Shown in pieces: positions 1-64,000 of a stretch of 64,000 bases of DNA. Source of the stretch: Fodinibius roseus (GTDB taxonomy: Bacteria; Bacteroidota; Rhodothermia; Balneolales; Balneolaceae); contig NZ_FQUS01000025.1 in the NCBI RefSeq assembly GCF_900129315.1, positions 1 to 64,000 on the forward strand. The letters are read 5' to 3'. The first letter of the stretch is position 1. Every line of letters begins with the position of its first letter. The notes beneath the pieces were generated by a model. That model ran no database searches. It was not told where the DNA came from and worked only from the letters and a program-made list of their open reading frames with translations. Made by a program: the position numbers and the translations under genes.

Positions 1-132
1 GAGGATATCCGGGAGCAGCGCGACGTAGCCGGCGAGCACCCGGAGGTGGTCGACAGCATCCGGACCATCATGGAGCGCGAGCACACCGTCCCCGAGCTGG
101 AACGGTTTCGCATGGAAGCGCTGGGGGATTAA
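1..132 (+). CDS. C-terminal end of a sulfatase-like protein (partial)
   Basis: An open frame enters from the left edge and stops at TAA 130-132, giving 43 residues. The piece contains REQRDVAGEHPEVVDSI, which resembles the tail of arylsulfatases, where a D-L-A-x-x-H-P-E stretch precedes the last helix. The catalytic formylglycine region is not in the window, so the family call rests only on this tail. The position just before a phosphatase and a SusC/SusD pair fits a sulfated-glycan locus, but that is context only. The protein could instead be another alkaline-phosphatase-superfamily enzyme. Confidence 0.55.
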   Translation, partial: EDIREQRDVAGEHPEVVDSIRTIMEREHTVPELERFRMEALGD

Positions 133-302
133 ATCGGAGGATTAAGTGGGACTGCCGGGCGCCGGGATCCGGATGACCGGCGGGAAACGATAGTTATATT
201 TCTATTCGCCTCATCAGCTGTTATCATGCTGTTTCAGGCCGACGCGCACCATTAAAATTTCATTACTGAACAAACAATAAATTTTCATAATACACACAGA
301 TC

Positions 303-2963
303 ATGGATCGAAAAGAAAGCCTTAAGACCCTCTTGCTGGGGACTGCTTCTCTGCCGTTTTTCAAATCATCTGCAAACAATACCACAAAGGAGGAGGGAGA
401 GCGGGGGGACCCGCCCGCCCGTTCCGAACCGATGCGCAGCCGGTGGTCAGAGTGGCCGGATATGCCCTGGGTGGGTCCCGCCTACTGGGGCAACCGCCTG
501 CAGGACTGGAGCATTTCCGATGGAAAGGCGGCATGCGTCTATTCGGGTCCCAACCGCACGCTTCACAGCCTGACCCACCAGCTGGATGCGTACCACGGAC
601 ATTTTACCACCCGGGTGGTGACAGAAATCCTCAACAAAACGAAATCGGGGGATGATTACGCCGGTTTCCGGCTGGGCGCCCGGGCCGAAGACGACCCGTG
701 TCCCGTCACCTTTACCGACTATCGCCGCTCGGCCGTCTACGGGGAGGGACTTGACGCCGGGATCACCGGAGAGGGCCGGCTGTTTATCGGCGAAAAAACA
801 AGCGGGCAGACGACAGACCCCGCCGGTGCGGTCCGCCTGACACTGGAAGGCGAACCGTCCGCCCGCTCCTATACCCTTAGGCTATCGGCCGTTGAGGTCT
901 CCAGCGGGAGGCAGGTGGACCAGCTGGCAGTCGAAAACGTTGACCCTGAGACCCTGGTGGGGAATGTTGCCCTGGTGTCTCATTTTGCGTCCGGCGACGG
1001 AGCCGAAACGACGACGGCGCGCTTTTCGGACTGGCGGCTCTCGGGCAGCAAAGTCCACTCGAACCCCGGGCAGGTCTACGGCCCGGTGGTCTTTGCCCAG
1101 TACACCCTGGATCAGGAGGTCGTGAAACTCACGGCGCAGCTGACGCCCATAGAAACGATCGGGGGACATTCGGTGAGCCTGCAGATCCGGGATGGAGAGG
1201 CAGAAGAGGGGGGATGGACCCCATTGCAGGAAACCACCGTCGATGAATTGTCCCGTACCGCCCACTTCCGGCTGGAGGAGTGGTCCCGCGAAGAGGATGT
1301 GCCCTACCGCATCCGCGTGGAGCTGCCGCTGGGCGACCAGACCAGGGAATATTTTTACGAGGGGACGATCGCGGCCAATCCCGTCTCGTCCGACCGGCTC
1401 AAGGCCGCGGTCTTCAGCTGCAACCAGGAGCACGGGTTTCCCGACAACGAAGTGGTCGAAAACGTCAGCAAGCACCAGCCGGATATGGCGATGTTTCTGG
1501 GAGACCAGTTTTACGAGTCTTTCGGCGGGTTCGGCGTGGAGCGATCCCAAAACGTGGAAAAAGCAACCCTCGATTACCTGCGCAAGTGGTACATGTTCGG
1601 CTGGTCGTACCGGGATATTTTCCGGCACATCCCCTCCCTGTTCATTCCCGACGACCACGATGTCTTTCACGGGAATATATGGGGACAGGGGGGCAAGGCG
1701 GCGGACGTAGACAACGGGTACGGAAGTCCTGCCCAGGATACCGGGGGATACCAGATGCCGGCGGAGTGGGTGAAGATGGTTCAGCGCACCCAGACCAGCC
1801 ACCTGCCGGATCCCTATGATCCCACCCCCGTTGAGCAGGATATCGGGGTGTATTATACCGACTGGAATTACGGGGGCGTCAGCTTCGCCATTCTCGAGGA
1901 CCGCAAGTTTAAAACCGCCCCCAAAAACGTGCTGCCGGTCGAAGTGTCGAACGGCTTCGTTCAGGACCCCGATTTTGATATTGCCGGCCACCGGGATATC
2001 GATGCCGAGCTGCTGGGAGACCGCCAGGAGCGGTTCCTGGAAGAGTGGGTCGCCGACTGGAGCCAGGGCGCCGAAATGAAAGTGGTGCTCTCCCAGTCTC
2101 CGTTCTGCGGGGCCCATACGCTGCCGGAAGGGGCAACCTCTGACCGGATCGTGCCGAGGCGCCCGATACCTGCAAGGGGAGAATACCCGTCCGGCGACGT
2201 GCCCGCCCGGGACATGGATACGAATGCGTGGCCCATGGACAAGCGGGACCAGGCGCTGGAAATCATACGCAAAGGCTTTGCACTGCATATCGCCGGGGAC
2301 CAGCACCTGGCGAGCGTCATCAAATACGGGGTAGAGGAGTACGGGGACTCGGGCTTTGTCTATACTCTCCCCGCCCTGAACAATACCTGGCCCCGGCGCT
2401 GGTACCCGACCCTGGGAAACGACCACCGGTCGCTGCTGGGAAATCCGAAATACACCGGCAACTTCAAAGATGCTTTTGATAACCGGATCACCGTCTTTTC
2501 AGTGGCCAACCCGGTGCAAACCAACCGCAAACCCGCCATTATCTACGACCGCGCCACCGGCTACGGGATCGTTACCTTTGATAAAACAGAACGAACGGCC
2601 CGGCTCGAATGCTGGCCCCGCTACGTGGATCCCCAGGCGAATCCGGAGGGACAGTACGACGGGTGGCCGATGCTGATTGACCAGAAAAACAATTATGACC
2701 GCCGCGCTGCCGGCTACCTGCCGGAGCTGCAGGTGAGCGGACTGTCAGACCCGGTCGTCCAGGTCTTCAACCAGGACGAAGGTCAGCTGGAATACGCCCT
2801 GCGGATCAAGGGCACGACCTTTGCGCCCCCCGTGTTTGCCGGAGGATCATACAGCGTCCGCGTAGGAGATCCCGACCGGGATGACTGGCAGGAATATGAG
2901 AACCTCAGCGCGGTGGGGGAGAAAGAGGGTGAAGGCGAGGTTATCCGGTGTGAGTTTACCTGA
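303..2963 (+). CDS. PhoD-like metallophosphatase with N-terminal beta-rich domain
   Basis: The 886-residue protein has a hydrophobic signal-like N terminus (residues 8-22) without a twin arginine. Residues about 30-260 look like a jelly-roll/laminin-G type domain and are followed by a short Fn3-like stretch. From about residue 365 the PhoD metallophosphatase signatures appear: AVFSCNQEH, GDQFYE (about 400), PDDHD (about 450), SQSP (about 598) and GDQH (about 665). PhoD enzymes are Ca/Fe-dependent phosphodiesterases or phosphomonoesterases acting outside the cytoplasm. At 886 residues this is longer than typical PhoD (roughly 550), and the N-terminal domain accounts for the difference. A strong terminator follows at 2997-3036. 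The substrate is unknown. The metal-site motifs are seen; the enzymatic activity is inferred from the family. Confidence 0.8.
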   Translation: MDRKESLKTLLLGTASLPFFKSSANNTTKEEGERGDPPARSEPMRSRWSEWPDMPWVGPAYWGNRLQDWSISDGKAACVYSGPNRTLHSLTHQLDAYHGHFTTRVVTEILNKTKSGDDYAGFRLGARAEDDPCPVTFTDYRRSAVYGEGLDAGITGEGRLFIGEKTSGQTTDPAGAVRLTLEGEPSARSYTLRLSAVEVSSGRQVDQLAVENVDPETLVGNVALVSHFASGDGAETTTARFSDWRLSGSKVHSNPGQVYGPVVFAQYTLDQEVVKLTAQLTPIETIGGHSVSLQIRDGEAEEGGWTPLQETTVDELSRTAHFRLEEWSREEDVPYRIRVELPLGDQTREYFYEGTIAANPVSSDRLKAAVFSCNQEHGFPDNEVVENVSKHQPDMAMFLGDQFYESFGGFGVERSQNVEKATLDYLRKWYMFGWSYRDIFRHIPSLFIPDDHDVFHGNIWGQGGKAADVDNGYGSPAQDTGGYQMPAEWVKMVQRTQTSHLPDPYDPTPVEQDIGVYYTDWNYGGVSFAILEDRKFKTAPKNVLPVEVSNGFVQDPDFDIAGHRDIDAELLGDRQERFLEEWVADWSQGAEMKVVLSQSPFCGAHTLPEGATSDRIVPRRPIPARGEYPSGDVPARDMDTNAWPMDKRDQALEIIRKGFALHIAGDQHLASVIKYGVEEYGDSGFVYTLPALNNTWPRRWYPTLGNDHRSLLGNPKYTGNFKDAFDNRITVFSVANPVQTNRKPAIIYDRATGYGIVTFDKTERTARLECWPRYVDPQANPEGQYDGWPMLIDQKNNYDRRAAGYLPELQVSGLSDPVVQVFNQDEGQLEYALRIKGTTFAPPVFAGGSYSVRVGDPDRDDWQEYENLSAVGEKEGEGEVIRCEFT

Positions 2964-2996
2964 GCCCCCCTTATAGTCGCATAATCCCTTCCGGCT

Positions 2997-3036
2997 GCAG
3001 CGCCGGGTTTTTACCCTTTATAAAACCCGGCGCTGC
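2997..3036 (+). terminator. Rho-independent terminator after the phosphatase gene
   Basis: A perfect 15-bp inverted repeat is seen, GCAGCGCCGGGTTTT (2997-3011) and AAAACCCGGCGCTGC (3022-3036), with a 10-nt loop. The arms themselves contain the A and T runs, so it may work in both directions. It lies 34 bp after the stop codon. Confidence 0.85.
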
Positions 3037-3373
3037 CCGGCTTTTCTGCATTCCCGCCCTTCCCGTTCCCCGGCTGCGAAAGCAAATGATGCTGTTCCTG
3101 ATGTCATCTCCCCCGGCGGGATCTGCATACCTTCCTGGCTAATTCTGACCTGAAATTAAGATCCCCTCCGGAAAGCGGTGAAAAAATAAGAAGAAGAGGT
3201 GGTTCTAAAAACAATAAACTGAAAAAATATTCATGCAGAAAAAAGAAAAAGAAAAAAATGTGCTTGTATTTTATTCAACTTTTTTTAAGTTGTGAACAGG
3301 GCAACGAAATATACTCTATATGGAATCTGGTAGGGTACAAATCACATATCAAAACTAAAATAAGGGTAAAAAG
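3037..3373 (+). promoter_or_regulatory. AT-rich leader of the SusC/SusD operon
   Basis: This 337-bp gap has no credible reading frame. Its second half is strongly A/T-rich, with purine runs near 3235-3260 and a poly-T run near 3280, in sharp contrast to the GC-rich genes around it. The stretch TTGTGAACAGG (about 3289) followed by TATACTCTATATGG (about 3311) may hold the promoter, but no group-specific consensus can be fixed by eye. It is the only plausible start point for susC transcription because a strong terminator lies upstream. Confidence 0.45.
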
Positions 3374-6300
3374 ATGAATTATATGATGAAAAGGCTACTA
3401 TCTTTGTTTTCTTTCGTGTTCCTTTTTGCGGTGGTGGGACTACAGGCCCAGAATATTGACGTTTCGGGGCAGGTGGTTGACGCCGCGACCGGCGAGTCGC
3501 TGCCGGGGGTGAATATCACGGTCCAGGGAACCACATCGGGAACAACCACGGACATAGACGGGAACTATGAAATAACGGTCCCCTCTGATGCGACCCTGGT
3601 TTTCTCCTTTGTAGGCTTCCAGCGGACCGAAATCCCGGTAGAGGGAAGGAGCACGATTGACGTGGAACTCCAGGAGTCAACTGCAGCCCTCGATGAAGTG
3701 GTTGTGGTCGGTTTCGGAACCCAGCGCAGGGCGGATGTCACGGGCGCCGTGAGTTCGGTTTCCGCCAGCGAGCTGGAAGAACAGCCGCTGACCAATACCG
3801 AGCTGGGCCTTCAGGGCATTTCCCCCGGCCTGACCGTCGAATACGAGGGAGGGCAGCCCGGTGAGGAAAATGCCGTAACGCGCATCCGGGGTACCGGCAC
3901 CCTGAATAATGCCAATCCGCTGGTCCTGGTTGACGGGGTGGAGCAATCGCTCAGCACGCTCGAGCCCTCCTCCATCGAATCCATATCGGTGCTCAAGGAT
4001 GCGGCTTCCGCTGCTATCTACGGCTCCCGCGCCGCCAACGGGGTTATTTTGGTTACGACCAAAAGGGGTGCCAATTCCGGCATGACTGTCAAGTATAATA
4101 CGCATGTCGGCATACAGAATGAGCTGGGATTCCCGGAAGGAGCTTCCAAGGAAGACTGGATGAGACTGGAAAACGAGGCGCAGATCAACGCCGGCGGGTC
4201 CCCCATTTACTCGGAAGAATATATAAGTAATGTTGTGGCCGGGACCAACCCGCTGCAGTATCCCTTTGCGGAATGGGAGAAAGGCGTATTCCGGGAAAAT
4301 GCGCTTGAACACAATCACTCGCTGTCCGTGTCAACGGGAAGCGATGTGGGTCGTATCTACGCACTGGTCAACTATACCAATACGGATGGTGTTATTCAAA
4401 GCTTCAATAACGAGGAAGCAAGCATTCGCATCAACAGCGATCTGTACCTGACGGATGAACTGACCGCCAAGGCTAATATCCTGTACCGCAACAGGGACGT
4501 ATCCGGTCCCGGTTTTACCCCCGCCCGCATAACGCAGGGCATTCTTCACATAAACAGGAATGCGGTAATGAGCTACCCGGACGGACAGGAAGCCACCGGG
4601 GATCTCCTGTTTGGCCAGTGGAATCCCTTTATCATGGCTAACTCGGGTGAAACCACGAGAATGAGCAACGATATCGTCGGAACCGTGGGACTCGATTATC
4701 AAATTAATGAAATGTTTTCGCTGGAGGGCGACTTTACCGCCAATATAACCAGTACGGATGAGACTGTGTTCCGGGAATCACGCAACGGCATGATTAACTA
4801 TGTGACCGGCGAACCGGTGGCGGCCAGCGGCTGGTTCGGCACCAACACACTCCAGGAAGGCCGCTATGCGGAACGGGAACTGAGTCAACGGTTGTACCTG
4901 AACTACGAGCAAACGGTCGGAGCCCACAATATGAGCGGGGTGGCCGGTTACGAGGAAATCTTTAACCGAACCGAGCAGGTCTCGGCAGCCCGGGCCAACT
5001 TCTTTAACAATGAGCTGCGGGCACTGAGCGCGGGCGATGCCGGCAACCAGCGCACCTGTCAGCCGTACGACGACCCGGGTCGGTTCACCGATGGGTGTTA
5101 CGATAATGAGTGGCGGCTTCGATCCTTCTTCGGACGAGCGAACTACTCCTACGACGACCGGTATTCCCTGCAGGCCAATCTGCGGTACGACGGTTCCTCC
5201 CGCTTTGGCGACGGAAACCGGTGGGGACTGTATCCCTCCTTCTCGGCGGGATGGAGAATTTCCAGCGAATCGTTTATGGATAATGTGGATGCGGTCAGCA
5301 ACCTCCGCCTGAGGGGGTCGTGGGGACAGCTGGGGAACCAGGAAATCGGTCTTTTCCAGTTCATGAATACCTACAACCTGAATCAGCCCTACCAGTTCAA
5401 CGGCAATGTGGTGCCCGGGGCGGCGGTTACGGACGCCGGGAACCCGATCATTACCTGGGAGACCACCACCATGACCAACATCGGACTGGATGTGGGACTG
5501 ATGGACGACCGGTTTGAAATCATCGGGGAGTACTTCTGGAACTACACCGATGACATCCTGCTGGATCTGCCGATTCCGCCCACCATCGGAGTGGATCCGC
5601 CCACGCAAAACGCTGCCGAAGTCTCGAATATCGGCTGGGAGCTCCAGGTCAACTATAACAGCGTATCGCGGGGCGACGACGCGCTGCAGTACTCGATCGG
5701 CGTGAACTTCTCCGACGTTGTCAATGAAATTGAAAGCCTGAGCGGTGAAGGTCCGTTCTATCCCGACAAGTTTACGGTTTGGACCGAAGGGGAATCCATT
5801 AATTCGCTGCGGGGCTTTACCTCGCCCGGATTGTACCGGTCCCAGGAGGACTTGAATCAATATCCCGCCCGGATCAACCCGAATGCCGGAATAGGCGATA
5901 TCATCTATAAGGACCTGAACGGGGACGGCAATCTTTCCCAGTCGCTCGCCGTCGACGGGGGCGACCAGGTGATCATGGGCAATGAAGATCCCCGCTACGA
6001 ATTCGGGGTGAATTTTAACGCCTCCTACCGGGGATTTGACTTCTCCATGTTCTGGCAGGGCGTCCTGAAACAGCATCATACACTCGACGGGGCGCTTATG
6101 GAGGGACCCAACTGGCAGAACTTTATTCCCAAGGTTATGGCCGAGAAAACGTTCCACCCGGAACGAAATCCGGACGGGACCTGGCCTAAAGTGACCGCGG
6201 GGAATACCTGGAACCTGCAGGAGTCGGATTTCTGGCTCCAGGACACCAAATACGCCAGGCTCAAAAATGTTCAGCTTGGATACAGAATTCCTCAGTCCGT

Positions 6301-6448
6301 GGTTACCAATCTTCGGATCTATGTGGCGGGCACGAACTTGTTGACCTTTACGCCCACGGATCTGTTTGATCCTGAGTTGCCGAGGGGACGAAGCCAGTTC
6401 TTCCCGCATACCAAGAAATTAACCGTAGGCATGAATGTTACGTTTTAA
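3374..6448 (+). CDS. SusC/RagA-family TonB-linked outer membrane protein
   Basis: The 1024-residue protein starts with a Sec signal (residues 4-25, ending VVGLQAQ). It then has a carboxypeptidase-regulatory-like domain (about 27-105) and the ALDEVVVVGFGTQRR segment typical of SusC TonB boxes. A plug domain follows (about 115-225, with IRGTGTLNN, PLVLVDGVE and IYGSRAANGVILVTTK) and a long beta-barrel ending in an aromatic (MNVTF). SusC proteins import oligosaccharides or peptides across the outer membrane together with a SusD lipoprotein, which is the next gene (26-bp gap). ATGs at 3383 and 3386 are alternative starts. The substrate cannot be read from the sequence; the neighbouring enzymes suggest a glycan or glycoside. 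Confidence 0.93.
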   Translation: MNYMMKRLLSLFSFVFLFAVVGLQAQNIDVSGQVVDAATGESLPGVNITVQGTTSGTTTDIDGNYEITVPSDATLVFSFVGFQRTEIPVEGRSTIDVELQESTAALDEVVVVGFGTQRRADVTGAVSSVSASELEEQPLTNTELGLQGISPGLTVEYEGGQPGEENAVTRIRGTGTLNNANPLVLVDGVEQSLSTLEPSSIESISVLKDAASAAIYGSRAANGVILVTTKRGANSGMTVKYNTHVGIQNELGFPEGASKEDWMRLENEAQINAGGSPIYSEEYISNVVAGTNPLQYPFAEWEKGVFRENALEHNHSLSVSTGSDVGRIYALVNYTNTDGVIQSFNNEEASIRINSDLYLTDELTAKANILYRNRDVSGPGFTPARITQGILHINRNAVMSYPDGQEATGDLLFGQWNPFIMANSGETTRMSNDIVGTVGLDYQINEMFSLEGDFTANITSTDETVFRESRNGMINYVTGEPVAASGWFGTNTLQEGRYAERELSQRLYLNYEQTVGAHNMSGVAGYEEIFNRTEQVSAARANFFNNELRALSAGDAGNQRTCQPYDDPGRFTDGCYDNEWRLRSFFGRANYSYDDRYSLQANLRYDGSSRFGDGNRWGLYPSFSAGWRISSESFMDNVDAVSNLRLRGSWGQLGNQEIGLFQFMNTYNLNQPYQFNGNVVPGAAVTDAGNPIITWETTTMTNIGLDVGLMDDRFEIIGEYFWNYTDDILLDLPIPPTIGVDPPTQNAAEVSNIGWELQVNYNSVSRGDDALQYSIGVNFSDVVNEIESLSGEGPFYPDKFTVWTEGESINSLRGFTSPGLYRSQEDLNQYPARINPNAGIGDIIYKDLNGDGNLSQSLAVDGGDQVIMGNEDPRYEFGVNFNASYRGFDFSMFWQGVLKQHHTLDGALMEGPNWQNFIPKVMAEKTFHPERNPDGTWPKVTAGNTWNLQESDFWLQDTKYARLKNVQLGYRIPQSVVTNLRIYVAGTNLLTFTPTDLFDPELPRGRSQFFPHTKKLTVGMNVTF

Positions 6449-6473
6449 ACATTTATTTAAAGAGGATGTTATT

Positions 6474-8024
6474 ATGAAGAATCGAATTATTATAAGTCTG
6501 TTTTTAGGAGTCTTTTTGATCGTCGGATGCGACGATGGCCTGGATATTCTGCCCACCGGCACCGTGGCGGAAGAGGTATACTGGCAGCGGCAAAGTGATG
6601 CTGTAACGGCCGTTAATGCGGTGTACCGGGAGCTCGACGATCAAACCATGATCAAGCAGCTCGACGGGGTTACCGATATCGGCTACCGGGCGCCATCGGG
6701 ACCCGGGACCCTGCATGATGTGGGCGCCGGGAATATTGTGCCGTCCAATGACGCCATAGGAGCCATATGGGACGGGTACTACATCGGCGTCCGGAAGGCC
6801 AACGACGTGATTACCAACATCAGCGAGGTGGAGACCGGGGACCCGGAGGTGCTGTCGCGCGTGGAAGCGGAAGCGCGGTTCCTGCGGGCCTATTTCTATA
6901 CGCAGCTCTCCAGCCTGTGGGGCGGCGTGCCACTCATCGAAGAGCCCCTCGACATCAACCAGCATGTGGGACGTACGGATAAAGAGCAGATTGTCAATTT
7001 TATTATTGCCGAGCTGGACCAGATCATCGATAACAACAGCCTCCCCATGAGCTACGAAGGGGAAAATATCGGACGCGCGACGCACGGGGCGGCCCTGGCC
7101 CTCAAAGCACGGGTTGCGCTGCGGAACAGCCGCTGGACCACTGCCCGGGACGCCGCCCAGGCCGTGATGGACCTGGATATCTACGAGTTGTACCCGGACT
7201 ACCAGGGACTCTTTCAGTATGAGGGACAAAATTCCTCGGAGGTCATCTTTGACCGGCAGTATGCGCCGGACGGGCAGACCTACGGTGCTTTCGGCTATTC
7301 GGCCGCTTCCATCGGGGGCAGCTCCACGGTGGAACCGCTTCACGGGCTCTATCAACTGATGGAGTTCGACGGTCCCCGGAACCCGGACGATCCCTACGAA
7401 AATATCGACCCGCGGTGGAACCACACGGTCTACTATACCGGGCAGCCGATCGGGAATTCTACCTATAACTCACGTCCCGACAGTCCCACCCCGGACCGGG
7501 TGCAGGGCAGCGAGGCATCCACCCAGCACGGCTACAACCTGAAAAAATGGGTGGATTACGAGAACGACAACGCCAACCCCTCCAACGGCTCGATCAACCT
7601 GATCCATATCCGGTATGCCGACGTGCTGCTGATGTATGCGGAGGCTAAAATCGAGCTGAATGAACTCGACCAGTCGGTGTACGACGCCATTAACGAGGTG
7701 CGTCAGCGTCCCACAGTAGATATGCCGCCCATCACGGGAGGCAAGACCCAGGACGAACTGCGGGAAATTCTCCGCAGGGAGCGCGGCGTCGAGCTGGCCT
7801 TTGAAGGCCTGCGGCTGTTTGACATGAACCGCTGGGGCATCGGCGAGCGAAAAGCCGGACTGGCCCAGGGCTCCTATTTCTATGACGAGCAGGCCGACGA
7901 ATGGTACCTGCACGACAGGGGATTTAACCGGTCGTTCAACCCGAACAGGGATACGCTGTGGCCTATTCCCACGGACGAGATGAACAGCAACGATGAAATC
8001 ACCCAGAATAACCCGGGTTATTAA
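6474..8024 (+). CDS. SusD/RagB-family substrate-binding lipoprotein
   Basis: The 516-residue protein begins MKNRIIIS and has a lipobox ending at Cys19 (LIVGC), so it is probably anchored at the outer membrane. The SusD fold is supported by the N-terminal TPR-like segment (WDGYYIGVRKANDVI, RFLRAYFY, WGGVPLI), the YADVLLMYAEA motif and the RRERGVELAFEGLRLFDMNR segment near the C terminus. I chose the ATG at 6474 because the upstream in-frame ATG at 6435 lies inside susC and would remove the signal peptide from the N terminus. SusD binds the ligand and caps the SusC pore. It is followed by a terminator at 8044-8072. Confidence 0.93.
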   Translation: MKNRIIISLFLGVFLIVGCDDGLDILPTGTVAEEVYWQRQSDAVTAVNAVYRELDDQTMIKQLDGVTDIGYRAPSGPGTLHDVGAGNIVPSNDAIGAIWDGYYIGVRKANDVITNISEVETGDPEVLSRVEAEARFLRAYFYTQLSSLWGGVPLIEEPLDINQHVGRTDKEQIVNFIIAELDQIIDNNSLPMSYEGENIGRATHGAALALKARVALRNSRWTTARDAAQAVMDLDIYELYPDYQGLFQYEGQNSSEVIFDRQYAPDGQTYGAFGYSAASIGGSSTVEPLHGLYQLMEFDGPRNPDDPYENIDPRWNHTVYYTGQPIGNSTYNSRPDSPTPDRVQGSEASTQHGYNLKKWVDYENDNANPSNGSINLIHIRYADVLLMYAEAKIELNELDQSVYDAINEVRQRPTVDMPPITGGKTQDELREILRRERGVELAFEGLRLFDMNRWGIGERKAGLAQGSYFYDEQADEWYLHDRGFNRSFNPNRDTLWPIPTDEMNSNDEITQNNPGY

Positions 8025-8043
8025 TTGATTTTTAACGTATTGT

Positions 8044-8072
8044 GCGGTTGCAGGGGGTATCCCCGCAACCGC
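8044..8072 (+). terminator. Terminator or attenuator after susD
   Basis: The arms GCGGTTGC (8044-8051) and GCAACCGC (8065-8072) pair outside an inner GGGG/CCCC stem with a three-base loop and a small bulge. TCTATTTTTAAC follows. This is a good intrinsic terminator between the SusC/D pair and the enzyme genes, so the enzymes may be expressed at a lower level or from their own promoter. Confidence 0.75.
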
Positions 8073-8102
8073 TCTATTTTTAACAACTAAATCAGTAGTA
8101 GT

Positions 8103-9473
8103 ATGAGTAACAAACAACAAAGCCGGCGCGACTTTTTATCAACCGTCACGCTGGGGACCCTGGGCACCTTTGGTGCCGCAGGCGTGTTAAAGGGCTGCTC
8201 GGATTCAAATGCCAACAGCAGCAGCATCAGAGAAGATCCGTATGTTTCGCTGAGAGACCGGGCCCCGGACGGCGAGCCGCTGAAGGCCGGGCTGGTCGGA
8301 TGCGGGGGACGCGGGAGCGGGGCCGCCGTGAATTTTCTGGATGCGGGACCCAATCTCGAGATTGTAGCGCTGGGCGATGCCTTTCAGGACCAGCTGGACA
8401 AGTGCCGGACCAACCTCAACAAGGCTCGGGGCGTGGAGGTGGCCGACGAGAACTGCTACGTGGGCTTTGACGCCTACCAGAAAGTGATCGACTCCGGGGT
8501 GGATATCGTTCTTTTCGCCACCCCGCCCCATTTTCGCCCCATGCACGTCAGGGCCGCCATCGAGGCGGGCAAGCATGTGTTTCAGGAGAAGCCGGTGGCC
8601 GTCGACCCGGTCGGGGCACGGATGATGATGGAGACCACCCAACAGGCCAAAGAGAAGGAGCTTGTCATGGTCAGCGGCACCGTCCACCGCTATCAAAGGG
8701 ATTATATCGAAACCCGCGAGCGCGTCAGGGACGGTGCCATAGGCGAGGTGGTTGGTGCCACGTTCATCCGCAACGGGGGCGCCCTGTGGTGGGTGGATCG
8801 CAAGCCCGGGTGGAGCGACATGGAATACATGCTGCGCAACTGGGGCAACTTCGCCTGGCTGTCCGGCGACCATATCGTGGAAATGTTTATCCACCAGCTG
8901 GATACGATGAGCTGGCACATGGGAAGCCACCCGGTCAAGGCGGTCGGCTACGGGGGACGCCAGCAGCGGGTGTCCGGGGACCAGTTTGACCAGTTCAGCA
9001 TTGTATATGAGTATGAGAACGGGAAAAAAGCGCACTGTGCCACCCGCCAGATCAACGACTGCGACAACCGGATGCAGGAGATGATCACCGGCACCGAAGG
9101 GTATATCGATGCCACAGGAGCCATCTATAATCACGACGGCGAGGTCGTATGGGAATACCCCTACCCGGATGAAGAGGACGCCGAATCGCAATGGCACGTA
9201 ACCAACCCCTTCGTTCAGGAGCATATAGAGCTGGTGACGGCCATACGAACCGGGAACTACCACAATGATTCCGAAGAGCAGGTCAAGTCCTCGCGTATTG
9301 CGATCATGGGACGCATGGCCGCCTATACCGGCGAGGAAATTACCTGGGACGAAGTCGTTAATTCCGATCTGCGGCTGGGACCCGATACCTATGAATTCGG
9401 TCCGGTGGAAGGCATTCCGGAAGAACCGCCTGTTGTGGGGACGGCTCCGGCACCGACGGACCGTTACAGTTAG
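8103..9473 (+). CDS. Tat-exported Gfo/Idh/MocA oxidoreductase, copy 1
   Basis: The 456-residue protein has a twin-arginine leader (S-R-R-D-F-L, residues 7-12) and a possible lipobox ending at Cys32 (VLKGC). The Rossmann segment GLVGCGGRGSG (about 60-70) binds NAD(P), and the family motif EKP sits at about residue 162 (HVFQEKPVAVDP). The GDHIVE...H segment belongs to the substrate domain. Gfo/Idh/MocA enzymes oxidise or reduce sugars and polyols. The Tat signal implies folding with cofactor in the cytoplasm before export, as known for periplasmic glucose-fructose oxidoreductase. The next gene is a close paralogue. With two DUF1080 genes downstream, a role in making 3-keto-glycosides is plausible but not shown. 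Confidence 0.88.
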   Translation: MSNKQQSRRDFLSTVTLGTLGTFGAAGVLKGCSDSNANSSSIREDPYVSLRDRAPDGEPLKAGLVGCGGRGSGAAVNFLDAGPNLEIVALGDAFQDQLDKCRTNLNKARGVEVADENCYVGFDAYQKVIDSGVDIVLFATPPHFRPMHVRAAIEAGKHVFQEKPVAVDPVGARMMMETTQQAKEKELVMVSGTVHRYQRDYIETRERVRDGAIGEVVGATFIRNGGALWWVDRKPGWSDMEYMLRNWGNFAWLSGDHIVEMFIHQLDTMSWHMGSHPVKAVGYGGRQQRVSGDQFDQFSIVYEYENGKKAHCATRQINDCDNRMQEMITGTEGYIDATGAIYNHDGEVVWEYPYPDEEDAESQWHVTNPFVQEHIELVTAIRTGNYHNDSEEQVKSSRIAIMGRMAAYTGEEITWDEVVNSDLRLGPDTYEFGPVEGIPEEPPVVGTAPAPTDRYS

Positions 9474-9496
9474 TAGTTAATTATATTCTATATTAC

Positions 9497-9527
9497 CGTA
9501 AGGCGGATGGTATGTCCGGATCTTACG
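9497..9527 (+). terminator. Weak hairpin between the two oxidoreductase genes
   Basis: CGTAAG (9497-9502) pairs with CTTACG (9522-9527). An inner CGGA/TCCG pairing is separated by a bulge, and CACTTTTAAAAG follows shortly after. It may be an attenuator or a processing hairpin in a continuous message; the stem is not strong. Confidence 0.4.
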
Positions 9528-9557
9528 CCGTTGTCACTTTTAAAAGATACCTTGATT

Positions 9558-10919
9558 ATGAAGAAAAATAACAACCAAAGCCGGAGTCAGTTCCTCTCAA
9601 AAATGACCTTCGGGGCGGCGGGCATGCTGTCCTCGAACCGCACGGGATCGGGATCCCGGTCCGCCGCTTTCCAACAGAGCGAGCCGTATGTAACGATGGA
9701 CGATCAGGCCCCGGACGGCGAGCCGCTGAAGGCGGGCCTGGTGGGCTGTGGGGGACGCGGGAGCGGGGCCGCCGTCAACTTCCTGGATGCGGGACCCAAT
9801 CTCGAGATTACGGCCCTGGGCGATGTGTTCCGGGACCAGCTGGACAAGTGCCGGGCAAACCTGAACAAGGCGCGGGGCGTGGAGGTGGCCGACGAGCACT
9901 GCTATGTGGGCTTTGACGCCTACCAGAAAGTGATCGACTCCGGGGTGGACCTGGTTATCTTTGCCACGCCGCCCCATTTTCGTCCCATGCATGTCAAGGC
10001 CGCCATCGAAGCGGACAAGCATGTGTTTCAGGAGAAACCGGTGGCCGTCGACCCGGTCGGGGCGCGGATGATGATGGAGACGACCCAAAAAGCCAAAGAG
10101 AAGCAGCTCTGCATGGTCACTGGTACAGCCCTGCGGTACGGGAAGGACTATATCGAAACCCGCGAGCGTGTCAAAGACGGCATGATCGGGGAAATCATAT
10201 CTGGGCAGGCGCTTCGCAACGGGGGCGCCCTGTGGTGGATCGAACGCAAGCCGGAGTGGAGCGACATGGAGTACATGCTGCGCAACTGGGGCAACTTCGC
10301 CTGGCTGTCCGGCGACCATATCGTGGAGATGCACATCCATCACCTGGACCAGATGAACTGGTACCTGGGGGAAAATCCCCGGCTGGCCTATGGCTACGGG
10401 GGACGTCAACAGCGGATCTCCGGGGATCAGTACGATTATTTCAGTATACAGTACGAATATGAAAACGGCGTGAAGGTCCACGGCTCCATCCGGCAGATCA
10501 ACGGGACGGACAGCGGAAGGGTGGAAATGATCAAAGGCACCGAAGGCTATGTCGACTGCGGCGGGGCCATTTACAGTCACGACGGCGAGACGCTGTGGGA
10601 ATATCCCTATCCCGATGAAGAGGACACCGATTCCCCGTGGGCGGTCAACGACCCGTTTGTGCAGGAGCATGTGGAACTCATCAAGGGAATTCGCACCGGT
10701 CCCTACATCAATGACTCGGAACTGCAGGTGAACTCCACACGCATGGCGATTATGGGACGCATGGCCGCCTATACCGGCAGGGAAATCACCTGGGATGAGA
10801 TCCTCAACTCCGACCTGCGGCTGGGACCCGATACCTATGAATTCGGTCCCGTTTCCGGCATCCCGGAAGAGCCGCCTGTCGTCGGGACAGCCCCGTCGCC
10901 GACAAACCGGTATTCATAG
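9558..10919 (+). CDS. Gfo/Idh/MocA oxidoreductase, copy 2
   Basis: The 453-residue protein is a tandem paralogue of the preceding gene. Long stretches are identical at the protein level (GLVGCGGRGSG, FDAYQKVIDSG, EKPVAVDPVGARMM, LRNWGNFAWLSGDHIVEM) and near-identical in DNA. The N terminus reads QSRSQFLSKM, so the second arginine of the Tat motif is Ser-Gln rather than Arg-Asp, and export by Tat may be weakened or lost. I chose ATG 9558; an upstream in-frame start at 9507 would add a non-signal extension. The substrate domain is the more diverged half, which suggests that the pair handles different sugars or acts in opposite redox steps. Confidence 0.87.
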   Translation: MKKNNNQSRSQFLSKMTFGAAGMLSSNRTGSGSRSAAFQQSEPYVTMDDQAPDGEPLKAGLVGCGGRGSGAAVNFLDAGPNLEITALGDVFRDQLDKCRANLNKARGVEVADEHCYVGFDAYQKVIDSGVDLVIFATPPHFRPMHVKAAIEADKHVFQEKPVAVDPVGARMMMETTQKAKEKQLCMVTGTALRYGKDYIETRERVKDGMIGEIISGQALRNGGALWWIERKPEWSDMEYMLRNWGNFAWLSGDHIVEMHIHHLDQMNWYLGENPRLAYGYGGRQQRISGDQYDYFSIQYEYENGVKVHGSIRQINGTDSGRVEMIKGTEGYVDCGGAIYSHDGETLWEYPYPDEEDTDSPWAVNDPFVQEHVELIKGIRTGPYINDSELQVNSTRMAIMGRMAAYTGREITWDEILNSDLRLGPDTYEFGPVSGIPEEPPVVGTAPSPTNRYS

Positions 10920-11105
10920 TTCGTAGTAGCGCAGCAGGTGCCGCTGCCGGTGAATGCTACCATTCTCCTTCTTGGGGCGACGGTTACGGCGGGGAGACAA
11001 GCCTTTTGATGAAACAGAAGAAGCGGTAGGAAGGAAAGAAGATATAAACGAAATGGAATAGTGATACAGAAATTGTACACCTAACACAGACCAGGATCAA
11101 AAGAT

Positions 11106-11879
11106 ATGATGAATAGAAGGGAGTTTGCTAAAAAAGCGTTCATGGGGTCGGCCATGGCTGCGGCAGCCCCGTTTTTACCCCTATCGAAGGCAGAGGGGAA
11201 AGAGACGGATTTTCCCGGCCTCGAAGAGATGGTGCCGCAATTTCGACCCCTGTTTAATGGCAAGAACCTGGATGGCTTCGTCGACATGAATACCTCGGAG
11301 GACACCTGGTGGGTGGAAGACGGTATTCTCAAATGCACGGGAGAGCCCATCGGCGTGATGCGAACGGAAAAACAGTATGAAAATTTCATCCTGGATATCG
11401 AGTGGAGGCACATGGAGCCGGGCGGAAATTCAGGGGTATTCGTATGGGCCGACGGCACGCCTTACCGGGACAATCCCTTCCCGACGGGCATGGAAGTGCA
11501 GATGCTGGACCCGCAGTGGGCGGAAATCAACGACGGGGACCCGGAGTATGCGCACGGACATCTTTTCCCGGTCATGGGTCTCGACACCGCCATCCCCGAC
11601 AACCCTTCCGAAATAGCAAGGGGGAGAAGCTATTCCCTCGAAAACAGGGTCAGGGGCACGGGCGAGTGGAACCGGTACATCGTCGCCTGTATCGACGGGA
11701 CGCTGAAGCTGGCCATCAACGGGAAGTTCGTGAACGGCATCCGGTCGCCCAAGCGTAAAAAAGGATATATATGCCCCGAGTCCGAAGGATTTGAAGTACA
11801 CTTCCGGAAGATGGATATCATGGAACTGCCCGGGGGCGTTCTGAAACCGGAGCAGGCAGCGCCGGTGGTGGATGGGTAG
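11106..11879 (+). CDS. DUF1080 (3-keto-disaccharide hydrolase family) protein with Tat-type leader
   Basis: The 257-residue protein starts [12 protein letters not shown] with a twin-arginine-like leader ending near [12 protein letters not shown]. The rest is one DUF1080 domain of concanavalin-like fold: [11 protein letters not shown] at about 40, [10 protein letters not shown] at about 68, GGNSGVFVW at about 106 and a late [11 protein letters not shown] strand. Proteins of this family in Bacteroides hydrolyse 3-keto-glycosides formed by a sugar 3-dehydrogenase. The two oxidoreductases upstream would be natural partners; this is an inference from family and context. ATG 11109 is an alternative start. 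Confidence 0.85.
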
Positions 11880-12058
11880 ACGGTGAAAGGTAGAAAGGTA
11901 GAAAGTATATTAGTAGGTGGAAAGCAGAAGGCAAAAAGCAGTAAGCAGAAAATAGTACCTGCTGGGGCGGGGCCGGGGGTGATATTGAGACGGCTCCGAT
12001 AACCGGTAATTCAGCAAAAAAACAAATAATGAATAACAAGTAACGAATAACGGTACGT
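11880..12058 (+). repeat. Purine-rich intergenic gap with short direct repeats
   Basis: The gap after the first DUF1080 gene contains GGTAGAAA repeated near 11888-11905 and AGCAGAA/AGCAGTAAGCAGAAA near 11922-11950. These are short, imperfect direct repeats without hairpin character. No promoter can be assigned. Confidence 0.4.
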
Positions 12059-12760
12059 ATGAAATATCTCTATTTGGTGTGTTTTTTGGGTTTTATGGTA
12101 AGCTGCAGTCAGGGTCAGGGCGATGCGCCGCGGCAGGAATCGTCGGCAGCCGACTACGAAGAGCAGGGGTTTACGGCGCTCTACGGGGATGATCTCTCCC
12201 AGTGGAAGGGACAGATTTCGGAAGATCCGCGAAAGCTTCCGGCCATCCTGGACACCCTGGAAGGGGAGCGCCGGGAGCTGCAGGAGAAAGTTGACCAGGA
12301 GACCTTTGAACACTGGTACATCCAGGACGGCATGATTCTCTACGACGGCACGCGGGGCATCGGGAACATCGAAACCCGCAGGGAATACGGAAACTTCGAG
12401 CTGGTCCTCGACTGGAAAATCGGTCCCAAGGGCGACAGCGGCATTTACCTGCGCAACCTGCCCCAGGTACAGATATGGGACCCCCACCACCAGGGCGTCG
12501 GTTCAGGGGGACTCTATAACAATGATCCCCGCAACGAGCCTTCGAAGACGATGGACAGGCCCGCCGGGGAATGGAATACCATGCGCATGAAGATGGTCGG
12601 CGATACGGTCTGGGTTACCCTCAACGACGAGCTGATTGTGGACGGCGTCCGGATGGACAACATATGGGGAGACTCCATTCCCGAGGAAGGCCCGATTGTG
12701 CTCCAGAGTCACAACACCCCCCTCTGGTTTCGCAATGTCTATATTAAGGAATTGGACTAA
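12059..12760 (+). CDS. DUF1080-domain lipoprotein
   Basis: The 233-residue protein has a short signal peptide with a lipobox ending at Cys16 (GFMVSCSQ), so it should be membrane-anchored, in contrast to the Tat-type DUF1080 protein just upstream. The domain shows FTALYGDDLSQWKG (about 40), YIQDGMILYDG, FELVLDWKIGPKGDSGIYLR (about 115-134) and the late LWFRNVYIKEL strand typical of the family. The insertion at about 60-80 is rich in Glu and Arg. It is likely a second keto-glycoside hydrolase or a carbohydrate-binding relative. The gap to the next gene (12761-12956) is AT-rich and probably holds a promoter. Confidence 0.85.
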   Translation: MKYLYLVCFLGFMVSCSQGQGDAPRQESSAADYEEQGFTALYGDDLSQWKGQISEDPRKLPAILDTLEGERRELQEKVDQETFEHWYIQDGMILYDGTRGIGNIETRREYGNFELVLDWKIGPKGDSGIYLRNLPQVQIWDPHHQGVGSGGLYNNDPRNEPSKTMDRPAGEWNTMRMKMVGDTVWVTLNDELIVDGVRMDNIWGDSIPEEGPIVLQSHNTPLWFRNVYIKELD

Positions 12761-12956
12761 AAGAGGTTCTGTAATGGTCTTTTTGTCCACTTTCTTCGTT
12801 ATCGGGATTTTCAAGTCCGTCAATAAGTTGCGGTTTTAAAATCCCTCTGGCCCTGACCCTGAACAAGGGTATTTATTTTGCAAAATTTTCTAAAAGAGGG
12901 GAAAGGGGCGTTTTTTAATAATCAAATTAGTGCTAAATTAAATACGGTCAGTTATT

Positions 12957-13919
12957 ATGGACAGGAAAATAACAATGGATAGCAGTATGAATATGAAAGC
13001 AAACCACTTCTTATCACTGTTTTTTGCAGGTATCCTGGGTATTGGTCTCTTCTGCGGATTGACCGCAGGCGAGGCCGCGGCCCAGTCGTCCGACGACCCG
13101 CTGCGGATTATCGCTTTTGGCGCTCACCCGGATGATTGTGAGGCCGCGGCGGGCGGCGTGGGAGCCCTTTTTGCCGAAGAGGGACACGCTTTCAAGTGCG
13201 TGTCCATGACCAACGGCGACATCGGTCACTTTGGGATGTCCGGGGGCGAGCTGGCACTCCGCCGCATGGAAGAGGTGGAAGAGGCGGCCGACGTGCTCGG
13301 GATCGCCGAGACGGAAGTCCTGGATATTCATGACGGGGAGCTGATGCCCACCCTCGAAAACCGGAAAACCGTGGCCCGCAAGATTCGCGAGTGGCAGGCC
13401 GACATTGTGATGGTCCACCGCCGCTACGACTATCATGCTGATCACCGCTACGCCGGGGTGCTGGTCGACGACGCCATGGTGCTGGTGATGGCCAAATTCT
13501 TTACCCCCGACACCGAACCGCTCAGCAGTCCCCCGGTACAGCTCTACTACAGCGACGGCTTTGAAAGACCGTATCCCTTCGACCCGGCCCTCGTGGTGAG
13601 CATTGACGGGACCGCCGGGAAGAAGTACGAGGCCCTGGCACAGATGCCCTCCCAGTTCTCGGACAAGCAGTCGTGGACGTGGGGCACGCGCGACCCTGAG
13701 AATGTGCCCGAAGATGAGGAAACCCGGATGAAGATGCGTATCAGCGATTTCAGAGAGGGAGACCGAAATATTGCCGATACGTACAGGGATCAGCTGATTG
13801 AGCTCTACGGCCAGCAAAGGGGATCGGAGATTGAATATGCCGAGGCCTTTCAGCTGGGCCAGTACGGGCGACAGGTTTCCGTGGAGGAGCTGAAAGCGAT
13901 GTTCCCTACGTTCGACTGA
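12957..13919 (+). CDS. Secreted PIG-L/LmbE-family deacetylase
   Basis: The protein (320 residues from the first ATG) has a Sec signal ending at AGEAAAQSS. In-frame ATGs at 12975, 12987 and 12993 would give shorter, more usual signal peptides, and 12993 (MKANHFLSLFF) is attractive. The zinc site is seen as AHPDD (about 57-61) followed by C-E, and as the YHADHRYAG segment (about 160). PIG-L enzymes remove N-acetyl groups from GlcNAc-type sugars. Export here suggests action on imported amino-sugar glycans in the periplasm, in agreement with the GH109-like gene downstream. A mobile element and then a terminator follow. Confidence 0.85.
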   Translation: MDRKITMDSSMNMKANHFLSLFFAGILGIGLFCGLTAGEAAAQSSDDPLRIIAFGAHPDDCEAAAGGVGALFAEEGHAFKCVSMTNGDIGHFGMSGGELALRRMEEVEEAADVLGIAETEVLDIHDGELMPTLENRKTVARKIREWQADIVMVHRRYDYHADHRYAGVLVDDAMVLVMAKFFTPDTEPLSSPPVQLYYSDGFERPYPFDPALVVSIDGTAGKKYEALAQMPSQFSDKQSWTWGTRDPENVPEDEETRMKMRISDFREGDRNIADTYRDQLIELYGQQRGSEIEYAEAFQLGQYGRQVSVEELKAMFPTFD

Positions 13920-13937
13920 GCTGCTTTATTATGTATA

Positions 13938-14078
13938 GAAGCCTTTGCAAAAACGTTTTTTTGGACCAAAGTCGGCGTTATCGGTCGGTTTAAATGCTCA
14001 CGCATGGGCTGTATGCTGCGAGGGCAACCTCCCCGGGGCCTTGAGCTTGAACAAAATTCCTGGTTTTTCTAAGGCCTC
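13938..14078 (+). mobile_element. MITE-like element with terminal inverted repeats and target duplication
   Basis: The left end reads GAAGCCTTTGCAAAAACG and the complement of the right end reads GAGGCCTTAGAAAAACC, an imperfect inverted repeat of about 17 bp. GTATA lies directly outside both ends (13933-13937 and 14079-14083); counted further inward it extends to GTATAGAA. The interior carries no convincing gene. Size, ends and duplicated target fit a non-autonomous insertion mobilised by an unlinked transposase. Confidence 0.55.
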
Positions 14079-14087
14079 GTATAGAAA

Positions 14088-14123
14088 AAAATAAGGGAAC
14101 GGGTATGTTCGTTCCCTTATTTT
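14088..14123 (+). terminator. Intrinsic terminator downstream of the PIG-L gene
   Basis: A perfect 13-bp inverted repeat is seen, AAAATAAGGGAAC (14088-14100) and GTTCCCTTATTTT (14111-14123), with a 10-nt loop. It probably served the PIG-L gene before the MITE-like element was inserted between the stop codon and the hairpin. Confidence 0.8.
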
Positions 14124-14226
14124 AATCATCCTTGTATCCGAATTTTCAGGTACATCCACATCAGCTGCCCCGGTACAGGCACGCGCGGTGGATGCTTCAA
14201 GAAATAAAGAGCAGAAAAACAATCAC

Positions 14227-17200
14227 ATGATGGAACATCCTCCCGCTTCAGGTACAAATGCTACCCCGGAACACTCTCTTGTGTCCCCTCCTGTCATAAA
14301 AATCCCCGCGATACCCCTCCTTCAGCCGCTGATGTGTGCGGCCGCGGCTCTGACCCTGACAGCGCTTTTGTGGTTTCCACAGCCCCTCAGCGCCCAGGAG
14401 GTCCAGGTCAGTGAAGCCCCGCAGGTGATCACCACCTACCCGTTCGGGGACCCCAACCCCGTGCCGGTGCTGGCCGGGGGCGACGACCATATCTATCCCT
14501 ATTTTACGTTTGACCGGTACCACCACAGCAGCACCGAAGAGGAATGGAAGGTCGTGACCCTGGAGAATGAACATATCAAGGTGTCCATGCTCCCCGAAGT
14601 CGGCGGCAAAATCCGGGGAGCCGTGGAGAAGTCCACGGGACAGGAGTTTATCTACCTGAACGAGGTCCTCAAGTTTCGCAATATCGCGCTGCGGGGACCC
14701 TGGACCTCGGGCGGTATCGAATTCAATTTTGGGATCACCGGTCACACCCCCGCCACCTCCACGCCGGTCGATTACCGGGTTCGCGAGCACGAGGACGGCA
14801 GCGCAAGCTATATTGCAGGGGGACTCGATCTGCCGTCGCGTACGCAGTGGCGGGTGACGGTTACCGTGCATCCCGACCAGGCCTTCTTTGAAACGGAAAG
14901 CTTCTGGTACAATCCCACCGCGCTCGATCAATCCTATTACGTCTGGATGAACGCGGCGGTGGAAGCCTCCGACGACCTGCAGTTTTTCTTTCCGGGCACC
15001 CATTATGTGGGGCACTCCGGCGACGCCCATCCCTGGCCGGTGGATGAGGAGGGACGCGATCTTTCCTACTACCGGAACAACGATTTCGGCTCCAGCAAAT
15101 CATATCACATACTGGGCAAGCGGACCGACTTTTACGGCGGGTACTGGAACGATGACGACTTCGGCTTCGGCAACTGGTCGCTCTACAGCGACATGCCGGG
15201 CAAGAAACTGTGGATATGGTCGCTGTCCCGTTCGGGCGGCATCTGGGAGGACCTGCTGACCGACACCGACGGGCAGTATGTGGAGGTGCAGTCCGGCCGC
15301 CTGTTTTCCCAGGCGCAGGGACGCAGTGTGGAAACGCCCTTCGACTATGCGGGCTTCCCGCCGGGGAGGGCCGACCGCTGGGAGGAGCTCTGGTTTCCGG
15401 TCCGGGAGACCGGCGGACTTTCGGCCGCCTCGCCTCACGGGGTCCTGCATGTGGAGCCCGACCAGGCCGGCGGAAAACTGGGAATAAGCCTGATGGCCCT
15501 TCAGCCGGTGGATGATGAGCTGAAGGTAACGATCGGGGGGGAACAGATCAGCAGCCAGGCCGTTTCGCTGGCACCGATGGAGGTCCACCGCGACACCCTC
15601 GATATTGATCCCGCCGGCAGCGGGAGCGGCGGGAAGGAGTTCGGGGATATGGACCTGTCCATCGAACTGGGAGAGGGGAAGCTGACCTACACCCATTCCC
15701 CATCCTCCGGGACCGACGGCTTTGATCGTCCCCTCGAAACCCGGCGGGAAACCGAAAAGCTGACGGTTTCCCGGCTCTACCAGCGGGCCAAAAACCAGGC
15801 GGACAACAGGAACTATGCCGAAGCCATGGAAACCTTTTCGGAGGTGATCAAACAGGATCCCGCCCACATCGACGCCCATGCGGGACTGGCGGAGCTTTTC
15901 TACCGGCGGGGCGAATATTCCACAGCCCTCGAACACTCCCGCAGTGCGCTTTCCTACGACACCTATCACCCGCGGTCCAACTTTATTCACGGGACCATCA
16001 AAAAGCGGGCCGGACAGTTGGAAGCGGCGCTGGAAGCACTGGGCTGGTCCGCACGCTCGCCCCGGTACCGCTCGTCCGCCTACGCCGCGATGGCGGAAAT
16101 ATATCTCCGGACCGGCCGCCTGGAACGGGCTGTTGACTTTGCCGGCCGGGCACTGAATAATAACTGGAATAACATCAATGCCTATAAAGTTTTGGCGGTT
16201 TGCTACCGTGCGCAGGAGAAGGTCGAAAACGCCCGGTCGATCCTGGATCAGCTGCTGAAAGTCGATCCCCTCAACCATTTTGCCCGCTTTGAGCGGTACC
16301 TGCTGGACCCGACGGAGGACCGTCTTGAGGAATTCTCCTCCTTCATCCGCAATGAGCTGCCCCATGAAACCTATCTGGAAATAGCCGCCTTCTACGCCGG
16401 TGCGGGGCGGACCTCAGACGCCATAGCGCTGCTGGAGCAGGCCCCGGATCACCCGGTGGTGTGGTACTGGCTGGCGTACCTGAGCAAGGATCAGCAGGGG
16501 AACCAGAGCCGGGACTACCTGGAGCGGGCCGCCGCGGCTTCGCCGCACCTGGTCTTTCCCTTCCGCTCCGAAAGCATTCCGGTGCTCCGTTGGGCCAGGG
16601 AGCAGGGCGATGCCTGGCAACACGACTACTACCTCGGCCTGCTGTACTGGGGCAAGGGACGCACCGCCGAAGCCGGAGAGCTGTTCGACGGACTGGGGGA
16701 CCGGCCGGATTACGCTCCTTTTTATCTTACGCGGGCTGAGCTCCGCAAGGAGTTGAACGCGGGGGACAAAGAGGTGCTCGGCGACTATCAGACCGCCCGG
16801 CGGATGGACCCGGGCAGCTGGCGGAGCCGGGATGCGCTGGTCAGCCACTATATGGAAGCCGGCGAGCCGGAACAGGCCCTGAAGCACGCCGAAGAGGCCT
16901 ACGGGCAGTTCCCGGACCGCGACCCCATTGAGATGGGCTATGCACGGGCGCTGCTCGCCACCGGAAATTACGCCGAGGGGGCCGCCCTGCTTGACCGCAT
17001 GCGTATCCTGCCCTATGAGGGGGCCAGCGAGGGACGCGTGTTGTTCGGACGGACCAACACCTTTCTGGCGCTGCAGCAGATGGAGGCAGGGAATTACGAG
17101 GCGTCCCTCCGTTCGCTGAAGAAAGCCCAGACGTGGCCGGAGGAGCTGGGCGTGGGCAAGCCCTATAATCCCGACGTGCGCCTGCAGCGCTACCTGCAGG

Positions 17201-17544
17201 CCGCGGTGAACGAGGAAATGGGCAACAGCGACCGGGCCCGGGCGCTGATGGAGGAAGTGGCGGATTACACCCGCGAGCATCCGGACCGGCGGGGGGCGGG
17301 TCTTTACTTCGGGGCGCTCGCACTGCGGCAGACCGGGCGGGAAGCAGCGGCGCGGTCGCTGCTGGAAGAGTGGCAGAGCGAACAGCCCGGCAACAGGATG
17401 TCCGACTGGGCCGTGGCCCGCTTTGACGGAAATTCGTCCCAGGCCGAAGACATAGAAAAGGAGATCCTGTCCGGGCAGATGAACACCGGTTCGGCGTTCC
17501 CGCTGCTGATCGAAGCCGCCCGTACCCTGGAGCAGATCAGGTAA
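14227..17544 (+). CDS. DUF5107-TPR protein, exported
   Basis: The protein has 1105 residues from ATG 14227. A GTG at 14188 gives 1118, and the ATG at 14332 would place the hydrophobic signal (AAAALTLTALLW) at the very N terminus. Residues about 50-430 match the DUF5107 style (EVGGKIRGAVEKSTGQEF, LRGPWTSGGIEFNFG, FYGGYWNDDDFG), a galactose-mutarotase-like beta-sandwich fold. The C-terminal 550 residues are tetratricopeptide repeats (for example NYAEAMETFSEVIKQDPAH and YSTALEHSRSALSYD). Such proteins occur in glycan loci of the Bacteroidota and Planctomycetes, but their reaction is not known to me. It is likely periplasmic, with the TPR part acting as a protein-binding platform. Confidence 0.8.
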   Translation: MMEHPPASGTNATPEHSLVSPPVIKIPAIPLLQPLMCAAAALTLTALLWFPQPLSAQEVQVSEAPQVITTYPFGDPNPVPVLAGGDDHIYPYFTFDRYHHSSTEEEWKVVTLENEHIKVSMLPEVGGKIRGAVEKSTGQEFIYLNEVLKFRNIALRGPWTSGGIEFNFGITGHTPATSTPVDYRVREHEDGSASYIAGGLDLPSRTQWRVTVTVHPDQAFFETESFWYNPTALDQSYYVWMNAAVEASDDLQFFFPGTHYVGHSGDAHPWPVDEEGRDLSYYRNNDFGSSKSYHILGKRTDFYGGYWNDDDFGFGNWSLYSDMPGKKLWIWSLSRSGGIWEDLLTDTDGQYVEVQSGRLFSQAQGRSVETPFDYAGFPPGRADRWEELWFPVRETGGLSAASPHGVLHVEPDQAGGKLGISLMALQPVDDELKVTIGGEQISSQAVSLAPMEVHRDTLDIDPAGSGSGGKEFGDMDLSIELGEGKLTYTHSPSSGTDGFDRPLETRRETEKLTVSRLYQRAKNQADNRNYAEAMETFSEVIKQDPAHIDAHAGLAELFYRRGEYSTALEHSRSALSYDTYHPRSNFIHGTIKKRAGQLEAALEALGWSARSPRYRSSAYAAMAEIYLRTGRLERAVDFAGRALNNNWNNINAYKVLAVCYRAQEKVENARSILDQLLKVDPLNHFARFERYLLDPTEDRLEEFSSFIRNELPHETYLEIAAFYAGAGRTSDAIALLEQAPDHPVVWYWLAYLSKDQQGNQSRDYLERAAAASPHLVFPFRSESIPVLRWAREQGDAWQHDYYLGLLYWGKGRTAEAGELFDGLGDRPDYAPFYLTRAELRKELNAGDKEVLGDYQTARRMDPGSWRSRDALVSHYMEAGEPEQALKHAEEAYGQFPDRDPIEMGYARALLATGNYAEGAALLDRMRILPYEGASEGRVLFGRTNTFLALQQMEAGNYEASLRSLKKAQTWPEELGVGKPYNPDVRLQRYLQAAVNEEMGNSDRARALMEEVADYTREHPDRRGAGLYFGALALRQTGREAAARSLLEEWQSEQPGNRMSDWAVARFDGNSSQAEDIEKEILSGQMNTGSAFPLLIEAARTLEQIR

Positions 17545-17650
17545 AAAGCGCAAGAATACGTACCACGGGTGCCCATTTCCCCGGTGCCGGTCCCAACACG
17601 GCCGGGAAGGTTGAAAGTTAGCCTGAAATGTTGTAGGTATTATCTGTTTC

Positions 17651-17698
17651 GAGCGGGGACTCCCCCCGGAGGAGGGAAGGGGGACCGGGATGCGGGGA
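17651..17698 (+). repeat. GC-rich leader motif, copy 1
   Basis: GAGCGGGGAC, then a G/A-rich middle, then ACCGGGATGCGGGGA lie about 80 bp before the amidohydrolase gene. A related sequence (19109-19157) lies at nearly the same distance before the GH109-like gene. It may be a shared leader element or the result of local duplication. Confidence 0.4.
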
Positions 17699-17777
17699 TC
17701 CCGAAGACCGTAAAAAGCACGAAACACCAGGTAATCCGTACGATGCAAAAGAAAAGCCAATAAAATTTTTCGGTACT

Positions 17778-19016
17778 ATGGACAACAGCAGAAGAGAATT
17801 TCTGAAGAAAACGGGATTGGCGGGACTCACCCTGACGGGCGCCGGCTTTATCGGCTGTGCGCGGCAGTCGGACAGCGGTGATTCCGCCGCCTCCAACCAA
17901 GCCTCCAAAGACTGGCGTTCGGACCCCGAGTGGCGGGAAGTAAAATACGGCCCGTGGAGCGGTCCGGGCGTCCCCTCGGGACCGGGTCCCATGGACCACG
18001 TGCTGCTCAAGGATTACGCCCCCCGCTCCACGGTCGTCACCGAAGAAACGTTTATCCCCGAAGCCCGGCACCCGGTCATCGACGTCCACATCCACGACTA
18101 CCCCTCCCGCCAGGAATCCGGCACCCCCGAAGAGCATCTGTCCCGCTGGGTGGATACCATGGACGAGGTGGGCGTGGAGACCTCCGTGGTGCTGACCGGC
18201 GCCACCGGCGAGGAGTTCGACCGGCTGACCGAGCTGTACCTGCAGCCCTACCCCGACCGTTTTCAGCTGTACTGCGGGATCGTAACCGACGGCATCGGTG
18301 AGGACGATTACCCGGAGCGGGCGGCCGCGGAGCTGGAGCGCTGCTACGAGCAGGGGGCCCGCGGCATCGGCGAGATTACGGACAAGGGATTCGGCATCAC
18401 CCGCGACCCGGAGCTGGCCCCCGGGGAGCGGCTGCACCCCGACGACGACCGGCTGGATCCGTACTGGGAGAAAGCCGCCGAGCTGAACCTGCCGGTCAAC
18501 CTGCACATCGCCGACCACCCCTCGGCCTGGGAGCCGCCGAACGTCTTCCAGGAGCGCACGCCCATCTTCCAGCAGTTCAACCAGCACGGGAGCGAAGGGC
18601 TCTCCTACGATGAGCTGATCCCCCTGCTGCCGCGGACCCTGCAGAAGCATCCCGACACCACCTTCATCGCCTGTCACCTGGCCAATCTGGGCAACGACCT
18701 CGGGCGGCTCTCGGAGATTATGGACCGGCACGACAACCTGTATGTGGATATTTCGGCGCGGGACTACGAAGTGGGCCGCCAGCCCCGCGGGGCCGCGCGC
18801 TTTCTGGAGGACTACCGGGACCGCGTGCTGTTCGGCACCGATATGGGCATGGACAAGGGCATGTACCAGTCGTGGTGGCGGCTGCTGGAGAGCGCCGACG
18901 AGCATATGACCGGACGCGTGTGGTGGCGTTACTACGGACTTGACCTCTCCGGGGAAATTCTGGAGTCGCTGTACCGCACCAACGCCCGGCGCATCATGAA
19001 CTGGGAAGAGGTGTAA
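17778..19016 (+). CDS. Tat-exported amidohydrolase-2 family metal-dependent hydrolase
   Basis: The 412-residue protein has a twin-arginine leader (S-R-R-E-F-L) and a possible lipobox Cys (FIGC, about 33). The TIM-barrel metal site is visible: HIH in VIDVHIHDYP (about 100), His in LHIADHP (about 242), His in IACHLANLG (about 297) and Asp in LFGTDMGMD (about 356). This pattern fits PF04909-type hydrolases and decarboxylases acting on lactones, aromatic acids or sugar lactones. In this locus a lactone made by the oxidoreductases would be a sensible substrate, but this is inference. It probably starts a new sub-operon, since 233 bp separate it from the gene before. Confidence 0.82.
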   Translation: MDNSRREFLKKTGLAGLTLTGAGFIGCARQSDSGDSAASNQASKDWRSDPEWREVKYGPWSGPGVPSGPGPMDHVLLKDYAPRSTVVTEETFIPEARHPVIDVHIHDYPSRQESGTPEEHLSRWVDTMDEVGVETSVVLTGATGEEFDRLTELYLQPYPDRFQLYCGIVTDGIGEDDYPERAAAELERCYEQGARGIGEITDKGFGITRDPELAPGERLHPDDDRLDPYWEKAAELNLPVNLHIADHPSAWEPPNVFQERTPIFQQFNQHGSEGLSYDELIPLLPRTLQKHPDTTFIACHLANLGNDLGRLSEIMDRHDNLYVDISARDYEVGRQPRGAARFLEDYRDRVLFGTDMGMDKGMYQSWWRLLESADEHMTGRVWWRYYGLDLSGEILESLYRTNARRIMNWEEV

Positions 19017-19108
19017 GGGGGGGGACAGCATATGGGTATTCATGTAACGTAGTATTCATGAATTAAAGAAAGCAGCTATTTTGCGGGATACCCTCCCGGG
19101 AGCCCCCG

Positions 19109-19157
19109 GAGCGGGGACCGGAACAGGAGGAAGGCCCCGGGTAACCGGATGCGGGGA
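19109..19157 (+). repeat. GC-rich leader motif, copy 2
   Basis: GAGCGGGGAC, a G/A-rich middle and ACCGGATGCGGGGA match the element at 17651-17698 with small indels. It ends about 60 bp before the GH109-like start codon. Confidence 0.4.
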
Positions 19158-19217
19158 GGAAGGAATGCGCACGAAGCCGGATTTTTCGATAAAAGGTAAA
19201 TCTAAATTTTCAGTATT

Positions 19218-20651
19218 ATGGGAAACAATCGCAGAGACTTTCTAAAGCAAGCCGGCCTCGCCGGAGCAGGCATGATGATGGGCGGGTCCGCCGCCGGCCG
19301 GCAAACCCCTTTCAAACAAAGCCGCGAGCAAACCTTTAACATGCACGGCTACGCCGCCCCGCCGCTGGAGACCGTCCGCGTGGGCCTGGTCGGCATCGGC
19401 GCGCGCGGGTCAGGCACCGTCGAGCGGCTGGCCGTGATCGAAGGCGTGGAGATCAAGGCGCTGTGCGACCTGTACGCCGACCGGGTGAGCGATGCCATCG
19501 ACTCCATCCGGGAATTTTCGGACCACGATCCCGACGCCTACAGCGGCAGCGAGGACGCCTGGAAGCAGCTGTGCGAGCGGGAGGACATCGACCTGGTCTA
19601 CACGGCCACCCCGTGGGAGCTGCACGCCCCGATTGCGGTGTATGCCATGGAGCAAGGCAAGCACGTCTTTACCGAGCTGCCGGTGGCCACCACCATCGAG
19701 GACTGCTGGAAAGTGGTGGAGACCTCCGAGCGCACCCGCCGGCACTGCTACATGGAGGGCGGGGACTGCCACGACGGGATCGCCGCGGTGCTGCTGAATA
19801 TGGCCCGCCAGGGATTCTTCGGGGAGCTGGTCCACGGGGAGGGCCACTACATCCACGACCGCGTCTCCGACACCGAGGGACGCTGGGTCCGCGACGAGGA
19901 CAACCACAACTGGTTCGGCTACCGCCCGTGGCGGCTCAAAGAGAACGTCAACCGTAACGGCAACCTGTATCCCGGCCACGGGCTGGGTCCGCTGGCCCAG
20001 ATGATGGACCTCAACTACGGCGACCAGATGGACTACATGGTCTCCATCTCCAGCCGCGACTTTACCATGGCCGACAAGATGGAAGAGCTGTCCGAAATGG
20101 ACGACTACTACGAGGCCTACGAGGGCCTGGAGTTCCGGGGCAACATGAACACGAGCATTATCCGGACCAAACGGGGGCGGACCATCATGCTGCAGCACGA
20201 CATCAGCACCCCGCGCCCGGGCCGGCGGTTCCACCTGATCAGCGGCGACCAGGGCATCTTCGAGGCGCGTCCCCCGCGCATCGCCACCGGCCACGAAGGC
20301 TGGCTCCCGGAGGAGGAGTTCGAGTCGCTGGTCGAGGAGTACACGCCCCCGATCACCCGGATGTTCGAGCAGAAAGTCCGCGCAGCCGGCGGGCGCCGGG
20401 GCGAACGCTCCTACGAGCGGGTCACGGCCAGCGACTGGCGGCTGATCGACTGCCTGCGCAACGGGCTGCCCCTCAACAAGGATGTCTACGATGCGGCCCT
20501 GTGGAGCTGCATCACGCCCCTGAGCGAGTGGTCGGTGGCCCGGGAGGGCAACACCGTGAAGGTGCCCGACTTTACCGGCGGGTCCTGGAAGACCAACGAG
20601 CGCGGGATGGACCTGTCCGTAGCGGAAGGAGGGACCACCAACCTGATATAA
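19218..20651 (+). CDS. Tat-exported GH109-like NAD-dependent glycosidase/oxidoreductase
   Basis: The 477-residue protein has a strong Tat leader (N-R-R-D-F-L-K-Q-A-G). Its Rossmann motif is VGIGARGSG (about 58-66). The usual EKP of Gfo/Idh enzymes is ELP here (HVFTELPVATT, about 153). Features shared with GH109 alpha-N-acetylgalactosaminidases are the GELVHGEGHYIHD segment, WRLKENVNRNGNLYPGHGLG and MDYMVSISS. GH109 enzymes use NAD to oxidise C3 transiently and eliminate the aglycone. The substrate here is not certain and other alpha-linked N-acetyl sugars are possible. It is followed after 26 bp by the transporter gene. Confidence 0.83.
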   Translation: MGNNRRDFLKQAGLAGAGMMMGGSAAGRQTPFKQSREQTFNMHGYAAPPLETVRVGLVGIGARGSGTVERLAVIEGVEIKALCDLYADRVSDAIDSIREFSDHDPDAYSGSEDAWKQLCEREDIDLVYTATPWELHAPIAVYAMEQGKHVFTELPVATTIEDCWKVVETSERTRRHCYMEGGDCHDGIAAVLLNMARQGFFGELVHGEGHYIHDRVSDTEGRWVRDEDNHNWFGYRPWRLKENVNRNGNLYPGHGLGPLAQMMDLNYGDQMDYMVSISSRDFTMADKMEELSEMDDYYEAYEGLEFRGNMNTSIIRTKRGRTIMLQHDISTPRPGRRFHLISGDQGIFEARPPRIATGHEGWLPEEEFESLVEEYTPPITRMFEQKVRAAGGRRGERSYERVTASDWRLIDCLRNGLPLNKDVYDAALWSCITPLSEWSVAREGNTVKVPDFTGGSWKTNERGMDLSVAEGGTTNLI

Positions 20652-20677
20652 AATTAACTATAAGTATATAAAGGTAG

Positions 20678-21955
20678 ATGGGAAAACAACGATCCGAGAA
20701 CAAGCATAAGAACTCGCTTATCAAAAAAATACTTATTGCCCTGAGCGCGGTGGGACCGGGCCTCTTCCTGATCGGCTACAACATCGGCACCGGCAGCATC
20801 ACCACGATGGGGATGACCGGGGCCCAGCACGGGATGACCCTGCTGTGGGCGCTGCTGCTGTCGGGACTCTTTACCTATATCCTGATGGTGGCCTTCGGGC
20901 ACCTGACCCTGGTGACCGGGAAGACCGCCCTGCTGAATTTCAAGCGGGAGATCCCCAGCGTCGGCAAGCCGCTGGCGCTCTACATCATCGGGGCGCTGAT
21001 CCTCGGGGAGCTGCTGGCGCTGATCGGCATCATGGGCATCGTGGCCGAGCTGATCCAGGAGGGGATCCGCCTGGCCTCCGCCGACGGGGGACTGGTGGTG
21101 CAGACCGGCTGGATCATCCTGGTCATCAGTGCGGGAATCTTCGCCGTGCTCTGGTACGGGCAGTACAAGATCTTCGAGAAAATCCTGACCACCTTCGTGA
21201 TCCTGATGGTCGGCTGCTTTGTGGCGGTCTTTTTTATGGTCACCCCATCCTACTCGGCCATCCTCGAGGGCATGATCCCCGGCATCCCGGATACCTCCGG
21301 GTCGTACCGGCTGGTGGCCGCCATTGCCGGCACCACCTGTTCGGCGGCCGTCTTTGTGATCCGAAGCACCGTGGTGGCCGAGAAAGGGTGGACCATCGGG
21401 AACCTCAAGGATGAAAAGCGGGACGCCTTCGTGTCGGTGTTCACGATGATCTTCCTGAGCGCCATCGTGATGGCCGTGGGAGCCGGCACCCTGCATGTGA
21501 TGGGGCTGAAGATGGAGACCACCCTGGAGATGATCCGCCTGCTGGAACCCCTCGGGGGCGACCTGGCGGCCTTCCTGATGATCGTGGGTATCGCCGGGGC
21601 GGGGCTGTCGACCATCTTCCCGATCGTACTCATCGCCCCCTGGCTGGTGGCCGACTACATGGGCTGGGAGCGGGATATCCAGTCGCCGATGTTCCGGGGG
21701 CTGATCGTGGGGGGACTCCTGTTCGCCTTCGGCTCTATTTTCCTGGAGCAGACGCCGCCGGTGCTGATGGTGCTCTCGCAGGCCTTCCAGGCCGCGATCC
21801 TGCCGGCCGTGGCCATCCCGGTCTTTTACCTGCTGAACAAAGAGGAGCTGGTGGGCCCCGATCACCTGCCCTCGCGCAAGTGGAATGCCGGGCTGGTGGC
21901 CGTGATCATCTTCTCGCTGGTCACCACCTACTTCGCCGTCCGCGGGTTCTTTTAA
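20678..21955 (+). CDS. Nramp-fold transporter lacking the canonical metal-binding motifs
   Basis: The 425-residue protein has about 11 hydrophobic segments and the overall look of the Nramp/LeuT-fold family: GPGLFLIGYNIGTGS in the first helix and AAIAGTTCSAAVFVIRS at the sixth. In true Nramp metal carriers helix 1 contains DPGN and helix 6 contains MPH. Here those positions read roughly GTGS and SAA, so none of the known metal ligands remain. In a row of glycan enzymes it is more likely to carry an organic product or another ion across the inner membrane. The substrate is unknown. GGTAG precedes the ATG, and the gap to the next gene is 37 bp, so the genes are probably co-transcribed. Confidence 0.78.
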   Translation: MGKQRSENKHKNSLIKKILIALSAVGPGLFLIGYNIGTGSITTMGMTGAQHGMTLLWALLLSGLFTYILMVAFGHLTLVTGKTALLNFKREIPSVGKPLALYIIGALILGELLALIGIMGIVAELIQEGIRLASADGGLVVQTGWIILVISAGIFAVLWYGQYKIFEKILTTFVILMVGCFVAVFFMVTPSYSAILEGMIPGIPDTSGSYRLVAAIAGTTCSAAVFVIRSTVVAEKGWTIGNLKDEKRDAFVSVFTMIFLSAIVMAVGAGTLHVMGLKMETTLEMIRLLEPLGGDLAAFLMIVGIAGAGLSTIFPIVLIAPWLVADYMGWERDIQSPMFRGLIVGGLLFAFGSIFLEQTPPVLMVLSQAFQAAILPAVAIPVFYLLNKEELVGPDHLPSRKWNAGLVAVIIFSLVTTYFAVRGFF

Positions 21956-21992
21956 CCCGAACGTCAACTCATACCCTTAAAAAAACAAAACC

Positions 21993-23318
21993 ATGGAAAA
22001 CAATCGCAGAGATTTTCTCAAAAAAGCCGGGCTTGCGGGACTGGGACTCGCGGGCGGCGGGGTGTTTAACGAGCTGTTCGCCAACCCGCACAGCTCCCAG
22101 GCAATGCCCTCAGCACCGGCAGGCCGAAGCAGCGCGGGATCGATGACCTTCTCCGCCAGTGAAGAAGCCGGAACCAGCCTGATCGGCGCCTACGGGAGCT
22201 GGGCGGCCTCGCTGATCGAGGGAGAGCTGCCCGAATTCTCCTACCGGAGGGCGGAATGGGAGGATCTCTCCTCCTGGCGCAGGGCCGCCGGCGAGCGTTT
22301 TGAAGAGCGGCTGGCCATCCCCGGCATCGGGGACACCCCGGAAGTTACGGTCCGTGACCGCTACAGCTATGACGGGCTGGAGATCGAAGAGCTGAGCTGG
22401 CAGCTCCCGTACGGGCGTCCCACCCGGGCCATCCTGCTGAAGCCCCGGGATGCAAAGGGTCCGCTGCCCGGCATCCTTGGCTTTCACGATCACGGGGGCA
22501 ACAAATACTTCGGGCGGCGCAAGATTACGCGGACCAGCGACGACCGGCATCCCATGATGGAGACCCACCAGCAGGACTACTACGACGGTTTTGCCTGGGC
22601 CAATGAAATAGCCAGGCGGGGCTACGTGGTGCTGGTGCCCGACGCCTTTCCCTTTGCCAGCCGCCGGGTGCTGCTGGAGAACGTCCCCGAGCATCTGCGC
22701 GACGGGCTGGACGACCGGAACCCGGAGGAACCCGACAACATACGCGCCTACAACGACTGGGCCGGCGACCACGAGCATGTGATGGCCAAATCGCTGTTCA
22801 GCGCCGGCACCACCTGGCCCGGCGTCTTCTTCGCTGAAGATCAGAAAGCCCTCGATATCCTGTGTGCCCGCGGCGACGTCGACGAAGACCGCATCGGATG
22901 CGGGGGCTTGTCCGGCGGCGGCATGCGCACCGTATTCATGAGCGGTATGGACGAGCGGATCAGCTGCTCCGTCTGCGTCGGCTTCATGACCACCTGGAAA
23001 GATCTCATCCTGGCGAAGTCCTACACCCACACCTGGATGACCTACGTGCCCCTGCTGCCCGGCGAGCTGGATTTCCCCGAAATCCTGGGATTGAAAGTAC
23101 CGTCATTGTCCCCCCTGGTGCTGAACAACGAAGAAGATCCCCTCTTTACCCTCTCCGAGATGAAAAAGGCGGATACCATCCTGGGGGACGTCTACAGCAA
23201 GGCGGGAGCCGGCGACCGGTACCGGTGCTCCTTTTACCCGGGCCCCCACAAATTCGACCGGCCCATGCAGCAGGAAGCCTTCGACTGGTTCGACCGCTGG
23301 CTGAAAGGGAAAGGGTAG
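21993..23318 (+). CDS. Tat-exported alpha/beta hydrolase (acetyl-xylan-esterase-like)
   Basis: The 441-residue protein starts with a classic Tat leader (N-N-R-R-D-F-L-K-K-A-G). The hydrolase core begins near residue 130 (AILLKPRDAKGPLPGILGF). The nucleophile elbow is GGLSGGG (Ser at about 305), an acid is likely in NNEEDPLFT (about 375), and the catalytic His is likely the one in GPHKFDRPM (about 418). It resembles the Abhydrolase_7/glucuronoyl-esterase-like group, which removes ester substituents from polysaccharides. Broken copies of parts of this gene occur at 28558, 29456, 36845 and 41248, which makes it the most duplicated gene in the window. Confidence 0.82.
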   Translation: MENNRRDFLKKAGLAGLGLAGGGVFNELFANPHSSQAMPSAPAGRSSAGSMTFSASEEAGTSLIGAYGSWAASLIEGELPEFSYRRAEWEDLSSWRRAAGERFEERLAIPGIGDTPEVTVRDRYSYDGLEIEELSWQLPYGRPTRAILLKPRDAKGPLPGILGFHDHGGNKYFGRRKITRTSDDRHPMMETHQQDYYDGFAWANEIARRGYVVLVPDAFPFASRRVLLENVPEHLRDGLDDRNPEEPDNIRAYNDWAGDHEHVMAKSLFSAGTTWPGVFFAEDQKALDILCARGDVDEDRIGCGGLSGGGMRTVFMSGMDERISCSVCVGFMTTWKDLILAKSYTHTWMTYVPLLPGELDFPEILGLKVPSLSPLVLNNEEDPLFTLSEMKKADTILGDVYSKAGAGDRYRCSFYPGPHKFDRPMQQEAFDWFDRWLKGKG

Positions 23319-23320
23319 CC

Positions 23321-23791
23321 CTATTGATCCAGGTCCAGCAGGGTACCGACAAGTTTTTTCAGCGTTTCATCCATAGAATCGCTGGCCTGGAGCATGAACT
23401 TTTTATCGCTCTCAACATGTTCGTCATAGCCCAAAAAAGAAGGGGCGTGAGTCTGAACCGCGTACCTTAAAAACCGCAGTTCGACGTTTTCGCGGTCCGC
23501 CCGGATCGCATGTTCAAGCATATTCCTTCCCTTTTTAAAGTGGGATAATTTGGAAAAAGGATTGACAACATGCCTGGCCATCATCATGGTAGCGCTTCCT
23601 TTATACCCTAACAGGAGCGGTTTTTCAGAGGCGTTCCGGGATTCTGTCAGTCTGATTAGGGTCTCACATGCCTGCTCCTCTTCCGCCGCTTTCAGGTAAA
23701 GCAGTCTGACTTTATTTATGAAGTCGGTTTGGGCATAGCAATTTGCACCGAAAAAAAGCAGGAACCATAACAGCAGCGCTGTGTTCTTCAT
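23321..23791 (-). CDS. Small secreted protein of the carotenoid operon, unknown function
   Basis: The 156-residue protein starts MKNTALLLWFLLFFG with a clear Sec signal ending at NCYAQ. I chose ATG 23791 because it overlaps the crtB stop codon in an ATGA arrangement; ATGs at 23797 and 23809 are upstream alternatives inside crtB. The mature part is helical, with no motif I can name, and contains one segment (GSATMMMARHVVNPFSKLSHF) suggestive of a TPR-like helix pair. Its coupling to crtB suggests a role in carotenoid or membrane biology, but no function is assigned. Confidence 0.7.
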   Translation of the reverse strand: MKNTALLLWFLLFFGANCYAQTDFINKVRLLYLKAAEEEQACETLIRLTESRNASEKPLLLGYKGSATMMMARHVVNPFSKLSHFKKGRNMLEHAIRADRENVELRFLRYAVQTHAPSFLGYDEHVESDKKFMLQASDSMDETLKKLVGTLLDLDQ

Positions 23792-24624
23792 ATCCATTTG
23801 AGTTTGCATTGCAAAAGGCTGTTGAGCATCAGTCCCAATTTTTTGCCGTTGTTGATTCTGACCCGTTCATTCAATATCCGGTTGGCCGGCAGTCTCCTTA
23901 TTTTCCTGAATAACGACCGGTAGGTTACGTAAGCAAGATAAACGCCTCCTTTTGCTGAGGCGGGAAGCTGGCGGATTCCCGTCAGCGCTATATTGAAATC
24001 ATCTTCAATTTCGTCTTCGATCTGTCTTTTGGATTGTTCGTTGAAATCAGTTAAATCCACTTCGGGGAAATAAACTCTCCCCAGAACATGATAATCTTCC
24101 CGCAGGTCCCGTAAAAAATTCACTTTTTGAAAAGCCGCTCCCAGTTTCATGGCATACGGCTTCAGCCTCTCGTACATCTGTTGATCTCCCTCGGTGAAAA
24201 CCTGCAGGCACATCAGGCCTACTGCTTCCGCCGATCCGAAAATGTATTGTTGATAGGTTGAGGAGGTATAATCCACCTTTTTCAAATCCATCTCCATACT
24301 TTGAAAAAAAGCTTCAATCAGGTCAGCATTGATGTTGAACTGATGAACCGTCTGCTGGAATGCATTCAGAACCGGATTAAGCGATATTCCTCTGTCGATG
24401 GCCTCGTAGGTTTCTTGCTTGAAATCGGAAAGCAGGTATTTCTGGTCATAGCCTTCAAAACTGTCCACAATTTCATCAGCGAGCCGTACAAAACCGTAGA
24501 TCGCATGGATATGATCTCTCAGGCGATCGTGCAGAAAATAGATGCCCAGGGAAAAACTGGTACTGTAGGTACGGGTCACATTTTTACTGATCTGCGCCGA
24601 TAGATTGTCATATAGCCGCTTCAT
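23788..24624 (-). CDS. crtB: Phytoene/squalene synthase family, phytoene synthase
   Basis: The 278-residue protein condenses two geranylgeranyl diphosphates into phytoene. Aspartate-rich motifs for diphosphate binding are seen: RLADEIVDSF (about 47-56) and NFLRDLREDYHVLGRVYFP (about 166). The start overlaps the end of crtI by 17 nt, and its stop overlaps the next gene, so translation is probably coupled. The length matches the family. Squalene synthase is the alternative, but the crtI neighbour favours phytoene. Confidence 0.92.
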   Translation of the reverse strand: MKRLYDNLSAQISKNVTRTYSTSFSLGIYFLHDRLRDHIHAIYGFVRLADEIVDSFEGYDQKYLLSDFKQETYEAIDRGISLNPVLNAFQQTVHQFNINADLIEAFFQSMEMDLKKVDYTSSTYQQYIFGSAEAVGLMCLQVFTEGDQQMYERLKPYAMKLGAAFQKVNFLRDLREDYHVLGRVYFPEVDLTDFNEQSKRQIEDEIEDDFNIALTGIRQLPASAKGGVYLAYVTYRSLFRKIRRLPANRILNERVRINNGKKLGLMLNSLLQCKLKWI

Positions 24625-26107
24625 GTGTTCGGTTGTTTAAATATTTGAGTAACTGTTGCGAAGCAATTTTGCCGGAAATAAGTGCCGGCGGTACACCGGG
24701 TCCGGGAACGGTAAGTTGTCCCGCATAAAAAAGGTTATCGATTTTTTTATTGCTGACTTTTGGTTTCATAATGGCCGTTTGCCTCAAGGTGTTGGCAAGT
24801 CCGTAGGCATTGCCCTTGTAGGAATGGTAATCGTCCATAAAATCACTGACGCAATAGCTTTGTTTGAAATCGATATGGGGAGTAAGCGGGGTGCCCGTGT
24901 AGTTCTCCAGGCGGCCCATCATAAGCTGAAAATACTTTTCGCGGACCGCCTCGCCATCCTCCAGTCCCGGTGCGATAGGCATCAGGAGAAACAAATTTTC
25001 ATGTCCCTCGGGAGCAAGCGTGTCGTCGGTGCGGGAGGGACAGCATGCATAAAAGAGGGGATGCGTGGGCCATTGCGCCTCACGGTATATTTGTCTGGAA
25101 TGCTGAAGCAGATCCCCCTCAAAGAACAGGGTGTGATGCTGCAGGGATGCGATTCTTTTTGAAATACCCAGGTAAAAAATGAGGCAGGAAGGGGCCAGGG
25201 TCTTGTTTTGCCAGTATTTTTCGCTGTAATTGCGGTGCGAGGCGGGAAGCAGCTGATGTTCAACATGATGATAATCCGCCGCTGCGATTACCCCGTCAGA
25301 GGGAATGTTCTCTCCGTTGCAGATAATCCCCCTTGCCGAACTGTTTTCGACGACAATATGTTCCACACAGGCGTTAAACCGGAACGTTGCGCCATTGGCG
25401 GCCGCTACCTCCATAACGGCCTTGACTACGTTTCCGAACCCCCCTTCGGGATACCAGGTTCCGAGTTTTAAACCGGCATAACTCATCAAACTGTATAAGG
25501 CCGGAGTATCCTGCGGCATGCCGCCCAGGAAAAGGACGGGAAACTCCATGAGCGCAATCAGCCTGGGGTGAGAAAAATGGGCACGCACATGCCTGCTGAA
25601 CGACGAGAACATATCCATGCGCAACGCTTTTTTGATCAACCCGGCATCGGCAAACTCGGTAACAGAGAGGCCGGGCTTGTAGGCCATCTCATGCATCCCC
25701 TTTTCGTATTTGTATTCCGCTTCCCGCATGAAGGCCCTCAGCTTCTCCGAACTTCCCGTTTCGACGGATTCAAACAGGCTGCACAGCTCGTCAAAACCCG
25801 AAGGGATATTCATAAGGGTTTCCTCGCCGGAAAAGACCATCCCGAAGGAGGGATCGAGCAGTTTCAGCCTGTAAAAGTCCGACGGCCTGTACCCGAAATC
25901 ACCAAAGAACTGTTCGAATATATCGGGCATCCAGTACCAGCTCGGCCCCATGTCGAACACATAGCCGTTCCCGGGGTTCAGTTGCCGGGCGCGTCCCCCC
26001 GGCGCGCCATTCTTTTCATACACGGTCACCTCGTGTCCCGCTGCCGACAGATATGCGGCCGCGCTCAACCCGGAAAAACCAGCGCCTATAATCGATATTC
26101 TGGACAT
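24608..26107 (-). CDS. crtI: Phytoene desaturase
   Basis: The 499-residue flavoprotein has the dinucleotide motif IGAGFSGLSAAAYL (5-18) followed by EVTVYEKNGAPGGRARQL. The C-terminal FAD segment NLFYAGQLTVPGPGVPPAL (about 465-483) is the typical CrtI signature. It introduces double bases into phytoene to form lycopene or related polyenes. It lies 35 bp after the MerR-type regulator and shares the operon with crtB. No cyclase or hydroxylase gene is in the window, so the end product is not known. Confidence 0.93.
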   Translation of the reverse strand: MSRISIIGAGFSGLSAAAYLSAAGHEVTVYEKNGAPGGRARQLNPGNGYVFDMGPSWYWMPDIFEQFFGDFGYRPSDFYRLKLLDPSFGMVFSGEETLMNIPSGFDELCSLFESVETGSSEKLRAFMREAEYKYEKGMHEMAYKPGLSVTEFADAGLIKKALRMDMFSSFSRHVRAHFSHPRLIALMEFPVLFLGGMPQDTPALYSLMSYAGLKLGTWYPEGGFGNVVKAVMEVAAANGATFRFNACVEHIVVENSSARGIICNGENIPSDGVIAAADYHHVEHQLLPASHRNYSEKYWQNKTLAPSCLIFYLGISKRIASLQHHTLFFEGDLLQHSRQIYREAQWPTHPLFYACCPSRTDDTLAPEGHENLFLLMPIAPGLEDGEAVREKYFQLMMGRLENYTGTPLTPHIDFKQSYCVSDFMDDYHSYKGNAYGLANTLRQTAIMKPKVSNKKIDNLFYAGQLTVPGPGVPPALISGKIASQQLLKYLNNRTHEAAI

Positions 26108-26142
26108 GATGTTATGTTGATGTTACTTAAAAAACACAACCG

Positions 26143-27027
26143 CTATGCGTTTAGCTGTTGCTCGAGATGTTCAACTGATTTCAGCCAGATCATGCTCTTT
26201 CCCGTTTTCAGCTGACTAATTAAGTCGCGGTTGCCCGACAGGTATATCGTTTTATCGGGAATGCTGTCCTTTAGCTGATCAAGGTATGTACGGCTATTTT
26301 CAGGCAAATCGTTGTGCACTAAAAAAAACAGCAGGCGATCGGACCCCGTATCTGCTACGGCATTTCTGAGCAGCTGCAACGGGACATTGGCCCCGAGGTA
26401 TATCGCCTGATGGCCGGAACGGCGAATAAGATAATGGGCAAACAGCAATCCCAGCTCGTGAAATTCATTTTCGGGAAGGAACAGCAGCCATTTATCCGCC
26501 TCCGGTTCAGCAGGGGGCAGCGAATCGATAGCCGTCAGCAGTTTCTGCCTGAGCAGATTACTTAAAAAATGTTCCTGAACCGGCGGCATACGGTCGCTCG
26601 TCCACATCAATCCCAGACGCACCATTACAGGGTATATGATCCTGCTGTAGGCATCCGTCATTCCGTATCGCAGCAGGCAGTGAGAAAATACCTTTTCAAA
26701 ATATAATTCATCATAGCTCATACCGGCTGCTATAAGCTGCAAAACAAAATATTCATCCGTTTGATCGGTCGTCGTTTGTTCCTGTTCCTCTAAAACCAGT
26801 TCGTTCAGCTTTTCATCCGGCATCGCACCCAGTTCCCCCAGCTTATAACCGGCATTTTTGAGGCTTACGATATTCAGCAGCCGACGCAGTTGTGCGTTGC
26901 TGTAATACCGGGTGTTGCCCTCCGATCGATTCGGCTTCAGGGCACCGTAGCGCTGTTCCCACATCCGGATGGTATGCGGTTTGACGCCCGAAAATTGCGA
27001 TATCTGCGATATTGAAAAAGTATCCAT
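26143..27027 (-). CDS. carH: CarH-like MerR regulator with B12-binding domain
   Basis: The protein has 294 residues from ATG 27027; an upstream in-frame ATG at 27060 would add 11 residues before the HTH. A MerR-type helix-turn-helix covers about 1-70 (ISQISQFSGVKPHTIRMWEQRYG). A cobalamin-binding part follows, with the W-x9-E-H motif of CarH/LitR photoreceptors (Trp142, Glu152-His153) and the E-x-H-x-x-G cobalt ligand motif (His190). CarH represses carotenoid genes in the dark with adenosylcobalamin and releases DNA on illumination. Its place as first gene of the crt operon fits autoregulation by light. The residue after Trp142 is Thr, whereas Thermus CarH is recalled to have a cobalt-capping His there, so the photoproduct may differ. 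Confidence 0.82.
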   Translation of the reverse strand: MDTFSISQISQFSGVKPHTIRMWEQRYGALKPNRSEGNTRYYSNAQLRRLLNIVSLKNAGYKLGELGAMPDEKLNELVLEEQEQTTTDQTDEYFVLQLIAAGMSYDELYFEKVFSHCLLRYGMTDAYSRIIYPVMVRLGLMWTSDRMPPVQEHFLSNLLRQKLLTAIDSLPPAEPEADKWLLFLPENEFHELGLLFAHYLIRRSGHQAIYLGANVPLQLLRNAVADTGSDRLLFFLVHNDLPENSRTYLDQLKDSIPDKTIYLSGNRDLISQLKTGKSMIWLKSVEHLEQQLNA

Positions 27028-27320
27028 GTTAATAATTTGCAACATATATTTAAACAGCATAGTTCCAACTGCGCCTGCTTCCTGCCGCCCGGATGCTGCT
27101 GGCGGTATCGGTTCAATGAAAAAGATATAAAACTATGGCGTTATTTACTGTTTAAAAGCGTTTTTCTGTTACCATCCTTTTGACAGGGATATTTGTCAAC
27201 CCGTTGTTTCGGCCGATCTCTGTATGTTGCGATTTCAACATCCCCGGTATAGGCTCATGCACTGCAGGTGTAAGATCGGGTGGTATTGAAGAAAATCCTG
27301 TTTAAAGCCTGTGATAATAA
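27028..27320 (-). promoter_or_regulatory. Upstream region of the carH-crtI-crtB operon with inverted repeats
   Basis: The gap between the fasciclin terminator and carH contains ATGTTG-6-CAACAT (27224-27241) and TTGACA-8-TGTCAA (27180-27199). A looser ATGTT...AACAT overlaps the start region (27026-27045). The first and third share half-sites, so one of them could be the operator of the B12-dependent repressor. No B12 riboswitch box was noticed. This is an inference from position and symmetry. Confidence 0.4.
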
Positions 27321-27349
27321 AGCCACGCCCCGGGATACGGGGCGTGGCT
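27321..27349 (-). terminator. Terminator of the fasciclin gene
   Basis: A perfect 12-bp inverted repeat is seen, AGCCACGCCCCG (27321-27332) and CGGGGCGTGGCT (27338-27349), with a 5-nt loop. Read on the minus strand, TTTATTATC follows. It lies 42 bp downstream of the fasciclin stop codon. Confidence 0.85.
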
Positions 27350-27391
27350 AATCAGCGTAGAGATCTTAGTAAGAGTCATTCCATTTCCGGA

Positions 27392-28336
27392 CTACCCTGG
27401 CATAAGCACCCCGTCGATGATATGGACCACTCCGTTGGTGCCTTCGAGGTCGGCCTGGGTTACCTGGTAGGTATTGCCTTGCTGGTCGGTCAGCGAAACC
27501 GTGTTGTCACCTGCAACTTCGATAGTCAGCTCATCCCCATTAACCGTAGTAACGGTTTGTGAGGAGGCAAGGTCCCCGGACAGGACCTTGCTGTCCAGCA
27601 CGTGATAAGTCAGCACGTCCTGCAGCTGCTGCTGGGAAAGCCCCGACAGGTCGAGTCCCTCAAACGAAGCGTTATCGGGCGCAAACACCGTAAAGGGTCC
27701 CTCGCCCTGCAGGGTGGAAACCAAACCCGCTTGTCCGACCGCCCCTTCGAGGGTTTGCAGGTTATATCGTTTGGCTACAATACCCACCACATCCAGGTAA
27801 CTGTCGGGGAGCACTACCCGGTCAACGGCGTGAATGACCCCGTTGGAGGCTTCCACATCAGCCGTAACAACCGACGCGTTGTCGTTGACCATGACGTCGC
27901 CCCCGGTGGCTGTTACAAAAAGGGCGCCCCCGGCCGCCGCCTCCACCGATTGTTCAGCCTGCAGGTCGCCGGCCATAACCGCTGATCCGGCCACCACGTG
28001 GTAGCTCAGGATTTCGGTCAGCTGTTCATTGGACAGGCTTTCCAGCAGACCCTCCGGCAGTGCCTGGAATGCTGCATTGGTAGGGGCAAAGACGGTAAAA
28101 GGTCCGTTGCCCTGCAAGGTTGCGGCCAGGCCGGCGTCGGTAACGGCCGAGACCAGCGTGCTGAAATCATCATTGGACTGGGCTACCTCGACAATGTTGC
28201 CCGGCCCTTCCGGGGCCGTTGGCCCGTCATCGTCATTTGCGCAAGCCGATAGCATGGTGAATGCCAATAAAACGATAAAGATTGTGATCGCCGGAGTTTT
28301 TCTCCCCGCAGCGAATTGTTGTGTTCTGCTTTTCAT
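27392..28336 (-). CDS. Fasciclin (FAS1) lipoprotein with two domains
   Basis: The 314-residue protein has a lipobox ending at Cys32 (MLSAC) and then an acidic Asn/Asp-Pro linker. Two FAS1 domains follow (about 45-175 and 180-312). Each shows the H1 motif (GPFTVFAPTNAAFQAL and GPFTVFAPDNASFEGL) and the YHV plus NGVIHAVD/NGVVHIID H2 motif. FAS1 proteins act in surface adhesion or bind small ligands. It has its own terminator and is not part of the crt operon. Confidence 0.9.
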   Translation of the reverse strand: MKSRTQQFAAGRKTPAITIFIVLLAFTMLSACANDDDGPTAPEGPGNIVEVAQSNDDFSTLVSAVTDAGLAATLQGNGPFTVFAPTNAAFQALPEGLLESLSNEQLTEILSYHVVAGSAVMAGDLQAEQSVEAAAGGALFVTATGGDVMVNDNASVVTADVEASNGVIHAVDRVVLPDSYLDVVGIVAKRYNLQTLEGAVGQAGLVSTLQGEGPFTVFAPDNASFEGLDLSGLSQQQLQDVLTYHVLDSKVLSGDLASSQTVTTVNGDELTIEVAGDNTVSLTDQQGNTYQVTQADLEGTNGVVHIIDGVLMPG

Positions 28337-28557
28337 AAGAAATAGGATTGGATTAGGATGTATTTTATGTATGTTTGTTTAAATATTTTTTATAAAATTT
28401 AAACAATGTGATTATATATACACCATTAATCCCTCGAAAGTTCCCGGCTTTTGTCGGTTCACCTATTTTATTGGGAGATTCCTCAGATAGCTATTGCGGC
28501 TGGTGTTGTTTTTGCCTCAATGGCCTAACCTGTTCAAACGAAAGGATACATCTGAGT
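28337..28557. other. Gene-free gap upstream of the fasciclin gene
   Basis: This AT-rich stretch is followed by mixed sequence. The first 100 bp should hold the minus-strand fasciclin promoter. Nothing else was recognised. Confidence 0.4.
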
Positions 28558-28626
28558 CCCCACAAATTGGAGCGGCCCATGCGCAGGAGGCCTTCGAATG
28601 GTTCGCGCGCCGGCTGAAAGGGCAGC
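28558..28626 (+). pseudogene. Relic of the alpha/beta hydrolase C terminus, copy A
   Basis: Reading from CCC 28558 gives PHKLERPM, and after a one-base deletion QEAFEWFARRLKGQ. This matches the last 23 residues of the Tat alpha/beta hydrolase (PHKFDRPMQQEAFDWFDRWL), including its presumed catalytic His. Nothing upstream encodes the rest of the enzyme. The relic runs directly into the dispersed repeat. Confidence 0.75.
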
Positions 28627-28718
28627 CTATTTTCTCTTTCCACCTTCTGGAATAATCAGTATAATGTAATTATTGCTGTACACACCAAGTTAAGAGGTAA
28701 GTTATGGAGGATATCAAA
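28601..28718 (+). repeat. Long direct repeat, left copy
   Basis: About 118 bp, from GTTCG through the hydrolase tail, the TTTCCACCTTCTGGAATAATC core, TATAAT and on to ATGGAGGATATCAAA. It is largely identical to 29456-29567. The copy ends in ATG-GAG-GAT-ATC-AAA-TGA, an antitoxin 5' end cut off by a stop codon. The two copies flank the DUF4258/YgiT module. Confidence 0.75.
28628..28665 (+). repeat. Dispersed intergenic repeat, copy 1
   Basis: The core is CTCTTTCCACCTTCTGGAAT followed by AATCAGTATAAT. Five copies occur in the window (also 29481, 33552, 41321 and 42702), all in plus orientation. In this copy TTTCCA and TATAAT are 17 bp apart, which resembles a housekeeping promoter. Confidence 0.7.
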
Positions 28719-28889
28719 TGAGGCGTTTTTTTGTTCTTTTCATTCAGGCTCAAGTTTCAGCGGTTGAAAAGAACAGAAGTGATCTGTTCCCTGTTCAGTT
28801 ACCCTGCTGATGAAATAGAGCGTGATTCCACTGCGATATAGAGCTTTTATGGAAGTTTGGAGCCTTACCAGGATTTAATCGCTAAAGAA

Positions 28890-29201
28890 ATGCTTAAGGA
28901 TTTTATTGTTGAAACAGTTAATCAAGGGCGAATCAGATGGCAGCGGCATGCGCTTGAACGAATGATGGAGCGTAATATTTTTAGGACTGATGTAAAGCAG
29001 GTACTTGTAAAGGGTGAACTTATTGAAGAGCATCCTGATGATAGTCCGTTTCCCAGTGGATTATTTTTAGGGTATATCAATGATAAGCCGCTGCATGTTG
29101 TTGTAGGGGGTGATAAAGAAAACAAATGGTGTTATGTTGTGACAGCATATCATCCTGATTTAGAACATTTTGAACCGGATTTTAAAACCAGAAAAAAATG
29201 A
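28890..29201 (+). CDS. DUF4258 protein, probable toxin of a DUF4258/YgiT module
   Basis: The protein has 103 residues from ATG 28890; a TTG at 28857 would add 11. The sequence RWQRHALERMMERNI, then SGLFLGYINDKPLHVVVG and WCYVVTAYHPD match the DUF4258 family. Members are small RelE/MqsR-like proteins found beside YgiT-type zinc-finger proteins and are presumed mRNA interferase-like toxins. The next gene starts four bases before its stop (ATGA), which is the usual tight coupling of toxin-antitoxin pairs. Toxicity has not been shown for this family member. Confidence 0.78.
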   Translation: MLKDFIVETVNQGRIRWQRHALERMMERNIFRTDVKQVLVKGELIEEHPDDSPFPSGLFLGYINDKPLHVVVGGDKENKWCYVVTAYHPDLEHFEPDFKTRKK

Positions 29202-29440
29202 CAGCAAAAAATGCATCTCAATATTGTTATGCTTGTGGAGGTACCCTGGAGCAGGGTGAAACCACATTTACAGCGGATTTTGGGTCCGGCGTTGTAGTAG
29301 TACGCAACGTCCCGGCTACAGTGTGTTCACAATGTGGAATGGAATGGATTGACGATGATGCAGCTGAAAAGATTGAAAAGATTGTAAAGGATGCTAAAGA
29401 AAAACACAGCGTTGTTGAAGTAATGTCTTTGCCGGCCTAA
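29198..29440 (+). CDS. YgiT-type zinc-finger protein, probable antitoxin
   Basis: The 80-residue protein has two CxxC pairs (CYACGG at about 9 and CSQCGM at about 43) as in the zinc-binding N-terminal part of MqsA. It lacks the C-terminal helix-turn-helix of full-length MqsA, so DNA binding is doubtful. The ATGA overlap with the DUF4258 gene supports a toxin-antitoxin pair. The pair is flanked by the 28601 and 29456 direct repeats. Confidence 0.8.
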   Translation: MTAKNASQYCYACGGTLEQGETTFTADFGSGVVVVRNVPATVCSQCGMEWIDDDAAEKIEKIVKDAKEKHSVVEVMSLPA

Positions 29441-29455
29441 TCTTACCCATCTATA

Positions 29456-29567
29456 GTTCGACCGCCGGCTGAAAGGGCAGCCTATTTCCTCTTTCCACCT
29501 TCTGGAATAATCGGTATAATTTGTTGTACGGGCCAAGTTATGAGGTAAGTTACGGAGCATATCAAAC
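29456..29567 (+). repeat. Long direct repeat, right copy, with hydrolase tail fragment
   Basis: This is the second copy of the unit at 28601-28718. It begins with a nine-residue fragment FDRRLKGQP of the alpha/beta hydrolase tail, has the dispersed-repeat core at 29481-29521, and ends in ACG-GAG-CAT-ATC-AAA. The ATG of the left copy is thus ACG here, while the antitoxin frame continues on this side. Confidence 0.75.
29481..29521 (+). repeat. Dispersed intergenic repeat, copy 2
   Basis: The core is CTCTTTCCACCTTCTGGAAT followed by AATCGGTATAATTTG. It is nearly identical to copy 1 and has the same 17-bp spacing between TTTCCA and TATAAT. Confidence 0.7.
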
Positions 29568-29768
29568 TTTATTCAAAATTAATAGAACTGCCTGATGAGT
29601 TAAAGCAGGCAGCAGATGACTTTGTGGAGTTTCTTAAAACAAAAGTTAAAGACAAAAAAATTATCTCAAACTAAAAAGGCTGGTTTAGCAATTGGACTGA
29701 TAAAGATGCAGGAGGATTTTGATAGGTCGTTAGATAATTTTAAAACCTGTCACGATGAGGAAACGTAA
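29552..29768 (+). pseudogene. Frameshifted DUF2281-type antitoxin without ATG
   Basis: The frame from ACG 29552 reads EHIKLYSKLIELPDELK... and AADDFVEFLKTKVKD. A run of seven A then shifts the frame. Removing one A continues KKLSQTKKAGLAIGLIKMQ and EDFDRSLDNFKTCHDEET to the stop at 29766. Both halves match DUF2281/VapB-like antitoxins, which pair with PIN toxins. The start codon is ACG and the homopolymer breaks the gene. No PIN toxin follows, only the kinase gene 12 bp later. Confidence 0.7.
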
Positions 29769-29779
29769 ATTTAAATGCT

Positions 29780-31237
29780 ATGACTGACTACCTGAAATCG
29801 ATACTGAACGCTTTTCACGATCTTCTTTTCGTATTTGCCCCGGACGGCAAAATAGAAGATTACATTGCTACAAACCACGAGGATGAGTTAATTCTGCCCA
29901 AGCAGGCTTTTATAGGAAAGCATCACGGGGACGTAATGCCGTCCCACGTGAGCAAACAGATTGAGCGAGCCTTTGACAAATTGGATCAGGGAAAAAAACA
30001 AGTTAAGTTCGATTACAGCTTAAAGGTAAAGGGAGAAACCCAGTGGTATAATGCTGTATTGTCAAAAATTGGAAAGGAGAATAAGGATGGAGATAGTCCC
30101 CGGTACCTGGGTGCCGTACGAAATATTACGGAGCGAAAGCATCAGGAACTGCTTCTCCAGGGGATTCTAAACACCTCTCCCGGGGGCATTATAGTGCTTG
30201 ATTCCGTCAGGGATGCCGACGGTGCTCCCATTGATTTTCAGATTACCCGCGTCAATAAATCGGCAGAATTGCTGATCGGGGTACCGGCAGAGCAACTCGT
30301 CGGACAAAAGATCACGGCCGTAATTGCCGGCAGCATGCAGGAAAAAATGATGGACCGGTTTGCATCCGTCGTAGAAACCGGGAACCCCATTGAATTTCAA
30401 TACCAGCATACGTATAAGCAGGATGAAGTCTCCTGGTTTCACAGCAAGGTGGCAAAATATAGAGACGGCGTGGTAAGTACCTTCATGGATATCACAAAGC
30501 AGAAAAGTACGGAGAAGGAACTTGCCCGTAAAAATAAAGAGCTGCAGCAGCTGAACAGGCATAAAGACAAACTTTTTTCGGTTATATCGCATGACCTCAC
30601 CAATGCGGTCGGAGGGGCGCAGGGACTATCTTCCATCTTGTTGGAAGACTATGAGGAACTCCCCAAAGAGGAAATTCTGGAATACCTGAAATTGTTAAAC
30701 AAAAATGCCAAAGAGACCCAGACCTTGTTTGAGGATCTGCTGACCTGGTCAAAGAATCAATTTCAAAATGTAACGCCGAAGCCTGAACGCGTATCCCTTG
30801 CCGATCTAACCTCCGATGTGTTTGATAATCTAAGCTCAAAACCGGAGGACAAGGAGATCAGCCTGAAAAACCAGGTGCCCGGCGCGCTGCATGTACACGC
30901 CGATGCCAATATGGTGAAAACCATCCTGAGAAACCTGGTCGCCAACGGCATCAAATTTTCCCATCCGGGAGGAAAGGTTGCGGTACAGGCAGAAAAAACA
31001 GGAGACAGCGTACGCATATCGGTGTCGGATGAGGGCGTGGGCATGGACAGGGAGGCACAGGAAAAAATCATGGATACCAATAACAATTATACCACATCCG
31101 GGACACAGGGAGAAAAAGGGTCGGGGCTTGGACTGGATCTTTGCATTGATTTTGTTGAGATGCACGGGGGCACTCTTTCGGTGGACAGTGAGCCGGGGCA
31201 GGGGAGTACATTTACCTTTACCCTGCCGGCCGGATAG
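29780..31237 (+). CDS. PAS-PAS sensor histidine kinase
   Basis: The 485-residue soluble kinase has two PAS domains (about 5-120 and 125-245), a short coiled coil (STEKELARKNKELQQLN), a HisKA domain with phosphorylated His about 270 in VISHDLTNAVGG, and an HATPase domain. The ATPase shows RNLVANGIKFS (N box), SDEGVGMD (G1) and GSGLGLDLC (G2). The HisKA proline usually found after SHDLK/R is replaced by Val. No response regulator gene is adjacent. Two damaged partial copies lie at 35223 and 37140. Confidence 0.87.
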   Translation: MTDYLKSILNAFHDLLFVFAPDGKIEDYIATNHEDELILPKQAFIGKHHGDVMPSHVSKQIERAFDKLDQGKKQVKFDYSLKVKGETQWYNAVLSKIGKENKDGDSPRYLGAVRNITERKHQELLLQGILNTSPGGIIVLDSVRDADGAPIDFQITRVNKSAELLIGVPAEQLVGQKITAVIAGSMQEKMMDRFASVVETGNPIEFQYQHTYKQDEVSWFHSKVAKYRDGVVSTFMDITKQKSTEKELARKNKELQQLNRHKDKLFSVISHDLTNAVGGAQGLSSILLEDYEELPKEEILEYLKLLNKNAKETQTLFEDLLTWSKNQFQNVTPKPERVSLADLTSDVFDNLSSKPEDKEISLKNQVPGALHVHADANMVKTILRNLVANGIKFSHPGGKVAVQAEKTGDSVRISVSDEGVGMDREAQEKIMDTNNNYTTSGTQGEKGSGLGLDLCIDFVEMHGGTLSVDSEPGQGSTFTFTLPAG

Positions 31238-31267
31238 TTCCCCATAAGTTGCTTTGCGATGGTCTAT

Positions 31268-33445
31268 TTAATTCTTTATTAAGGAACTTCCACTGCCTTT
31301 CACATCCGCTTTCTCGAAAACTAATTTGAATTGCGTTCCATTTTTATTAGAAAAGTAAACATCCCCCTCTAACTGCTGTTTTAACAAATTGATCAACGTC
31401 ATCCCGATCGTTGATGCCCCCTCTTGCATAATATTACTGGGGAATCCCACGCCATTATCTGTAATTTCAACCACTACATTGCCATTTTCTTCATATAGCT
31501 GAATGCCAATCTCTCCTCTCTTTTGAAGATTAAATGCGTGTTTGTAGGCGTTGGTAACTACTTCGTTAACCATCAGAGCACAGGGAATTGCTTGATTAAT
31601 ATTCATCGGTACCTGCTCAACATCCGAAACTATCGTAATCTGTTTACCGGTGTTATATATTTCCTCTAAATTATGAAGCAACTGCTTTACATGTTCTCCA
31701 AAGTTCAAATGCGACAGGCTTTCTGAACTATACAGTAACTCATGGATGGTGGCAATAGTTTGAATGCGCTGCTGGGCAGACCGAAGTGCTCCTTGCAGGT
31801 CAATATCCTCCGTTTCCATGGCCTGCAGCTGCATCATGCTGGTAACAATAGCCAAGTTATTCTTTACCCGGTGATGTATTTCAGCTAACAGCGTTTCCTT
31901 TTCTGTGAGGGATTCCCTCAGCTGCTGCTGGTAGGTGATCTGTTCGCTAAAATCCAGGGCTTCAATAAAAATACCATAGACCTCTCCCTCTTCATCAAAC
32001 AGAGGGGCGAACAGTAGATTAAAGATATATTTCTGTTTAGAACCCTCGTTATCTTTGTCAATTTGTACGGGGTCTCCAAAACCTAAATAGGGCTCCCCGG
32101 TTTGGTAAACCTTTTCCAGCAGATCGATATAGCCCTGCTCCTCGACTTCCGGAAGCACATCAATGACGGGCCTGCCAACGATATCTTCCTGTCCCACCAC
32201 CTGGCGGTAGGCTTTGTTGGCTATTACATAGCGAAGCTCCGGACCTTCTAACAAGCATTTGGGAGAGGGCGCTTCTTCGAACATCTCCTTTAGCTTATCC
32301 CGATCCGCTTCCGCCTTTTTGCGCTGGGCATGTTCTTCTTGCAAGAGTGAACTAAGCTGCTCTTCAAGCTGTTTTTTCTTCGTGACATCTACCCCTGTAC
32401 CAATAATATATGTTTGACCACTTTGTTGCAGTCGCTCGGCATTAAACCGGTAGATAGCGGGGGTTCCATCTCCCGTCTTTAAGGTCAGCTCAAACACCCG
32501 GTATCCTTCCTCCAGAACGGCTCGTATTTCTTCCGGCACTTTTTCCCGGTCAGATTCATGCACAAACTCAGCAGCTGATCGCCCGATGAACTGGTCTGCA
32601 GAAAGGCCAAATACTTCCATGGCATGGTCATTAAAGCGTACCACATGGCCCTGGTGATCCAGGACGTAAAACACCCCCGGCAGACTACTCATGACAGCCT
32701 CCGTAAATTCCTTCTCCTCCCGCAGCGCTTGCTGCTGCGCTTTTCGGTCGCTGATATCCCGAAAAATCAAGCTGGTCCGCTTTTCACCAGCGTAGTTCAC
32801 AAACACCGAAGAGGTGAGCTCAACCGGTATTTTTCGCCCCGACTTATGGATAAAGGTTAGCTCACCGGCAAAAGTGCCCAATTGGGACCGCTGTGATAAC
32901 GCTTTCTGTAATTTTTCATCCCTGGCAACAATTCCGCCACGACCCTGTGCGGTAATTTCCTGTTCGCTCATTCCCAATATATCACAGGCCGCCTGATTTG
33001 CCTGAAGGATCTCCCCATTGGGATTGGTCAGCATGATCCCATCCAGGCTATGCTTAAAGAACATATCATTGCTTAGCCGGGTGTTCATTTCACTGGTAAG
33101 ATCCTTGTACATAACCAGCTGGAAGTCGTGTTCCTCATTATCGAACGTCACCGGATTCCGCACAACCCGGGCGTAGACATATTCGCCATTCTTTTTTTGA
33201 TGTTTCCAGACTCCTTCATCGCCTACGCTCTGGTTATCTGCCTGAGACAGGTATTTTTTTATCTTTGGCACTTCTTCCCGGGGACGCAGGTCAAACAAGG
33301 TGAAGGAGAGCATCTCTTCCCGCGAATACCCATAGGTATCGGCCATAGCCTGATTGACCTTTTGTATTGAATAATCCTCCGGATCATACACCCACATGGG
33401 GATGGGATTATCACGGAAAAACTGATCGAAATTTCTAATCTCCAT
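31268..33445 (-). CDS. Multi-PAS histidine kinase of the HisKA_2 family
   Basis: The 725-residue protein without membrane segments has four PAS-like domains (about 1-120, 125-245, 250-365 and 385-510), then a HisKA_2 domain with LAEIHHRVKNNLAIVTSMMQ (about 535-554) and a C-terminal HATPase (NAYKHAF, DNGVGFP). The HHRVKNNL signature marks kinases that often report light, redox or general stress. It is convergent with the kinase at 29780, with 30 bp between the stop codons. Its partner regulator is not in the window. Confidence 0.86.
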   Translation of the reverse strand: MEIRNFDQFFRDNPIPMWVYDPEDYSIQKVNQAMADTYGYSREEMLSFTLFDLRPREEVPKIKKYLSQADNQSVGDEGVWKHQKKNGEYVYARVVRNPVTFDNEEHDFQLVMYKDLTSEMNTRLSNDMFFKHSLDGIMLTNPNGEILQANQAACDILGMSEQEITAQGRGGIVARDEKLQKALSQRSQLGTFAGELTFIHKSGRKIPVELTSSVFVNYAGEKRTSLIFRDISDRKAQQQALREEKEFTEAVMSSLPGVFYVLDHQGHVVRFNDHAMEVFGLSADQFIGRSAAEFVHESDREKVPEEIRAVLEEGYRVFELTLKTGDGTPAIYRFNAERLQQSGQTYIIGTGVDVTKKKQLEEQLSSLLQEEHAQRKKAEADRDKLKEMFEEAPSPKCLLEGPELRYVIANKAYRQVVGQEDIVGRPVIDVLPEVEEQGYIDLLEKVYQTGEPYLGFGDPVQIDKDNEGSKQKYIFNLLFAPLFDEEGEVYGIFIEALDFSEQITYQQQLRESLTEKETLLAEIHHRVKNNLAIVTSMMQLQAMETEDIDLQGALRSAQQRIQTIATIHELLYSSESLSHLNFGEHVKQLLHNLEEIYNTGKQITIVSDVEQVPMNINQAIPCALMVNEVVTNAYKHAFNLQKRGEIGIQLYEENGNVVVEITDNGVGFPSNIMQEGASTIGMTLINLLKQQLEGDVYFSNKNGTQFKLVFEKADVKGSGSSLIKN

Positions 33446-33551
33446 AACCTGCCCCGTCCCTTGTAATAGCGGTTACTTATATTGCCAATGTTCCTTAATA
33501 CGATAAGTAATTCAAAATTTTCCGCAATTGCCAATGGTATTGAAAGTGTAG

Positions 33552-33586
33552 GTATTTCCTTTTTCCACCTTTTGAAATAATCAGTT
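33552..33586 (+). repeat. Dispersed intergenic repeat, copy 3
   Basis: TTTTTCCACCTTTTGAAATA followed by ATCAGTTCCC. It lies between two minus-strand genes, upstream of the kinase start, in plus orientation. The TATAAT part is lost. Confidence 0.55.
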
Positions 33587-33694
33587 CCCTTTTCAAATAC
33601 TTTGCTAACAAATTAGAGCCTGATGCCACTGCCTTATATTTTGATTACTTTCTCCGGATGCTTCGCTAAATTGGGGAGCGATACAAATTAATTG

Positions 33695-34813
33695 TCAGAA
33701 GATATTGTCTCCCTTCAAGTCGAATGGCGAACGTTCCTCGAGCGGATCTCCCAGGATATCCTGGATGTAAAGCCTTTTTACAATGACCATTGTGCATCCG
33801 ATAAGAGGCATAGCCAGCAGGACCCCCAGGAAACCGATTAAATAATAAAGCAAAAATTGTATGGTAATGATCAGAACGGGAGGGACAGAAATAGCCCGCC
33901 GGTGGATCATGGGCGTGATGAAATATCCCTCTATGCCTTGCAGGGTAACATAAAAAATACTGGTATAAACAGCCGTATCCACGCCCACCGTCAGGGCTAT
34001 CAGTAAAACAGGCACCGCAGCGATGATAGGACCTAAATTGGGAATAAAGGTCATGAAAGCAGTAAAGGATCCAAGCAACAAGGCATACGGCACTCCCAAC
34101 AGCCACAGTCCCAGGGTTGCCAGCGTACCCAGTATAAGCATTGAGCAGATTTGTCCGACCATCCACCACTGCATGGTCAGCGCAATCTCGTTCATGATAT
34201 CCACCACTCTTTTTCGCCGGTCCTTCGGGAACATACGAAGAAAGCCTTCGGTGTAGAGCGTTGGTTCAGCCGCAATGTAGACGGCAATCACAAAGACCAG
34301 GACCAGGGCGGCGATAATAGTGGCTGTGGCCGATAGATAACCCAGGATACTCTTGGTCATGTCGTAATCTTCGCCGGTACCCTCGGTTTCATCCTCGAAA
34401 AAATCAGCGAAATTGGGATTTTCCTGGGCCAGTTCACGTCCCCACTCAAATTGAGATATATGTTCCTTGGTCATCTCCCAGGTTTCAGGGATTTGCCTGT
34501 AAAAGGTGTCTGCCTGATTTGCGATATGGGGACCCAGTACGTAAGAGAGGCCTGCAACCAAAGCCAGAAAGGAAACAAGAACCAGCGCCAAAGAGATACT
34601 CCGGCTGAATTGCAGTTTCTGGTGGATAAAGTCGCGTGCAGCCCGAAAAATAGTACCCAGCAAAATTCCGGCAAAAATAACAAGAAGCGTATCGATAGCC
34701 CGGCCTACGAACATGACCAGCAGCGTTACAGCCAGTGCTATAAGAACAAAAATGAGTACCTTCTTTAAAAAAGAATAGGTAGAGTCGTTGTCACTGGTAT
34801 CCTGGCTTTCCAT
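33695..34813 (-). CDS. AI-2E family transporter (PF01594-type permease)
   Basis: The 372-residue integral membrane protein has about seven or eight hydrophobic segments: two near the N terminus (VLIFVLIALAVTLLVMFVG and LLVIFAGILLGTIF), a long loop (about 85-145) and a C-terminal block containing PNLGPIIAAVPVLLIAL. The layout and the P-N-x-G-P motif are typical of the AI-2E transporter family. Despite the name, members move various substrates, including Na+/H+ exchange in halophiles. The true substrate is not predictable here. Confidence 0.85.
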   Translation of the reverse strand: MESQDTSDNDSTYSFLKKVLIFVLIALAVTLLVMFVGRAIDTLLVIFAGILLGTIFRAARDFIHQKLQFSRSISLALVLVSFLALVAGLSYVLGPHIANQADTFYRQIPETWEMTKEHISQFEWGRELAQENPNFADFFEDETEGTGEDYDMTKSILGYLSATATIIAALVLVFVIAVYIAAEPTLYTEGFLRMFPKDRRKRVVDIMNEIALTMQWWMVGQICSMLILGTLATLGLWLLGVPYALLLGSFTAFMTFIPNLGPIIAAVPVLLIALTVGVDTAVYTSIFYVTLQGIEGYFITPMIHRRAISVPPVLIITIQFLLYYLIGFLGVLLAMPLIGCTMVIVKRLYIQDILGDPLEERSPFDLKGDNIF

Positions 34814-35222
34814 CAGCGGTTATCCGTTGGTATCTTTATATATAATTAATGATTATGCAGGTCCAAACATCATGGACCGGTAAAAGTCCCGAAAAAGGTG
34901 ATACATCCCGTTAAATTCGGCTCGTAAAGATATGCGATTTATGAGAACCGGCCTGTAGCAATTTTGATACATTCCTTGTGACAAAAATAAGTGATATTAT
35001 GCTATGCTGCCTTATATCATAGTATTTTCCGAAAATGGGAATGCTCCACGGCGTTAACATGTAGTGGGAAGTGGAAAAAAGGTCTCGATCTTCCTCTTTT
35101 ATGTAGAATAAATTTATGTAGAACAAAACCGGATACCTGCGGTTAAATGACTACAGGCAGGATTCATGTACATAGGATAGAATGATCCGGGCCGCTTTTT
35201 ATTTTCACTTAATTACAGGATT
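34814..35222. other. Gene-free gap with a 15-bp tandem repeat
   Basis: Apart from a small inverted repeat GGTCCA...TGGACC (34860-34878), close to the start of the AI-2E gene, the region holds two adjacent copies of TTTATGTAGAAYAAA (35098-35112 and 35113-35127). No credible gene was seen. Confidence 0.45.
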
Positions 35223-35667
35223 ATGCTGATAAATATAAAGGATTCGCTGATCGATATAACTCCGCAGGATGTGCTTCAGGAAGCACGCGATCGCGGCATG
35301 GAAGTAGAGACAGTAGAAGATTATATTGCCACCAATCATATGGACGAGTTAATTCTGTCCAGGGAGGCTTTTATAGGGAAGCATCAAATTTTCCCATCCG
35401 GGAGGAAAGGTTACGGTACAGGCAGAAAAAACAGGAGACAGCGTACGCATATCGGTGTCGGATGAGGGCGTGGGCATGGACAGGGAGGCACAGGAAAAAA
35501 TCATGGATACCAATAACAATTATACCACATCCGGGACACAGGGAGAAAAAGGGTCGGGGCTTGGACTGGATCTTTGCATTGATTTTGTTGAGATGCACGG
35601 GGGCACTCTTTCGGTGGACAGTGAGCCGGGGCAGGGGAGTACATTTACCTTTACACTGTCGGCCTGA
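35223..35667 (+). pseudogene. Chimeric, internally deleted histidine-kinase relic
   Basis: The first part reads MLINIKDSLIDIT... and enters EDYIATNHMDELIL, corresponding to residues about 26-48 of the kinase at 29780 but with a different N terminus. At GCATCA (35381-35386) the sequence jumps to the ATPase region and continues almost identically to the parent (QAEKTGDSVRISVSDEGVGM...FTFTLSA). GCATCA occurs in the parent at 29920 and 30948, so a 1028-bp deletion between microhomologies explains the junction and the frameshift. The product cannot be a kinase. Confidence 0.85.
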
Positions 35668-35936
35668 CATTCCCTTTGATGAGGAATTTGAGGCAAATAA
35701 GGGGTAAATTTTTTGATTGAGTTTCTGAGTAATTGGAAGTAATCTGGTGGTACGAGGATAGACAGCATAATCGAAGAGAAGTGATATTGATGTAATAGAT
35801 GTTAACTTAGAACGTCGTATATTTGTATTTGAAAGTATATTTCTGGGTTAAAAATATTTTTGACATTCCTTTCTTTTATTACATACTTAGAATTAAGGGT
35901 AAGGGGAAAGCAGAAATATAAATTTAGGGCATGTAA

Positions 35937-36143
35937 CGAGAAGAAGGCAATACGGAAGCCCTATGGGTATGGCAATATGATTATACTGATTCAGGCGGTG
36001 GAGCAGGTAGTGCTCTAAATTACCTAAATAACTCCTCCTATTGGACTGTTCAGTGGGATGGCGTTATACAAACTTGGACAGCCCCAGGAAGCCTTCAACT
36101 GGTTTGGATGAACTATCCCAACCTTAAAAAGGGTTCTGAATAG
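35937..36143 (+). pseudogene. Unrecognised coding remnant without start codon
   Basis: An open frame of 68 codons lies between TAA 35934 and TAG 36141, with no ATG. It has a protein-like composition rich in aromatics (WVWQYDYTDSGGGAG, YWTVQWDGVIQTW). The DNA near 36087-36110 (CAGGAAGCCTTCAACTGGTT) also resembles the hydrolase tail repeat. It may be the end of a larger lost gene. The surrounding 35668-36224 holds nothing else I recognise. Confidence 0.35.
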
Positions 36144-36224
36144 GAAACAATCATATGTAGATTTTTAACCGTTTAAATATTATTATTTATAAAATTAACT
36201 TGTAACAAATAAAACCATCATATT

Positions 36225-36398
36225 ATGTCAGTTACCATTCATAAAAATGATTCTGACAAAGCTATACGGGAAGCCATTCGCAAAGTAATGAATCAAAGAG
36301 AACGGAAGAAAAGTATACCATTAGAAAAATATTTCGGGAAGGTATCTTTCGATACCGACGGCTTAACGTACCAAAAGAAGGTAAGAAATGAGTGGTAA
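36225..36398 (+). CDS. Small antitoxin-like protein upstream of a PIN toxin
   Basis: The 57-residue protein (MSVTIHKNDSDKAIREAI...) is basic and helical in its first half. It ends 11 nt inside the following PIN gene, a typical antitoxin-toxin overlap. It resembles the short VapB-like antitoxins of the Bacteroidota, in which a C-terminal YFGKVSF/DG-type segment wraps around the PIN toxin. A broken piece of the same gene (FRKVMNQKERK) is found at 41214-41247. Confidence 0.72.
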   Translation: MSVTIHKNDSDKAIREAIRKVMNQRERKKSIPLEKYFGKVSFDTDGLTYQKKVRNEW

Positions 36399-36756
36399 TA
36401 TTCTTGCCGATACCTCTTTATTGGTTAACTTTTTTAATGGTGTTGAAATTGCCAATAAAGTTATGGAAGGGCAACATATTTGGGTTTCGTGTATCACAGA
36501 GATTGAATTACTTAGCTATTCCAATTTATCTGAGGATGAAGAAAAATTAATACAGTCATTTCTTGACAAATGCAGCATCGTAGAATTATCTCCTGCAATC
36601 AGAAAAGTAGCCATTGACATAAGGAAAACACAGAATTTAAAAGTTCCAGATTCTATTATAGCGGCCACTTCCGAACATATAGGATTTCCACTTGTTACGA
36701 TGGACTCAGATTTTGAAAAGTTACCCGATATAGATCTGATTTTACTGGAATATTGA
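36388..36756 (+). CDS. PIN-domain toxin, VapC-like
   Basis: The 122-residue protein has the acidic residues of the PIN nuclease site: Asp8 in LADTS, Glu40 in TEIELL, Asp88 in PDSIIAA and Asp106/108 in TMDSDF. VapC enzymes cut tRNA or rRNA and are held inactive by the upstream antitoxin. All catalytic positions are present, so the module may be active, although it sits in a field of degraded genes. Confidence 0.83.
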   Translation: MSGNILADTSLLVNFFNGVEIANKVMEGQHIWVSCITEIELLSYSNLSEDEEKLIQSFLDKCSIVELSPAIRKVAIDIRKTQNLKVPDSIIAATSEHIGFPLVTMDSDFEKLPDIDLILLEY

Positions 36757-36844
36757 TATTATACCATCGTTGCCAGGATCTTAACGCCAAGCATTTCTTA
36801 TCTTAAAAGTAGCTAAAAAAGAATTAGGCTTTATTAAATAATCT

Positions 36845-37050
36845 GCCGCTTGGGAATTCTTTTAAACCGAACCTCAATTCATTCCCCTAAAAAAACCATG
36901 GAAAATAATCGCAGGGATTTTCTCAAAAAAACGGACTCGCGGGACTGGGACTCGCGGGCGGCGGGGTGTTTAAAGATCTGATCGCCACCCCTCGTCCCAC
37001 CCGGGCCATCCTGCTGAAGCCCCGGGATGCAAAAGGTCCGCTGCCGGCGA
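36845..37050 (+). pseudogene. Degraded copy of the Nramp/alpha-beta hydrolase junction
   Basis: GGGAATTCTTTTAAACCGAA corresponds to the end of the transporter gene at 21940 (GGGTTCTTTTAACCCGAA). An ATG (36898) then begins MENNRRDFLKK, the Tat leader of the alpha/beta hydrolase. One or more bases are lost in the leader. After GGGGTGTTTAAAGATCTGAT the sequence jumps about 330 bp forward in the parent to CGTCCCACCCGGGCCATCC, ending near CCGCTGCC. It is thus a duplicated segment of the glycan locus with internal deletions. Confidence 0.8.
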
Positions 37051-37143
37051 GCTGAATTTTCCAAAGAAGTGATTGAAGATACCCAGAACAGTTGCTTCGT
37101 AAGTACTGCAACTTTATGGGAAATGGGCATTAAGCCTCTATGA
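37051..37143 (+). pseudogene. Fragment of a second PIN-domain toxin
   Basis: The frame reads AEFSKEVIEDTQNSCFVSTA then TLWEMGIKPL and stop. The S-x-A-T-L-W-E pattern is the central motif of many VapC-type PIN proteins, where Glu binds metal. There is neither a start nor a C-terminal half, and it is joined directly to the hydrolase relic. Confidence 0.65.
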
Positions 37144-37253
37144 CTGAGTACCTGGAATCCATACTGAACGCCTTTCACGATCTGCTTTTTGTATTTACCC
37201 CGGATGGCAAAATCATATTGCAACCAACCACGAGGACGAGTTAATTCTGCCCA
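37140..37253 (+). pseudogene. N-terminal fragment of the PAS histidine kinase
   Basis: ATG 37140 overlaps the stop of the PIN fragment. The frame reads MTEYLESILNAFHDLLFVFT and PDGKI, nearly identical to the first 25 residues of the kinase at 29780. A deletion of about seven bases (GAAGATT) then shifts the frame, although the DNA still follows the parent to CTGCCCAA. The downstream C-terminal part is absent. Confidence 0.8.
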
Positions 37254-37281
37254 ACCTCAACTCGCCTGTGAATCTAAGAAA

Positions 37282-37305
37282 CAGCCCGGCGTTCAGACCG
37301 GGCTG
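37282..37305 (-). terminator. Terminator of the TonB-receptor/lipoprotein operon
   Basis: CAGCCCGG (37282-37289) and CCGGGCTG (37298-37305) form an 8-bp stem. On the minus strand TTTCTTAG follows. It lies about 90 bp after the stop of the lipoprotein gene. Read on the plus strand it is followed by CACGGTTCTTT, a weaker tract. Confidence 0.65.
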
Positions 37306-37396
37306 CACGGTTCTTTATTGATTATTCGTCTGCTCAAATTCAGCAGCCTTGGACATGCAAGGCCGGCAATGAAAGTAATTTCGTTTATGCCTGCCG

Positions 37397-38665
37397 CTAC
37401 CGCAGACGTACGAGGTTGGAAATATATCCCGGGGTCGTCAGTCCTTCCTCATAGGATCCATCCGGAGCATACTTGATGACCCGGTGTTCCCCCTCATCAT
37501 TGACTTTTAATGTGCCGTAAAAATCCTCGTTGATCAGGAAGGGTTGTTCAGCGTATGAGGGACCAAGCGGCCGGTCGACTTTGCCGATGACTTCATTTTT
37601 AGAAAGATTAATCTCGTAGGTCTCCCAGACCGTATCATAGTAGGTAATCCCTTCCACATTTTCCGACCACTCCAGCTGGTCGGTGTCCAGCACTCTCACG
37701 TACCCATTGCCTTCCGTTGGAGCGTTGAACAGGCTTAATCCCACTTCTTTGCCTTCGATCTGATCAATAAAATACGGATCAAAGTCCTGGTCAAAACCGT
37801 CGGCCCCGGCTTCTTTTCTCAGGATGCATCCGGCTTTATCTTTTTGCCGGGCCTGCCTGCTGAAATGATAGCGCTCGCTCTGGCCATAGTACACGTCCCC
37901 ATTCGGCATAAAGGCCGGCTCGGTGGCCAGCGCGCAGCGGGTATCTTCCGTGTAGGAAATCACCTGGTCGGCTTCGGTGTCGACAATAGCCAGCCCGGTC
38001 TTGTCCAGGTGCGTAGCGGCCTCAAAGTTCACCCATCCCACCGGAATGCTGAGGCGGTTCCCATTCAGCTGGTACCCGTTGAACCCAAGCTGCGTGGAGT
38101 ATCCCTGGTACCCTGTTGCAAACTCTTCCGGCAGGTCGAAGGAGCCGGTGATGGCCATCTCTTCAGGATTAAAGATCACAATTTGTCCCTGCGTGTTATC
38201 AATATAATAGGCTTTGGTATCGCTCAGGAACACTGTCCGCGCCTGCAGGGACGTTACGCCCTCGTTGGCCAGCGAAAACTTTTCGCCCTCTTCAAAACTT
38301 TTTCCCTCCTCGGGAATATTGTACCGGGTGAACGTAAGAGTTTCCCCGTTGCCCGTGAAAAAATACCCGGCCTGCGGCTGGGCATAAAAACGGGACTGTC
38401 CGGGGACTTCCAACGCTTCGGCCGGATCAACTTCACCGGCTTCCATCAGATCATTGACCAGGGATACGTAATTCGTGCGTCCGTCGGGGGTCTGCAGGCG
38501 CCAGTAGACCGCATAAAGTTCTTCCTCCGGTTCGGGATCGGGATCAGAATCGGTAACGGAATTATCGTCGCATGACGTAACGGCCAAAGCAAGCATAACC
38601 ATCGCCATTAGCAGTAGTCCGCTGCGCTTGGTAAAGTTTCTTATTGCAGGTAATGAAATAGTCAT
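37397..38665 (-). CDS. DUF4374-like surface lipoprotein, XusB-like
   Basis: The 422-residue protein has a lipobox ending at Cys32 (LAVTSC) and an acidic linker (DSDPDPEPEEE). The rest is a repetitive beta-strand pattern consistent with a beta-propeller. It lies directly downstream of a TonB-dependent receptor, and its overall form matches DUF4374 proteins. In Bacteroides the family member XusB captures ferric xenosiderophores for the receptor XusA. No PepSY permease (XusC) follows; a terminator does. Role in siderophore capture is inferred from family and context; direct ligand residues cannot be seen. Confidence 0.68.
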   Translation of the reverse strand: MTISLPAIRNFTKRSGLLLMAMVMLALAVTSCDDNSVTDSDPDPEPEEELYAVYWRLQTPDGRTNYVSLVNDLMEAGEVDPAEALEVPGQSRFYAQPQAGYFFTGNGETLTFTRYNIPEEGKSFEEGEKFSLANEGVTSLQARTVFLSDTKAYYIDNTQGQIVIFNPEEMAITGSFDLPEEFATGYQGYSTQLGFNGYQLNGNRLSIPVGWVNFEAATHLDKTGLAIVDTEADQVISYTEDTRCALATEPAFMPNGDVYYGQSERYHFSRQARQKDKAGCILRKEAGADGFDQDFDPYFIDQIEGKEVGLSLFNAPTEGNGYVRVLDTDQLEWSENVEGITYYDTVWETYEINLSKNEVIGKVDRPLGPSYAEQPFLINEDFYGTLKVNDEGEHRVIKYAPDGSYEEGLTTPGYISNLVRLR

Positions 38666-38694
38666 AATGTTGAAAGGTGTGGTTTGAGGTTAAA

Positions 38695-41058
38695 TTAAAG
38701 TTGCGTTGTTATTTTAAGGTAAAAGGCCCGACCCGGCTTCTGTACGCCGAAAAAATCGTAGACCCTGGCATCGGTCAGGTTCTGCACTTCGCCGGTGACG
38801 GAAGCCCTCGTCGACTGAAAAGAAAACCCATACGTCAGGCCAAAATTCTGGGTAAACTGCGAGGGAATCTCGTCTTTAAACCGTTCCAGTCCCACGCTTT
38901 CCCAACCGCGGTAAAACGAATGCACATACCGGTTGCCCAGGAAGAGATTCAGATCATCCGCATTGCTGAAGGGATCCGGCAAGCGGTATGTTGCCCGGAG
39001 GTTCGCAAAAAAGTAGGGACGGTTGGGAATGCGATCCCCTTCAAAGCGACCGAATTCTCCCCTCGAGGAGGTGTTGCGGAAGCTTTGCCAGGTGGTATTT
39101 CCTTCGATGGTGATGCTGTTATCGGATGATTTCCAGTACCCCGCGGCTTCCATGCCCGTCGACCGGGCTGCAAATACGTTTTGATATTTGAAAATTTCAT
39201 TGTCGCTGAGTAAGACGATAAGGCGATCCGTACTCCTGAGAAAGCCGTTGACGCCCACATTCCAGCTGCCCGAATCGGCGCTGCCGGAGTAATCAATCTT
39301 CAGGTTCACATTGTGGCTTTTTTCCGGTTCCAGCGCCAGATTCGGCATGATCAGGCTTCCGTTGCCAAACAGCTCATTGGTTTTGGGTAGACGGGTGGCC
39401 CATTCGTAGGATGCCTTGACCAGCCACTGTTCACTGATGGTATACCGGATGCTGCTGCCTATCCCCGGCGTATGGAAATTGCGGTTTCGGTTTATCGGTG
39501 CGCCGCTGGTCTGCTCTTCCGCCCGCACGTTTTGGATATAGTCTTTGACAAAGAGGATATGCTCGATTTTGTCGTCCCCCGGGCTCCACTGGTACTGCAG
39601 GCCGTTCACCCAGTTAAACACCGTCCGCACATCATTCAGGGGATCCACGGTTTCAATCTCCTCCCGCCATCGCTCATCACCCGTTCGCCTCACATAGGTC
39701 GGGGCGGAAGAAAAATCAAGAACATTGTTCCGGTTGATCCGATACGAGATAGTAAACCGGCTGTAATAGTTGTTGTCCCACAGCACCTGATCGCTGGCCG
39801 TACCCAGCTCGCCCGGCGTGCCCCTTTTGCGAATGTCTCCGTCACTGTCCCTTACCGGCTCTCCATGCCAGTTGTAAATGAAACTGGACGTGTCTGTAAA
39901 ACTTCTTGTATCGTGAGAGTACCCGCTCGCCAGGTTTAGAGAAAGCTTTTTATTAAGCTCCTGCCGGTATTGGCCCAGCAGGCCGTACGAGGTTTTTCCG
40001 GACGTGATTTTCCCGTAGGGGACAGACATCACATTATTGTTTTGAATATCCTTGTCATTATTCGAGAAGAATCCCGTCACCGACAATGCTTCAGCCCAGG
40101 CTTTATCGCGTACTCCCATCTCCAGGTTACCGCCATAGGCACTATAACTGTCATGAAACCGTTCGACCGTTGCATCTTCCAGCTTGCCGTTGTTTTGGGG
40201 GACTTCCACATCGACGTCATAGTTATTTTGGGCATAGTCGACGAATCCGGCCCCGTTCACGAAGAAGCCTGTTGCCTGATCTTCGTATCCCGCGTTGAGC
40301 GATGTTCGATGGGTGCCGAAGGAGCCGATCTGATAAGAAGCCGAACCATGCGCGCCCGGGTACCCTTCCGGGGTAACCAGGTTCACGGCCCCGCCCAGCG
40401 CATCGGCGCCAAAGCGGATCGGCACCACCCCCTTGTAAATATCCACCCGCTTGATCAAATTAACGGGTACGTTTGCAATACCGAGTGAGTAGCCCGTAAA
40501 ATTCAGCGGGATCCCGTCGAGGAAGAAACGGATTTGATCGTCCGTGAGTCCATTCAGGGAGAACCGCGTCCCGGAACCCAGTCCCCCGCTTCGGCGCACG
40601 CTCACACCCTGCGTCTGGGCCAGCACCTCCCCCAGGTCAGCCGTTTGCAATTTCGTTTCGCTGAGTCCCACCGCCTCCACGGACTGGGCCGAGAGCTCCA
40701 GTTCCCGTCCCTCGGACACCCCCTGCACCACCATCTCATCCAGGGCTGTCGTGGCCTTTTTCAGGGAAATCTCCAGGGTGAGGGTTTTACCGGCTTCTAC
40801 AGTGATAGTTTTCTTTTGCCGTTCATACCCGACGCTCGTTACCACCAGCGTATAACGGCCGGCCGGAATACCCTTGATGATAAATGTTCCCTCTTCCCCC
40901 GTAGCCGCTCCGAGGGCCGTGCCTTCCAGTCCGGCGTTCACACCTTCCAACGGCTGACCGCTTGTAGCAGATACCACGCGGCCTTCGATGGTACCCGTCT
41001 GGGAGAATGAAGGATTGTTAAGCAGCAACAGTACCACGACGAGGAAAAATGAACGCAT
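38695..41058 (-). CDS. TonB-dependent receptor, probable siderophore/metal type (XusA-like)
   Basis: The protein has 787 residues from ATG 41058; a GTG at 41085 would add nine. A Sec signal (MRSFFLVVVLLLLNNPSFSQ) is followed by a carboxypeptidase-regulatory domain (about 20-105), a plug (LGEVLAQTQGVSVRRSGGLG, FLDGIPLNFTGY, VPIRFGADALGGAVNLVTPE) and a barrel ending in LKITTQL. It is shorter than the SusC protein at 3374 and lacks its SusC-specific signatures, so import of a chelate is more likely than glycan uptake. The lipoprotein gene follows after 29 bp. Two palindromes upstream (41118-41178) may be metal-regulator sites. Confidence 0.85.
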   Translation of the reverse strand: MRSFFLVVVLLLLNNPSFSQTGTIEGRVVSATSGQPLEGVNAGLEGTALGAATGEEGTFIIKGIPAGRYTLVVTSVGYERQKKTITVEAGKTLTLEISLKKATTALDEMVVQGVSEGRELELSAQSVEAVGLSETKLQTADLGEVLAQTQGVSVRRSGGLGSGTRFSLNGLTDDQIRFFLDGIPLNFTGYSLGIANVPVNLIKRVDIYKGVVPIRFGADALGGAVNLVTPEGYPGAHGSASYQIGSFGTHRTSLNAGYEDQATGFFVNGAGFVDYAQNNYDVDVEVPQNNGKLEDATVERFHDSYSAYGGNLEMGVRDKAWAEALSVTGFFSNNDKDIQNNNVMSVPYGKITSGKTSYGLLGQYRQELNKKLSLNLASGYSHDTRSFTDTSSFIYNWHGEPVRDSDGDIRKRGTPGELGTASDQVLWDNNYYSRFTISYRINRNNVLDFSSAPTYVRRTGDERWREEIETVDPLNDVRTVFNWVNGLQYQWSPGDDKIEHILFVKDYIQNVRAEEQTSGAPINRNRNFHTPGIGSSIRYTISEQWLVKASYEWATRLPKTNELFGNGSLIMPNLALEPEKSHNVNLKIDYSGSADSGSWNVGVNGFLRSTDRLIVLLSDNEIFKYQNVFAARSTGMEAAGYWKSSDNSITIEGNTTWQSFRNTSSRGEFGRFEGDRIPNRPYFFANLRATYRLPDPFSNADDLNLFLGNRYVHSFYRGWESVGLERFKDEIPSQFTQNFGLTYGFSFQSTRASVTGEVQNLTDARVYDFFGVQKPGRAFYLKITTQL

Positions 41059-41117
41059 ACTGTTTGGAAAAATGGATGCCCGCACTAACGTCTGTAATTC
41101 ATTCGAAAAACCGTTTA

Positions 41118-41178
41118 TTTAGATCAGATCTAAAATATGAAAAGGAATCCAAAAGGGGAAATATAATTTAGACTAAAT
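41118..41178 (-). promoter_or_regulatory. Candidate metal-regulator operators upstream of the TonB receptor
   Basis: There are two palindromes with a TTTAG...CTAAA frame: TTTAGATC-A-GATCTAAA (41118-41134) and ATTTAG-A-CTAAAT (41166-41178). They lie 60-120 bp before the start codon, where a promoter is expected. Their form resembles sites of DtxR/IdeR-type iron repressors. The regulator is not in the window, so this remains an inference. Confidence 0.45.
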
Positions 41179-41213
41179 ATAAACAAGTGAAATAGAAGAA
41201 TAAAAAAGTCCTT

Positions 41214-41319
41214 TCGCAAAGTAATGAATCAAAAAGAACGGAAGAGTGGCCCCCACAAATTCAGCCGACCCATCCAGCAGGAAGCCTTCGACTGATTCGA
41301 CCGCTGATTGAAAGGGTAA
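41214..41319 (+). pseudogene. Antitoxin fragment fused to an alpha/beta hydrolase tail, copy B
   Basis: TTTCGCAAAGTAATGAATCA (41214 on) matches the antitoxin gene at 36275. It passes at about 41248 into GPHKFSRPIQQEAFD-stop-FDR-stop-LKG-stop, the last 23 codons of the hydrolase with both tryptophan codons changed to TGA. The next bases are dispersed-repeat copy 4. The two parents lie about 14 kb apart, so this is a composite of unrelated gene pieces. Confidence 0.8.
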
Positions 41320-41320
41320 T

Positions 41321-41360
41321 CTATTTCTCCTTTCCACCATCTGAAATAATCCGTATCATT
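41321..41360 (+). repeat. Dispersed intergenic repeat, copy 4
   Basis: CTATTTCTCCTTTCCACCAT followed by CTGAAATAATCCGTATCATT. As in copies 1 and 2 it follows an alpha/beta hydrolase tail, so the tail and repeat belong to one duplicated unit. It is about 90 bp before the Wzz-like gene. Confidence 0.7.
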
Positions 41361-41446
41361 AGCGCTTTAGCAAGGTACAGGTTAAAAGCGCCTTATTTTT
41401 ATTAAACAAAGCCTACATTAAACCGAATTATTAAAACCAAACAGCG

Positions 41447-42649
41447 CTGAGCAAAGAACACCAACATAACGATAATGAACATCACCAGGTTCGGCGATCT
41501 TCGCAGCAGCCCCAGGGCTACTACGGCGGCCCCCCGCCCGAATACGGCTATCGCCCCATCGAAGAAGACGAGATCGACCTGGTCGAGCTCTTCCAGACCT
41601 TCTGGAGCAAGCGCATCCTCATCGCCAAAATTGTGGGTGCCTTTTTGGTACTGGGACTTCTCATTGCTCTCCTTAGCCCGGACGAATACACCGCTAGTGC
41701 TACGCTTATGCCTGAGGCACAATCATCACAGGGACGCGCGGGAAACCTGCTGCAGCAGTACGGAGGCATACTGGGAATTGGGAGCGGAGGAAACGTTGCA
41801 GGTGATAATATCCCGCCTTCTCTTTATCCCGATATTATGGGGAGTATCCCCTACCAGGTAGAATTGATGAATCAACCGGTTTATTTTTCAAAATATGATA
41901 CGACCGTGAATCCACATGTCTTTTTTAGTGAAATCCATAAACCATTCAATTTAATGGGATTTATTAAAAGTTATACGATTGGATTACCGGGCAAGATTAT
42001 CGGACTGTTTAGAAGTTCGGGTGACAAAGAAATTGAACCTGTCATCACCGAAGTAGACCGTGATTCAGTATTGCGAATAAGCAAAAGCCAGATGGGGACT
42101 ATTAATAAACTTAAAAGCAGATTGACGGTAAATACGGAGGGTAATACCATTACTATAAACTCTGAATTTCCGGATCCCCAGGCTGCAGCTGAAATAGCAC
42201 AAAATGGTATCGTGTTATTAAAAGAGTATGTACGTGACTATCGTACGCAGAAAGCCAATGAGGATTTGAAATATGTAGAAGAACAGCTTGCCAGTGCAAA
42301 AAAGCGTTTTGAAGCTGCTCAACAGAAGCTGGCAGAGTTCCGGGATAGTAACGTGAGTCTGGCAACGGCCAAAGCCCGTACCCGCGAGCAAGAGTTGCAG
42401 TCGCAATACGACTTGGCTTTTGAAATATACAATTCCCTTAATCAGCGCAGAGAACAGGCACGCCTGCAGGTACAGGAGCAGACGCCGGTCTTTTCAGTGC
42501 TGCAGCCGGTAAGCGTGCCACTTAACGATAATTCTTCAGGATTGTTGATACTAATAGTATCGGCTATACTGGGCAGTTTCATCGCCCTCGGATGGGTCCT
42601 GGTACAAGGCTGGTGGCAGAATGAAAAAAATCGGTTTAAGGAAATTTAA
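41447..42649 (+). CDS. Wzz/chain-length-determinant-like protein with non-ATG start
   Basis: The frame opens after TAA near 41426. It reads CTG-AGC-AAA-GAA, then HHQVRRSSQQPQGYYGG, and EEDEIDLVELFQTFWSKR before the first membrane helix (GAFLVLGLLIALL). This is the usual Wzz N terminus, and starts at or near MSKEHQ would be expected, so I propose CTG 41447 (400 residues). No ATG precedes the helix in this frame. A coiled coil follows (about 260-320), with a second membrane helix near the end (LLILIVSAILGSFIALGWVL). Wzz proteins set polysaccharide chain length. The first about 220 bp are GC-rich and the rest AT-rich, marking the island border. Confidence 0.75.
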   Translation: MSKEHQHNDNEHHQVRRSSQQPQGYYGGPPPEYGYRPIEEDEIDLVELFQTFWSKRILIAKIVGAFLVLGLLIALLSPDEYTASATLMPEAQSSQGRAGNLLQQYGGILGIGSGGNVAGDNIPPSLYPDIMGSIPYQVELMNQPVYFSKYDTTVNPHVFFSEIHKPFNLMGFIKSYTIGLPGKIIGLFRSSGDKEIEPVITEVDRDSVLRISKSQMGTINKLKSRLTVNTEGNTITINSEFPDPQAAAEIAQNGIVLLKEYVRDYRTQKANEDLKYVEEQLASAKKRFEAAQQKLAEFRDSNVSLATAKARTREQELQSQYDLAFEIYNSLNQRREQARLQVQEQTPVFSVLQPVSVPLNDNSSGLLILIVSAILGSFIALGWVLVQGWWQNEKNRFKEI

Positions 42650-42701
42650 TCATGAAGTTAGATAAGCTGGTTACTGTACCACTGGTTGCTGTTCAACTGT
42701 A

Positions 42702-42738
42702 ATTCTTCTTTCCACCATCCCAAATAATCCGTATCATA
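42702..42738 (+). repeat. Dispersed intergenic repeat, copy 5
   Basis: ATTCTTCTTTCCACCATCCC followed by AAATAATCCGTATCATA. It lies between the Wzz-like gene and the ABC flippase gene, without a hydrolase tail in front. Confidence 0.6.
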
Positions 42739-42793
42739 AAAATTTTGCATAGTTATAGGTTAACTATTGAAAATTATATTTGCTGGTAGCTGT

Positions 42794-42816
42794 AGACCGA
42801 CCATCATACCGGGTCT
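42794..42816 (+). terminator. Possible terminator or attenuator before the flippase gene
   Basis: AGACC (42794-42798) can pair with GGTCT (42812-42816), and TTTCTTTT follows. The stem is only five base pairs with a large loop, so it may be a weak terminator of the Wzz message or an attenuator of the long operon. The remainder of 42739-42943 is AT-rich and should contain the operon promoter. Confidence 0.4.
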
Positions 42817-42943
42817 TTTCTTTTCTGGAACAATATTTTAGCCGTTCACCTATACAATTTTTATATTTCCTACTTATTAAAAAAGTAAGCAGAAATAGAT
42901 AAACGCTACAGAACATGCTGATGTCATTTACAGTTTATAATTC

Positions 42944-44743
42944 ATGATAGAATCATTAAAAAAAATATACACCCTGTTCCCAAGCAGTGATCACTATAAG
43001 TTGCTTATATTATTTGGGATGATGCTGTTGGCTTCCTTGCTTGAGGTATTGGGCATAGGAATGATTCCTGTTTTTGTAAGTACGGTAGCTTCACCCGACA
43101 AGGTCCTAAATTATCCAGTATTAGGCGACCTGTTGCTAAGTTTAGGCGTATCGGACTCAGAGTCGTTGGTTATTTATGGAGCCTTGCTGCTTATTGGTGT
43201 ATATATTGTAAAAAATACATATTTGGGTTTTTTCCTCTATATAAAAAAGAGGTTTATAGAAAACAGGGGGGTTTATCTGCAGGATCGTATTTTTCGGGCC
43301 TATATGACAGCACCCTATAGCTTCTATATTAATCGAAATTCAGCTGAATTATTGCGTAATGTAACCTCAGAGGTTAATAAAATTATTTCAGGTACTTTAA
43401 TGCCTTTTATGGAGGTGACCCTAAACTTCACGATGTTTCTATTTATCATCGGAACCTTATTTCTCTTTGAGCCACTTATAACGGTTATTTCTATTGTAGT
43501 GTTAGGTGGCGGAGGTTACCTTTTTTTACATTATACCAAACAAAAAACAAAAGAATATGGTAAAGACAACCGGGAGGCACGGAAAGAAAAAAATAAGGCT
43601 GTCTTACAGGGATTGAACGGATTTAAAGATGCTCGAGTACTCAACCGGGAAGAAAGTTTTTTGGATCACTATAGGTTTAATGCTGAACGCAGCAAGCGGG
43701 CTAATACTTATGAGTATGTGGTGGGAAAAATGCCCAAACCTATTATTGAAACCATTGCTGTCGCTGGCATTTTGAGTATTGCCTTACTGATGGTGTGGCA
43801 GGGACGTGATGTAGCGTCTATTATACCGGTTTTATCACTGTTTGGAGCAGCAACTGTAAAATTGATGCCGGTATTAAATCAGGTTATTAATCAGTCGACA
43901 AAAATACGTTATAATGCTTATTCAGTCTATGCCATTTATGACGATTTAAAGATTCTGGAGAATGATTATCGCACCTTCCGGATGAAAGTGTTGGGTGACC
44001 AGGATAAGATAGCCTTTGACCATCAAATTGTATTAAATTCGGTCACCTATAGTTATCCCAATGCCGATGAAAAGGCGGTTCAGGAGGTATCTATAGATAT
44101 ACCGGAAGGCGGTGTGGTAGCATTTGTTGGCCCCTCGGGGGCGGGCAAGACTACGCTGGTGGATATCATTTTAGGTTTATTAGAACCTCAAAAAGGGACT
44201 ATTGAAGCCGACGGAGTGGATATATTTGAGCAGATACGGGGCTGGCAAAAAAATATAGGTTATATCCCGCAGTCGATCTATTTACTGGATGATACCATTA
44301 AGCGCAATATTGCTTTTGGTATACTTGACGATGAAATTGATGACCAAAAACTGTGGGACGCCATTGAAGCTGCTCAGTTGATCGAACTCGTTGAAAGGCT
44401 TGCAGAGGGAGTAGAAACCATTGTGGGAGAGCGGGGTGTTCGTCTTTCGGGGGGGCAACAGCAGCGTATTGGTATAGCCCGTGCCCTGTATGATAATCCA
44501 CAAGTATTGGTCATGGACGAGGCCACTTCTTCATTGGATAATCTTACTGAGAAATATGTGATTAAAGCTATTGAACGACTTCGCGGAGACCGTACTATTA
44601 TTATGATTGCTCACCGGTTGAGTACTGTTAAAAATTGTGATGTTATCTATATGATGAAGGAAGGCAAAGTAGTTGATGCAGGAACGTATGAGGAGCTATT
44701 AGAACAGAGCGCTGATTTTAGAAAAATGAGTCTGGCTGATTAA
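42944..44743 (+). CDS. ABC transporter, lipid-linked oligosaccharide flippase-like (PglK/MsbA type)
   Basis: The 599-residue half-transporter has about six transmembrane helices in the first 330 residues. The ATPase domain has Walker A GPSGAGKTT (about 396), the Q loop, signature LSGGQQQRIG (about 503), Walker B VLVMDEATSS (about 523) and switch His in MIAHRLS. The N-terminal half (LEVLGIGMIPVFVS) is typical of PglK-like flippases. It would flip an undecaprenyl-linked glycan carrying the nonulosonic acids made by the next genes. Confidence 0.87.
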   Translation: MIESLKKIYTLFPSSDHYKLLILFGMMLLASLLEVLGIGMIPVFVSTVASPDKVLNYPVLGDLLLSLGVSDSESLVIYGALLLIGVYIVKNTYLGFFLYIKKRFIENRGVYLQDRIFRAYMTAPYSFYINRNSAELLRNVTSEVNKIISGTLMPFMEVTLNFTMFLFIIGTLFLFEPLITVISIVVLGGGGYLFLHYTKQKTKEYGKDNREARKEKNKAVLQGLNGFKDARVLNREESFLDHYRFNAERSKRANTYEYVVGKMPKPIIETIAVAGILSIALLMVWQGRDVASIIPVLSLFGAATVKLMPVLNQVINQSTKIRYNAYSVYAIYDDLKILENDYRTFRMKVLGDQDKIAFDHQIVLNSVTYSYPNADEKAVQEVSIDIPEGGVVAFVGPSGAGKTTLVDIILGLLEPQKGTIEADGVDIFEQIRGWQKNIGYIPQSIYLLDDTIKRNIAFGILDDEIDDQKLWDAIEAAQLIELVERLAEGVETIVGERGVRLSGGQQQRIGIARALYDNPQVLVMDEATSSLDNLTEKYVIKAIERLRGDRTIIMIAHRLSTVKNCDVIYMMKEGKVVDAGTYEELLEQSADFRKMSLAD

Positions 44744-44793
44744 TCGATTTTAAGGAAAAATATTTACTTGTAATTATAAGAGTTAAAAATTAA

Positions 44794-45828
44794 ATGCTTA
44801 ATAATAAATCAATTTTGATAACCGGGGGGACTGGCTCCTTTGGAAATAAGTTTGTGGAGACGATTTTAAACAGGTATCCAGAAGTAAATCGTCTGGTAAT
44901 TTATTCAAGAGATGAAATGAAGCAGTTTCGGATGTCACAGATGTTTTCCAAAAAAGAGTATCCAAGTCTCCGGTATTTTATAGGGGATGTCCGTGATGGA
45001 GAGCGACTGAAAAGAGCTTGCGAGGGTATCGATACGATTATCCATGCGGCAGCTTTAAAGCAAGTACCGACGGCCGAGTATAACCCTATGGAGGCTATTA
45101 AGACGAATGTATTGGGCGCCCAAAATGTGATTGATGCCGCCATGGATTGTGGAATTAACAAAGTGGTTGCATTATCTACAGATAAAGCAGCTGCCCCTAT
45201 TAATCTCTATGGCGCTACAAAACTTTGTTCGGACAAACTGTTTATCGCCGCTAATAATATGAAAGGTAAGCGGGATTTAACATTTAATGTAGTTCGCTAT
45301 GGGAATGTTATGGGATCGCGGGGATCAGTAATGCCGTTCTTTATAAATAAAAGAGAAGATGGTGTATTACCCATTACTGATAAACGAATGACCCGCTTTA
45401 ACATTTCTTTGCAGGATGGAGTGGACTTGGTCATGTATGCCCTTGAACATGCTTGGGGCGGAGAGCTGTTTGTGCCGAAAATTCCCTCTTATAAAATCAC
45501 CGATTTGGCTGAAGCTATTGGTCCTGACTGCGAACACCCAGAAGTAGGTATCCGCCCCGGTGAGAAAATTCACGAAGAAATGATTACAGCATCCGACTCT
45601 TTTAATACAATTGATTTAGGGAAATATTATGCCATCCTCCCACAACAGCCTAATTGGGATAAACAGGAGTATATAGAATATTTTGATGCAAACTATGTGG
45701 AGCCAGGTTTCACCTATAATTCTGGACAAAACGATGAATGGGAAACCGTTGAATCGCTTCGTAAAAAAATTAAAAAATACGTCGATCCATCCTTCTCAGT
45801 GAATGAAATGAGATCTGATAGACTATAA
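44794..45828 (+). CDS. pseB: UDP-GlcNAc 4,6-dehydratase (inverting)
   Basis: The 344-residue SDR enzyme has the NAD motif TGGTGSFG (10-17), HAAALKQVPTAEYNP, and the catalytic STDKA together with NLYGATK. It closely follows PseB/FlaA1. It converts UDP-GlcNAc to the 4-keto-6-deoxy-L-arabino sugar, the first step of pseudaminic acid synthesis. The next gene is the matching aminotransferase after a 7-bp gap. Confidence 0.93.
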   Translation: MLNNKSILITGGTGSFGNKFVETILNRYPEVNRLVIYSRDEMKQFRMSQMFSKKEYPSLRYFIGDVRDGERLKRACEGIDTIIHAAALKQVPTAEYNPMEAIKTNVLGAQNVIDAAMDCGINKVVALSTDKAAAPINLYGATKLCSDKLFIAANNMKGKRDLTFNVVRYGNVMGSRGSVMPFFINKREDGVLPITDKRMTRFNISLQDGVDLVMYALEHAWGGELFVPKIPSYKITDLAEAIGPDCEHPEVGIRPGEKIHEEMITASDSFNTIDLGKYYAILPQQPNWDKQEYIEYFDANYVEPGFTYNSGQNDEWETVESLRKKIKKYVDPSFSVNEMRSDRL

Positions 45829-45835
45829 ATAAATT

Positions 45836-47101
45836 ATGAGTAAGAATACAATGGGTCCCATCCCATATGGCACGCAGCATATTACAGATAAGGATATTGA
45901 GGCGGTAACAGAAGTATTGCGGGCTGACTATCTGACTCAGGGACCGCAAATACCACAATTTGAAGAAGCCTTTGCCGACTATATAGGAAGTGATTACGCT
46001 GTAGCTGTTTCTAATGGTACGGCGGCTTTACATCTTAGTGTGTTGGCATTAGGAGTAGAACCGGGACAAAAAGTAATTACTACACCCATTACATTCGCTG
46101 CCTCGGCCAACTGCGTGAAATATGCAGGGGGAGAAGTTGATTTTGTCGATATTGATCTTGATACATTTTTGATAGATCTGGATTTAGTTGAAGAAAAACT
46201 GGTAAATGCTAAGCCAGACGATTATGCCGGAATTATTCCGGTAGATTTTACCGGATTAGCGGTAGATACAGAACGTTTACAGGCTATTGCTGATAAGTAC
46301 GATTTGTGGATTCTAGAAGATGCCTGTCATGCGCCCGGCGGAAGTTTTGAAGATAGTCAGAGAGAGAATGTATATTGCGGAGATTGCCAGTATGCTGATG
46401 CCTCTATTTTTTCCTTTCACCCGGTTAAGCATATTGCCGCTGGAGAAGGAGGGATGATCACCACAAACGATAAAGATTTTAAAAAAAAGTTAGAAGTTTT
46501 ACGAACCCACGGAATTACCAAAGAAACAAATATATTTAAAAATTCTGTAGCGGTAGCATTAGGGGGAAATAATACTATTGATGGCGCGGAAGGGAAGCAG
46601 AAGAAAACTACTCAGCGTTCACCGTCCACTGAATATCCAGGGTGGTATTACGAGATGCAGGAACTGGGATATAACTACAGGCTGACTGATATCCAATGTA
46701 CCCTGGGGTTATCCCAGCTGCAACGTGCTGACCAAGGGCTCCAAAAACGCAGGGGAATTGCCCGAAGGTATGACGAGGCTTTTAAAAATATTGGTGAAAT
46801 TATTACTCAGAATGTGAGTCCAGAGGATCAGGAAAATCACCATGCCTATCACTTATACGTTATTCAGGTAGAAAACCGAAAAGAGCTCTATAATTACCTG
46901 CGGGAGCAAGAAATATACAGCCAGATCCATTATATACCCGTGCATTTATTACCATATTACCAGCAGTTTGGGTGGGAAAAGGGTAACTTTCCCAAGGCCG
47001 AAGAATATTATGAACGTTGCATTAGCCTACCAATGTATCCGACCCTTTCCGACGATCAGCAGGAGTTTGTCATCGAGAAGGTTCTGGAAATAGTAACATG
47101 A
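45836..47101 (+). CDS. pseC: UDP-4-amino-4,6-dideoxy-AltNAc transaminase
   Basis: The 421-residue DegT-family enzyme has the substrate loop SNGTAALHLSVLALGV and the PLP Lys in FHPVKHIAAGEGG (about 199). Its N terminus IPYGTQHITDKDI is typical of PseC. It transfers an amino group to C4 of the PseB product. An insertion (GAEGKQKKTTQRSPSTEYPG, about 247-266) lengthens it slightly over usual PseC. The stop overlaps the pseF start (ATGA). Confidence 0.93.
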   Translation: MSKNTMGPIPYGTQHITDKDIEAVTEVLRADYLTQGPQIPQFEEAFADYIGSDYAVAVSNGTAALHLSVLALGVEPGQKVITTPITFAASANCVKYAGGEVDFVDIDLDTFLIDLDLVEEKLVNAKPDDYAGIIPVDFTGLAVDTERLQAIADKYDLWILEDACHAPGGSFEDSQRENVYCGDCQYADASIFSFHPVKHIAAGEGGMITTNDKDFKKKLEVLRTHGITKETNIFKNSVAVALGGNNTIDGAEGKQKKTTQRSPSTEYPGWYYEMQELGYNYRLTDIQCTLGLSQLQRADQGLQKRRGIARRYDEAFKNIGEIITQNVSPEDQENHHAYHLYVIQVENRKELYNYLREQEIYSQIHYIPVHLLPYYQQFGWEKGNFPKAEEYYERCISLPMYPTLSDDQQEFVIEKVLEIVT

Positions 47102-47781
47102 AAAATTTAGCTATTATACCGGCACGAGGAGGGAGTAAGCGAATTCCGCGAAAGAATATTAAAGATTTTTTAGGAAAACCGATCATAGCCTATTCTATTG
47201 AAACGACTTTGGAGAGTGGGCTCTTTGATGAAGTTATGGTATCAACGGATGATGAAGAGATCTCGACCGTGGCAAAGAAGTATGGAGCAAATATTCCGTT
47301 TATGCGTTCGGATGAAAATGCTGATGATTATGCCACGACGGTAGATGTATTATTAGAAGTCATTGAGGAGTATAGGAACCGGAAAGTGAATTTTGAAAAT
47401 ATTTGTTGTATTTATCCTACAGCTCCATTTACAACTCCACAGGATTTAAAACGGGGATTAGACTTATTAGAAAATTCGACTTCGGTATTACCCGTAGTCG
47501 AATTTGAATTTCCGGTACAGCGTGCGTTAAAAAAAGAAAAGAACCGTATTCATTACGTGTGGCCAGAGCATGAAACAAGCCGCTCGCAAGATCTTGAATC
47601 TTATTATCATGATGCAGGGCAATGGTATTGGATAGAGAACAAATCATTGCTAAGAGAGCAAACTCTTATTACTTCTAATTGTAAAGCCATTGAAAAGAAT
47701 AAGATGGCAGTGCAGGATATTGATATACTTCAGGATTGGGAATTAGCAAAAATGAAGTATTCATACTTAAATAATAAATAA
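47098..47781 (+). CDS. pseF: Pseudaminic acid cytidylyltransferase
   Basis: The 227-residue protein has the CMP-sugar synthetase signature IIPARGGSKRIPRKNIK (5-21) and the YPTAPFTTPQDL segment. It activates pseudaminic acid with CTP. It is placed inside the pse set, before pseG, as in several other bacteria. Unlike the SpsF-like protein at 60527 it has the full GGSKR motif. Confidence 0.93.
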   Translation: MKNLAIIPARGGSKRIPRKNIKDFLGKPIIAYSIETTLESGLFDEVMVSTDDEEISTVAKKYGANIPFMRSDENADDYATTVDVLLEVIEEYRNRKVNFENICCIYPTAPFTTPQDLKRGLDLLENSTSVLPVVEFEFPVQRALKKEKNRIHYVWPEHETSRSQDLESYYHDAGQWYWIENKSLLREQTLITSNCKAIEKNKMAVQDIDILQDWELAKMKYSYLNNK

Positions 47782-47782
47782 C

Positions 47783-48793
47783 GTGCAACGAGTTGTATTT
47801 CGGGCAGATGGGAATTCAGAAATTGGGCTTGGACATGTATATCGTTCGCTGGCTTTTGCTGAAATGTTAAAAGAGGATTTTAAAACGGTATTTCTTATTA
47901 AAAATTCCATTCCAGAGCTTAAAGACACTATACTCGGTACATGTAGCGAGTGTAGTATCTTATCTGACGAAAAGCAAGACCAAGAATTAATTTCAGTTAT
48001 AGATTATATTAATGAAGGAGATATTGTTGTGCTGGATGGCTACCATTTTGATGGAGAATATCAGAAGACTGTACGCAAGCATTGTGGGAATGTTATTTCT
48101 ATTGATGATATGCATCAGGGACATTTTTATAGTGATTATATTTTAAATCACTGTGGGAAGTTAGATCCAGAGATATACGATACAGAATCTTACACGAACT
48201 TACTACTTGGAGAACAATATGCATTGCTACGTCCTGAGTTTTTACAAGCTGCACGAGAGAATAATCGGAAGATTGATACGTCAGATACCTTGTTTTTAAG
48301 TATGGGGGGCAGTGATTTTCATAATTTAACCCATAAAGTCTTAAGATCAGTAATTGATATAGACAGAATCATGAATGTGAATGTAGTTATTGGTGCTGCT
48401 AATAAATATTATGATGAATTAAGAAAAATGGCAGAAGAGAACCCAAAAATAAACATGTTCCGTAATTTATCAGCCGCAGAAATGTGTTTTCTTATGAAGA
48501 AGTCAGACATAGCTATTACTCCTGGAAGTGGAATTTCTTTTGAAGTTTGTGCAGTAGGTATGGGATTTATCAGTGGATATTATACAGAAAATCAGCAGGA
48601 TATTGTCAATTGGTTAGATGAAACTGGATGCGCTTCTATAATAGGAAATTTTTGTAGTTTAGAGGTGAACGATATCCGCAATTATATAAAATCATTTTTG
48701 GATAACGTAGATGTGTCGAAGATGGTTACCAATCAACAAATAGTAGATGGATATTCTGATAAACGTCTACGAAATTTTTTCCAGCGGTTATGA
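47783..48793 (+). CDS. pseG: UDP-2,4-diacetamido-trideoxyaltrose hydrolase
   Basis: The 336-residue protein starts with GTG 47783. FRADGNSEIGLGHVYRSLAFA (5-25) is the PseG signature with the catalytic His in GLGH. It releases UDP from the altrose intermediate, giving the free sugar for PseI. The family also accepts differently N-acylated intermediates, which matters here because the acyl transferases following it are formyltransferase-like. Stop and next start overlap. Confidence 0.92.
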   Translation: MQRVVFRADGNSEIGLGHVYRSLAFAEMLKEDFKTVFLIKNSIPELKDTILGTCSECSILSDEKQDQELISVIDYINEGDIVVLDGYHFDGEYQKTVRKHCGNVISIDDMHQGHFYSDYILNHCGKLDPEIYDTESYTNLLLGEQYALLRPEFLQAARENNRKIDTSDTLFLSMGGSDFHNLTHKVLRSVIDIDRIMNVNVVIGAANKYYDELRKMAEENPKINMFRNLSAAEMCFLMKKSDIAITPGSGISFEVCAVGMGFISGYYTENQQDIVNWLDETGCASIIGNFCSLEVNDIRNYIKSFLDNVDVSKMVTNQQIVDGYSDKRLRNFFQRL

Positions 48794-49416
48794 AGATTCA
48801 GATTTTGATAGATAACCCCAATTCTTGGATAATACCTTATGCTCAACAGTTGGTAGATGAATTATCCTCTGAACATGAAAGTAAATTGGTTCATGAATCA
48901 TCTGGTGTGAGTGAGGGTGATATCTTAGTATTATTGGGATGTGGCGAAATTTTTAAGGACTTGGAACTTAATGAGCACAATCTGGTAGTTCATGAAAGCG
49001 ACCTCCCGAGAGGCCGGGGATGGTCACCGCTAACTTGGCAGATTCTTGAAGGAAAGGATGAAATCCCAGTTACGCTTTTTGAAGCCGTTGACGAGGTCGA
49101 TGCGGGCCCAATCTATTTTCAGAAAACTATTACGTTTGAGGGTCATGAATTAGTGGATGAACTTCGTGAAAAACAAGCTAGAGCGACTATCAAACTTATT
49201 AAAAAATTTATAAATCAATATCCAAATATAGAAGGAAAACCTCAGAAAGGTGAAGCAACTTATTATTCCAGACGAACTCCCAAAAATAGTGAATTAGATA
49301 TTAATAAAACGATTGAAGAACAATTTAATCTCTTACGTGTTTGTGATAATGAACGATATCCGGCTTTTTTTTATAGAAATGGGAGGAAATATAAAATTAA
49401 AATAGCTAAAGATTAG
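48790..49416 (+). CDS. Formyltransferase-like protein in the PseH position
   Basis: The 208-residue protein belongs to the methionyl-tRNA formyltransferase fold: VVHESDLPRGRGWSPLTWQI (about 63-82) and DEVDAGPIYFQK (about 100). The catalytic His and Asp are present, but the Asn two residues before His in the classical N-x-H motif is Val. No GNAT-type PseH exists in the cluster, so this enzyme is the best candidate for acylating the C4 amine of the PseC product, giving an N-formyl pseudaminic acid. The donor would be N10-formyl-tetrahydrofolate. The subfamily is known near pse genes; the reaction in this organism is inferred. Confidence 0.8.
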   Translation: MKIQILIDNPNSWIIPYAQQLVDELSSEHESKLVHESSGVSEGDILVLLGCGEIFKDLELNEHNLVVHESDLPRGRGWSPLTWQILEGKDEIPVTLFEAVDEVDAGPIYFQKTITFEGHELVDELREKQARATIKLIKKFINQYPNIEGKPQKGEATYYSRRTPKNSELDINKTIEEQFNLLRVCDNERYPAFFYRNGRKYKIKIAKD

Positions 49417-49421
49417 GTTTT

Positions 49422-50468
49422 ATGAAGTTAGAGATAGATGAAGTTTTCAATATTGATAATAAAAAGCCGTTTATCATTGCGGAAATGTCCGGCAATCACA
49501 ATCAATCACTTGATCGGGCAAAAAAAATAATAGATGCTGCTGCTGAAGCAAGTGCTGATGCTATAAAGTTTCAGACATATACTGCAGACACGATGACTAT
49601 TCAGGCATCACATGGTCTTTTCCAAATTGATGATGAATCTTCATTATGGGAAGGTTATACGCTATATGAATTATATGAGCAGGCACACACGCCTTGGGAG
49701 TGGCATAAAGAGCTCTTTGCATATGCTAATGAAAGGGATATTATTCCATTCAGTACTCCATTTGATAATACTGCTGTAGATTTCCTTGAAGATTTAGAGG
49801 TTCCTTTTTATAAAATTGGGTCTTTTGAAAACACCCATCATCCCTTGTTGAAAAAAGTGGCTTCAACCGGCAAACCTGTAATTATGTCTACGGGATTGGC
49901 AACGGTAGCTGATCTGGACGAATCAGTTCGTGTGTTACGTGATCATGGTTGTGAAAAGTTGGTGTTGTTGAAATGTACGAGTTCGTATCCGGCAGATGCT
50001 AGTAGTTCAAATTTAAATACTATCCCGCATCTGGCAGACCTTTTTGAGTGTAAAGTTGGGCTTTCTGATCATACATTGGGTATCGGTGCCCCTATTGCAG
50101 CCGTAGCTTTGGGAGCAACTGTATTTGAAAAGCATTTTACACTGAATCGATCTGAGGGAGGAGTAGATGCCGATTTTTCTTTAGAGCCTCAGGAATTAAA
50201 AAAACTGGTAGAAGAGACGAATCGAGCTTGTCAAGCATTAGGAAATATTTCATATGGTATTCAGGAGAGTGAAAAAGCAAGTCTTCGGTTTAAACAATCG
50301 GTGTATGTGGTCAAGGATGTTGAGAAGGGGCAACACTTTACATCTGAGAACACGCGTGTTATACGTCCGGGTGATGGATTGCCTCCCAAATACTATGAAC
50401 GAATACTGGGTAAAAAGGCCAAAGAAAATATTGAAACAGGAACACCATTAAGTTGGGATCTTCTGTAA
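49422..50468 (+). CDS. pseI: Pseudaminic acid synthase
   Basis: The 348-residue NeuB-family enzyme has AEMSGNHNQSLDRAKKI (20-36), IKFQTYTADT, LLKCTSSYPA, GLSDHTLG and FEKHFTLNRSEGGVDADFS, followed by a C-terminal SAF/antifreeze-like domain (about 285-348). The Met-Ser-Gly-Asn-His and GGVDADFS pattern separates PseI from NeuB/LegI. It condenses the altrose sugar with phosphoenolpyruvate. Confidence 0.93.
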   Translation: MKLEIDEVFNIDNKKPFIIAEMSGNHNQSLDRAKKIIDAAAEASADAIKFQTYTADTMTIQASHGLFQIDDESSLWEGYTLYELYEQAHTPWEWHKELFAYANERDIIPFSTPFDNTAVDFLEDLEVPFYKIGSFENTHHPLLKKVASTGKPVIMSTGLATVADLDESVRVLRDHGCEKLVLLKCTSSYPADASSSNLNTIPHLADLFECKVGLSDHTLGIGAPIAAVALGATVFEKHFTLNRSEGGVDADFSLEPQELKKLVEETNRACQALGNISYGIQESEKASLRFKQSVYVVKDVEKGQHFTSENTRVIRPGDGLPPKYYERILGKKAKENIETGTPLSWDLL

Positions 50469-51142
50469 TGAATACATATATAGTTGTTTCCTCAAAACCC
50501 TGGAATAGACACCTATCCAGCCGCCTACAACAAAGAGTAGGGGGTAAATGGCTGCAAATAAAGCGAAAAGAAGAGTTCGTATATAAGCAGCTAAAAAAAA
50601 TAGAACCTAAGTATATTTTGATACCACATTGGTCTTATATAATACCAGAAAAGATTTTTGAAAATTTCGAATGTATCGTCTTTCATATGACAGATTTGCC
50701 CTATGGCAGGGGTGGGAGCCCATTGCAGAATTTAATTAAAGAAGGTCATGAGCAAACACAGATTTCTGCGATACAAGTGGAAAAAGATTTAGATGCCGGC
50801 GATATATATTTAAAACGTCCATTATCCCTATTGGGCACGGCTGAAGAAATTTTTATCCGGGCTGATAAAGTCATTGAAGAGATGATCGTAAATATTATAG
50901 AAGAAGATCCGGAACCCAAAAGACAGCAAGGACAAGTAGTTACTTTCAGTCGGCGTAAACCTGAAGATAGCAGGATTAAAGGTATTACAGGATTGGAGGA
51001 ACTGTTTGATCATATTCGAATGCTGGACGCAGAGGGGTATCCCAATGCATTTTTAGAAACAGAAAGTTTCCGATTGGAATTTAAGCGAGCTTCATTGAAA
51101 ACTGATAAGTTATTAGCTGATGTTAGAATATTTCAAAAATAA
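50468..51142 (+). CDS. Second formyltransferase-like protein
   Basis: The protein has 224 residues from ATG 50468, which overlaps the pseI stop as TAATG; a start at 50453 would lie inside pseI. It has VFHMTDLPYGRGGSPLQNLI (about 72-91) and EKDLDAGDIYLKRPL (about 107), so it keeps the His and Asp of the formyltransferase site but again has Val-Phe where Asn-x is classical. It is distinct from the first copy, and presumably modifies another amine of the same sugar or a different nonulosonic acid. Its last 23 bases overlap the deacetylase gene. Confidence 0.77.
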   Translation: MNTYIVVSSKPWNRHLSSRLQQRVGGKWLQIKRKEEFVYKQLKKIEPKYILIPHWSYIIPEKIFENFECIVFHMTDLPYGRGGSPLQNLIKEGHEQTQISAIQVEKDLDAGDIYLKRPLSLLGTAEEIFIRADKVIEEMIVNIIEEDPEPKRQQGQVVTFSRRKPEDSRIKGITGLEELFDHIRMLDAEGYPNAFLETESFRLEFKRASLKTDKLLADVRIFQK

Positions 51143-51830
51143 ACGTATTTTAGTAGTGGTAGCTCATCCTGATGATGAGCTTCTAGGTCAGGGAGCAACC
51201 ATTCATAAATTATCAAATGAATATGGTTGTACTTGTCGGGCTGTTATTTTGGGAGAAGGGCTTACTTCAAGGTCCGACGAACGAGATCCTCAAAAATGGA
51301 AGCAAGAGCTTGAAGAACACCGGGCCTGTATTCATAAAGCTGTTGATATTATTGGCTATGACTCAGTAGGGATATATGACTTTCCGGACAATCGATTTGA
51401 CAGTTTCGATTTACTGGATATTATAAAGGTAGTTGAAAAAGAGAAGGAAGAGTTTCAACCGGAAATAATATTTACTCACCATGGCGGAGATTTAAATATT
51501 GACCATCAGCGAACCTTTGAATCTGTGATGACAGCAACCCGACCATTGAAAGATGAAAGTGTGAAGACGATTGTTACTTTTGAAACTCCATCAAGTACAG
51601 AGTGGCAGGCGTCAACAGATCCACGACAGTTTAAACCGAATTTATTCATTGGGGTTACAGAACAAAATATGCTTGCAAAATGTAATGGGATGGAGGCCTA
51701 TAAGTTTGAGAAAAGACCTTGGCCTCATCCACGTTCTACTCATGCTTTGAAAATATTGGCTCAAAATTATGGTGTTTCTGTTGGGAAGAAATATAGTGAG
51801 GCGTTTAGGCTAATCCGACAGGTAGAATAA
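51120..51830 (+). CDS. Cytoplasmic PIG-L/LmbE deacetylase of the nonulosonate cluster
   Basis: The 236-residue protein has no signal peptide, in contrast to the exported PIG-L protein at 12957. Zinc-site motifs are VVAHPDDELLGQG (about 13) and THHGGDLNIDHQRTF (about 119). It would remove an N-acetyl group from a sugar nucleotide or nonulosonic acid. The 23-nt overlap with the second formyltransferase suggests that the two act together, deacetylation then formylation of the same nitrogen. Substrate is inferred. Confidence 0.83.
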   Translation: MLEYFKNKRILVVVAHPDDELLGQGATIHKLSNEYGCTCRAVILGEGLTSRSDERDPQKWKQELEEHRACIHKAVDIIGYDSVGIYDFPDNRFDSFDLLDIIKVVEKEKEEFQPEIIFTHHGGDLNIDHQRTFESVMTATRPLKDESVKTIVTFETPSSTEWQASTDPRQFKPNLFIGVTEQNMLAKCNGMEAYKFEKRPWPHPRSTHALKILAQNYGVSVGKKYSEAFRLIRQVE

Positions 51831-51897
51831 TTGGTAGAAACAATTAAATATTAAGATATCAAAAAGATAAATCACACGTATTTTAATAGTATAGAAT

Positions 51898-53463
51898 ATG
51901 ACAAATAGGTCTGAAGATAATAAGGCAACTCTTACCTACTTTTTGATCGGAATCTCTTCTTTTCACTTCATTAATGGCATTGAACAGTTTGTTAGGAAGT
52001 TTAAGATAGAGCCTGCATTTTGGACTACACATCCTAGAAATATTGTGAATCTAAATAAAAAGTTTTCACAGACAGTCTGCATGAATGCTCATGATCTTAC
52101 TTGTGCAGATAAAGAAGCAGTAAAAACTGCTATTGGAGTTGATAAACTGGACTTGGAACCACTATCTCCTTCTTTTCAAGAAGAATTTGCGAAGGAAAGA
52201 TTATTAGTACAGGAAAATTTATTACATCGTTCTGATCCCTTTATAAATAATTATACTCATTCAGAAATTAGAGATACTGTTAACAATTATTTTATTATTG
52301 CTTATAACCTTCTCAAGACGTATAACCCTAAGTTTATTTTATATGAAGTAGCACCCCATACAATGTATGATCTTGCACTTTATCAGCTTGCAGAGAACAT
52401 GGGAAGCAAAAACATCTTACTGGTTGATACGAATATTCCGAGTATATCTTTTGCTACTACAGATTTTAATAATAATAGAAAATTTATAAAACTCTCTCGT
52501 AATAGGCAGTTTGGCAGGAATAAACTTGTTAAAACATTTGATGAGCATATCGATAAACAAGGAGAATCAATTCCTTTTTATATGAAGAATCGAAAATTTT
52601 CCAGATCATATGGAAATATGATATATGATTTTTTGAAATATTTATATGCCGACTCCAAAAAAAGCCTTGCTACACTTATAAAAACCCAAAATAACTTAAA
52701 CAAGAAAAAGACAGGCTATCAAAAGAAAAAAGGATATCTACTTCATGAAAAAACAGGAAATTCATTTTCCAAGTTGAAAAAGTTTATTTTGGGCGTACAG
52801 TTAGAAATTTTATATAAGGATAAGAGTAAAGGTTTTAGTTTAGAAAATGTTGCATCTTATATATATGTTCCGCTTTCTATGCAACATGAAAGAACTACTA
52901 TGCCGTCCGCAAGATTTATGTATGATCAAAAAGCGTATATTAAGTTGCTGGCTAATAATTTACCTCCCAAATATACACTTATAGTTAAAGAGAATCCTAA
53001 ACAATTTACTTATATTCGAGGTGCACGTACGAGAGATAAAAGATTTTATGAGGAATTGGAGAATTTAGATGTTCAGTTTGCCCCTTTGGAATTTAGTTCT
53101 CATAAACTAATTAAGTATTCTTCAGCGGTAGCAGTTACTACTGGATCTGCCGGTTTTGAAGCAGTGGTAGGGCATAATAAGCCTGTACTTAAATTTGCAA
53201 ATAGTTGGTATCAGCAATTACCTGGTATATATGAAATAAATAAAGGAGATGACCTGAAAAGGTTTTTTCTAGAACTTGAAAACGAGAATTGTACTATAAA
53301 TCAAGAACAAGTAAGGAGTGTTCTAGAAGATTTAAAAAAGTTTGCAATTTATTTATATCCTGCTGGAATAACTGTTAAAAAACAAGGGTGGGATGCTGAT
53401 TTAATGTCTCAAAATATATCTGCTTTATTAGAACAAGAGTTAGAAGTAGCAGAGTACGTGTAA
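51898..53463 (+). CDS. Capsule-type glycosyltransferase-like protein (KpsC/KpsS style)
   Basis: The 521-residue AT-rich gene encodes a protein without membrane helices. The C-terminal half has YVPLSMQHERTTMPSA (about 319), LIVKENPKQ, and ITTGSAGFEAVVGHNKPVLK-like sequence (here VAVTTGSAGFEAVVGHNKPV, about 415-434), which is the pattern of capsule polysaccharide transferases acting with CMP-keto-sugars. A basic stretch about 225-300 is unusual. It may transfer pseudaminic or legionaminic acid, since those are CMP-activated like Kdo. The assignment is by pattern only. Confidence 0.6.
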   Translation: MTNRSEDNKATLTYFLIGISSFHFINGIEQFVRKFKIEPAFWTTHPRNIVNLNKKFSQTVCMNAHDLTCADKEAVKTAIGVDKLDLEPLSPSFQEEFAKERLLVQENLLHRSDPFINNYTHSEIRDTVNNYFIIAYNLLKTYNPKFILYEVAPHTMYDLALYQLAENMGSKNILLVDTNIPSISFATTDFNNNRKFIKLSRNRQFGRNKLVKTFDEHIDKQGESIPFYMKNRKFSRSYGNMIYDFLKYLYADSKKSLATLIKTQNNLNKKKTGYQKKKGYLLHEKTGNSFSKLKKFILGVQLEILYKDKSKGFSLENVASYIYVPLSMQHERTTMPSARFMYDQKAYIKLLANNLPPKYTLIVKENPKQFTYIRGARTRDKRFYEELENLDVQFAPLEFSSHKLIKYSSAVAVTTGSAGFEAVVGHNKPVLKFANSWYQQLPGIYEINKGDDLKRFFLELENENCTINQEQVRSVLEDLKKFAIYLYPAGITVKKQGWDADLMSQNISALLEQELEVAEYV

Positions 53464-53523
53464 TATTTTTTGCTATATACATGCTTTTTTAAATATCATT
53501 ATTTTTATTCTACAGATCATAAA

Positions 53524-54516
53524 ATGACAAGTCCAAAAATATTAATCACAGGCGCCGATGGCTTTATTGGGAGCTATTTGACAGAACTGCTACTAGAAGA
53601 AGGCTATAATGTTAAGGCCTTTTGTTATTACAACTCTTTTAACTCTTGGGGATGGTTGGATACATTCCCCAAGAATAAGCTGGATCAAATAGAAGTATTT
53701 ACCGGAGATGTTCGTGATCCCAATGGAGTTCGTACAGCGATGCAAGATGTTGATGCTGTCTTTCATTTAGCAGCACTGATTGGGATCCCTTTTAGTTATC
53801 ATTCACCGGATAGCTATGTGGATACAAATATTAAAGGTACGCTCAATGTACTGCAGGCAGCTCGTGATCTGGAACTTGAAAGAGTATTGGTAACTTCTAC
53901 ATCTGAGGTTTATGGAACGGCTCAATTTGTTCCAATTACAGAAGATCATCCCAAACAGGGGCAATCTCCTTATTCTGCATCTAAGATTGGTGCGGATTAT
54001 ATGGCTGAATCTTTCTTCCGCAGTTTTGATCTACCGGTTACCTTGGTTCGGCCGTTTAATACGTACGGGCCCCGACAATCAGCTCGTGCGGTAATTCCAA
54101 CGATTATTACACAGTTAGCAAGTGGTAAGGAAAAGGTTGAAATGGGCGATTTATACCCCACTAGGGACTTTGTATATGTTAAAGATACGGCAAGAGGATT
54201 CTTAGAAGTTGCAAAATGTGATGAACTTATCGGAGAAGAGGTAAATATTGCTACCCAAAACGAAATTAGCATCGGTCAATTAGCCGAAGAGATTATTGAA
54301 CAAGTTAATCCCGATGCTGAAATTGTACAAGATGAGCAGCGTCTTCGTCCCGAAAAAAGTGAAGTCTATCGTTTGTACGGTTCAAATGAAAAGTTAAAGG
54401 AGTTTACGGGATGGGTGCCTGAATATTCTCTGAAAAAAGGAATTGCAAAAACAATTGATTGGTATAGTAAAGAAGATAATTTGCAACAGTTTAAGACGGA
54501 TATTTATAACATTTGA
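53524..54516 (+). CDS. legB: Sugar-nucleotide 4,6-dehydratase (retaining), LegB-type
   Basis: The protein has 330 residues from ATG 53524; an upstream in-frame ATG at 53470 would add an aromatic tail unlike the family. NAD motif TGADGFIGSYL (about 8), STSEVYGTA, PYSASKIGADYM catalytic Tyr/Lys and RPFNTYGPRQSARAVIPT are seen. These are typical of LegB, which forms the 4-keto-6-deoxy sugar for legionaminic acid. PtmE in the same cluster suggests a GDP-linked substrate. Confidence 0.88.
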   Translation: MTSPKILITGADGFIGSYLTELLLEEGYNVKAFCYYNSFNSWGWLDTFPKNKLDQIEVFTGDVRDPNGVRTAMQDVDAVFHLAALIGIPFSYHSPDSYVDTNIKGTLNVLQAARDLELERVLVTSTSEVYGTAQFVPITEDHPKQGQSPYSASKIGADYMAESFFRSFDLPVTLVRPFNTYGPRQSARAVIPTIITQLASGKEKVEMGDLYPTRDFVYVKDTARGFLEVAKCDELIGEEVNIATQNEISIGQLAEEIIEQVNPDAEIVQDEQRLRPEKSEVYRLYGSNEKLKEFTGWVPEYSLKKGIAKTIDWYSKEDNLQQFKTDIYNI

Positions 54517-55667
54517 TGTCAGATTTAATAGATAATACTGTCAGTTTTATCAGAGATTATTATGAAACGAATGATGTCATCCCTCTCCACGAGCCGCGAT
54601 TTACAGGGAATGAAAAAGAATACGTGGCTAACACTATTGATTCTACCTTTGTTTCTTCGGTTGGGGCCTATGTAGATCAGTTTGAAGAAAATATTGCCGA
54701 GATTTCAGAAACCGATAGAGGAGTAGCCGTAGTAAACGGCACAGCCGCCTTACAGGTGGCATTGCGACTATCAGGGGTAAGCCAGGGGGATGAGGTATTG
54801 ACCCAGGCGTTAACTTTTATAGCTACAGCCAATGCTATTCGATATAACGGAGCCAAGCCTGTTTTTTTGGATGTGGATCGGGATACCATGGGGCTTTCAC
54901 CCAGAGCTGTACAACAATTTTTGGAAGAATATGGAGATGTCCTGGAAGACGGCTGCTATAATAAAAAGACCGGTAATCGCATAGCTGCCTGCGTGCCTAT
55001 GCATACGTTTGGTTTCCCGGTCCATCTGAATGAGTTGCTTTCAGTTTGTGAAAAATGGAATATCCCTGTAGTAGAAGATGCTGCCGAATCATTGGGATCT
55101 TTATATCATGGGAAGTCAACCGGTAGTTTTGGGGAATTTGGAATATTCTCATTTAACGGCAATAAAATTGTTACCGCCGGGGGCGGTGGAGCTATTGTTA
55201 CAAATGATCAGGAAAAGGGGAACCACGCTAAGCATCTTACGACTACGGCTAAGAAGTCCCATGATTACGAGTATTATCATGATGAATTAGGCTATAACTA
55301 TCGTATGCCCAATTTAAATGCAGCCTTAATTTGTGCCCAGTTGGAGCAGCTTGACAGGTTTATTGATAATAAACGATCTTTAGCTGAAAAATACTCAGAT
55401 TTTTTTGAGAAAGAAGGGATCACATTTAGAACGGAAAATCCGGGTGCTAAGGTTAATTACTGGTTAATGTGTGTGGAGCTGGAAGACCGGAAGCAACGAG
55501 ATGATTTCCTGGAGAAAACTAATGAAAAGGGCATCATGACCCGGCCTATATGGCAGCTTATGTACCGTTTGCCTATGTATAAGGATTGTTTCAGGGATGA
55601 TCAGATGAATGCCGAATATCTGGAAGATCGTATTGTAAATATACCTAGCAGCGTCTATGTCAAATAA
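54516..55667 (+). CDS. legC: LegC-type aminotransferase
   Basis: The protein has 383 residues from ATG 54516, which overlaps the legB stop (TGATG). The N terminus VIPLHEPRFTGNEKEYV is characteristic of LegC. NGTAALQVALRLSGV and the PLP Lys in FNGNKIVTAGGGG (about 212) are present. It aminates C4 of the LegB product. The reading frame continues 11 nt into the next gene. Confidence 0.9.
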   Translation: MSDLIDNTVSFIRDYYETNDVIPLHEPRFTGNEKEYVANTIDSTFVSSVGAYVDQFEENIAEISETDRGVAVVNGTAALQVALRLSGVSQGDEVLTQALTFIATANAIRYNGAKPVFLDVDRDTMGLSPRAVQQFLEEYGDVLEDGCYNKKTGNRIAACVPMHTFGFPVHLNELLSVCEKWNIPVVEDAAESLGSLYHGKSTGSFGEFGIFSFNGNKIVTAGGGGAIVTNDQEKGNHAKHLTTTAKKSHDYEYYHDELGYNYRMPNLNAALICAQLEQLDRFIDNKRSLAEKYSDFFEKEGITFRTENPGAKVNYWLMCVELEDRKQRDDFLEKTNEKGIMTRPIWQLMYRLPMYKDCFRDDQMNAEYLEDRIVNIPSSVYVK

Positions 55668-56280
55668 TAAGAATATAATATTAGGATATTCAGGACATGC
55701 TTATGTAGTTGCTGAAGCGGCTTTTAAAGCAGACATAGCAATTCATTATTACGCCGATAAGGAAGAGGCTCAAAATGATCCGTTTAATTTGGATTATTTG
55801 GGATATGAAGGAAGTAATGATTTTGAAGGCTGGAACAAAGGGTTTGGTTTTATTCTGGGAACAGGAAATAATGATATTCGATTCAAGATTGGCGAATTAG
55901 TTACGAATAAAGAAGAAGAACTATTAACTGTTATACACCCATCAGCTGAGATTTCTAAATGTGCTGATGTTGGGAAGGGTACTTTTGTTTCTTCCCAAGC
56001 GAGCGTTAATGCCTTGAGTAAGATAGGTAAATTCGTAATTCTGAATACGAATTGTGTGATTGAACATGAGTGTTATATTGCTGATGGTGTACATATTGCT
56101 CCGGGAGCTGTATTAGCAGGAAATGTAAAAGTAGGGAAAGGTTCGTTTATCGGTGCTAATGCTGTTGTAAAGGAAGGAGTTACCATAGGTGAAAATGTAA
56201 TCGTAGGGGCGGGCGCAACCATTATTAATGATATACCTCATAATAAAAAAATGGTAGGTAATCCGGGTCGAGAAATATGA
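55657..56280 (+). CDS. legH: NeuD/PglD/LegH-type N-acetyltransferase
   Basis: The 207-residue protein has an N-terminal small Rossmann part (IILGYSGHAYVVAEAA) and a left-handed beta-helix of hexapeptide repeats (about 95-200, for example IADGVHIAPGAVLAGNVKVG). It includes the His in NCVIEHECYI, the catalytic base in PglD. It acetylates the C4 amine in the legionaminic path. NeuD-type O-acetyltransferase is the alternative. Confidence 0.82.
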   Translation: MSNNKNIILGYSGHAYVVAEAAFKADIAIHYYADKEEAQNDPFNLDYLGYEGSNDFEGWNKGFGFILGTGNNDIRFKIGELVTNKEEELLTVIHPSAEISKCADVGKGTFVSSQASVNALSKIGKFVILNTNCVIEHECYIADGVHIAPGAVLAGNVKVGKGSFIGANAVVKEGVTIGENVIVGAGATIINDIPHNKKMVGNPGREI

Positions 56281-57305
56281 ATTCTGATAAAGTAATAATC
56301 ATTGCAGAAGCTGGTGTAAATCATAATGGTGATCGTAGTACAGCGGAAAAATTGATTAAGGTTGCAGCTGAAGCGGGCGCTGATTTCGTAAAGTTTCAGA
56401 CGTTTAACGCAGATAAAATAGTAAGCAGAAAGGCACAGAAAGCAGAATATCAGTCAAATAATGTTGGGGGTAGTTCTGACGATCAGTACAGCATGCTGAA
56501 ATCCGTAGAGTTGAGCGACGAGGATCATCAATTTATCATAAAGAAATGTGAAGAAAACAATATCAGGTTTTTATCTACCGCTTTTGATGAAGATGGTATC
56601 GACTATCTTGATCAGTTAGGATTGCCCTTTTTCAAGAGTCCATCCGGCGAAATTACAAACTACCCTTACTTACGAAAACTGGGACAAAAAGGGAAAACGG
56701 TTATCCTTTCCACAGGTATGGCAACCATGCAGGAAGTGAAGAATGCTGTTTCAGTATTGACTGAATACGGATTACAGAAAAAGGACCTAACTGTTCTCCA
56801 TTGTAATACCGAATATCCTACTCCTATGGAGGATGTAAATTTAAAGGCAATGAACACGATTGCAGAAGCATTGGATGTTAAAGTAGGATATTCTGATCAT
56901 ACTTTAGGAATAGAAGTCCCGATTGCTGCCGTAGCGAGAGGTGCAAAGGTGATAGAGAAGCACTTTACTCTTGATAGAGAACTGCCGGGCCCGGATCACC
57001 GAGCCTCTTTAGAACCTGATGAGTTAAAATCGATGGTTGAAGGAATTAGAAATATAGAAAAGGCACTTTCCGGAGATGGCACGAAGAAACCGAGCGAAAG
57101 TGAACAGAAGAATATTGATATTGCGAGAAAAAGTATTCATTTAGCTATAAATGTAAAGAAAGGAGATGTTTTGACTGAGAACGATATCATTCCTCTAAGA
57201 CCAGGAGATGGGATTTCTCCAATGGAATGGAATAATGTTATTGGTAAGCTGGCATTGAAACCACTATCTAAAAATGAACAATTAAGTTGGGATAACCTGC
57301 AGTGA
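56277..57305 (+). CDS. legI: Legionaminic acid synthase
   Basis: The 342-residue NeuB-family enzyme has IIAEAGVNHNGDRSTAEKLI (8-27), VKFQTFNADKIV, FLSTAFDEDGIDYL, LHCNTEYPTP, VGYSDHTLG and IEKHFTLDRELPGPDHRAS, plus a C-terminal SAF domain (about 285-342). The GPDH-S motif is that of NeuB/LegI. N-acetylneuraminate synthase is the alternative; the legB/C/H neighbours favour legionaminate. Its ATG overlaps the legH stop. Confidence 0.9.
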   Translation: MNSDKVIIIAEAGVNHNGDRSTAEKLIKVAAEAGADFVKFQTFNADKIVSRKAQKAEYQSNNVGGSSDDQYSMLKSVELSDEDHQFIIKKCEENNIRFLSTAFDEDGIDYLDQLGLPFFKSPSGEITNYPYLRKLGQKGKTVILSTGMATMQEVKNAVSVLTEYGLQKKDLTVLHCNTEYPTPMEDVNLKAMNTIAEALDVKVGYSDHTLGIEVPIAAVARGAKVIEKHFTLDRELPGPDHRASLEPDELKSMVEGIRNIEKALSGDGTKKPSESEQKNIDIARKSIHLAINVKKGDVLTENDIIPLRPGDGISPMEWNNVIGKLALKPLSKNEQLSWDNLQ

Positions 57306-58417
57306 AAATAGGTGTATTGACAAGTTCAAGGGCAGATTTTGGTATATATCTGCCATTACTGAAACAACTTAAGGAAGATACAAGTATAATTCTTAAGATT
57401 ATTGCTTTTGGGACCCATAGCTCGTTCCATCATGGGCAAACCATTCAAGAGATTAAGGAAAATGGATTTCACAATATAGATACTATCAGTTCCTTACTGA
57501 CGAATGATGATGAGCAATCTATTGCTACCTCTTATGGCTTAACGACGATAAAATTTGCTGACTATTGGTCTTCACATATGTTTGATTTAGTGTTTTGCCT
57601 GGGCGACAGGTTTGAGATGTCAGCAGCAGTACAGGCCGGTGTTCCTTTTGGAATAACTTTCGCCCATATTCATGGAGGGGAAACTACCCTGGGAGCCATT
57701 GACAATGTTTATCGCCATCAAATAACGATTGCTTCAGAGCTGCACTTCACTTCAACCCAAGAGTATGCAAAAAAGGTTAAAGAACTAATTGGGACCAATG
57801 AAAAGATCTATAATGTTGGTTCACTGAGTCTGGATGAAATAAGTAAAATTGAATTAGTGAATCAGGAAAAACTTAGAGACCAATTTAATATACCGCAAGA
57901 TGATTATATTTTAGCGACATTCCATCCTGAGACTGTTGGTAGTCATCAAAATGAAAAATATGCCAAGGAAATGGCATCAGCCTTGCAGTCATTGGCGGAG
58001 CAGTTTATTATAGTTATAACAATGCCTAATGCGGATACGGCCGGTTCCTTGTATAGAAGGGAAATACAGAAATTAAAGGAGTCTCTTTTTCCGGAAGACA
58101 TTGTGATAGTGGAAAATTTTGGAAAAAAGAATTATTTCAGTGCAATACGCTATGCTACTTTACTTATAGGCAACTCCTCGAGTGGAATTATTGAGGCTGC
58201 TTCTTTTGGTAAATATGCAGTGAATGTAGGTGATCGTCAGAAAGGAAGAGCCCAAAATGATAATGTATTAAACTGTAAATTTGATAAGGGGGAGATACTT
58301 GAAACGGTATTTAAAGCGAATGAACTGGGTAGATATCAGGGCGAGAATATCTATTTTAAAGAGAATGTTGCAGATAATATTGTAAGAATAATAAAGTCAT
58401 ATAATGAGACACTTTAA
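57302..58417 (+). CDS. legG: UDP/GDP-sugar 2-epimerase, hydrolysing
   Basis: The 371-residue protein starts with GTG 57302 overlapping the legI stop. The N terminus IGVLTSSRADFGIYLPLLK is the NeuC/LegG signature. LGDRFEMSAAVQAGVPFG, HIHGGETTLGAIDN and IGNSSSGIIEAASFG are all present. It frees and epimerises the 2,4-diacetamido sugar before condensation with phosphoenolpyruvate. Confidence 0.9.
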   Translation: MKIGVLTSSRADFGIYLPLLKQLKEDTSIILKIIAFGTHSSFHHGQTIQEIKENGFHNIDTISSLLTNDDEQSIATSYGLTTIKFADYWSSHMFDLVFCLGDRFEMSAAVQAGVPFGITFAHIHGGETTLGAIDNVYRHQITIASELHFTSTQEYAKKVKELIGTNEKIYNVGSLSLDEISKIELVNQEKLRDQFNIPQDDYILATFHPETVGSHQNEKYAKEMASALQSLAEQFIIVITMPNADTAGSLYRREIQKLKESLFPEDIVIVENFGKKNYFSAIRYATLLIGNSSSGIIEAASFGKYAVNVGDRQKGRAQNDNVLNCKFDKGEILETVFKANELGRYQGENIYFKENVADNIVRIIKSYNETL

Positions 58418-59450
58418 AGAACATCTTATAGAAACTGGTACGACCATTAAAGAGGCATTAATAATTTTAGATAAACTTGCTAAAGATGCTGTTACCTTTG
58501 TAGTTAATAAGGAGGATAAATTATTAGGGTCATTAACCGATGGTGATGTGCGGCGGGGGCTGATTAATGATGTGCAAACAGATCAACCCGTTGATGATAT
58601 CATTCAGTCTGATCCGAAATTTATTCGAAAAAGTAATTATGATATTGAGAAAGTTATAGAATACAGGGAAAAGAATTTTAAAATTTTACCTATTCTGGAC
58701 GAAGAGGACAGAGTAACTAATGTTCTTAATTTCAATTATTTGAAATCTTATTTGCCCGTTGATGTTGTAGTCATGGCAGGAGGGAAAGGAACAAGACTAC
58801 GACCGTTAACTGAAGACACGCCCAAACCACTATTAGAAGTGGGGGATAAGCCAATATTGGAGCATAATATCCAACGGCTATCTGAGTATGGGATGGATGA
58901 CTTTTGGATTTCAGTAAACTATTTGGGTGAACAGATTGAGGATTACTTTGGAAACGGAAATCGTAAAAATCTTCAAATAGAATATGTGTGGGAGGAAACC
59001 CCCTTGGGAACAGCTGGGGCACTGTCTAAGATTGATAATTTTCGCCATGATTATATACTTTTGACCAATTCTGACATTCTGACGAATCTTAACTATGAAG
59101 AGTTCTTTTTAGAGTTTCTGGACCAGAATGCTGATTTTGGAGTTGTTACCATACCTTATAAAGTGGATGTGCCCTATGCGGTATTGGAAACATCAAATGG
59201 GCACGTAATGAATTTTAAAGAAAAGCCGACTTATACCTACTATTCCAATGGAGGAATCTATCTGATGAAGCGGGAAGTGGTTGATTATATTCCAAAAAGT
59301 AAATTTTATGACACCACAGATTTGATGAAAGAACTAATTGAAGACGGAAAAAAAGTTTTTTCTTATCCACACAGTGGGTATTGGCTTGATGTCGGAAAGC
59401 ACGAGGATTTTGAGAAAGCACAGGAAGATATAAAGCATTTAAAAATTTAA
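58404..59450 (+). CDS. ptmE: CBS-domain nucleotidyltransferase, PtmE-like
   Basis: The 348-residue protein has two CBS motifs (about 5-115, FVVNKEDKLLGSLTDGDVRR) followed by a sugar nucleotidyltransferase with MAGGKGTRLRPLTEDTPKPL (about 123-142) and ANSD-like TNSDILTN (about 220). In Campylobacter, PtmE makes GDP-glucosamine for the legionaminic route. The order legB-C-H-I-G-ptmE therefore suggests a GDP-sugar branch. The CBS pair may sense nucleotides. Confidence 0.87.
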   Translation: MRHFKEHLIETGTTIKEALIILDKLAKDAVTFVVNKEDKLLGSLTDGDVRRGLINDVQTDQPVDDIIQSDPKFIRKSNYDIEKVIEYREKNFKILPILDEEDRVTNVLNFNYLKSYLPVDVVVMAGGKGTRLRPLTEDTPKPLLEVGDKPILEHNIQRLSEYGMDDFWISVNYLGEQIEDYFGNGNRKNLQIEYVWEETPLGTAGALSKIDNFRHDYILLTNSDILTNLNYEEFFLEFLDQNADFGVVTIPYKVDVPYAVLETSNGHVMNFKEKPTYTYYSNGGIYLMKREVVDYIPKSKFYDTTDLMKELIEDGKKVFSYPHSGYWLDVGKHEDFEKAQEDIKHLKI

Positions 59451-59455
59451 CATTT

Positions 59456-60520
59456 ATGTTACCACAAAATGAACCTTATTTAATTGGAGAAACTGCCTTT
59501 CATCATGAAGGGGATGTAGATTTTTTACGAGACTTAATAGCCAAAGGAGTTGAGGCAGGGATCGATGCTATAAAATGTCATCTGTTATTAGATATAGATG
59601 ACTATATGGTTGGGTCTCATAAAGCAATAGAAAAGCTAGAGGAGATGTGTATTCCGGAAGATCAATGGAATGAAACTCTGGATTTTATTAAAACTATGAA
59701 TATTGATCCTATATTTTTGTGCAATGATGTGGCTTCCTTTGATTGGGTAATTCAAAATGGCGAGCAAATTCAAGCAGCTGAAATACATGCCACGGGTATT
59801 AATGATGTATTTTTACTTGAGAAGGCTGCTGAATTTAGAGGTACTATTATTCTTGGTGCCGGGGGGTCTACTATTGACGAAATTGAATTTGCTGTTGATT
59901 TTCTTAAAAAGAGAGAACAGGATGATATTTTTTTGATGCATGGTTTCCAAAATTATCCGACGGATTATAGAGATGTCATTTTTTCAAAAATGGATATTTT
60001 AAATAAAGTCTTTAAACTCCCAGTGGGATATGCGGACCATACTGATCCAGAAGATGAGCTAAATGAGTATATATCATGCCTACCGCAATCCTCTGGCTAT
60101 AACACTCTTGAAAAACATTTTACTCCCTTGCCACATGAAGAAAGAATTGATTCACAAGCTGCAGTTAGTGTGAAGCAACTGAAAAATATTCGCGAATTGA
60201 TGGATATGGTTTGGCAGACCAATGGTATCGATGCTCCATTAAAAATGTCTGAGGCTGAGAAAAATTATGGTGATGTTGGGCCTATGAAAAAAGCTCTTGT
60301 TGCAAGGAATGATCTGGAAAAAGGGACTGAAATAACAATAGAAGACCTCGCCTATAAAAGAACGAATAACAGTGTGCCTATTAAACAAAATGATATATAT
60401 AATTTCATTGGAGCAAAAACAACAGATTATGTTTCCAAAGATACTCCACTCACTTACAATAATGTAAAGTATCGTTTTGAGAAAGGAGATATATCACAAT
60501 TTAAATTAGACGAAGATTAA
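59456..60520 (+). CDS. Third, divergent NeuB-like synthase
   Basis: The 354-residue protein is the third NeuB homologue in the cluster. Recognisable are VGYADHTDPEDE (about 198-209), LEKHFTPLPHEERIDSQAAV (about 221-240) and a C-terminal SAF-type domain (about 285-345). The N terminus GETAFHHEGDVDFLRDLIAK replaces the A-E-x-G-x-N-H-N-G block, and AIKCHLL replaces the usual V-K-F-Q-T. The strongly changed substrate region but retained E-K-H-F suggests an active PEP-condensing enzyme with another aldose acceptor. A degenerate paralogue with a regulatory role is the alternative. Confidence 0.75.
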   Translation: MLPQNEPYLIGETAFHHEGDVDFLRDLIAKGVEAGIDAIKCHLLLDIDDYMVGSHKAIEKLEEMCIPEDQWNETLDFIKTMNIDPIFLCNDVASFDWVIQNGEQIQAAEIHATGINDVFLLEKAAEFRGTIILGAGGSTIDEIEFAVDFLKKREQDDIFLMHGFQNYPTDYRDVIFSKMDILNKVFKLPVGYADHTDPEDELNEYISCLPQSSGYNTLEKHFTPLPHEERIDSQAAVSVKQLKNIRELMDMVWQTNGIDAPLKMSEAEKNYGDVGPMKKALVARNDLEKGTEITIEDLAYKRTNNSVPIKQNDIYNFIGAKTTDYVSKDTPLTYNNVKYRFEKGDISQFKLDED

Positions 60521-60526
60521 GGAATA

Positions 60527-61321
60527 ATGAAAATAGGTTTTTTAATAACAGCTCGTCTAAAATCAACAAGACTTCCTTTAAAATTATTAATGGATTTGAA
60601 TGGAAAGCCTATTGTTGTAAGAGTCATTGAAAGAGCCCAAAAGGTTTATAACATCGATGATATAATTCTTTGTACATCTACGAATAAGCAAGATAAACCT
60701 TTAACTGATATAGCTTTAAAAAGCAATATTCACTATTACCTTGGTAGTGAAGAAGATGTATTGAAACGTTTGACAGATGCCAGCAATTTTTATGGTTTAG
60801 ATTATGTATTATCGATTACTGGTGAAAATCCTCTTTTCTCTGTGACACATGCAAATCGAGTGGTTGATACAATTATCGAAGAAGAACCGGATTTTACTTA
60901 TTTAGAAGGTTTGCCTATCGGCTGTGGTGTTAGTGGCATTAAGGTTAAGGCTTTAGAGGTGATTTGTAAGATAAAAAAAGTAATTGATACAGAGATATGG
61001 GGACCCCTAATTAATCAGCCATCGATTTTTGATGTGCATAAGATTGTAGTCAATGAATTTTATCGGAAGCCTGATTTAAGAATCACAACTGATTATATAG
61101 AAGACTATCAGTTTATAAATACGTTATTTAGTCACTTTGAACCTGATGATATCCCTTCTTTGGCTTCTATTATGGAATTGCTAGATACTCATTCAGAATA
61201 TTTGGAAATACATAAGGAACGAGAGCAGGAAGAATTATCTGAAAATAAATTGAGTGAGATTAAATCATTTTATATTAACAACAAAGATCAAGTAGAAGAA
61301 ATAAAGAATTCTATCTATTAA
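60527..61321 (+). CDS. SpsF-like cytidylyltransferase
   Basis: The 264-residue protein has ITARLKSTRLPLKLLMDLNG (7-26), the SpsF variant of the CMP-sugar synthetase loop, and LSITGENPLFS in place of the usual D-x-P-L. It follows the third NeuB-like synthase after 6 bp and would activate that product with CTP. No other candidate for legF is in the window, so it might serve the legionaminic product instead. The C-terminal tail (about 225-264) is charged and probably helical. Confidence 0.77.
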   Translation: MKIGFLITARLKSTRLPLKLLMDLNGKPIVVRVIERAQKVYNIDDIILCTSTNKQDKPLTDIALKSNIHYYLGSEEDVLKRLTDASNFYGLDYVLSITGENPLFSVTHANRVVDTIIEEEPDFTYLEGLPIGCGVSGIKVKALEVICKIKKVIDTEIWGPLINQPSIFDVHKIVVNEFYRKPDLRITTDYIEDYQFINTLFSHFEPDDIPSLASIMELLDTHSEYLEIHKEREQEELSENKLSEIKSFYINNKDQVEEIKNSIY

Positions 61322-61371
61322 AAATATATTAAGCTGGTTTAGCTAGGTAAATAATTCTTTTGAAAGGATTT

Positions 61372-62739
61372 ATGATTCTAAGTAGAAGTGATCTTCGTGA
61401 TCTTATCAATAAAATTGAAAACGATTACTCCGTAACAGAGTGGAAACATAATGGTTATTATATATGGCCTGTTCTGCGTATTCAACTATACTTAATGTTA
61501 ACAAAAAAGGATGAAAAAGATAACAGAGTTAATGCTGCAAAGAAAAATCGTTTAAAGAATGTTTTTGAATTAATAAGAGGGGCCTCTGTTTCTGTAGTAG
61601 ATTATCTTAAACTAGAAAGAAATTATGAGAGTATTTATTGTGGTGCTCCTAGTCACCGGGTTAATTATCAAGGGCTATGTTATAACCGATACTTCGATTA
61701 TTTAATGGATAAAGAATCTGCTAAGACTTTATTAATGGAGCGAAATGCAAGGACCAAGGCTGGTTATTATAAACCAGGACGGGTGATATTGATTTCTGAT
61801 TTATTAAAGTGTCATCGATTAGATCTAAAGGCAGGTGATTTTGTAGGTCGCATAAACAAGTATGTGAAAAGATTCGAAGAAATAATAAAAAAAGAGAATT
61901 TGGAAATCAGTAATTACGCTTCTCAAGCTACTCGATATATTTCCAATGTTGAACGAGCAGTTTCTTTTTTTAAAAAATTCCTTCAAAAAACTAATCCAGA
62001 GAAAGTATATGAGCTTTGTTATTATTCTACCAGTTTATTGGGGCTTAATATTGCCGCTGATCAATTCGATATAAAAACAATCGATGTACAGCATGGGCCT
62101 CAAGGAGAGCAACACTTAGCTTATGGTTCATGGCATTCTGTACCTAAAGAGGGATACGAGGCAATTCCTGATGAATTTCATACATGGGATAAATCTTCCG
62201 AAAATACTATTCGCAATTGGACTGATACAACGCAAAAACATACTGCCAAGTGTAAGGGTAATCCTTGGGTAGAAGGATGGAAAAGAGGAGAATTTAGTTC
62301 AAGTGGATATCAGTATCCTGAGAATTTAGTACTGTATACCTTGCAACCGGTCAAGAACCCTTTAGAAGGATATTTACTTGAAACAATTAAAAAAACTTCA
62401 AATAAATGGAATTGGTGGCTTCGCATTCATCCTAGGCAAAAAGGAGAATTAGATAGTTTGAAAAATAAACTACATGAGCATAAATTGCTTGAAGCAGTCA
62501 ATATTGATGACGCTTCCGAACTTCTTTTACCAGAAATTTTGCTCAATACAAAAGTTCATTTGACAAAATTCTCGGGTTGTGCTATTGAAGCGTATCAATT
62601 CGGAATACCTACAATTATTTTAGATGAGATAGGAGAAGAGGTATTTAAGGATTACTTCGGAAAAGAGAATATGAGTAGCTATACGGGGGAAAAATCAGAT
62701 ATTTTGATCCAAAAATTAATTACTTACATCTCAAATTAA
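61372..62739 (+). CDS. Capsule/LPS transferase-like protein of unknown specificity
   Basis: The protein has 455 residues from ATG 61372, preceded by AAAGGA; a TTG at 61360 is an alternative. No membrane helix is seen. IDVQHGPQGEQHLAYGSWHS (about 238-257), the ELLLPEILLNTKVHLTKFSG segment and CAIEAYQFGIPTIILD near the C terminus resemble GT-B sugar transferases of surface polysaccharide clusters, including polysialyltransferase-like proteins. A nonulosonate transferase is a sensible guess from context. No confirmed family can be given. Confidence 0.55.
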   Translation: MILSRSDLRDLINKIENDYSVTEWKHNGYYIWPVLRIQLYLMLTKKDEKDNRVNAAKKNRLKNVFELIRGASVSVVDYLKLERNYESIYCGAPSHRVNYQGLCYNRYFDYLMDKESAKTLLMERNARTKAGYYKPGRVILISDLLKCHRLDLKAGDFVGRINKYVKRFEEIIKKENLEISNYASQATRYISNVERAVSFFKKFLQKTNPEKVYELCYYSTSLLGLNIAADQFDIKTIDVQHGPQGEQHLAYGSWHSVPKEGYEAIPDEFHTWDKSSENTIRNWTDTTQKHTAKCKGNPWVEGWKRGEFSSSGYQYPENLVLYTLQPVKNPLEGYLLETIKKTSNKWNWWLRIHPRQKGELDSLKNKLHEHKLLEAVNIDDASELLLPEILLNTKVHLTKFSGCAIEAYQFGIPTIILDEIGEEVFKDYFGKENMSSYTGEKSDILIQKLITYISN

Positions 62740-63437
62740 TGTCTTTAAAGTCACTAATTCAAAAAGCTATTGGTTTTTTAGCCTCTGTTCTTTCTAAGGG
62801 TAATGACATTCAATTAGATGCTGGTTATGAGCTTCCTGATTTCATAAAAATGAGAGGAGCCACATTGCGTGGAAGAATTACAATTCAAGGGGGTTGTAAA
62901 ATTCAGGATGGTGTAACTATTGCAGCTGGTAGTCCGGTTAAGATTGGTCGCTATACCTCTTTAAATGGTCCTTCAACTAAAATAAGATGTGAAATTAATA
63001 AAGTGATAATTGGTAGCTTTTGTTCGATTGCCCGACAAGTGTCAATACAGGAATTTAATCATAGGTATGATGGTTTAACTACCTATCATATTTTTAAAAA
63101 TGTTTTTAATGAAGGAGTAGAAAAAGATATTGAATCAAGTGGTGCAATTGTTATTGGGAATGACGTATGGATAGGGGCGAATGCATCTATTCTTTCAGGA
63201 GTTACTTTAGGGCATGGAGCAATCATAGCCGCGAATAGTGTTGTTACTAAGGACGTGCCTGAATATGCTATTGTTGGCGGAATACCTGCAAAGACAATTA
63301 AAATGAGATTTAATCAATCTATAATTGATCGTTTATTGAAGTTAAAATGGTGGGATTGGGATATTAAAAAAATTAAAAAAAATCGTCATTTATTTGAGGA
63401 GGCACTGACATTGGAAAAAATAGATCAAATAAAATGA
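62739..63437 (+). CDS. CatB-like hexapeptide acetyltransferase
   Basis: The 232-residue protein has a left-handed beta-helix (IGSFCSIARQVSIQEFNH, then IGNDVWIGANASILSGVTLG and AIIAANSVVTKDVPEYAIVG). The C-terminal WWDWDIKKIKKN helix is typical of the xenobiotic/CatB acetyltransferases. Here it probably O-acetylates a sugar of the surface glycan. The ATG overlaps the previous stop (TAATG). Confidence 0.85.
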   Translation: MSLKSLIQKAIGFLASVLSKGNDIQLDAGYELPDFIKMRGATLRGRITIQGGCKIQDGVTIAAGSPVKIGRYTSLNGPSTKIRCEINKVIIGSFCSIARQVSIQEFNHRYDGLTTYHIFKNVFNEGVEKDIESSGAIVIGNDVWIGANASILSGVTLGHGAIIAANSVVTKDVPEYAIVGGIPAKTIKMRFNQSIIDRLLKLKWWDWDIKKIKKNRHLFEEALTLEKIDQIK

Positions 63438-63532
63438 TTGAGTTTAAATAAAAGGTCTTAGATACGAGTAAATAACTTCGTTAAGATAAGCATGGGTAAA
63501 TGCCTTGAAGAAATTGAATTGTACTATCATAT

Positions 63533-64000
63533 ATGTCTGATAAACAAATATTTATTGTAGGAACTGGTCGATCTGGGACTTCAATTTTAAAAAAGATCCT
63601 AAACCATCATTCAAAAATATATACATATCCTAAGGAACTTCGTTTTATATCTGATACTGATGGTCTCATAGACTTAAGAAGGGCATTGACAACAGATTGG
63701 AATCCTCATAACACTAGCAGCACTATTAAAAATTTTGTAACCCTTTTGACGAGAGATTTGTTTATGACTAACTTGCCTGACAGGATATTGAACTGGCTAT
63801 TTGTAAATGTTTTTTCTGGATCCGGAAAAAAATATAGTAATGTTACTATAAAGGATTTTATACCTATCGGACATATAAAAAAATGTTTGGATCTATTCTT
63901 AAATAACTTAGGCATAGAAATAATATCTGGCTATTGGTATGGTTCAAAATCCTACCAATTAAAACCAAAACTTTATTTTAGCCGACCCTTAACTACAAAT
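63533..64000 (+). CDS. Sulfotransferase-family protein (3' end outside window)
   Basis: The open frame from ATG 63533 runs past the window edge, giving 156 residues. IFIVGTGRSGTSILKKILNH (6-25) is the PAPS-binding 5'-phosphosulfate loop of sulfotransferases. The rest is incomplete. In this cluster it would sulfate the polysaccharide. Confidence 0.75.
   Translation, partial: MSDKQIFIVGTGRSGTSILKKILNHHSKIYTYPKELRFISDTDGLIDLRRALTTDWNPHNTSSTIKNFVTLLTRDLFMTNLPDRILNWLFVNVFSGSGKKYSNVTIKDFIPIGHIKKCLDLFLNNLGIEIISGYWYGSKSYQLKPKLYFSRPLTTN

Follow-up and report, generated by a model that had tools for sequence, protein, structure and literature searches.

Gene content is the basis for predicting nulosonate pathways. 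Among the closest described systems is the legionaminate (Leg) pathway of Bacillus subtilis, for which the part of the report available to us states that spsF is required for Leg on the spore surface and not for Leg synthesis, that the mutant was not complemented, and that the authors assign spsF to the CMP step (PMC7439481). The CMP-Leg pathway proposed there comprises six enzymes, SpsE and SpsF among them, and names no further NeuB in that same part (PMC7439481). In the pseudaminate (Pse) cluster of Vibrio B9-25K2, an aldo-keto reductase carries a fused SpsF-like domain that, as the authors suggest, may replace the absent NeuA; unlike the gene pair described below, the available section mentions no second NeuB-like partner (PMC7371886). 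No description of a NeuB-like partner of SpsF was found in the open-access literature searched.

We focused on a 64,000-nucleotide stretch of Fodinibius roseus DNA (contig NZ_FQUS01000025.1; hereafter, the window) from a genome of 5.08 Mb (G000). Like SpsE-SpsF, the window holds a NeuB-family gene (hereafter, X) and an SpsF-like cytidylyltransferase gene (hereafter, Y) in one Leg pathway. SpsE, however, is the Leg synthase itself, and its aligned stretch carries the canonical blocks EAGINHDG, KFQ and KIAS; in the window LegI has that role, and X is extra and altered. X and Y lie where a preliminary description of this DNA had placed them, Y being 6 bp downstream of X, and the two ordinary synthases that it had listed are also present, each above its own equivalog cut-off (Table 1). 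The legionaminate operon encodes LegB, LegC, NeuD, LegI, NeuC and a ptmE-like CBS/NTP-transferase protein, with X and Y directly 3'. No LegF was found in this operon or elsewhere in G000 with PF02348 searched over the whole genome. The pseudaminate operon encodes PseB, PseC, PseF, PseG and PseI, with two formyltransferase-like genes and a gene for a PIG-L deacetylase-like protein placed around PseI; family scans of this operon named no PseH, and its product could be an N-formyl derivative.

Table 1 Coordinates of nulosonate-related and neighboring features in the window, with the basis of each assignment.
Feature	Coordinates	Strand	Basis
Pseudaminate operon	44794-51830		
Pseudaminate synthase (PseI)	49422-50468		TIGR03586 491.9 bits, above cut-off 340.25
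Legionaminate operon	53470-59450		
legB, NAD-dependent 4,6-dehydratase	53470-54516	+	TIGR04180 507.5 bits, cut-off 475
legC aminotransferase	54513-55667	+	TIGR04181 545 bits, cut-off 420
neuD-type acetyltransferase	55657-56280	+	TIGR03570 186.5 bits, cut-off 160.8
legI, canonical nulosonate synthase	56277-57305	+	TIGR03569 476.2 bits, above cut-off 399.65
neuC-type 2-epimerase	57302-58417	+	TIGR03568 370.3 bits, cut-off 235.9
CBS + NTP-transferase protein, ptmE-like	58404-59450	+	Family scans
X, NeuB family, GFQ clade: TIM barrel + SAF	59456-60520	+	Pfam, tree, residues, model
Y, SpsF-like cytidylyltransferase (CTP_transf_3), probable CMP-legionaminate synthetase	60527-61321	+	Pfam, gene content, tree
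459-aa protein, candidate nulosonate transferase	61360-62739	+	Recurs near X-Y elsewhere
Sulfotransferase-family gene, runs past the window end	63533-64000		

Y matched CTP_transf_3 at 77.5 bits, the family that it shares with LegF, PseF and NeuA, and it sits at the place expected for LegF. Its scores were below the equivalog cut-offs for PseF (20.2, cut-off 205.7) and kdsB (39.8, cut-off 155.2), and the former agrees with the earlier statement that Y is of a different subtype from PseF. A quick tree built from 69 cytidylyltransferase rows, with two pairs identical and several long branches, placed Y among 51 SpsF-like rows that group together (SH-aLRT 97), separate from a LegF/PseF group of 14 rows (91), three KdsB rows (99) and one loose row. 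By sequence, Y is not the ordinary LegF that the preliminary description had named as speaking against its proposal. The solved chain scoring best for Y was 6oew, a cytidylyltransferase that is presumably from Leptospira. SpsF-like enzymes without X also adjoin canonical synthases at four loci (L010, L011, L093 and L099), in agreement with the B. subtilis spsF genetics. The economical reading, which we consider probable, is that Y is a CMP-legionaminate synthetase.

With 96.6 bits against PF03102 (cut-off 22.1), X belongs to the NeuB family. Its SAF domain scored 34.4 bits (cut-off 21), and the EKHFT and ADHT motifs reported earlier were confirmed along with that domain. Both synthase equivalog cut-offs are missed (TIGR03569, 124.8 vs 399.65; TIGR03586, 83 vs 340.25). 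The AlphaFold model of X (mean pLDDT 91.6) had NeuB-family chains at the top of both lists of structural matches, followed by DAHP and KDO8P synthases, and compared with N. meningitidis NeuB (2wqp) it gave a VIA Z of 32.5 and an rmsd of 3.5 over 325 residues. X is therefore like NeuB, LegI and PseI in its fold, SAF domain and putative metal site, and unlike them in these scores and in its PEP-surrounding residues and 70-85 loop, which are changed or missing.

The NeuB-family tree included 86 rows (37 X1, 10 X2 and 39 LegI/PseI-type). L054, L084, L060 and L045 were dropped because they duplicate L042, L044, L059 and the window, respectively. A phylogeny of NeuB homologues had been proposed as a check in the preliminary description, and it sets X apart: X1, the clade of the window, has a support of 100/100, the LegI/PseI-type synthases form a branch of their own (39 rows, 100/100), and all 47 X rows are outside that branch. 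X2 is a deeper branch between X1 and LegI/PseI, in which L088 is weakly placed (92/70). The Gly and Gln of a GFQ motif are present in 47/47 X rows (the middle residue is Phe in 45 and Tyr in 2), and Trp71, His111 and Tyr271 in 45, 44 and 45 of the 47. Membership in the NeuB family and the position in the leg operon would also fit a divergent legionaminate or sialate synthase duplicate, redundant with LegI, but the placement of all X rows outside the LegI/PseI branch, their distinct residue signature, and a canonical synthase also recognized in 32 of the 41 loci with an unfused X (several of the other nine are short contigs) make this very improbable. We rejected X as an ordinary LegI duplicate on the tree and the residues.

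Residues are numbered as in N. meningitidis NeuB, and the residue table was made without the long-branched row L064_2275. According to the available part of a published comparison, PEP is surrounded by positions 110, 129, 131, 132, 182 and 184, of which 132, 182 and 184 are less conserved, and positions 70-85 bear on C4-C6 specificity (PMC7371886); His215 and Glu234 appear in a catalytic-site list in the accessible part of another report (PMC6795526). In our alignment, X1 departs from the PEP-surrounding pattern of a nulosonate synthase at positions 110, 129, 131, 182 and 184. Position 129 is Glu or Asp in 37/37 X1 rows vs Lys in 38/38 LegI/PseI rows, and position 110 is Leu or Met in 37/37, compared with Thr (31), Ser (6) or Ala (1) in the 38 LegI/PseI rows. 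X1 has His at 131, Gly at 182 and Gln at 184 (each 37/37), and because these three positions also vary among true synthases, 110 and 129 weigh most. Position 132 (Ser in 24 X1 rows, Ala in 13) is the exception among the PEP-surrounding positions, and the LegI/PseI rows keep Ser132 together with Lys129 (38/38). Position 213 is Ser in 38/38 LegI/PseI rows vs Ala (35) or Thr (2) in X1.

At the other end of the site, X1 keeps Lys53, Asp214, His215, Glu234, His236 and Asp247 in 37/37 rows and Glu25 in 36/37. Among these are the four residues of the putative metal site (37/37 at each), in which His215 and His236, with Glu234 and Asp247, presumably hold the metal. Newly conserved in X1 are His111 and Gln165 (37/37) and Trp71 and Tyr271 (36/37). 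Position 74 is a gap in 47/47 X rows, and the loop for the far end of the acceptor (70-85) is changed or missing. Arg314 is kept in 25/26 X1a and 10/10 X2 rows, and all 11 X1b rows have Met or Leu at this position. The blocks NHNG and VKFQ, earlier described as lost, are altered in X, with His at the positions of both Asn29 and Gln55, and are not wholly lost: X retains Glu12, His17, Gly19 and Lys40, which correspond to Glu25, His30, Gly32 and Lys53 of N. meningitidis NeuB. Judged from the aligned residues, the larger change in X is on the PEP side, not on the acceptor-block side. The overall pattern suggests that the metal and carbonyl end is strongly constrained and that the PEP end has been rebuilt in X1, which appears to have given up PEP binding. 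A lack of PEP-binding residues is what the preliminary description had named as speaking against its proposed synthase, and in the X1 sequences they are lacking. The PEP argument is confined to X1, because X2 keeps Lys129 in 10/10 rows (position 110 is Asp or Glu, 10/10).

To see how widely X occurs, we scanned 84,980 species, each represented by one genome; the query was an alignment of five X sequences, and one of two short peptide patterns was required. The scan returned 44 loci in Bacteroidota, Pseudomonadota, Bacillota, Omnitrophota, Magasanikbacteria and several archaeal lineages, which rules out a local oddity. In an even sample of 395 genomes from the phylum of the window, X1 was found in five (G000, G006, G190, G152 and G300), the inspection of weaker matches covering those with loci only. 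Plasmids had only distant NeuB relatives, with <60% identity in 33/33 records.

The genome-neighborhood survey suggested in the preliminary description showed a conserved pair. X adjoins Y in 38 loci and is fused to it in four, together 42 of the 43 testable loci, which exclude the window as well as L052 and L075 (at or ≤125 bases from a contig edge); L092, with no Y in reach, is counted as a miss. The X-Y gaps range from -32 to 84 bases, with the exception of L058 (1341 bases). X precedes Y in X1a and in unfused X2 but follows it in X1b, and a further X-Y fusion of 554 aa was found in G422. Such adjacency and fusion, together with the changed PEP pocket, are what would be seen if X had no catalytic role and served Y as a subunit or chaperone, by binding the nulosonate or stabilizing Y. 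We consider this improbable, since the seven residues from Glu25 to Asp247 listed above are kept in 36 or 37 of 37 X1 rows over very divergent genomes, and the newly conserved residues (His111, Gln165, Trp71 and Tyr271) are as expected of an active site.

The neighborhood legC-neuD-legI-neuC-ptmE-X-Y is recurrent, and the order legI-neuC-ptmE-X-Y is seen in many loci. Genes for SDR (13), Gfo/Idh (11) and YhcH-type proteins (16) are neighbors among 46 loci; the YhcH-type family includes N-acetylneuraminate anomerase. In L079, L081, L091 and L094, X-Y is in a Pse cluster with no PseF in the stretch, as it is in L083, which is cut by the contig end. Within the fetched stretches, L064 is the only X1 locus with LegF, located beside a second synthase ~7 kb from X. 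In two X2 loci (L073 and L089), LegF and LegI are encoded in the same operon as X-Y. G425 has an X-Y fusion and, in addition, an SpsF-like gene next to its canonical synthase.

The 459-aa protein encoded directly after Y had no Pfam or NCBIfam match, and the profile of its family gave no meaningful match to solved structures. The family is present in 15 loci, including the window, and an alignment of nine members has an invariant QHG plus invariant His, Pro, Gly and Ser positions, which in our assessment resemble those of TagB-type transferases. The protein is a candidate nulosonate transferase.

PF02348 is the family of the classical CMP-nulosonate and CMP-Kdo synthetases. Over whole genomes, its members are PseF and Y in G000 and Y only in the relatives G006 and G190, and the NeuB family is represented by LegI, PseI and X in G000 and by LegI and X in both relatives. 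We counted these genes in 29 X-Y genomes (the five from the phylum sample and 24 of those with the 44 loci). Canonical synthases were PF03102 matches >190 bits with X rows excluded, and CMP-transferases were PF02348 matches >45 bits with KdsB-like full-length matches >150 bits excluded (two of the latter were checked, and both pass a KdsB cut-off). With assignments made by score and position and several genomes metagenome-assembled, synthases equaled NulO-type CMP-transferases in 26 of the 29 genomes. One synthase and Y alone were found in 19 (G006, G190, G300, G411-G416, G419-G421, G423, G426-G429, G432 and G434; in G427, a NeuB row of 211 bits with a weakly supported place in the tree, 92/70, was taken to be X). 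Seven have two synthases and two transferases (G000, G152, G418, G422, G424, G430 and G433), the second-cluster synthases of G418, G422, G424 and G430 being taken as canonical on score alone. Unbalanced are G425, with one synthase and two transferases, and G431, with two and three; G417 is 1:1 by score and was set aside, with its synthase and X-Y on different contigs and a broken SpsF-like remnant beside the synthase.

For comparison, 24 genomes with a NeuB-family match but without X1 were picked from the 395-genome sample. All 24 have a CMP-transferase that scored 65 bits or more and is not KdsB-like, LegF and SpsF types not being distinguished for each, and in 23 it is ≤15 kb from the NeuB match on the same contig, the exception being G273. 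In G382 of this set, the NeuB match is part of an X2-like fusion. No KdsB-like full-length PF02348 match was seen in five genomes from the family of the window (G000, G006, G190, G074 and G318), which may be without Kdo; such matches are present in 17 of the 24 further X-Y genomes and in G290, also of the window's family.

Because synthases and NulO-type CMP-transferases balance 1:1 in most of these genomes, Y most likely activates legionaminate, and because Y is the only NulO-type transferase in 19 of them, the pair seems to complete the Leg pathway, not to form a route beside it. In G000, Y is the only CMP-transferase left to the Leg pathway, in which it would catalyze the activation step, so the separate third sugar pathway suggested in the preliminary description is not the best reading, and we rejected a third full pathway on the same whole-genome result. 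What stands of that suggestion is a distinct NeuB clade, a Y that by sequence is neither LegF nor PseF, and their conserved pairing; a third condensing synthase and a further sugar are doubtful.

The best explanation, which we hold about as likely as not, is that X-Y serves as an activation module for CMP-nulosonate, in which the partner of Y derives from NeuB and is independent of PEP. X and Y would be the last part of the legionaminate operon, in which Y would stand in for the missing LegF and couple CTP to the nulosonate made by LegI; gene content and the known need for SpsF in B. subtilis are the reasons for putting Y in the place of LegF. X would be a NeuB-derived enzyme that has lost PEP binding but keeps the part of the ancestral active site around the metal and the carbonyl. 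Its adjacency and fusion to Y suggest that it is useful to Y, and since its residues also do not look PEP-dependent, X may act just before Y takes over, the simplest substrate being the free nulosonate or its six-carbon precursor. We can only guess at the step, which might be a tailoring, epimerizing or conformer-fixing one that gives the right form for Y. The more specific proposal, that X is a NeuB barrel working without PEP and converting free nulosonate (e.g., by epimerization) before the SpsF-like enzyme adds CMP, is tentative and rather doubtful.

The strongest observations against an activation module are L073, L089 and G425, where X-Y looks additional, and G431 also has one transferase too many. 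Moreover, the B. subtilis pathway has SpsE and SpsF without a further NeuB, so Y-type enzymes need not have X, and the Gfo/Idh and SDR genes near X-Y could mean a separate metabolite. The frequent closeness of these genes is likewise in line with X being a real condensing synthase of altered specificity, using another donor or a small acceptor, whose product would be a second keto-acid sugar activated by Y with or without legionaminate. This is the reading of the preliminary description. Such an enzyme would fit the NeuB fold, after which KDO8P and DAHP synthases are the next-ranked structures, and the nearly invariant putative metal and carbonyl end. It would also fit X2, in which Lys129 is retained and which occurs together with LegF in two loci. 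However, Lys129 is gone in 37/37 X1 rows and the other PEP-surrounding positions except 132 are changed, X has no distal acceptor loop (position 74 gap, 47/47 X rows), no conserved aldose-making candidate was seen beyond the Leg genes in loci with only X and Y, and in 19 genomes a single Y would need to activate two acids, all of which make a condensing X unlikely. Since the X of the loci in which X-Y looks additional is X2, with Lys129 retained, an older X may have been a synthase with its own product and X1 a later change, a history that would reconcile both readings.

If X does convert free nulosonate in this way, it would be the first of an undescribed enzyme type, and bacteria and archaea would have a second and widespread way of activating nulosonates, with a sugar missed by current annotation. 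As an activation module, the pair would also imply that it is wrong to call clusters without LegF or PseF incomplete, or X-bearing clusters multi-synthase. X-Y is a test case for a PEP-dependent synthase fold turned to other chemistry, for which fusions exist. The parts are from known families, and their combination, with a rebuilt NeuB, may be new.

The 8-epilegionaminate ela genes of Acinetobacter were considered as an explanation of the Gfo/Idh and SDR neighbors and were not supported: ElaA is described as a putative oxidoreductase, with no NeuB-like part named in the available portion of the report (PMC9676051), and Acinetobacter is absent from the 44 loci of the pattern-dependent species scan. 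In Leptospira, several synthases and CMP-synthetases are in one cluster, none of them tied to X in the accessible part of the source (PMC3438082), and the part available of another report describes ordinary pseudaminate genes (PMC7591256). A lead on the Treponema denticola flagellar glycan gave nothing of use for X.

Several other gene arrangements were observed. Fusions of NeuB and SpsF-like domains of 558-591 aa are encoded at L020 (1495-3174), L033 (1495-3171) and L038 (1498-3273); those of L020 and L033 are without the GFQ motif and have another NeuB gene directly downstream. At L073 (7190-8569), a PseF/LegF-like domain is fused behind a glycosyltransferase-like domain, and a second LegF-like gene adjoins. 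A short SpsF-like remnant lies inside the Pse cluster of L104 (6199-6567, minus strand), from the same Halalkalibacter genome as L083, in which the X-Y pair is on another contig than the remnant.
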